Below, in pieces: positions 1 to 23,767 of a DNA stretch of 23,767 nucleotides. Source of the stretch: a virus. The notes under the pieces are model-generated. The model ran no database searches. It was not told where the DNA came from and saw only the letters and a list, made by a program, of their open reading frames with translations. Where the stretch lies: positions 1 to 23,767 of the IMG/VR virus record IMGVR_UViG_3300007523_000090; one strand, written 5' to 3'. The position numbers and the translations under genes are program-made. Within the stretch, counting starts at the first letter, position 1; each line of letters begins with the position of its first letter.

Positions 1-804
1 GGGCCGGTCAAGGCTGTCAAGACCCCCATGAAAGTCCGGGGTGTCCTAGCTTGGGCGGGCCTTGGCGCAATGGCCGAAGACGCTCACCGGCTCGGCACGG
101 GCGAGCCTATCACCAACCCCCACGGCGCGGAGCCGGGCAACATCCTTGATGACTCCGACGACGCCCCCGCCCGAGTGGTCGCCAAGGGCGGCTGGACGTC
201 TAAGCGTTCGCGCGATGCTTCCCAACGCCTCGCCGAGTTCGAAGCCTTCAAGACTGGCGGGACCGTGATTGAAAAGCCCGGACCGCTTGCAGCACCGCCG
301 GTCGAAGAGCAACTCCAACGGTTGCTCAAACGATGGAAGGCCCACGGTCTTGACAAGACCGAGTCTGACAAGCAAGTTCAGCACCTAATCCGGTCGAACG
401 ACTTTAGAAAGGCGGTGTCTGTGATGGAAAACATGATCGAAGCGATGAACCCCCCGCGAAACTTTGTCCCCTTTGGGCCGGTCCACGGCGCATGGGTCAA
501 GGCCCGCAACGGCGAGGCCACCCAGTACTGGAAAGCCGGCAAGCTGTTTACACCGGCCGTCTTCGGCGAGCAGTTTCTCGGCGAGTTCAACCCGGCCGAC
601 CTCGTCAAGACGAGCGCGGTCGAGGGCAACGACATCTCGACCGAGACCCCCATTGGCGAGGTCGTGGACACGGGCGTCGTCGAAGAGGCCGAGCGTCGGG
701 AGGCACAGCCACACACGCGCGATCTTCGCGAGATCCCCGTGCTCGACGGGACGTTGCTGCAAGACATGTACAGCGTGAACGGCGGCGGCGCTTTTCGTTC
801 ATAG
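1..804 (+). CDS. Uncharacterised head-module protein, 5' end probably outside the window
   Basis: The reading frame is open from base 1 to the TAG... stop region at 802-804. The first ATG in the window is at 28 and would give 258 residues, but no convincing Shine-Dalgarno site precedes it, so the true start may lie upstream. I do not recognise a family. The product is hydrophilic, has a charged, probably helical middle (about residues 95-145 from the ATG) and an acidic C-terminal third. It sits directly upstream of the portal gene, where terminase or small packaging-related genes normally lie, so a packaging or head role is plausible from position only. Its stop is 10 bases before the portal start, which fits co-transcription. 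I see no terminase ATPase or nuclease motifs in the visible part. Confidence 0.6.
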   Translation, partial: GPVKAVKTPMKVRGVLAWAGLGAMAEDAHRLGTGEPITNPHGAEPGNILDDSDDAPARVVAKGGWTSKRSRDASQRLAEFEAFKTGGTVIEKPGPLAAPPVEEQLQRLLKRWKAHGLDKTESDKQVQHLIRSNDFRKAVSVMENMIEAMNPPRNFVPFGPVHGAWVKARNGEATQYWKAGKLFTPAVFGEQFLGEFNPADLVKTSAVEGNDISTETPIGEVVDTGVVEEAERREAQPHTRDLREIPVLDGTLLQDMYSVNGGGAFRS

Positions 805-814
805 GGGGTAAACC

Positions 815-2593
815 ATGGCAATCGCCGATCGTTTACGGGACACCGCAGCCCGCGTCGGCGGTGTCCTTGGGTCCGTCGTCAAGGAGGGGGTCACGGCGTT
901 TTCAAACGCCCGCGCCCCCGCACCCCTGCCGATGCACCCCGCGTCAAAAAGCATTGACCAGCACCTAAGAGAGGTTGAGGGGATGCCCCTTGACCTGCTG
1001 ACCAAGGGCAAAAAGGGCGAGGGAACCCCGCGCGGAGCGGAGTTCAACCCGCTTGAGGCTTACGGCCGGGTCACCTCCGACGCGGCGATGTCGGACCTCC
1101 ACCCCGGCACTTGGGATATGTCGTTCCACACGTTGGATCGACTCTCCCGGCTGTCGATCCCGGCGATCGTGATCAACCACCAGATTGACGAGATCGCGGA
1201 GTTTTGTACTCCACAGACCAACCCTTACACGTTCGGGTTCCGCGTCACGCTTGACGACGACGAAAAAGAGCCAACCGCCAAGCAAAAAAAGCGGATGGAG
1301 GAAATAACCAAGGTCCTTAACAACCCGGCCGGCCAGCATCAGGACGGCGGGCTTGAGGGCTTTACCCGGCGCGTGATGCGGGACTCGCTCAGGTATGACG
1401 CTTGTGCCGTCGAGGTGCTCAAAGACCGGTCGGGCGCGCCGATCGGGATGGTCGCGTACGACGCGAAGACGATCCGCCGCCGCGAACCGACCAACGACTA
1501 CATGTCGACCGGCCGCTGGGGCGAAGACTCGGGCTATGTCCAATGGATCGATCAACGCGTCTGGGCCGACTGGGACGGCGACGAGTTTTTATACGGCGTG
1601 CGCCGACCCCGCACCGACAACGACGCTTTCAACTACGGCTTCCCCGAGATGGAAGAGATTCAAACGGTGCTCACGTCCTTCGCCCGCAGCGAGAACTACA
1701 ACACCGTGAACTTCACGTCTGGGATCCACGCGTCGACGATCCTCGGCATCGTGTCTTCGATGGACACGGAGGCGTTTACCGCCTACCGCCGGATGTTTGA
1801 GGCCAACTTCTCGGCGGCGGCACAAAAGCGGCGTCTCCCGATGATCCAGCTCGACCCCGAGTTGAAAGAGGACCTGAAAGCGGTCAACCTCGGTCACAGC
1901 AACCGGGACATGGAGTACTCGAACTGGATGAACTATCAGATCAAACTGATCTGCGCGATCTACGGCGTTGACCCCGCCGCGGCCGTCGGGATGGTCTTCG
2001 GCAACGAGGGGCAATCCTCTTCGCTCGGCGGGACCGGGCCGGGCGACCGATACTTGCAATCGAAAGCACACGGGATCCGGACCAAGCTTCGTTGGTACAG
2101 CGCCTATCTCACGCGGTTCGTCAAGCTGTTCGACCCGGAGATGAAATGCACCTTCGGCGGCTTTGACTCTATATCTGAGCAAGACAAGCTCGACATGGAC
2201 ATCAAGCAACTAAACGGCTTCGTGACCGTCAACGAGATTCGCACCCGTTACGACCTCCCGGCTATCGAGGGCGCTGCGGGTGACGTAATCGCCAATCCCT
2301 ATGTCTCGCAAGTCCAGCAAATGGAAGCATCTATGGCGCAAGGCGGCGACGACGGTATGGGCGGCGGGGGTGGCATGGGCGACGACGAGCTGCAAGCGTC
2401 TTTCTCGCGGGACCTCTACCTCCCGCGCGGCGGCAACATTGACTCCATCACCAAAGCGGTCGCGCGGCGGTATGAGGAAGGGTTTAGGCGGGGCCTCGTC
2501 ACCCGGCCGGCCGATTGGAAGCCGGGCAAGCCGCTTGGTATCGTTCATCGGGGCCGTAACCGCGAGCCCGTGCTCGTCTCAATCCGGGTTTAA
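815..2593 (+). CDS. Phage portal protein
   Basis: The 592-residue product has the expected size of a portal subunit, the dodecameric ring at the capsid vertex through which DNA is packaged and to which the tail attaches. The segment around residues 105-130, with the pattern SIPAIVINHQIDEIAEF, resembles the start of the portal clip/wing core where many portals have 'I.a.i..r.d.v..f'. A long alpha/beta core follows, then a Gly/Asp/Met-rich linker (about residues 507-528) and a basic tail. ATG at 815 follows an AGGGGG Shine-Dalgarno site at 805-810. Position before a MuF-type protein, protease and capsid gene supports the call. The exact portal subfamily is not clear to me. Confidence 0.85.
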   Translation: MAIADRLRDTAARVGGVLGSVVKEGVTAFSNARAPAPLPMHPASKSIDQHLREVEGMPLDLLTKGKKGEGTPRGAEFNPLEAYGRVTSDAAMSDLHPGTWDMSFHTLDRLSRLSIPAIVINHQIDEIAEFCTPQTNPYTFGFRVTLDDDEKEPTAKQKKRMEEITKVLNNPAGQHQDGGLEGFTRRVMRDSLRYDACAVEVLKDRSGAPIGMVAYDAKTIRRREPTNDYMSTGRWGEDSGYVQWIDQRVWADWDGDEFLYGVRRPRTDNDAFNYGFPEMEEIQTVLTSFARSENYNTVNFTSGIHASTILGIVSSMDTEAFTAYRRMFEANFSAAAQKRRLPMIQLDPELKEDLKAVNLGHSNRDMEYSNWMNYQIKLICAIYGVDPAAAVGMVFGNEGQSSSLGGTGPGDRYLQSKAHGIRTKLRWYSAYLTRFVKLFDPEMKCTFGGFDSISEQDKLDMDIKQLNGFVTVNEIRTRYDLPAIEGAAGDVIANPYVSQVQQMEASMAQGGDDGMGGGGGMGDDELQASFSRDLYLPRGGNIDSITKAVARRYEEGFRRGLVTRPADWKPGKPLGIVHRGRNREPVLVSIRV

Positions 2594-2602
2594 GGGGGAA
2601 AC

Positions 2603-2854
2603 GTGCAAATCCAAATAGTCGAAGACACGCCCGGGGAGATTCAGGCGCTGACCGCTCAAGAGATAGTCGCCAAGCTCTACATTGGGATGACCCGCGCGAG
2701 CGAGCAGCTATTAAAGGGGCACGCGGAGCGGGGCGGCGAGATTGACGCGCTCGAAACGTTGCGCGTGGACTTGCACAAAGGGTTCGAGGCCCGCCTTGAA
2801 GCAATCCGAGCCGGGTTGATCAAGGACTTGGGCGACGGCGCAGAGGGGGCGTAA
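2603..2854 (+). CDS. Small helical protein between portal and kinase
   Basis: This 83-residue protein starts with GTG at 2603, supported by AAGGGGG just upstream (2592-2598), and its TAA stop overlaps the ATG of the next gene (TAATG), so the two are translationally coupled. The sequence is dominated by amphipathic helix with heptad-like spacing and no cysteines. I do not recognise a family. Because it is coupled to the zeta-toxin-like kinase gene it could be that kinase's partner, for example an antitoxin-like or chaperone role. It could equally be a small head protein. Only position and coupling support any role. Confidence 0.65.
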   Translation: MQIQIVEDTPGEIQALTAQEIVAKLYIGMTRASEQLLKGHAERGGEIDALETLRVDLHKGFEARLEAIRAGLIKDLGDGAEGA

Positions 2855-3834
2855 TGTACGCGCTCGCGACTCTTGCCGGTTGGGACCACGTCCAAAAAGC
2901 CAAGTATCTCTCGAAAAAGTGGGCGAACGGCTCTTGGCAGTACACTTACGCCAAGCCGGCCGCGGGGGATAAGCCGAAGGCCAAGCCCTCGGCAGTCCCG
3001 GCGAAACCTAAGAGCTACACGCTGACCCCCGGCGGACTTCCCGGCGGCGAGACGTGGAAGCATCACTTCTCGGGACACCCCGACGGCGGCGGACAGCCGA
3101 CAAAAGAGCGGGCGGCTGTCCACGCCGAGATCGTCAAGCGGGCGCTAGAAGCGAGCCCGGGGGAAGCAAAGGGCAAGCCCACGCTCTACCTTATGCAAGG
3201 CGGCTCGGGTGCGGGTAAAAGTTCGATCCTTCGGCGCATGGGTCTCGGTGACGGCGCCGTGATCGTCAACAACGACGACGTCAAGGTGGAACTGCCGGAG
3301 TTCAAAAAGTATCTCGACGACCCCGCGGGCAAGGTCCCTGCAAACGCCTCGTCTGACGTCCACGGCGAAAGTTCGTTTGTGATGAAACAGATCCGGGAGG
3401 CGGCTATTAAGGGCCGGCGAGATATCATTTACGACTCGAACCTAAACAACGTCGGGATCGCGCGGAACATGATCGACCGGTTCAAAAAGTTGGGATACAA
3501 CATACACCTAATCACGGTCCACGCGGATTCTAAAACGGCGCTTCAACGGGTCGCTGACCGTCACGTCAAGACCGGCCGAGGCGTGCCAGAGTGGGCTGTC
3601 CAGTCGTCGTTGCGGGACATGCCGGGGGCGTTCCGGGGTATCAAAGACCTCGTCGACAACTATGATCTTTATACGACGACGGCAGACGAGAAGTCGGTCA
3701 CCGACCCGATGACGGGCAAGACAGACGTCACGACCGTTCGCCATATCGCGGCCGCTCGCACCGACGCCGGAACGGGCCACCGGAAAGAGGACATCTTACA
3801 CCCGGCGCTTAACGCTAGGATCGTGGGCGCGTAA
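2854..3834 (+). CDS. Zeta-toxin-like P-loop kinase with short aromatic N-terminal tag
   Basis: The 326-residue product has three parts. Residues 1-35 include a K-rich segment followed by G-W-Y-Y (KKWANGSWQYTYAKP), similar to the aromatic tag of the proteins at 9227, 11017 and 11676. Residues about 36-105 are a Lys/Pro/Gly-rich linker. Residues about 108-310 are a zeta-toxin/PezT-type kinase domain: Walker A GGSGAGKS at 116-123, the NNDD motif at 139-142 (expected catalytic Asp region), VHGESS at 169-174, and the TGRGVP segment at 240-245 that carries a conserved Arg in the family. Known zeta toxins phosphorylate UDP-N-acetylglucosamine and block cell-wall synthesis; whether this one does is inferred. 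It is coupled by TAATG overlaps to both neighbours, which places it firmly in the head operon. No recognisable epsilon antitoxin is present. Confidence 0.82.
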   Translation: MYALATLAGWDHVQKAKYLSKKWANGSWQYTYAKPAAGDKPKAKPSAVPAKPKSYTLTPGGLPGGETWKHHFSGHPDGGGQPTKERAAVHAEIVKRALEASPGEAKGKPTLYLMQGGSGAGKSSILRRMGLGDGAVIVNNDDVKVELPEFKKYLDDPAGKVPANASSDVHGESSFVMKQIREAAIKGRRDIIYDSNLNNVGIARNMIDRFKKLGYNIHLITVHADSKTALQRVADRHVKTGRGVPEWAVQSSLRDMPGAFRGIKDLVDNYDLYTTTADEKSVTDPMTGKTDVTTVRHIAAARTDAGTGHRKEDILHPALNARIVGA

Positions 3835-4544
3835 TGTTTGATCTCGACCTCGCGGCGGACCAAGTCGCGGCCCACCTACGGGAAAACTACCTCCACGGCG
3901 TAGTCAGCGGGCTGGCCGAGTGGAACGTGAGCCCGGCCGAGTTACCAACGTTGCTCGGCCTCATGTATGCCGATGGGATCGGCTCGCCCCGCTGGACTCT
4001 CGCGCGGTGGGTCCGCCGTCTCGCCGATTGGATCGAAGACCGGGCCGGGTTGGAAAAAGCCGTCAAGATAACCCCCGGCGTGACGGCGTCGAAGGCATTT
4101 CCGAACTGGCTCAAGCCGCCCGAGTTGGAGGCGTGGACTTTCGCGCGCGAGCGGGCTGGTCTTCGTATCGAAGGGCTCGCGGACTCAATGCGAGCCCGGT
4201 TGCGGTCTGTGATGGCGGACGCGATCTCGGCAAACCGGCCGCGGGCCGAGACGGTTAAAATCGTCACAGAGCGGATGGAGAAAGCGTTTATCGGGGCCGG
4301 CAAAGACTGGGAACGAATCGCCGTCACCGAGTTGGCGGCGGCGTTCAACGAGGGGGTCGTCACGGCCTCGGCTCAAAAGGGCGTCAAGCTGTACAGGGTC
4401 CGGACGAATACCGACGCGTGCCATGTTTGCAAAGACGTTTATGACGGCAAGACTTTTACACCGGCGGAGCTGATCAAAGTCATGCCCCCGATACTACACC
4501 CCCGGTGCAGGTGCGTCGTGATTCCGCAAAACCTGAAAAAGTAG
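3834..4544 (+). CDS. Minor head protein, phage Mu F / SPP1 gp7 family
   Basis: The 236-residue product ends in the signature MuF C-terminal region: DACHVC at 195-199 followed by PILHPRCRC at 219-227. Cys196, Cys199, His222, Cys225 and Cys227 form the likely metal-binding cluster. Proteins of this family sit inside the head near the portal and help head assembly or DNA delivery. The N-terminal 180 residues are helical and basic. ATG at 3834 shares its A with the preceding gene's stop. The protein ends just after the MuF motif, so it does not carry the C-terminal toxin domain seen on some MuF proteins. The toxin-like domain is instead in the separate, coupled upstream gene. Confidence 0.88.
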   Translation: MFDLDLAADQVAAHLRENYLHGVVSGLAEWNVSPAELPTLLGLMYADGIGSPRWTLARWVRRLADWIEDRAGLEKAVKITPGVTASKAFPNWLKPPELEAWTFARERAGLRIEGLADSMRARLRSVMADAISANRPRAETVKIVTERMEKAFIGAGKDWERIAVTELAAAFNEGVVTASAQKGVKLYRVRTNTDACHVCKDVYDGKTFTPAELIKVMPPILHPRCRCVVIPQNLKK

Positions 4545-4556
4545 CTGTCGAACGAA

Positions 4557-4589
4557 CACCCGTTTATTTGACGTCAAGAAAACGGGGTG
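4557..4589 (+). promoter_or_regulatory. Nested dyad in the gap before the protease gene
   Basis: The 58-base gap between the MuF-like and protease genes contains an imperfect inverted repeat: CACCCGTTT at 4557-4565 against AAACGGGGTG at 4580-4589, with one extra G. It encloses the perfect palindrome TTGACGTCAA at 4568-4577. The G-run at 4584-4587 could alternatively pair with CCCC at 4599-4602, directly before the ATG at 4603, which would hide the start. There is no T-tract, so it is not an obvious terminator. It could be an RNA element controlling protease translation or a protein-binding site. No clear Shine-Dalgarno site is visible for the protease gene. Confidence 0.3.
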
Positions 4590-4602
4590 ATTACCTCGCC
4601 CC

Positions 4603-5406
4603 ATGCTGACGCACGACACCATTTCAAGTTTTACACCCGGTCTGGCACCGCTCATGAAGGGCGGGCAGATTGAGCGCGGGCTTATCCGGGGAATCGCGAC
4701 GTCGGAACGCGTCGACTTGCAGGGCGAGATCCTCAAGCGCGACGGCGCGAATACACTGCCGTTTCTTGGCGATCTGGCCAAGGGCGGAGACGAGGCCAAC
4801 ACGGGCGCAATCACGCTTGAGCACCCGGCCGGGGTTTTCAATCCGATCGGCGAGCCGGTGGAGTTGGAAAAGGGCGTAAGCCCAGCCGGCGACAAGTGTT
4901 ATTTCATGGTTGCGAAGCTTTGGGTTGACGAGGACGATCTCGCGCTTAAAACGTGGGAAAAAGTCCTTGCTATTCAAAAAGCCTCAAAGCGGGTCCGCCT
5001 CGGATTCTCGGTCGAGGGGCGTGCCGACAAGCGCAACACGACCAACCGCAAAATCATCGACGAGTGGACGTGGGTAAACACGGTCGTCACGGGCGCCCCA
5101 CGCAATCGTGACGCGTTTTTCGACCCGATCCTCGCGTCACTCAACGCGTCGCCCGCTGGCCGGATGGCACTGGCCAAGGCCATGAGCGAAATGCAGCTTC
5201 CGGTCCCGGTCGACATTTCACCCTCTCTCGGGCCGGGTCAAGGTGACGTCAACGGCGTCCCCGTCGGCAAAGCGCTTGAGCTGGGCTATCTGTGCGAAAA
5301 GTTGGGCCTAAGCGAGCTAGACCTCACGGTGGGGTCGGCACTCAAGGGCTCCGCCTCATGGGCGGAAGTGCTCCGCAACATCCTGCTCCGCGTCGCGGGC
5401 AAATAA
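4603..5406 (+). CDS. Capsid maturation (prohead) serine protease
   Basis: The 267-residue product shows the pattern of phage prohead proteases, which cut scaffold and capsid N-termini during head maturation. The N-terminal IATSERVDLQGEIL (31-44) matches the family's 'vDlqGE' strand. His74 in LEHP is the candidate catalytic His, and Ser136 in GFSVEG the candidate nucleophile. The family resemblance is to XkdF/HK97-type (herpesvirus-assemblin-like) proteases. The C-terminal part (about 170-267) lies outside the protease core and may be scaffold-like. The position immediately before a scaffold-like gene and the major capsid gene supports this. The start is the first ATG after the gap. The Shine-Dalgarno site is weak, so start confidence is moderate. 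Confidence 0.85.
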   Translation: MLTHDTISSFTPGLAPLMKGGQIERGLIRGIATSERVDLQGEILKRDGANTLPFLGDLAKGGDEANTGAITLEHPAGVFNPIGEPVELEKGVSPAGDKCYFMVAKLWVDEDDLALKTWEKVLAIQKASKRVRLGFSVEGRADKRNTTNRKIIDEWTWVNTVVTGAPRNRDAFFDPILASLNASPAGRMALAKAMSEMQLPVPVDISPSLGPGQGDVNGVPVGKALELGYLCEKLGLSELDLTVGSALKGSASWAEVLRNILLRVAGK

Positions 5407-5420
5407 GAGGAGAAAGAACT

Positions 5421-6119
5421 ATGAGCAAGGCATCGGAGCTTCGCGCTCGACTCAAGAACGTTGGAATGGAAAGCGCAGACATTGACCGCATCGTCAAAGG
5501 CGAGATCGCCGCCGGCAACGCGACCGACGACGGCGTTTCCGGGTCCGTCCCGATCCAGCTCATTATCGACGCCGCCGAGAGCCTTCGGGCTTTCGGGCCG
5601 GGTGACGCGCCTCAGACGGCAGCGGGGATCATGAAGGGCGGGGCCGCTCTCCCGGAAGAGGTCTCCGACATGTTGCGCGCAGCGTGCGCGAACTCCGAGG
5701 CAACGGTTGAGTACCAAAACGAAGTCATGCCGCTGATCGCCAAGGGCGTGATGGCGCAGGGCACCGTGATCGAGGCTCTCGTCGACGCGGTCGCCGGCCT
5801 CGAAATGATCGTCAAGGGCATGGCTGATCGGCTCTCGGAGCCGGTTGCACCCCGCGGCGTGACCCCCGGCGCCCGCCCGGTGAACCACCCGAGCGACCTC
5901 GCCAAAGGTGGAGCCGCCCCCGCGCGCACTATGCCCGCCCCGGTGTTGGTCACACGCGACCAACTTCACACGGCCCTTCGTCGCGAGCAGGACAAGGCCA
6001 TCAGCAAGGGCGGCGACGCGGACGACATTGAGCACCTCGGCCGTGCAATCAGCGCGGTTGAAAGCTCGCAGATGACCGTCCCGCAGATCCTCAAGCAGTT
6101 CGACATCAGCCTCGGCTAA
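5421..6119 (+). CDS. Scaffold-like protein upstream of major capsid gene
   Basis: I place the start at ATG 5421 because it follows an excellent AGGAGAAAG Shine-Dalgarno site (5408-5416). The frame is open further upstream but overlaps the protease gene. The 232-residue product is mostly helical, with a central predicted helix-rich part (about 45-145), a Pro/Ala/Gly-rich linker (about 145-180) and a charged C-terminal helix ending FDISLG. Its size, helicity and slot between protease and major capsid protein are typical of scaffolding proteins, which template the procapsid and are removed by the protease. I see no sequence signature that proves this. A decoration or capsid-accessory protein is the main alternative. 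Confidence 0.6.
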   Translation: MSKASELRARLKNVGMESADIDRIVKGEIAAGNATDDGVSGSVPIQLIIDAAESLRAFGPGDAPQTAAGIMKGGAALPEEVSDMLRAACANSEATVEYQNEVMPLIAKGVMAQGTVIEALVDAVAGLEMIVKGMADRLSEPVAPRGVTPGARPVNHPSDLAKGGAAPARTMPAPVLVTRDQLHTALRREQDKAISKGGDADDIEHLGRAISAVESSQMTVPQILKQFDISLG

Positions 6120-6178
6120 TCCGCCGCCGCGCAACCTGAAACGAAACCGCCGTGACCCGGCATCAAGGAGAAGAACAT

Positions 6179-7609
6179 ATGTCTAGAATCTCACTGCATA
6201 TGGCGAACGGTGGCACACAGCGTTCGTCGAAGGTCGACCAAGTCCTTAACGAGTACGAGGGGACCTCCATCGAGAAGGCCGAGGGCCTCGCGTATTCGCC
6301 GGACCAGAACTTTTCGGGCGCTCCGAGCCTCTCGCCTCTGACGACCCAATCGATTCAGGGAACGCTCGTCGATGAGACTTTCAAGAGCCGCGCCCTCTGG
6401 TTGTGGCCTCGTCTGAACAAGACCAAGATGAACAACAACCTGAGCCATGAGGCAACGGTTGTGAAGTCGCTCGGTTCGCCGGTGGACCCGTTCTTTTCCG
6501 AGGGCGGCGTTAACGCCTTCTCCGAGGCCGAGTTCGACCGCATCACGACCCGCGCGAAGTTCATTTCGGAGAATATCGAGGTTCCCGACACCGCGGCGAT
6601 CATCCGTGGCGGTCTCGACGGCAATAACAGCGCGCTGGAGACTCGCACCCGGCTCGGCATCAAGAACATGCTGGGCTTCATGGAGCGTTGGCTTATCGAG
6701 GGCGATAGTGACGTCTCGACGTTGCAGATCGACGGCTTCCGCAAGGGCGTTCTGGCGCGCGGCGTCGTCGTCGACCTCAAGGGCCGCGCGCCCAACTCGG
6801 AGGACATCGAGAACGTCGTCGGCGAGCTTCAGGCGGACGGCCGCCACGCGATGGATCTGGAAGCCTTCACCGACCCCCGCGTTAAGCGCGTGCTCACGAC
6901 CCTCGACGCGGCCTCTGGCCGTTATCCGAAGGATCGGGGTGGCGTCGTGTCGCGTATCGGCGGACCCTCGGACGTCATTTTGACGACCGAGACCGGCGAG
7001 GCCCCCGTCTATTCGATGCAGCTCATTGGTATGCAGGACAGTTACGCGGCGGCGGGTCTCGGCGACGGCAAGCCCACCGTGGCCGCCTCTGGCGTGGCGG
7101 CTGTTAGTGCTGACGCGCTTTCCCGCTTCTCCGCCACCGACGTCGGCGAGTACGACTACGTAGTCGTGCCCGTAGGCGACAAGGGCGTTGGCGCCCCGAT
7201 CGCATACTCGGCCGTGACGATCGGCTCGGGCGAGAAAGCGGTCTTTACGCTCGCCGATGCGGCCGTCTCCGCGACGAAGAACACCACGGGGATGGTGCGC
7301 TACTATCGTCTATATCGAACCGAAGCGGACGGCACGCTTACGGGCTACATCGGGCAGTTCACCCGCGCAGCTTTCGGGGTCAACACGACCATCACGGACC
7401 TAAACGTCCGTCGGCCGTTCAAGCGTCCGATCTTCATCGGGGAGTTCAACACCGACACGGTCGAGTGGTTGCAGGTGCAGGATATGATCCGTCGCCCGCT
7501 CGCCCAGACGCAGACGAGCATCCCGTTCATGCTTCAGGTCTGGGGCAATCTGTTCTTCAAGCAAGCCCAAAAATGGGCCATCATCGACAACTGCGCCATT
7601 AAGGCGTAA
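6179..7609 (+). CDS. Major capsid protein with an inserted beta domain
   Basis: I chose ATG 6179, which follows AAGGAG at 6165-6170. A GTG at 6152 in frame lacks such a site. The 476-residue product occupies the major-capsid slot and has a long N-terminal arm with the segment PLTTQSIQG at 53-61. It then has a helix/strand pattern compatible with the HK97 fold, including a spine-like helix near NMLGFMERWL. Residues about 295-400 look like a separate Ala/Val/Thr-rich beta domain (strands such as YDYVVVPVGD, VFTLADA and YYRLYRTEADG), probably an immunoglobulin- or fibronectin-like surface insertion. The C-terminus resumes the capsid core. A hairpin with a short T-run follows the gene, as is common after highly expressed capsid genes. 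Confidence 0.85.
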   Translation: MSRISLHMANGGTQRSSKVDQVLNEYEGTSIEKAEGLAYSPDQNFSGAPSLSPLTTQSIQGTLVDETFKSRALWLWPRLNKTKMNNNLSHEATVVKSLGSPVDPFFSEGGVNAFSEAEFDRITTRAKFISENIEVPDTAAIIRGGLDGNNSALETRTRLGIKNMLGFMERWLIEGDSDVSTLQIDGFRKGVLARGVVVDLKGRAPNSEDIENVVGELQADGRHAMDLEAFTDPRVKRVLTTLDAASGRYPKDRGGVVSRIGGPSDVILTTETGEAPVYSMQLIGMQDSYAAAGLGDGKPTVAASGVAAVSADALSRFSATDVGEYDYVVVPVGDKGVGAPIAYSAVTIGSGEKAVFTLADAAVSATKNTTGMVRYYRLYRTEADGTLTGYIGQFTRAAFGVNTTITDLNVRRPFKRPIFIGEFNTDTVEWLQVQDMIRRPLAQTQTSIPFMLQVWGNLFFKQAQKWAIIDNCAIKA

Positions 7610-7632
7610 GATTACAGCCATATTCGGCATGG

Positions 7633-7663
7633 GAGCCCGTAGCCGCAAGCTGCGGGCTCTTTT
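7633..7663 (+). terminator. Hairpin with short T-run after capsid gene
   Basis: GAGCCCGTAGC at 7633-7643 pairs with GCTGCGGGCTC at 7649-7659 (11 bp with one G-T wobble) around the loop CGCAA, followed by TTTT at 7660-7663. The T-run is short, so this is probably a partial terminator or attenuator and mRNA 3' stabiliser. It would raise capsid transcript relative to downstream neck and tail genes. It lies 24 bases after the capsid stop and before the Shine-Dalgarno site of the next gene. Confidence 0.7.
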
Positions 7664-7689
7664 ACTGTTGAGAACCAAGGAGAATCGAC

Positions 7690-8166
7690 ATGAGCGTGAT
7701 TAATCGTGACCCCACCGTTCCGTTGACCCCAGAGTCCGCAAGGCACTTCCAAAAGTACGACCCTATCGCGGGTAGCATGGTGCTGTTCGAGCGCGTGCAG
7801 CTAAGCGAGGAGGTGCGTGTAATGTCCCAGCGGGTCGTCCTGCCGCTCGGCCCGGACGCGGCCGCCGACCGCACGACTTTCTGGGTCTCGCCGGCTCTCC
7901 CGATTACTGTGACGGGCTTTCAGGTCGTCGCAGAGACTGCCATCACCGGGACGGGGGCGGTCGTCGACCTAGAGCTTATCGCGGGGGCCGTGGCCGTCGC
8001 GAACACGGCCGAACTGGTCGGCGCGGCCATTGCAGACGCCTTGTTCGCCGGCACCGTCGTCGCGGGCGCTATCCCCGCGGGATCCTTGCTCAAAGCCACG
8101 GTTACGACCGACACGGCGGCCGGCGGTCTCGGTCTCTGTGCGGTCCTGACCTACGTCTTCGCGTAA
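7690..8166 (+). CDS. Small beta-rich structural protein, possibly capsid decoration
   Basis: The 158-residue product begins with ATG 7690 after AAGGAG at 7677-7682. Apart from a polar N-terminal 60 residues it consists of alternating Val/Ala/Thr/Gly-rich strands, a composition typical of small phage beta-sandwich virion proteins. It follows the capsid gene and precedes a neck-like gene, the usual place for a head decoration or stabilising protein. I do not recognise a named family. The hydrophobic stretches are too interspersed with Thr/Gly and too strand-like to call membrane helices. Confidence 0.55.
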   Translation: MSVINRDPTVPLTPESARHFQKYDPIAGSMVLFERVQLSEEVRVMSQRVVLPLGPDAAADRTTFWVSPALPITVTGFQVVAETAITGTGAVVDLELIAGAVAVANTAELVGAAIADALFAGTVVAGAIPAGSLLKATVTTDTAAGGLGLCAVLTYVFA

Positions 8167-8186
8167 ACCTCAAGAGGGGCCGACCC

Positions 8187-9152
8187 ATGAGCCTTTTAGA
8201 CCTCGCGCTTACGAAGGAATGGCTGGCCAACCGATGGTTGGTCGGCCTTAACTTGACAGACCCCGCAACGGGTTTGCCGTACCCGGACGCCCACTATCAG
8301 CAGGCGATCCTACAGGCGCGCGATATGCTGGCTTATGAGTTCGACCTCGCCCTTGAGCCGACCTCCGACGTTCAGCCGGTGGACGTCACGCAATGGAGCG
8401 AGTCGACCGACTTTCTCATGACCATGCCAAAACGACCGATCATTTCAGTTGAAAAGATCTCGTTTTGGGCTGGGAACAACGAAGTTTGGACCGTGCCGCC
8501 CGAGTGGATTATCCGGCCCTCCGACAAGTTCGGCCAGCTCCAGTTGAAGCCCGACGGCATCACGCACGGCGCTTACACAACCCGATTCCCGAACACGTTT
8601 CAAGGGAACCACGCCTATAAGGCATCACAGATTCGGGTCGCCTACACGGCCGGTTATCCTGAGACTGATGTCGGCCAGTCGTACGGCCGCCGGAATAGCG
8701 ACCGGGTTATCGGGGTCGGCACTGCTTTTAAGACCACAGTCAAGTTGAACGACTTCATCGGCTATGACGGCGCCGAGGCCCGGGTTGTGGCGCGTATCGT
8801 CTCGGACACCGAGCTGATCGTTGATCGGCCGTGGGATTACGCTAACGGCGCAGCCGGTGACCCGCCCGACACGCTGACGACCTTGACAGTCCGGATGCCG
8901 GCCATCTTCGGCGAGTTCATCGGCGCGCTCGCGGCGGGCTCCATCCTCATAACTGCGGGCGACCTTGTGATCGGCGCGGGTATCGCGTCCATGAGCCGCT
9001 CGATTGACGGGCTGAGCCAGTCGATCAACACGACAAGCTCGGCGGAAAACAGCGCCTACTCGGCGCGCATCAAGTCGCTGCAAGAGGTCGTCAAGGACGT
9101 GCGGGTGCGGGTCAAGCGCCTATTCCGACCGATTCTCGGATTCGTCATTTAG
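8187..9152 (+). CDS. Putative head-tail adaptor (neck) protein
   Basis: The 321-residue product starts at ATG 8187 after AGAGGGG. The N-terminal 75 residues are helical and acidic, as in head-tail adaptor proteins that dock under the portal. Residues about 170-220 hold a compact beta module (VIGVGTAFKTT...DFIGYDG...VSDTELIVDRPW) of a type often seen inserted in phage virion proteins. Around residues 245-275 is a Gly/Ala/Ile-rich segment, and the C-terminus is basic. Placement two genes after the capsid fits an adaptor or completion role, but the assignment is by order and general form rather than a diagnostic motif. Its TAG stop (9150-9152) abuts the -35 box of the next promoter. Confidence 0.5.
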   Translation: MSLLDLALTKEWLANRWLVGLNLTDPATGLPYPDAHYQQAILQARDMLAYEFDLALEPTSDVQPVDVTQWSESTDFLMTMPKRPIISVEKISFWAGNNEVWTVPPEWIIRPSDKFGQLQLKPDGITHGAYTTRFPNTFQGNHAYKASQIRVAYTAGYPETDVGQSYGRRNSDRVIGVGTAFKTTVKLNDFIGYDGAEARVVARIVSDTELIVDRPWDYANGAAGDPPDTLTTLTVRMPAIFGEFIGALAAGSILITAGDLVIGAGIASMSRSIDGLSQSINTTSSAENSAYSARIKSLQEVVKDVRVRVKRLFRPILGFVI

Positions 9153-9180
9153 TTGACACCCTAAACGTTTAGGGTATAAT
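9153..9180 (+). promoter_or_regulatory. Strong sigma70-type promoter with palindromic operator in spacer
   Basis: TTGACA (9153-9158) and TATAAT (9175-9180) are both perfect consensus boxes, separated by exactly 16 bp. The whole spacer (9159-9174) is the perfect palindrome CCCTAAACGTTTAGGG. A dimeric regulator bound there would cover the RNA polymerase site, so I infer repression. The expected transcript starts near 9187 and opens with the small hairpin GCGGG/CCCGC (9189-9193 with 9197-9201), which may protect the 5' end. The same palindrome is the spacer of the leftward promoter at 19093-19120. The promoter would drive the tagged gene at 9227 independently of the late operon. Confidence 0.88.
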
Positions 9181-9226
9181 CACATCAAGCGGGAAGCCCG
9201 CCAGACCACAAAACCCGGAGAGCGAA

Positions 9227-10078
9227 ATGGCGAATGAAATCAAAGAGCTGAGCGACTGGGCCGACAAGGCCCTTACCAAGGGCGACGGCCCACCCCCCGG
9301 TTACACGGCGATCCCCGGAGGCAAAAAGGGCGGCTATCGCAAGCCCAAGGCGGGCGGTGGTTGGAGCTACGTTTACACGCAGGGCAGCGCAGGCAAGAGC
9401 AAGCCGGAGCCGGAGCATGATGACGGCGGGTATTCGCGGGCGCCTCTCAACGACCGGGAGTTTACTAATATTCTAAACAGCCCCGACCAGAACTCACGGC
9501 ACCTCATGGGCCTTGCGGACGCAATCTGTGAGGACCACGAAAGGGTTCGCGAGGCCATTCAGACGGTCATCAAAAAGCGCGACTTCACGGGGCTCGCAGA
9601 TCTCGGTCGAAAAGGACTCGCCGAGGCGCCCTACCTAGACCGCCCCGTCTGGGACCGGCTTGTGCGCATCGCGGACAAGGCCGCCGAGCACGCGCGCAGC
9701 GAAAAAAAGACGGCAGCCGCGGCAAAGCGCGAAGATGCCGGCAAGAGCAAGCCGGAGCCGGAGCATGAGGACGAGGGGTCTTCGCGGGAACCCATCAGCG
9801 CCAAAGCATTTTCCGACATGATGAGCGATCCCGACTGGACTACGGGCCAGCTTATGGATTTTGCGGGTATCACCGGCTTGAATCACGAGGATATTCTGGA
9901 CGCTATCAGGGTGGTTGTCCGCAAACACAACTACGCGGGGCTCGAAACCCTCGCCCGCAAGTCACTTGAGTCAGCTTCCACTCTAGACCGTCCCGTTTGG
10001 GCGCGTCTCGCCCGCATCGCGTCCAAGGCTGTCGAGATAGAAGCGGCGGAGAAGGCGGCGACTGACAAGGCGGACTAG
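9227..10078 (+). CDS. Tagged accessory protein with two ~95-residue repeats
   Basis: The 283-residue product starts at ATG 9227 after CGGAGAG. Residues 1-60 are a tag module shared with the proteins at 11017 and 11676: helix LSDWADKAL, then PPGYTAIPGGK, GGYRKPK and GGGWSYVYTQG. Two copies of a helical unit follow (about residues 65-160 and 173-270), each with the pattern R-P---F--(I/M)---D, a central D-I-(T)VV/I-K--(D/Y)-(T/A)GL--L-RK-L and DRPVW-RL-RIA-KA. They are separated by a basic/Ala linker EKKTAAAAKREDA. I do not recognise the repeat fold. It is the first gene after its own regulated promoter, so it acts as a moron-like insertion between neck genes. Virion cargo or an early host-directed protein are possible roles. 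Confidence 0.75.
   Translation: MANEIKELSDWADKALTKGDGPPPGYTAIPGGKKGGYRKPKAGGGWSYVYTQGSAGKSKPEPEHDDGGYSRAPLNDREFTNILNSPDQNSRHLMGLADAICEDHERVREAIQTVIKKRDFTGLADLGRKGLAEAPYLDRPVWDRLVRIADKAAEHARSEKKTAAAAKREDAGKSKPEPEHEDEGSSREPISAKAFSDMMSDPDWTTGQLMDFAGITGLNHEDILDAIRVVVRKHNYAGLETLARKSLESASTLDRPVWARLARIASKAVEIEAAEKAATDKAD
9299..9381 (+). repeat. 83-bp tag-coding repeat, copy 1
   Basis: This segment encodes the GYTAIPGG...VYTQ part of the tag. It matches 11089-11171 at 82 of 83 bases (the one difference is C at 9340 against T at 11130). Such identity at synonymous positions, while flanking sequence diverges completely, indicates recent duplication or gene conversion. Confidence 0.92.
9392..9420 (+). 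repeat. 29-bp exact internal repeat, copy 1 (copy 2 at 9740-9768)
   Basis: The segment encoding the GKSKPEPEH linker is identical at 9392-9420 and 9740-9768. It marks the left boundary of each of the two protein repeat units in the 9227 gene, consistent with tandem duplication of the domain. Confidence 0.9.
9699..9739 (+). repeat. 41-bp exact linker repeat, copy 1 (copy 2 at 11567-11607)
   Basis: The segment encoding EKKTAAAAKREDA is identical over 41 bases in the 9227 gene and near the 3' end of the 11017 gene. With the 83-bp repeat it brackets unrelated middle sequence, so the two genes share ends but not centres. Confidence 0.92.
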
Positions 10079-10165
10079 GCCGCCGAGAACGCGAGACGCA
10101 CCAGCCAGCCAGCCCGTCATGCCTACGCCCACAAATACCGTGGCGAAGACTAAGGACCAAAAACT

Positions 10166-11014
10166 ATGTTCTACCCGCTTCGCCCCAAATACGTTGCACC
10201 GCAAGCAATGTTCAACCCAGAGATCTTCCGGTCGGACATCGTCAAGTTCGGCGGTGACTGCCCGAACATCCGCTGGGAAAAGGCTTTCCCTTGCCCGTGC
10301 AAGATGGTCGTCACGTTGCGGTCGATTGACGGCGAGATCGGTGGGGAAAGCCGGACGGGTTGCACGCAGTGTCATAACGCGGGGGTTTATTACGTCCGCC
10401 AGCCTGATACCTACGCCATTGTCACGGGCGTCGGGGAAACAAGCAGCTCGTCTGGCAAGACGACGGGTTCGGGTTGGGCGGACGTGCAAGCAACGTTTAC
10501 GTTCCTGCCAGAGAACGCCCCCGCGCATGATGACCGCGTGACCGATCTACGGAGCTGGATCCAAGTTTCCGAGAGGCGCAAGCGCAAACGGGACGGGGAG
10601 AAGTTCCGCTTCCCGCTGGAAGTCCGGGAGATCATCGCGGCCGACTCGGGAAACGACACGGTGCCGGTCTGCTTTCGTCAGACCGTTATCGAGCTGGCGA
10701 CGGCCCTCCCCTCGGGTGCGTTCGCGGCCCGGCTAACGGAAGGCGTCGACTTTGAAGTTCTAGACGGCGAACTGATCTGGGCGCTCGGCGATGCCCTTGA
10801 GACCGCGCCGACCGTCGGGAGTGATTACACGGTCACTTACTGGATTCACCCGAGATACTTGATTCAGAACATACCCTATATTTCACGCCCAAGTGTGACG
10901 TCGACGCCTAAGCAGGTCGGCGGCGTGATGACCCCAGCTTTGACGGATATGCCGGTAAAGGCTATCGGTTATCTTGAGTTCGTCGGCCCCGCCGCGGGAA
11001 CCACCGGAGTTTAA
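10166..11014 (+). CDS. Neck-region structural protein with four-cysteine cluster
   Basis: The 282-residue product starts at ATG 10166 after AAGGACC. Cys-Pro-Cys in FPCPCKM (about 42-48) and GCTQCH (about 65-70) form a C-x-C...C-x2-C set that could bind zinc or form disulfides. The rest is beta-rich with basic segment RRKRKR (about 136-141), and the C-terminus contains the pattern PYISRPSVTSTPKQ. It lies between an adaptor-like gene and tail-completion-like genes, so a head-closure or neck role is plausible from position. I do not recognise a named family. The gene is separated from 9227 by 87 bases in which I see no gene or clear signal. Confidence 0.5.
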   Translation: MFYPLRPKYVAPQAMFNPEIFRSDIVKFGGDCPNIRWEKAFPCPCKMVVTLRSIDGEIGGESRTGCTQCHNAGVYYVRQPDTYAIVTGVGETSSSSGKTTGSGWADVQATFTFLPENAPAHDDRVTDLRSWIQVSERRKRKRDGEKFRFPLEVREIIAADSGNDTVPVCFRQTVIELATALPSGAFAARLTEGVDFEVLDGELIWALGDALETAPTVGSDYTVTYWIHPRYLIQNIPYISRPSVTSTPKQVGGVMTPALTDMPVKAIGYLEFVGPAAGTTGV

Positions 11015-11016
11015 TA

Positions 11017-11664
11017 ATGTCGAATGCATTTACAGAGCTTAGTGACTGGGCTGACGAAGCCCTCGCCAAAGGCGCTAAGCCGCCTTCCGGTTACACGGCG
11101 ATCCCCGGAGGCAAAAAGGGCGGCTATCGTAAGCCCAAGGCGGGCGGTGGTTGGAGCTACGTTTACACGCAAGGATCCGCAAGCCGGAGCAAGAGCACGG
11201 CACTCTCTGGTAAAAGCGCACCCGCTAAAGAGATCCGCTCGGTGGGGGACCTCCGGACGCTGGAAAAGCCCATCACGGTGGAGTCCGTTGGGGACGAAAA
11301 CGTGTATCTCAAGGACGCGGCTGGTGGCAGCCACTTCTTCAAGTATACCGAAAACCAAAACCCATCGAAAGCGACCCCCAAAGAGCTTAGCTCGACGACT
11401 GACGTTGACAAGCTCGTCGGACCTATCACTTTCAACAGCTCAGGCGGCGAGAACTTTTACGTCACAGACGGGGACAGCAACCTTCATTTCGTGAAGGTGG
11501 AAGACAATCAACGCGCCTTCGTAAAGTTGCTCGCGCATCTGATTGCGAGTGACGAAGGCGCCCCCGGCGAAAAAAAGACGGCAGCCGCGGCAAAGCGCGA
11601 AGATGCCCCAAAGGGTCCGAACATCCCCGACATCGTCGGCTATTTCAAACCCCCGACCCGATAA
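11017..11664 (+). CDS. Tagged accessory protein with two short beta repeats
   Basis: The 215-residue product opens with the same tag as the 9227 protein: LSDWADEAL, then PPSGYTAIPGGK, GGYRKPK and GGGWSYVYTQG. Its middle (about 70-165) is unrelated and holds two copies of a roughly 45-residue unit with the pattern (S/T)--(V/D)-(D)L--L--PIT--S-G-EN-Y--D-----HF-K---NQ. Then comes the linker EKKTAAAAKREDA, identical at DNA level to 9227, and a Pro-rich tail (PNIPDIVGYFKPPTR). The ATG at 11017 is 2 bases after the preceding stop. The protein looks like the same chassis carrying a different payload. Its biochemical role is unknown. Confidence 0.72.
   Translation: MSNAFTELSDWADEALAKGAKPPSGYTAIPGGKKGGYRKPKAGGGWSYVYTQGSASRSKSTALSGKSAPAKEIRSVGDLRTLEKPITVESVGDENVYLKDAAGGSHFFKYTENQNPSKATPKELSSTTDVDKLVGPITFNSSGGENFYVTDGDSNLHFVKVEDNQRAFVKLLAHLIASDEGAPGEKKTAAAAKREDAPKGPNIPDIVGYFKPPTR
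11089..11171 (+). repeat. 83-bp tag-coding repeat, copy 2
   Basis: This is the partner of 9299-9381 with a single mismatch. It lies at the same protein position in the 11017 gene. Sequence similarity stops abruptly at its right edge, where the two proteins' middles differ. Confidence 0.92.
11567..11607 (+). repeat. 41-bp exact linker repeat, copy 2
   Basis: It is identical to 9699-9739 and encodes the same basic/Ala linker. It is the right-hand boundary of the non-homologous payload in the 11017 gene. Confidence 0.92.
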
Positions 11665-11675
11665 GGGCCTAAACC

Positions 11676-13250
11676 ATGTCCTACCTGCAACAAGTATCAG
11701 CGTGGGCTGACCGGATCTTGAAGTCCGTCGGCGTGATTAAGTTCGCGGGCTCGGCTACGTCTGCGTCTGCCCCTAGTGCAGGCGGTGGGGGTGACGGCGG
11801 CGACGGCAAAACCCCGCCCGACGGCTTCTCGCCGATTCCCGGCTCAAAACATAACGGCTACCACAAGCGGGTCGGAAACAAGTGGGTCTCGTGGTACCCC
11901 GGCAAGGGCACCGGGAAACACGCAAAGGAGGACTTGTCGCAAGAAGAGCACCAAAAAGCGTTCGACTCGGTCGGGCCGCGGCACCGTAAGTTGCTCGACG
12001 GGATGCGGAACAACAGCGTCCGGAAGTTCGAGCCCGACGGCAAAAAGAACGCTGTGCAGAAAGAGGGCAAGGCCGAGGCCAAGGTCGAAGTGGTCGGAGC
12101 TGAAAAGAAAGCCTCCGCGGCGAAGGCTGAAAAGAAAGCCCCCGCCGACGAGGCAAAGGCTGAAAAGAAGGCGAAGAAGCCGGCTAAGGCCCACCCGCAT
12201 CAAGCAACAATGGACGCGGTCGCTGAGCACGGACCGGACAGGCCGATCCCGCCGACGGCGACCAACGTAAAAATGCACTATGACCCTAAGCTCAACCCCG
12301 AGGCCGCCCACACGGGCGCGCTTATGTCATGGGTAAACGCAAAAGGCGTAACCGAGAAGTCCTACAGCGCGGAGTTCCAGCGGCGGACCGCGCACGCTAA
12401 GTGGACCCGCCTCGCGACCATGGTCCCGAAGATCGAGCAGGGCACGAAGTCGCTCCGGGCTGCAATGACAACGGGGACCAAGCGCAAGCGGGACGCCGCG
12501 GTCGCACTCGCGCTTATCGAAGAGACCGGCATTCGCCCCGGGAGTCGAGAGGCCGCGGCGCGTGGGGGCACGGCGGACACCTTCGGCGCGACGACGCTCA
12601 AGCCTGAGCACGTCACGTTCGTTGGGGACACGGCGCACCTGACATTTATCGGCAAGGCGTCGAAAAAGAACCATCGCGTCGTGGATGATCCCGAGCTGGT
12701 CGCGGCGCTCAAAGAGCGAGTCGCCAACCCGACGGCGGACGGTTTCCTATTTGCTGCAACCGACGTCGACACACGGGCCGCAATGAAAGAGCATTACGGC
12801 AAGTTCAAAGTCAAAGACCTGCGGACGCTTCAAGGCTCCATGCGAGCGGCTGACTTGCTCGCTAAAGAGCCGCCGATCGCCATCACGGCGAACAAAACGA
12901 AGGACCTCAAAGCGATCCAAGACGTGATCAACCGCGTATCAAAGGGCGTGTCAGAGTATCTCGACAACACGCCGCCCATGGCGCGCGAGTCTTATATCCA
13001 CCCGTCGCTGTTCGTCGAGTGGATGACTCAGAGCGGCATCGGCCCCGAGTACGTCAAGGCGTTGTTCAAGGGCAAAAAGGGCAAGGGGCATCACCCGATG
13101 CGCAAGATGACCCCCGGGGGCGAGGCGCTCCTTAACGCGTCGCTCAAGCGGGCGCAACCGGCCGGCGGAGCAAAGGTAGCCGGGGCGGACGGTGACACGG
13201 ATGACGAGCACGAAAAAGAGACCTATCCTTTGAGCTTCAAGGGGTTTTAG
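11676..13250 (+). CDS. Type IB DNA topoisomerase fused to the N-terminal tag
   Basis: The 524-residue product joins the tag (SAWADRIL at 8-15; PPDGFSPIPGSK, GYHKR, GNKWVSWYPG at about 47-76) to a Lys/Ala-rich linker (about 125-175) and a poxvirus/bacterial-type topoisomerase IB. These enzymes relax supercoils through a 3'-phosphotyrosine intermediate. Active-site residues are in place: Arg287 in TGIRPGS, Lys327 in FIGKASK, Arg383 in KDLRT, Asn431 in DNTPP (the position held by His or Asn in the family) and the nucleophile Tyr440 in RESYIHP. FGATTLKPEHV at 303-313 is also family-typical. The catalytic domain therefore looks intact. ATG 11676 follows AAGGGCC. Its location amid neck genes with a virion-protein tag is unusual; packaging into the virion is inferred. 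Confidence 0.92.
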   Translation: MSYLQQVSAWADRILKSVGVIKFAGSATSASAPSAGGGGDGGDGKTPPDGFSPIPGSKHNGYHKRVGNKWVSWYPGKGTGKHAKEDLSQEEHQKAFDSVGPRHRKLLDGMRNNSVRKFEPDGKKNAVQKEGKAEAKVEVVGAEKKASAAKAEKKAPADEAKAEKKAKKPAKAHPHQATMDAVAEHGPDRPIPPTATNVKMHYDPKLNPEAAHTGALMSWVNAKGVTEKSYSAEFQRRTAHAKWTRLATMVPKIEQGTKSLRAAMTTGTKRKRDAAVALALIEETGIRPGSREAAARGGTADTFGATTLKPEHVTFVGDTAHLTFIGKASKKNHRVVDDPELVAALKERVANPTADGFLFAATDVDTRAAMKEHYGKFKVKDLRTLQGSMRAADLLAKEPPIAITANKTKDLKAIQDVINRVSKGVSEYLDNTPPMARESYIHPSLFVEWMTQSGIGPEYVKALFKGKKGKGHHPMRKMTPGGEALLNASLKRAQPAGGAKVAGADGDTDDEHEKETYPLSFKGF

Positions 13251-13253
13251 CCG

Positions 13254-13922
13254 ATGGCAACTAAAGCGTTTTTCGACAAGATCAAGCGGTGGCACACGAC
13301 TGTCTTGAGCGACCGACGCTTGGCGATCAAGGTCGCGCTGTTCGAGCGGTGGCTTGAGCTGTCCGGCTCGCTGCGTTCGACGCTTCCCGCGTACCAAGAG
13401 GCAATGAACGTTCGGGAAGAGGACGGCGGGAAGACGCTCGTGTTCGCGCTGTCGGCCGAGCCACGTATGGCCCAGCTGGTCGAGTTCGGCGTCCTGCCCT
13501 ATGATATGCGTGAGACGCTGCTCAAAATGAGCACCCGGTCGATCCGCGTCTCAAAAAAGGGGCACCTATTTCTCTACGTCCCGTTCGGGAATACAACGCG
13601 ATTCATTCGGAAACAGGGCGGGTCCGTGGCGGAACGGGCGGCTCGAAATCTGGGCGCTTACAAACCCGGCGGCGGCGCGGACAGACTCCCGGCGGGGATG
13701 TCGGAGAAGCTCGCCCCGTGGCACTCACACGACCCGCTGGCCAGTCTCGTGCGGCACGCGCCGACGGGGAATCAGCGCGGCTCAACATACATGACATGGA
13801 GAACAATCTCACAGAACGGTCGGCCGTGGACGAACCGCGGTATCCAAGCTCGCAACTTTATGCGGCAAGTGCTTGAATACGAAGCTGACGACATCGCAAA
13901 CAAGGTACTCGGGAGAAAATAA
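13254..13922 (+). CDS. Putative tail-completion / neck protein
   Basis: The 222-residue product starts at ATG 13254, three bases after the topoisomerase stop, with AAGGGG at 13239-13244 as the Shine-Dalgarno site. It is basic with mixed helix and strand (for example GHLFLYVPFGNTTRF) and a helical C-terminus ending in NKVLGRK. The position between a neck-like protein and a second completion-like protein just before the sheath is where HK97 gp10-like or tail-completion proteins usually lie. I see no diagnostic motif, so the name rests on synteny. Confidence 0.5.
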   Translation: MATKAFFDKIKRWHTTVLSDRRLAIKVALFERWLELSGSLRSTLPAYQEAMNVREEDGGKTLVFALSAEPRMAQLVEFGVLPYDMRETLLKMSTRSIRVSKKGHLFLYVPFGNTTRFIRKQGGSVAERAARNLGAYKPGGGADRLPAGMSEKLAPWHSHDPLASLVRHAPTGNQRGSTYMTWRTISQNGRPWTNRGIQARNFMRQVLEYEADDIANKVLGRK

Positions 13923-13924
13923 AA

Positions 13925-14044
13925 ATGGCAGAAACGCTTTCACCAACACCTACTACGCCCAAAGGCGGCGGTTCGATGGCCCCCTTGATGACCCAGTCGA
14001 TTCAGGGCAAGGGCAAGACCAAGAAAACCAAACCCAAGAAGTGA
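13925..14044 (+). CDS. 39-residue basic peptide sharing a motif with the capsid protein
   Basis: ATG 13925 follows GGGAG at 13912-13916 and the frame closes with TGA at 14042-14044. The product has a Thr/Pro/Gly-rich N-terminus, the segment PLMTQSIQG at 20-28 and a Lys/Thr-rich C-terminal tail (KTKKTKPKK). The central nonapeptide matches PLTTQSIQG of the capsid protein N-terminal arm at eight of nine residues, and the DNA matches at 22 of 26 bases (13982-14007 against 6335-6360). This suggests a shared binding site or an origin by partial copying. It fills the gap between two tail-completion-like genes exactly, which supports it being real. Function is unknown. Confidence 0.6.
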   Translation: MAETLSPTPTTPKGGGSMAPLMTQSIQGKGKTKKTKPKK

Positions 14045-14050
14045 TCCACT

Positions 14051-14785
14051 ATGGGATTCCTAGACTTACACGTTGCGCACCGTATCGCCACGGGGCTCCG
14101 AATCTTCGCGACCGACGCCGGCAAGTTGTTATTCAACTCGTGCATGGACGGGCTGATCCCGCAGGACGAGATCGACCGTCTTTATGAGGCGCTCTTCCCG
14201 TACGAGCCCGGCGGAGCTGAAAAGGAGGACCGCCCACGGGGGGTGAAGGTGGCGGTCCGCACGAGCTACCGGGGGTTTATTGACGCCCGGCTCGCGCCCC
14301 CGACGGGGACCGGGGACGAGACCGAGGGGACCGCGCACTTCCCGGCCATTGTCGTCGATCTCGCAAGCGAGACGCCGACAAGCTCTTTAGGCGGGCGTGC
14401 TCGCCGGACGAGGTATGATCAAGTCGTGGAGCTTATGATCATCGCCCAGACCAAAGGCGAGGTTCGGGCGTTGCACGTTATCTTACAGGATATGCTGATC
14501 GATAGCGGCCCGCACTTTGCGGCTTTGGGTTACCCGGGCGGAATCCACCCCGGCCCCGCGGGGGATATTCGACCCGCCGACGGGGCGATGGCGGGACTCG
14601 CGCCAAACCTGATAAACATGGTCCAGCGGTATCAGCGGTGGCGGGGCGAGATCGTCCGGGTGACGCCCAACATCTTCACCGACCCGCTGCCAGCTATCAC
14701 AGGTGTGAGCTTGCACCATGTCGACGCCGTCGGCGAAGGTGGCTTGCAGGGGAAGGCGAACCCCGTTATTCCACCAGATATTTGA
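14051..14785 (+). CDS. Putative tail terminator / completion protein
   Basis: The 244-residue product is encoded immediately upstream of the sheath gene, where myophages usually place the tail terminator or neck-sheath connector. It has an N-terminal helical part, a strand-rich centre with FPAIVVDLAS and YDQVVELMIIAQTKGEVRALHVILQDML (the alternating strand/helix pattern of tail-terminator folds), and a Pro-rich C-terminus. The start at ATG 14051 is six bases after the preceding stop; its Shine-Dalgarno site (AAGAAG) is weak. The call is by position and fold pattern only. Confidence 0.5.
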   Translation: MGFLDLHVAHRIATGLRIFATDAGKLLFNSCMDGLIPQDEIDRLYEALFPYEPGGAEKEDRPRGVKVAVRTSYRGFIDARLAPPTGTGDETEGTAHFPAIVVDLASETPTSSLGGRARRTRYDQVVELMIIAQTKGEVRALHVILQDMLIDSGPHFAALGYPGGIHPGPAGDIRPADGAMAGLAPNLINMVQRYQRWRGEIVRVTPNIFTDPLPAITGVSLHHVDAVGEGGLQGKANPVIPPDI

Positions 14786-14829
14786 CGTTTCAGCACACGT
14801 CGGCAGACTCAACGCAAAAGGGGTACAGC

Positions 14830-17103
14830 ATGGCATCTTCAGTCACAGTTAACGGGCAAACGACTTCTCTGCCGGGCGTTTACGCCGATCCGACCTACTC
14901 GGCCGCCGCGCGGGCTCTGCCCCGGGCGAAAGTCGTCGCCATCTTTGGCGAGTTCCCCGAGTTTGAAAACGGCGTCCTTGGCCGCTTCACCTCGGCCGGC
15001 GCGCTCGTGGCGGCGGCACCGACCAACACGACGCTCGAACAAGCGGCGGCGATCGCCTTCGGGCCGGGCTCGGATACGGCCGTCGGGTCACCTGCGGCGG
15101 TGCTTGTAGCCTCAACGCTGCCGTCCGTCGCCGCGCTGTCGGAGCTAGCCGACGCATACAGCACACTCGGCGTCTCGCTCGCGTCTAAGCTCTTCGGGCC
15201 GACGGGGAACCAGATTGCGTTCACGTTCGCGGCGAACGCAACCGACACGCTCAAGCGAGACCTCTCGGTGTACAAGCAAGGCGTGAGCGAGCCCTTGACC
15301 AGTCTCGGCTCGGGGCCGGTGATCGAAGTGGGTTACGCCGGCACGTTCGCTGACCAAATAAGCCTTAGCGCGACCGGCCCGATCTACGACCCGGAGCTGG
15401 CGGAAGTCACCGCCGAGGTCCATGTCTCGCTGTCCAAGGCGCTCGACGCGACTGGGGCCGATTACGTTGTCCCGGCCGCCGATCGGGTCGCGAGTAGCGT
15501 GGTGACTTTCACCGCGGATGTCTCCACGACGATTTCGGGTAACACAAACGTCATAATCACAGGCGCGGCTAGCAGCGGAGTGGCGACGACGGAAACCGTC
15601 GTCTTGCTCGCTGGGTTTAGCACCACCATCAGCTCGACCACGGCTTGGAGCCGCGTCGACAACATCTCCGTGGAAGCCGTAGCGGCCGCGGCCGGCAACG
15701 TCAACGTCTGCTGGCAGGTGATCAAAATCGACAAACACACCGCGCGCACGTTGGCACAGGTCGCGGGTATCCTCGGCGACTTGACCAACATCACGGCCGC
15801 GGTCAAGAACGCCCGGGCATCAACGCTGACCCTTGGCGATCTTGACATCCTCCCGTCGTTCAACTTCCACACCATCGCGGCGGTCCTGCGGGCGGATAGC
15901 TCCGAGCTGGTCCGGCAGGTAAACGCGCAAAGTCGTTTCGTGACGGCGACTCGGTCGCTACCGGATGCCGCTTGGGCTCTCGCGCAGGTCGACACGACCG
16001 GCACCGGCACGGGTGTTACGGCCTCGACGGCCTTGGCAATGACCAGCACGGCCGGCCTCGCCGCCGGCTCGGTGATCTTCATCGGCCCTACGGCGGCCTC
16101 GCCGCGGGTGATCGCAGTCGTGGCGGTCGTCGTCAACGCGACAATGCTTACGCTCGAAACGGGCTTGCCCTTTGACTTCAAGGCACTGCCGGTCTTCGCG
16201 TTGACCAACGCGCCCGCGGGTCGGGCGGCGGCCTTCGCGGGCTCGCGGGTACTCGCGGGAGGACTAACCGGGACCACAACGAGCGCGTCGATCTTGCTCG
16301 CCCGAGCGGCGTTGTCGTTTTCGGACGTGTCGGTTATCACCGTGCTATCGTTCGACGACGTGCTAATCCGTGCCGCCTATGATCACGCGGTTAAAATGGC
16401 CGGCGTCGGGGCCAACGAGTGTTGTGTGTGGGCCGCCTTCGCGGCGGGCTCGACCAAGGCAACGATCGACGCCGGGACGATCGCTTACAACTCTCGCCAC
16501 ATCGCGTTCGCGGGGCAGTCCATCCGGGTTATCGACCCCCGCGGAAACCGCCGACTGCTCGACCCCCGCTTTCAGGCGCTTCAGCTCGCGGCGATGCAGG
16601 GCGGGGTCGCGATCGCGGAGCCCATCACAACTAAATACGCCCGGGTTGTCGGGGTCGTCGAAGGCGCCGATTGGGATGGCACGGCCGACCCCTCCGAGAT
16701 GATCCAGCTCGGGTTGACCGTCTACCGTCGGGACACCCGGGGTTATCACGTCGCCCGAGCGGTCACGTCGTATCGCGCAAGCGACGACGTCAACCAGTCG
16801 GAGGTCTCGGCGAACGAGTCGGCGTTCTGGCAGATCCGGGACATGCGGGAAGAGCTGCGGGCCATCATCGGCACAAACAGCTCGGAGGTCCTACCCGAAG
16901 CTCTGGCCGGCAACGTGATTGCGCGCGGCCGGGTGCAGGTGATCGGGAAGCTGATCCGGGCGATCCACGAGGACACGGTCCGAATCGTGCAGAACGGGGA
17001 TACCGGCGTGGTCTTCTATGATTACGAGCCCTCCGTCCCGTATAACTTCCTAATCCTTCAGCCGAATGTTCGGCAAGTAAGCTTCACGTTCAGCGCAAGC
17101 TAA
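14830..17103 (+). CDS. Contractile tail sheath protein
   Basis: I place the start at ATG 14830 after AAAGGGG; the frame is open upstream but overlaps the preceding gene. The 757-residue product begins with the hallmark sheath N-terminus (LPGVYADPTYSA near residue 13). The C-terminal third (about 500-757) holds the conserved core, with ARGRVQVIGKLIRAIHEDTVRI and a strand-rich end that donates to neighbouring subunits. Two Thr/Ala/Val-rich beta segments at about 215-300 and 393-462 look like extra surface domains and explain the large size compared with sheaths of roughly 400-650 residues. The sheath contracts to drive the tube through the cell envelope. The tube gene follows 10 bases later. 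Confidence 0.88.
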   Translation: MASSVTVNGQTTSLPGVYADPTYSAAARALPRAKVVAIFGEFPEFENGVLGRFTSAGALVAAAPTNTTLEQAAAIAFGPGSDTAVGSPAAVLVASTLPSVAALSELADAYSTLGVSLASKLFGPTGNQIAFTFAANATDTLKRDLSVYKQGVSEPLTSLGSGPVIEVGYAGTFADQISLSATGPIYDPELAEVTAEVHVSLSKALDATGADYVVPAADRVASSVVTFTADVSTTISGNTNVIITGAASSGVATTETVVLLAGFSTTISSTTAWSRVDNISVEAVAAAAGNVNVCWQVIKIDKHTARTLAQVAGILGDLTNITAAVKNARASTLTLGDLDILPSFNFHTIAAVLRADSSELVRQVNAQSRFVTATRSLPDAAWALAQVDTTGTGTGVTASTALAMTSTAGLAAGSVIFIGPTAASPRVIAVVAVVVNATMLTLETGLPFDFKALPVFALTNAPAGRAAAFAGSRVLAGGLTGTTTSASILLARAALSFSDVSVITVLSFDDVLIRAAYDHAVKMAGVGANECCVWAAFAAGSTKATIDAGTIAYNSRHIAFAGQSIRVIDPRGNRRLLDPRFQALQLAAMQGGVAIAEPITTKYARVVGVVEGADWDGTADPSEMIQLGLTVYRRDTRGYHVARAVTSYRASDDVNQSEVSANESAFWQIRDMREELRAIIGTNSSEVLPEALAGNVIARGRVQVIGKLIRAIHEDTVRIVQNGDTGVVFYDYEPSVPYNFLILQPNVRQVSFTFSAS

Positions 17104-17113
17104 GGCGGACATC

Positions 17114-17539
17114 ATGGCAGTTGAAAAGACATCTATCAGCGGCGCGAGCGTCATTGTCACGGTCGACGGTAAAGACGTCGGTTGGGGCACGGGCCTTGAC
17201 GGAGACGTCCAACTTGAGGTCCGGGAGGCGCGTTCGCTCGGGTCGATTGATCCGCGCGAGCTAAAGATCGTGCGGCGCTCGGCAACGTTTACCCTCCGGG
17301 CGATCCGAATCGTTAACCTCCCCGGCGCGGTGATCGGATACTTCCCGGACGGGGACAGCCTCGCCACAGTGAGAATGCGGCCCCTTACGTTCGAGATCCG
17401 CGACGAAGACTCGGGCGTTGTGCTCAAACGACTTTTCGGGTGCAAGCCAATGTCTTTGCGGTTTTCCGTCGAGGAGGGTTCCTTGTTTCAAGAGACCTGC
17501 TCGTGGCGCGCTATGCGCGTGGAAGACGGCGACAAATAA
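17114..17539 (+). CDS. Tail tube protein
   Basis: The 141-residue product directly follows the sheath gene and has the size and beta-rich character of contractile-tail tube subunits. It starts with alternating strands (ASVIVTVDGKDVG), has a basic middle, and ends with two strands around FSVEEGSLFQETCSW. Tube subunits stack as hexamers inside the sheath and form the DNA channel. ATG 17114 has a weak GGCGGA Shine-Dalgarno site. Sheath-tube adjacency is nearly universal in myophages and is the main support. Confidence 0.78.
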   Translation: MAVEKTSISGASVIVTVDGKDVGWGTGLDGDVQLEVREARSLGSIDPRELKIVRRSATFTLRAIRIVNLPGAVIGYFPDGDSLATVRMRPLTFEIRDEDSGVVLKRLFGCKPMSLRFSVEEGSLFQETCSWRAMRVEDGDK

Positions 17540-17565
17540 AAAGCAGTCGTCTTTGAAAAAAGTGG

Positions 17566-17593
17566 TTGACACCCCGGCCCGCCGGAGTATACA
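17566..17593 (+). promoter_or_regulatory. Promoter for the structured RNA candidate
   Basis: TTGACA at 17566-17571 is a perfect -35 box and TATACA at 17588-17593 a good -10 box, separated by 16 bp, the same spacing as the other two promoters in the window. The spacer has an inverted CCGG pair (17574-17577 and 17582-17585) but not the CCCTAAACGTTTAGGG operator, so control probably differs. It lies 27 bases after the tube gene stop and faces a region with no credible gene before a terminator. Confidence 0.75.
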
Positions 17594-17599
17594 ACCACC

Positions 17600-17796
17600 A
17601 AGTCGAGGCGGCCTTAAACCGCAGCGGCGTGGTGATAGCTTCCGCCTTGGTGGCAGCTACTCCCACAAACCATACGGTTGGTTGTCGGCGGCGAGGTTTC
17701 TCGCCACGGACGACTCCCGGAGGTGGTCTTGCGCTCACGGATAAGTGAGCATGTAAGACCGAAAAAGAAACCCGCTCATTTCGAGTGGGTTTTTTT
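17600..17796 (+). ncRNA. Candidate structured non-coding RNA (~195 nt)
   Basis: A stand-alone promoter and a strong terminator delimit this region, which has no open frame with gene-like properties. Hand pairing finds several helices in order: GAGGCGG 17605-17611 with CCGCCTT 17642-17648; ACAA/ACC 17665-17671 with GGT 17676-17678 and TTGT 17682-17685; GGCGAG 17690-17695 with CTCGCC 17700-17705 around loop GTTT; and a long two-part stem, GGTCTT 17725-17730 with AAGACC 17755-17760 and GCTCAC 17733-17738 with GTGAGC 17745-17750, split by an internal loop. An A-rich linker and the terminator hairpin end the RNA. An alternative helix pairs TAGCT 17636-17640 with AGCTA 17655-17659. I do not recognise a known RNA family. 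A phage small regulatory RNA is the best guess. Confidence 0.6.
17769..17796. terminator. Bidirectional Rho-independent terminator
   Basis: AACCCGCTC (17769-17777) pairs with GAGTGGGTT (17783-17791), nine pairs with one G-T wobble, around the loop ATTTC. It is followed on + by a T-run (17790-17796). On the - strand the stem is followed by T-rich sequence (complement of the A-run 17762-17768). It therefore ends both the + strand RNA candidate and the convergent - strand small-gene operon, whose last stop is at 17813-17815. Confidence 0.88.
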
Positions 17797-17812
17797 CGTC
17801 CGCGCTAACCCC

Positions 17813-18070
17813 TCACAGAGGGGCCGGCTTCCCGCGTGTCGTCCCGTTGACGACCGGCTCGTTCGGCGAACTGACCGCGATGACCGCGATGTTAAGGTGC
17901 GTGCCGGGGTTGGCCCACCGGCTCGCCTTTTGGGCGGCGTTGTAGCGCCGCCATGCGCCTTCGCGGGTCTTGTGGGCGCTCTCGACGCGCCCCACGAACT
18001 CGCCCGAGCCGTCGGCGTAGGCGACGGGGTTTCGGATAATAACGATGGGGTTTCTCATGGGGTTTCTCAT
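17813..18070 (-). CDS. Small protein, last gene of the leftward operon
   Basis: I choose the ATG at 18070-18068 because AAAGGA lies at the right distance upstream on this strand. The product has 85 residues. It begins with the repeated peptide MRNPMRNP, encoded by a 12-bp tandem repeat (18045-18068), so an in-frame second ATG at 18058 is an alternative start. The middle is basic with aromatic residues (AWRRYNAAQKASRW), and the C-terminus has the strand-like IAVIAVSS. I do not recognise a family. The frame is open upstream inside the previous gene, but that extension is a shadow. Confidence 0.65.
   Translation of the reverse strand: MRNPMRNPIVIIRNPVAYADGSGEFVGRVESAHKTREGAWRRYNAAQKASRWANPGTHLNIAVIAVSSPNEPVVNGTTRGKPAPL
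18045..18068. repeat. 12-bp tandem repeat at a start region
   Basis: ATGGGGTTTCTC occurs twice head to tail at 18045-18056 and 18057-18068, with a partial third copy beginning at 18069. On the - strand it creates two in-frame start codons 12 bases apart (18070 and 18058). The number of copies could change start spacing from the Shine-Dalgarno site. Confidence 0.85.
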
Positions 18071-18092
18071 GGGTTTTCCTTTGGGGATGATT

Positions 18093-18110
18093 GCCCGGCC
18101 GAAGCCGAGC
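18093..18110 (-). promoter_or_regulatory. Intergenic TTCG-loop hairpin, copy 3
   Basis: On the - strand, GCTCGGC (18110-18104) pairs with GCCGGGC (18099-18093) around the TTCG loop, seven pairs with one G-U. It sits between the stop of the 120-residue gene and the Shine-Dalgarno site of the last gene. C(UUCG)G hairpins are exceptionally stable. See the matching copies at 18515-18528 and 18737-18752. Confidence 0.75.
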
Positions 18111-18122
18111 GGTGGTTTGTGG

Positions 18123-18485
18123 CTATGAGGCGCAGTCGTAACAGCCGCAGCCCGGGCGGTCGGTGCACCAGCTGCTGAAACCGGGCACCGAGGCCGCGTG
18201 CCCCGCTCCGCTCGCACGGCCACGCCCCGAGCGTGGGACGATGCCCCCGCCATAGCCGGCCGGCTGCGATCCGGTCTTGCTGGTCGTCTTGCTGGTCGCC
18301 TTGATGGTCGCCAGCGTGGACTCCCCACCGTCGCGGTCGGGGCCAGTCCAGACGATCGCGGCGACCGTCTCGGGCTTGCTCTCGCCGCTTTTCTTGGTGA
18401 CGGTGACTGTCTGCCCCGCAACGAGCTTTCCGCTCGCGCGGATGCCCCAGCTTCCGTCTTGCAGTTTTGCGTAGCTTGCACTCAT
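18123..18485 (-). CDS. Small protein with SYAKL-DGSWGIR N-terminus and cysteine-rich tail
   Basis: The 120-residue product starts at the ATG at 18485 after AGGGGAAAA. The first 55 residues look like a compact beta domain (SYAKLQDGSWGIR, then G-TVTVTKKSG and ETVAAIVWTG), a pattern I associate with small proteins scattered among phages and plasmids of high-GC bacteria. A Ser/Thr/Lys linker and Arg/Gly-rich region follow. The C-terminus carries C-x6-C-x-C-x2-C (WCTDRPGCGCYDCAS), a probable metal-binding knuckle. The architecture suggests a small nucleic-acid- or protein-binding factor, but no function is established from the sequence. Confidence 0.75.
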   Translation of the reverse strand: MSASYAKLQDGSWGIRASGKLVAGQTVTVTKKSGESKPETVAAIVWTGPDRDGGESTLATIKATSKTTSKTGSQPAGYGGGIVPRSGRGRASGAGHAASVPGFSSWCTDRPGCGCYDCAS

Positions 18486-18514
18486 TAGTTTTCCCCTGTG
18501 GTTTTGTGGGTTGT

Positions 18515-18528
18515 CCGGCCGAAGCCGG
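18515..18528 (-). promoter_or_regulatory. Intergenic TTCG-loop hairpin, copy 2
   Basis: On the - strand CCGGC (18528-18524) pairs with GCCGG (18519-18515) around TTCG. It begins two bases after the stop codon of the 60-residue gene (TAA at 18533-18531) and precedes the next gene's Shine-Dalgarno site. Confidence 0.75.
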
Positions 18529-18530
18529 GG

Positions 18531-18713
18531 TTACTCGTCTTCTTCAACGACAATCTTGACGCGGCGGACCGCGTCGTTGGTCCCTTTCTTGACATACTTT
18601 CTGTGGGCGGTGTCGCTACACCGCCGCCCGAGGCCGCAGGAACATACATCCCGCGAGAGCTTCCGGAAGTGGTTGCTCTTCCCCACAAGTTCGGTGTTAC
18701 GGGTCCGGTTCAT
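18531..18713 (-). CDS. 60-residue basic protein with cysteine motif
   Basis: I choose the ATG at 18713 because AAGGAGA lies just upstream on the - strand. A longer frame to 18806 would overlap the preceding gene and lacks such a site. The product is basic in its middle (NHFRKLSRDVCSCGLGRRC, then HRKYVKK) with C-x-C-x5-C at about 24-32, and ends with the acidic strand RRVKIVVEEDE. The Cys/His/Arg content suggests a tiny zinc-knuckle, nucleic-acid-binding protein. I do not recognise a family. Confidence 0.7.
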   Translation of the reverse strand: MNRTRNTELVGKSNHFRKLSRDVCSCGLGRRCSDTAHRKYVKKGTNDAVRRVKIVVEEDE

Positions 18714-18736
18714 AATCTCTCCTTTCGTGATGACCG

Positions 18737-18752
18737 CCCGGCCGAAGCCGGG
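18737..18752 (-). promoter_or_regulatory. Intergenic TTCG-loop hairpin, copy 1
   Basis: On the - strand CCCGGC (18752-18747) pairs with GCCGGG (18742-18737) around TTCG, six perfect pairs. It lies between the stop of the 84-residue gene and the Shine-Dalgarno site of the 60-residue gene. Confidence 0.78.
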
Positions 18753-18771
18753 GGTTTGGGTAGGGGTTACC

Positions 18772-18788
18772 AGCCCTTTGCGAGGGCT
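18772..18788 (-). promoter_or_regulatory. Second hairpin in the first intergenic spacer of the leftward operon
   Basis: On the - strand AGCCCT (18788-18783) pairs with AGGGCT (18777-18772) around CGCAA. It starts right at the stop of the 84-residue gene. No T-run follows, so it is more likely a 3' end protector than a terminator. Confidence 0.5.
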
Positions 18789-19042
18789 CAGGTGTTCCGC
18801 CGCCACGCGGCCTCGCGGGATACATCCCGCACGAACATCGAGCGGCGGTTAGCGCACGTTCCGCCCTCAATCAGCTCTTCGAGCCAAACGCGAACGTTCG
18901 ACTCGTCAGTCTTGGCGATCGCCGCGACGAACCCGACGGTTCGTGGTGACTCCGCCATGTCCCAGATCGCCGCGGGGCTTTCGCCCTTGGTGATCTCTCG
19001 GCCCAGAAACTCAATATAGGCGGCTCGGATCGTTGTTGCCAT
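18788..19042 (-). CDS. 84-residue protein, first gene of the leftward operon
   Basis: ATG at 19042 follows AAGGAG on the - strand, and the gene is the first downstream of the operator-bearing promoter at 19093-19120. The product is acidic to neutral in its first 60 residues and largely helical (ATTIRAAYIEFLGREI, then PAAIWDMAES and NVRVWLEELIEGG), with a basic end. The helix-turn-helix-like spacing around TVGFVAAIAKTDESNVRVWL might suit DNA binding. It could therefore be the regulator of the palindromic operator, acting on its own promoter, but that is only a suggestion. No family is recognised. Confidence 0.72.
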   Translation of the reverse strand: MATTIRAAYIEFLGREITKGESPAAIWDMAESPRTVGFVAAIAKTDESNVRVWLEELIEGGTCANRRSMFVRDVSREAAWRRNT

Positions 19043-19092
19043 GGTGGGGGCTCCTTCTAGGGGTCCGGGGTGATTCCCTTCCCTCTTGTGAT

Positions 19093-19120
19093 ATTGTACC
19101 CTAAACGTTTAGGGTGTCAA
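19093..19120 (-). promoter_or_regulatory. Leftward promoter with the same palindromic operator
   Basis: On the - strand TTGACA (19120-19115) and TACAAT (19098-19093) flank a 16-bp spacer that is the perfect palindrome CCCTAAACGTTTAGGG (19099-19114), identical to 9159-9174. Transcription would start near 19086 and run through the four small genes to the terminator at 17769-17796. Sharing an operator with the 9153 promoter indicates common control. Confidence 0.88.
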
Positions 19121-19158
19121 CAAAATCGTCACCGAAATGCGAAAGTTTTTTCCACCCT

Positions 19159-19186
19159 TTGACGCAGGTGATTCCGCCGTGATACT
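19159..19186 (+). promoter_or_regulatory. Weak candidate promoter before the tail chaperone gene
   Basis: TTGACG (19159-19164) and GATACT (19181-19186) with a 16-bp spacer could restart + strand transcription after the terminator at 17769-17796. The predicted start would fall almost on the ATG at 19195, so the message would be nearly leaderless. The match is modest and may be chance. Confidence 0.25.
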
Positions 19187-19194
19187 CGGCAGGT

Positions 19195-19704
19195 ATGGAA
19201 AACGACGTGCATGTCCAGACAAAAAGCCTCCGGGAACGCGCCAACCCCCCGAAAGATAACGCGCAACCGCAGCTTATCGATTTCGCCGATCGCGCATACC
19301 TAGACGTGAAGTGGTTCGACCGGGTGGCCGGCGAGCACCGGGAGTTCAGCGGGACGATCCGGGTGCTAAGCATCAGCGACTTGATCGAGGCGTCGGCCGC
19401 GTTCAACCGGGTCATTACGGGCGTGCCTTATGAAACGATCCCGCCCGAGGTGCGCAACCGGCTTTGGCCGCAGGCTAAGTTGATCATAATGTTCAAGGAC
19501 CAGCCGGGTGGCCTTAAGCTTGTCGACGCGTGCGACGTAGACCGCGCCTTGCTCGCGAGCATTGTGCAGGAGGTGGAACGCCTTGAGGCGGATTGCTTTC
19601 GCCACGTTCTGGGACCGGGTGAAGGTGACGAGGGCGCGCCCCGAGTGGTCGTGGCGACGCGCCGGGCTGTTGCAGCTTCCACCTCTGCCGCTGTGCCCCG
19701 ATAA
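19195..19704 (+). CDS. Tail assembly chaperone, upstream (G-like) frame
   Basis: The 169-residue product lies between the tube and tape measure genes, the fixed location of tail assembly chaperones, which coat the tape measure protein during tail building. Residues about 28-150 form a helical domain with a beta start (AYLDVKWFD). The last 20 or so residues after EGAPRVVV become low-complexity Ala/Ser/Arg, suggesting that the biological product often leaves this frame before the stop. ATG 19195 has only GCAGGT as a Shine-Dalgarno site. The gene overlaps the second frame described next. Confidence 0.72.
   Translation: MENDVHVQTKSLRERANPPKDNAQPQLIDFADRAYLDVKWFDRVAGEHREFSGTIRVLSISDLIEASAAFNRVITGVPYETIPPEVRNRLWPQAKLIIMFKDQPGGLKLVDACDVDRALLASIVQEVERLEADCFRHVLGPGEGDEGAPRVVVATRRAVAASTSAAVPR
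19639..19642 (+). other. Candidate +1 frameshift site CCCC-GA
   Basis: In the chaperone frame the codons are GCG CCC CGA. A tRNA on CCC can re-pair one base forward on the CCCC run, entering the frame that stays open to 19900. A second CCC CGA occurs at 19696-19701, right before the upstream frame's stop TAA at 19702-19704. Frame arithmetic (frame 1 to frame 2) requires +1 or -2. I cannot choose between the two sites from sequence alone. Confidence 0.4.
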
Positions 19705-19900
19705 CAGCGGGCGGCTGGCGCTACGCCATGACGAGGTGCTCGCGATAACGCTTTGTCTGCAAGACGATAAAACTTTCAGCTCAAACTATGCTCGGTTCGG
19801 GCCGAAAAAGCGCCACACGACTGGGCTGTTTTCGGGCGAGGCCGCTAAACTGGAAGACGCGTGGCGCGCGCAAGCCAAGCGTAAAGGGAGAGCGAAATGA
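19643..19900 (+). CDS. Tail assembly chaperone, downstream (T-like) frame
   Basis: The frame from about 19643 to TGA 19898-19900 has codon use like real genes here. It encodes WRRAGLLQLPPLPLCPDN, HDEVLAITL, then KTFSSNYARFGPKKRHTTG and a basic C-terminal helix. There is no good start codon with a Shine-Dalgarno site near its beginning (the earliest candidate is a TTG), so it is most simply read as the extension made by frameshifting from the upstream frame, as in lambda G-T and Mu-type chaperones. Its stop overlaps the tape measure start as ATGA. Confidence 0.6.
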   Translation, partial: EWSWRRAGLLQLPPLPLCPDNSGRLALRHDEVLAITLCLQDDKTFSSNYARFGPKKRHTTGLFSGEAAKLEDAWRAQAKRKGRAK

Positions 19901-21474
19901 CCGAAGCGGCGGCGAAACTCACATTCGACACGCTCGACGCCGAGCGGCAACTGTCGGAGATCGAGCGGCGTCTCGACGGGTTCGCCCGCCGGGCCGAGAA
20001 TCTGTCAACTGGTCTTGGAGCCGCGGGCGGCGTAGGGGGACCAAGCGGGATGGGCGGCAATCCGTCCGGCGCAGCCCCGGCCGTCGTCGGCTCGTCCGAC
20101 CCGTTCGCGTCGACAAACGAGAAGCTTTCCCAGATCGTTGACCTCCTAAAGGGCGGGGCTGGCGGGGGCGGTAGCGGCTCGGGGGTCGCAGGTGGCGGCG
20201 GCGGGTCGTCGCGTTGGGAGCAGCCCGATTCACCCCGACCAAAGGCCGACTCGAACACCTCTCGGGGTGGGCGGAGCGGCTTCGGCGCGCTCACGGGCGC
20301 CGTGACGACGATGGCCGGTGCGTCTAATCCGGTCAGTGGTATCGCGTCCGGCGGTGCAGCTATTATCGGCGCGGTCGGTGGCCCTATTGCGGGCGCGGTC
20401 GCTGGCATGGTGGCCGGGCTCGTCGGAGTGCTTGTAGCCGCGGCACAGCAAGCCGTCCAAGTCGCGACGACTTCAAGCAAAATGCTCCGGGCAGAACATA
20501 TCCGAACGGGCACAGCAAGCGACGCGCGGACGGTGGCGACCCGCCTCTCGGCGATCTCCGCTAACGGTGGGTGGTCGCCCGAAGAGGCCCAACAGATGGC
20601 GCAGGAGGAGCAATCGGCCTCTGGCCTCGGCTCTTCCGTCGGCGGCGCGGCCGGAACTCTCAAAATGGCTGGCGTCTCAATGTCGGGTTTTGGGCGGTTT
20701 CGCGGCGCGAGTCGCCAGTACGGCGGAACGACCGGGGGATCCTATGAGGCTCTGAGGCTCGCGGGTATGGCGCGCGGTGTCGGGCTCGACCCGAACACGA
20801 TCCTTGATCAAGTCGCCTCGTCCCGCTCAACCCTCGCGCCCTATGGCGGCGGGGATGACGGCACCGGTGAACAGCGGGATTTCATGGAGCGGGTCTATAG
20901 CACCGAGGCGGGCCGGTCCACGGGCAAGGGCGCGGCTGGCGTTATCACCGGACTAGCTCAAGGCAACGTCTCCCGGGCTGAGCGGTTTCGCGAGCCGCTC
21001 AAGACGATGGCCAGCACGTTTGATGACATGGCGGCTTATGAGACCGCGGGCAAGAGCGGTGCGACTGATATCTTTGGTTACTCGGCCGCGCTTTCGGACG
21101 CGGCGATCAATCAGACACCCGAGCAAAAAGCCATGAGCTACAAGGCTCGGGGACTTAGCAGTGAGCAGGCCGGTAGCCTTTTGGCTGCGTCAACGGGGCA
21201 ATCCTTCGCCGCCGGCTCGGCCGTGGCGAACGCGGCGGGTGACTATGGGATCCCGACGATGGACTTTTCAGCACCCGGCGCAGACGCCGCGTCAATGCAG
21301 ACGGATTACCTTCGGGTGCTAGGGGCCAGCGCGGAGCAGGACAGCATCAACATCGCAGGCTCGCTTGACCACCTCGGCGGCATCTTGGGCACGCTCAAAA
21401 TGATGGCGGCTTGGGATCGGGGCAAGCGGGACTTCTCCGCCGGGGTGGCTGACGCGGTCTTCGCCAACCCGTGA
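19897..21474 (+). CDS. Tape measure protein
   Basis: The 525-residue product starts at ATG 19897 after AAGGGAG and overlaps the chaperone stop. It opens with a typical tape-measure start (AKLTFDTLDAERQLSEIERRL), has a Gly/Ser-rich linker (about 85-125), a long hydrophobic Gly/Ala/Val segment (about 150-190) that could insert in the host membrane, and then helical sequence. Tape measure proteins span the tail lumen and set tail length. At roughly 0.15 nm per residue this one predicts a tail near 79 nm, which is short for a myovirus. It follows the chaperones and precedes the hub gene, as expected. Confidence 0.82.
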   Translation: MTEAAAKLTFDTLDAERQLSEIERRLDGFARRAENLSTGLGAAGGVGGPSGMGGNPSGAAPAVVGSSDPFASTNEKLSQIVDLLKGGAGGGGSGSGVAGGGGGSSRWEQPDSPRPKADSNTSRGGRSGFGALTGAVTTMAGASNPVSGIASGGAAIIGAVGGPIAGAVAGMVAGLVGVLVAAAQQAVQVATTSSKMLRAEHIRTGTASDARTVATRLSAISANGGWSPEEAQQMAQEEQSASGLGSSVGGAAGTLKMAGVSMSGFGRFRGASRQYGGTTGGSYEALRLAGMARGVGLDPNTILDQVASSRSTLAPYGGGDDGTGEQRDFMERVYSTEAGRSTGKGAAGVITGLAQGNVSRAERFREPLKTMASTFDDMAAYETAGKSGATDIFGYSAALSDAAINQTPEQKAMSYKARGLSSEQAGSLLAASTGQSFAAGSAVANAAGDYGIPTMDFSAPGADAASMQTDYLRVLGASAEQDSINIAGSLDHLGGILGTLKMMAAWDRGKRDFSAGVADAVFANP

Positions 21475-21487
21475 TAGGTGGTACGAA

Positions 21488-23767
21488 ATGATTAACGTTG
21501 TGATCCATAGGTTCGACAAAAAGGCGCAAACGGCAGACGTTTTCAGCTTCAAGCATACTCAACGCCTTCGCGGTGGGGGAGGCGGCGGCTTTTCATCGTT
21601 GGAGGTGCAAGTTAGTCCGGTCTCGTTTTCACTTGTAGACCGCCCCAACGCGCGAGACTGGATAACGCTTGAGGTCAACGGAGACACGATCTTTGTCGGG
21701 CGAATCAGCTCTTCGAGTTTTAGTGTTGAATCGGGCGAGACCGGGCTTGTGCAACGCGAGCCCCTGAATATCAGCGCCGTCGGGTTCCTAGACGTGGATC
21801 TCGACATTATGGTGACCCCGGCACGCTCGACGTCGGTCGGTGGGTTATACGGTCAACGGGAATGGTTTGAGAAAGTCGTTATCCCGATGGCGGGACAGAT
21901 CAACGGGCCGGTCGGGAAGACGTTGGCGGGTTTTCTCGTGGCGGTCTACAACTGCCAAGTACCCGGCACCGTTTTTGGTTTAGGTGAAACTACTACTAAG
22001 ACCCTCGGAGAATGCGTTTACCCGGTCTTTGACCGGCTAAGCGCGGGCCACTTTGCGATTCAGGCGCAGCCCGTTGAGGTCGTGCAAGGCTTTAGCTCGG
22101 CCGGGGTGCAGTCCATCACGAAGGCCGCCGGCAAGGCGTCGCAGTTGCTGACCGGCACCTACCAGCCGAACGAGCAGTTGATCGAGCTGACCGCTTGCTT
22201 GCTGACACACGACGCGACGATCGGGATGGGCGGACGCCAGCCAGTGCCGCTTGTCGGTCGGGGAAGCCCGGACCGCTTGCGTGGGCGGATTATGGCGCTG
22301 CGCTATCGCGTCGCCCCCTTTCGCGTGGCGGCGCTCAAGGACCGCATTAGGGACGCGTCGGGGGTGTCGGGGGGCTTTACGGCCATGCCGAGCGCGGCGG
22401 CGGTAAGCCGTTTTGACGCCGAAGAGTTCAACCGACCGACATGGAAGGAGTTGAAAGTAAAGAACGTTGGTGTTCTTTGTTTCCGCGTCAACTCGTCGAC
22501 AAGCGGCAGCGGGGAGGTATCAGCCGCAACGGCGTGGCTCTCGTTCATCGGCGGCGGCGACGATATGAAACTCGCCGAAAATCTCGGTCTCCCGTACTTT
22601 GACGAGAAGCGCACAGCGCGGGACGGTCTACGCCTACAGACGACCCTCTGGCCGTTCATCCCGCCTCTTGGTGGGGTGAAAAAAGACGGGCCGGAGGCGA
22701 CCGATATTATGGCCCTCGTGTCGAGACTCGCTGCGACCTATTATCAGTTCGCGTCCCCCGGCGCGATGTTCGAGGAGGGGTCAGCGACGCTCGCGGTTTT
22801 CAGCCCCGAGTATGAGCCCGGCATGGTTATTCAAGTGCCGATCGGGGGTCGGCTGTTGACCGCCTACGTCGTCGCGGTGACACACGACGGGGCCGTTGAC
22901 GGTGACGGGCACGTCGAGGGCACGACAACGCTAAACTTCGCCCGTGGGCTTTTCGACGAAGCTTTGCGCGATCCGGAGATACCGATTAACGAAGCCGACG
23001 TTCCAACACAAACCCTTGGAACTTCCACGTCGGCGGACCCGAAAAAGGACTGCAATGAGGGCCGCCCGGTCAACACCCCGGCGGGAAGAAACCCGCAAAA
23101 GTTCAACCGATTGGCGCAAGTCCCCGTTATTGATTGGCTAAAGTCGTTCGGACTAGCAACGATCGAACAATCCGGGGGTGATCGTCTAAAGCGCCAGATG
23201 ATAAGTGTTTTCGACGGCACCGGGACTTGGGGGGTCGGTGGGGAGACGGCCCAGAAGAACGCTTACGCCGCGTCCGCGTGCATGTATGTGATCCAACGAT
23301 ATTGGCGATCCCGCTATCCCGACGCTCGAATCCACATCGCAGGACCACAAGGCTGGGTCCGAAACAGCTCGGACGTCTCGCATTCGTCGACGGCCGGTTT
23401 CGACTTTTATATCGATAAAAATGACGGGTCGGGTCTTCGCGTCTCCGCGGGCGCAGCGTGGGCGAGTCTCTGGCGGCTTGAGGACAACGGCCGCTTGCCA
23501 CGGGGTGGGAAGGGGCTTTACCTCAATGTCAACCCCGGTGGGGTAAACGCCAACCCTAAAGGGGTTAGTGCAAACGAAGACGGCGGCGGGCTGCTATGGG
23601 GAGACGCCAGCGCAGGGTTCGGGCAGTACGCCGGACCCGGGGGGAGTTCCGGCACGCATTACGACTTCGCGGGCTACCTGAGCAACCCGGATGCCGCTGG
23701 TCGACGCAACCCCAACGGGCAACACTGGCTCGCGACCGACTGGGACGGCGACGGGAATGATGAGCTA
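21488..23767 (+). CDS. Baseplate-hub-like tail protein with C-terminal M15-like zinc peptidase, 3' end outside the window
   Basis: From ATG 21488 (after AGGTGG) the frame is open for 760 codons to the window edge. The N-terminal two-thirds (about 1-545) is strand-rich and follows the tape measure gene, the place of hub proteins (T4 gp27, gpD-like). It begins with INVVIHRFDKK and has a 'V..RPNARDWITLEVNGDTIFVGRI' pattern typical of hub beta-barrels. From about 565 a second domain appears with HSSTAGFD at 632-639 (the M15 zinc pattern H-x6-D) and THYDF at 723-727 (HxD, with His724 and Asp726). These match the zinc ligands and active-site area of D-Ala-D-Ala carboxypeptidase/VanX-type and phage endolysin M15 enzymes. 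It probably trims peptidoglycan during penetration. The last residues WDGDGNDEL look like the start of a Ca-binding repeat. Confidence 0.78.
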   Translation, partial: MINVVIHRFDKKAQTADVFSFKHTQRLRGGGGGGFSSLEVQVSPVSFSLVDRPNARDWITLEVNGDTIFVGRISSSSFSVESGETGLVQREPLNISAVGFLDVDLDIMVTPARSTSVGGLYGQREWFEKVVIPMAGQINGPVGKTLAGFLVAVYNCQVPGTVFGLGETTTKTLGECVYPVFDRLSAGHFAIQAQPVEVVQGFSSAGVQSITKAAGKASQLLTGTYQPNEQLIELTACLLTHDATIGMGGRQPVPLVGRGSPDRLRGRIMALRYRVAPFRVAALKDRIRDASGVSGGFTAMPSAAAVSRFDAEEFNRPTWKELKVKNVGVLCFRVNSSTSGSGEVSAATAWLSFIGGGDDMKLAENLGLPYFDEKRTARDGLRLQTTLWPFIPPLGGVKKDGPEATDIMALVSRLAATYYQFASPGAMFEEGSATLAVFSPEYEPGMVIQVPIGGRLLTAYVVAVTHDGAVDGDGHVEGTTTLNFARGLFDEALRDPEIPINEADVPTQTLGTSTSADPKKDCNEGRPVNTPAGRNPQKFNRLAQVPVIDWLKSFGLATIEQSGGDRLKRQMISVFDGTGTWGVGGETAQKNAYAASACMYVIQRYWRSRYPDARIHIAGPQGWVRNSSDVSHSSTAGFDFYIDKNDGSGLRVSAGAAWASLWRLEDNGRLPRGGKGLYLNVNPGGVNANPKGVSANEDGGGLLWGDASAGFGQYAGPGGSSGTHYDFAGYLSNPDAAGRRNPNGQHWLATDWDGDGNDEL

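What the first reader, a model, noticed from the sequence alone, without database searches (positions are those of the whole stretch)
9227..13250. A shared N-terminal tag on a topoisomerase and two unknown proteins, possibly a virion cargo-loading module
Seen directly: the proteins at 9227, 11017 and 11676 begin with the same layout, a helix S-WAD--L, a PP-G(Y/F)(T/S)-IPG-K stretch, GY-K, and G--W---Y, followed by unrelated domains (helical repeats, beta repeats, topoisomerase IB). The kinase at 2854 has a looser aromatic stretch (K-KW--GSW-Y-Y). Known: all four genes sit inside a virion structural operon. Inference: the module docks different payloads to the virion interior or neck so they travel with the DNA into the next host. 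This would be a modular delivery system comparable in logic to polyvalent or MuF-linked effectors.
Basis: partly seen in the sequence, partly recalled or inferred. Interest (0 to 1): 0.82.

Follow-up and report, generated by a model that had tools for sequence, protein, structure and literature searches.

The report
Shared tag on phage virion-operon enzymes
Three unrelated proteins in this phage's particle-building operon, one of them a topoisomerase, start with the same small basic/aromatic module; the module recurs at least 72 times in 33 uncultured phage contigs on injected-effector-type enzymes encoded beside the head genes, so it probably marks cargo that rides in the virus particle, although no virion has been analysed.

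Summary
Proteins at 9227, 11017 and 11676 share an N-terminal helix (S-WAD--L) and a ~31-residue core (PPxGFxPIPGSKxGGYRKRxGxxWxYWYP). A profile built without window sequences finds them at E 2e-9 to 4e-17. The kinase at 2854 carries at best a looser cousin. I found 72 copies of the core in 33 uncultured phage contigs. It is absent from Pfam, PHROGs and NCBIfam, from 294 Planctomycetota genomes apart from one binned phage, and gave no significant hit in cultured phages or plasmids. It is fused to topoisomerase IB, DarB-like methylase-helicases, ddrB-ParB, InPase, ADP-ribosyltransferase, nucleotidyltransferase, Dps/ferritin, a MuF protein, and a Zeta toxin in another phage: the "polyvalent" injected-protein repertoire. 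Tagged genes lie among portal/MuF/protease/capsid genes. In a colinear relative the payloads change or move between slots while each keeps a tag, and in the window the tag is a 178-nt DNA repeat starting at the start codon. Best explanation: a portable virion-cargo module, functionally like the P1 DarB capsid-targeting sequence but unrelated in sequence. Loading itself is inferred. Multiple internal copies leave DNA-binding or linker roles open. New variant of a known kind.

The parts
9227..10078 (+). T1: tagged protein, 283 aa; helix (res. 3-18), core tag (9284-9382), then two ~100-aa helical repeat units of unknown function
11017..11664 (+). T2: tagged protein, 215 aa; core tag 11071-11172; payload of unknown fold
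11676..13250 (+). T3: tagged topoisomerase IB, 524 aa; helix, Gly-rich spacer, core tag 11805-11909, topoisomerase core 12375-12971
9226..9403 (+). 178-nt direct repeat copy 1 (tag cassette of T1, starting at the start codon)
   Evidence: 84% identical to 11016-11193
11016..11193 (+). 178-nt direct repeat copy 2 (tag cassette of T2)
9691..9739 (+). 49-nt repeat copy 1 encoding the linker EKKTAAAAKREDA shared by T1 and T2 (copy 2 at 11559-11607, 94%)
2854..3834 (+). Zeta-toxin-type kinase (domain 3163-3651) with N-terminal HKY-like stretch KYLSKKWANGSWQYTYAKP (about 2896-2958); possible functional equivalent of the tag
815..2593 (+). portal protein
3834..4544 (+). MuF-like minor head protein
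4603..5406 (+). head maturation protease
6152..7609 (+). major capsid protein
8187..9152 (+). conserved structural gene bounding cargo slot A (PHROG 772); colinear in G005
10166..11014 (+). virion structural protein (PHROG 1004) between cargo slots A and B
13254..13922 (+). conserved structural-operon gene closing cargo slot B (PHROG 16819)
14830..17103 (+). tail sheath (contractile tail)

Best explanation
A small, portable virion-cargo module. Shown: about 31 residues, predicted as a short N-terminal PIPG arm plus a basic/aromatic beta-hairpin, preceded in this phage subgroup by a short amphipathic helix. It is copied and shuffled as DNA onto unrelated effector enzymes that are encoded with the head genes. 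Inferred: during head assembly the module lets each payload be taken into, or held in, the prohead (at the portal/MuF/neck or the inner shell), so that topoisomerase IB, kinase, helicase-methylase, ADP-ribosyltransferase and similar enzymes enter the next host with the DNA and act before phage genes are expressed. For T3 the inferred job is relieving torsion in, or otherwise handling, the freshly injected DNA.
For: 72 copies in 33 phage contigs on unrelated payloads. Payload domains are the injected polyvalent/Dar repertoire (PMC5512222), including families found in P1 virions (PMC9024508). 24 of 26 newly found contigs carry homologous portal, capsid or protease genes, with a median distance of 4.2 kb; gene-sampling test p=1.6e-6 on four long contigs. 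In the colinear phage G005, payloads change or move between operon slots while each keeps a tag. DNA cassette repeat at the start codon. Tag or HKY within the first 110 aa in 35/61 ORFs versus 12.8 expected. MuF-tag fusion in one ORF. Same tag on a Zeta toxin in another phage. Topo IB carries the tag in 3 of 4 of these phages, while a Bacteroides phage topo IB is a bare 254-aa enzyme. Absent from bacterial chromosomes tested.
Against: No mass spectrometry or binding data for any tagged protein. Many copies are internal and several per polypeptide, which a terminal sorting signal does not need. A rotation test that preserves tag clustering gives only p=0.09 over ten long contigs. The tag contigs with head genes all belong to one head-gene lineage, so position could partly be inherited synteny. 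Strongly basic composition (mean +4.2) fits DNA binding equally well. No detectable sequence match to P1 DarB.
Confidence: 0.55

Rival explanations
1. The module is a nucleic-acid-binding hairpin: it tethers payloads to DNA (the packaged genome or incoming DNA) rather than to a head protein. Payloads may still be virion cargo, but are loaded by DNA or act on DNA.
For: Basic strand (GGYRKR) against an aromatic strand (WxYWYP), mean net charge +4.2; many payloads act on DNA; multiple copies per protein fit avidity.
Against: Also present on InPase, GNAT, ART, zincin-like and Zeta-kinase payloads that do not act on DNA; strict Gly/Pro/Trp pattern beyond what charge needs; no DNA-binding fold match in PDB.
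Confidence: 0.22
2. The module is an inter-domain element of polyproteins: a spacer, folding/unfolding aid for passage through the tail, or processing site, with no addressing role.
For: 1,238- to 3,034-aa proteins carry 3-4 copies between domains; fusion of [tag-topo][tag-repeat] in G005 and tag-topo-tag in G311; a tagged zincin-like payload in G005.
Against: Small single-payload proteins such as T1 and T2 carry it at the extreme N-terminus, where no spacer is needed; N-terminal enrichment; no shared cleavage motif recognised.
Confidence: 0.15
3. The tagged proteins are ordinary head, neck or tail structural proteins of one phage lineage and the tag is an inherited structural domain, not a cargo address.
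For: All contigs with head genes fall in one portal/capsid lineage; T1 and T2 have no recognised enzyme domain.
Against: Many payloads are enzymes, T3 with its catalytic positions intact; they are unrelated between colinear phages and change slot, whereas backbone structural genes stay colinear.
Confidence: 0.08

Closest known systems
Phage polyvalent proteins (Iyer et al. 2017, PMC5512222)
   Same: Same payload domains (ART-PolyVal, InPase, ddrB-ParB, methylase-helicase dyad, GNAT, zeta-like kinase), same location beside virion genes, same proposed injection with DNA
   Different: That paper groups proteins by effector domains; in the sections I read and term searches I ran I found no shared address module. 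Here one short module recurs on separate single-payload proteins as well as on giant ones.
P1 DarB capsid-targeting sequence (PMC9024508)
   Same: N-terminal ~30 residues direct a payload, and a heterologous reporter, into the head; DarB is encoded next to the portal; DarB-like payloads carry the tag here
   Different: No sequence match between tag models and P1 DarB; the P1 authors found no consensus among Dar N-termini; here a consensus is shared by many payloads and is often internal and repeated
T4 internal-protein capsid targeting sequence (cited in PMC9024508)
   Same: Short address that can carry foreign proteins into the head
   Different: Not compared by sequence here; from general knowledge the T4 signal is a short N-terminal peptide removed by the head protease
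MuF-linked effectors (Jamet et al. 2017, PMC5576092)
   Same: Effector domains attached to a virion-module carrier; one MuF-tag fusion found (L116)
   Different: Tagged proteins in the window have no MuF domain; the phage's MuF is a separate gene
Topoisomerase IB (PDB 2f4q family)
   Same: T3 aligns over its catalytic core with the R, K, R, Y positions kept
   Different: T3 has a ~230-aa N-terminal extension with the tag; a phage topo IB from Bacteroides phage BS162P1 is only 254 aa

Membership tests
Polyvalent proteins | Encoded by phage or element near virion or transfer genes | tested here: met
Polyvalent proteins | Two or more domains of disparate activity in one polypeptide | tested here: not met
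   T1 and T2 have no recognised domain and T3 one; met by relatives such as G008 3,034 aa and G009 1,111 aa. The window proteins are single-payload units of the same system.
Polyvalent proteins | Packaged in the virion and injected | not testable with these tools
   needs virion proteomics
P1/T4-type capsid targeting sequence | Homologous or similar N-terminal signal sequence | tested here: not met
   tag and HKY models find nothing significant in P1 DarB; T4 signal not compared
P1/T4-type capsid targeting sequence | Sufficient to bring a payload into heads | not testable with these tools
   requires reporter fusions
P1/T4-type capsid targeting sequence | Lies at the protein N-terminus | tested here: inconclusive
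   35/61 ORFs within 110 aa versus 12.8 expected, but many internal copies
MuF toxins | N-terminal MuF domain | tested here: not met
   no MuF in T1-T3 or the kinase; one relative L116 has MuF plus tag
Topoisomerase IB (T3) | Pfam Topoisom_I match and alignment of catalytic R/K/R/Y | tested here: met
Zeta-toxin kinase (2854) | Pfam Zeta_toxin match with P-loop (GGSGAGKSS) | tested here: met
Known domain family for the tag itself | Match in Pfam, PHROGs, NCBIfam or PDB | tested here: not met

The most novel reading that the evidence does not exclude
A previously undescribed universal 'address label' for phage virion cargo: one mini-domain, spread as a DNA cassette, that lets a phage lineage load any effector into its head in interchangeable operon slots, with the HKY hairpin as a second label family.
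Probability: 0.45. Interest if true: 0.86.

Novelty: new variant of a known kind. Interest (0 to 1): 0.72.

Why it matters
How phages choose which proteins to pack with their DNA is open; in P1 the cargo N-termini showed no shared signal (PMC9024508). A conserved, testable label would let virion cargo be predicted from sequence, would point to new injected effectors (T1, T2 and many unnamed payloads), and could serve as a loading tag in model phages.

Tried and rejected
Single-protein search for related loci with T3 and the capsid protein found no relatives. tblastn of T1 and of the tag in cultured phages and plasmids gave nothing significant. A first wide DNA pattern had a one-base spacing error and returned nothing; the corrected one gave 39 stretches, two of whose contigs carry no tag. 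Leptospira LE3/LE4 virion proteomics was read as a possible test, but it did not cover LE1, the phage carrying the related hairpin. The idea that the tag equals the P1 DarB signal was rejected by sequence. The idea that the kinase carries the same tag was rejected; only a looser hairpin is possible. Foldseek against PDB found nothing. Zeta toxin was sought in the other tag contigs and found only in the window.

Full report
What was checked. The window is a 23,767-bp uncultured virus fragment (IMG/VR record) from a contractile-tailed phage. Portal, MuF-like protein, head protease, major capsid, sheath and tube genes run in one direction.

Is it more than chance? Yes. A profile made only from other phages finds T3 (3.5e-17), T2 (5.6e-11) and T1 (1.8e-9). 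Among 3,463 ORFs of the first eleven contigs the hits fall into a clear group (E<=2e-10), with the next at 0.084. T1 and T2 share it as DNA: a 178-nt repeat, 84% identical, beginning at the start codon, plus a 49-nt linker repeat further on. Beyond the tag, T1, T2, T3 and the kinase are unrelated, apart from that T1/T2 linker. T1 carries an internal duplication. T3 is topoisomerase IB: Pfam 4e-16, PDB 2f4q 4.6e-12, with the positions that I know as catalytic (R, K, R, Y) aligned.

How widespread. Degenerate DNA patterns and profile searches gave 72 core copies in 33 non-redundant viral contigs. Consensus: P-P-x-G-[FWY]-x-P-[IV]-P-x-[GS]-K-x-G-G-[YF]-[RH]-[KR]-[KR]-x-G-x-G-[WY]-x-Y-W-Y-P. It is in none of Pfam, PHROGs or NCBIfam. 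It has no significant match in 50,697 cultured-phage records or 72,556 plasmids with the queries used. Of 294 Planctomycetota genomes only one rings, on a contig whose size and tag-bearing proteins match a listed virus. The best match in predicted viral structures is a Zeta-toxin protein of another uncultured phage: 61% identity over 31 residues, 1.0 A (E=0.007, probability 1.00).

What it is attached to. Topoisomerase IB (three phages), DarB-like N6-methylase plus SNF2 helicase, Strawberry-notch-type helicase, ddrB-ParB, inorganic pyrophosphatase, GNAT, ART-PolyVal, a polyA-polymerase-type nucleotidyltransferase, Dps/ferritin, and many unnamed domains. This is the polyvalent-protein repertoire, which Iyer et al. 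infer to be packaged and injected (PMC5512222). DarB and DdrB themselves are P1 head proteins (PMC9024508). One contig (L116) has MuF and tag in one ORF.

Where the genes lie. In the first ten contigs, tagged ORFs flank portal, MuF, protease or capsid genes. In 26 further contigs with the tag (a few near-duplicates among them), 24 carry homologous portal, capsid or protease genes (23 with a landmark used for distances), with a median distance of 4.2 kb. Gene-sampling on four ~100-kb contigs gives p=1.6e-6 (1.5e-5 for long genes). A stricter rotation test that keeps tag clustering gives only p=0.09 over ten contigs. The co-location is therefore strong as an observation, but its independence from inherited synteny is not proved.

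Shuffling between slots. Contig G005 is colinear with the window for the backbone genes. Between the 8187 and 10166 homologues the window has T1, while G005 has a 778-aa [tag-topo]-[tag-repeat] fusion. Between the 10166 and 13254 homologues the window has T2 and tagged topo, while G005 has two other tagged proteins. Before MuF the window has the kinase, while G005 has a 221-aa protein with a divergent tag. After the portal G005 has a 1,525-aa doubly tagged protein where the window has none. Payloads change; the tag stays.

Form and mechanism. AlphaFold2 gives an N-terminal helix in T2 and a beta-hairpin core (strands 36-40/46-50; pLDDT about 75-80). A 39-row model of the T3 core gives two or three strands. 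The model has no PDB match. The core is basic (mean +4.2). Tags or the related HKY hairpin lie in the first 110 residues of 35/61 ORFs with complete starts (12.8 expected), but giant proteins carry up to four internal copies. I take a virion-cargo module as most likely (0.55). Sharing, shuffling, head-operon position and effector repertoire are shown; loading, partner and injection are inferred. DNA binding by the hairpin (0.22) and a spacer or processing role (0.15) remain open.

The kinase. It does not match the tag model. Its KYLSKKWANGSWQYTYAKP fits the second hairpin family, which has 18 regex matches in the contig ORFs against none in shuffles; apart from the window kinase these lie in ORFs of the same head region. 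Its own score is marginal. A related hairpin (KYYKREPKAKGGYRYWYT) begins a ParB-type protein two genes after the capsid gene of Leptospira phage LE1. LE3/LE4 virions were analysed by mass spectrometry, but LE1 was not (PMC6078989).

Novelty. Injected effectors, polyvalent proteins and short capsid-targeting sequences are known. A conserved label shared by many unrelated cargoes was not found in the papers searched, and P1's authors reported no consensus among Dar N-termini. I rate it a new variant of a known kind. The literature library is partial, so prior description cannot be excluded.

Noticed in passing
G002, G003, G008 tagged ORFs (L065, L056, L061/L062): A QLxLFG motif (QLSLFG/QLGLFG/QMGLFG), resembling from general knowledge the bacterial sliding-clamp-binding motif QL[SD]LF, lies 8-27 residues before six tags; 11 occurrences in 164,544 residues, about 0.1 expected near tags.
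   Followed up: partly
G010:C436 28929-36713 and G003 1-6006: An intein/HINT-like domain interrupts the SNF2 helicase of a tagged giant protein.
   Followed up: no
G304 (IMGVR_UViG_3300037011_000791) 7412-11599: The portal match comes in three pieces within one 1,428-aa open frame, suggesting inteins or insertions in a portal gene.
   Followed up: no
L019 / G010:C436 (JALORE010000001.1): A 98,765-bp contig binned in a Planctomycetota MAG appears to be the same virus as IMGVR_UViG_3300037461_000409 (98,779 bp): the ORF hits agree in length, E-value and residue position wherever both copies are complete. Host assignment by binning is uncertain.
   Followed up: partly
G005 36029-37168 (L051): A tagged 380-aa protein carries an HEVIH motif typical of zincin metallopeptidases, which Iyer et al. 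propose as processing enzymes of polyvalent proteins (sequence).
   Followed up: no
window 9401-10075: T1's payload is two copies of a ~100-aa helical unit (local score 234, best shuffle 74) with no family match.
   Followed up: partly
G007 49950-58123, G009 57741-74178, G004 6386-17180: A second hairpin module, HKYxxRxP..G..RYRYFY, recurs on SNF2, InPase and ddrB-ParB proteins around the portal, often at the N-terminus.
   Followed up: partly
L083 14932-17511 (Leptospira phage LE1 gp26): The only cultured phage with a significant relative of these hairpins (E=6e-5); a possible tractable model.
   Followed up: partly
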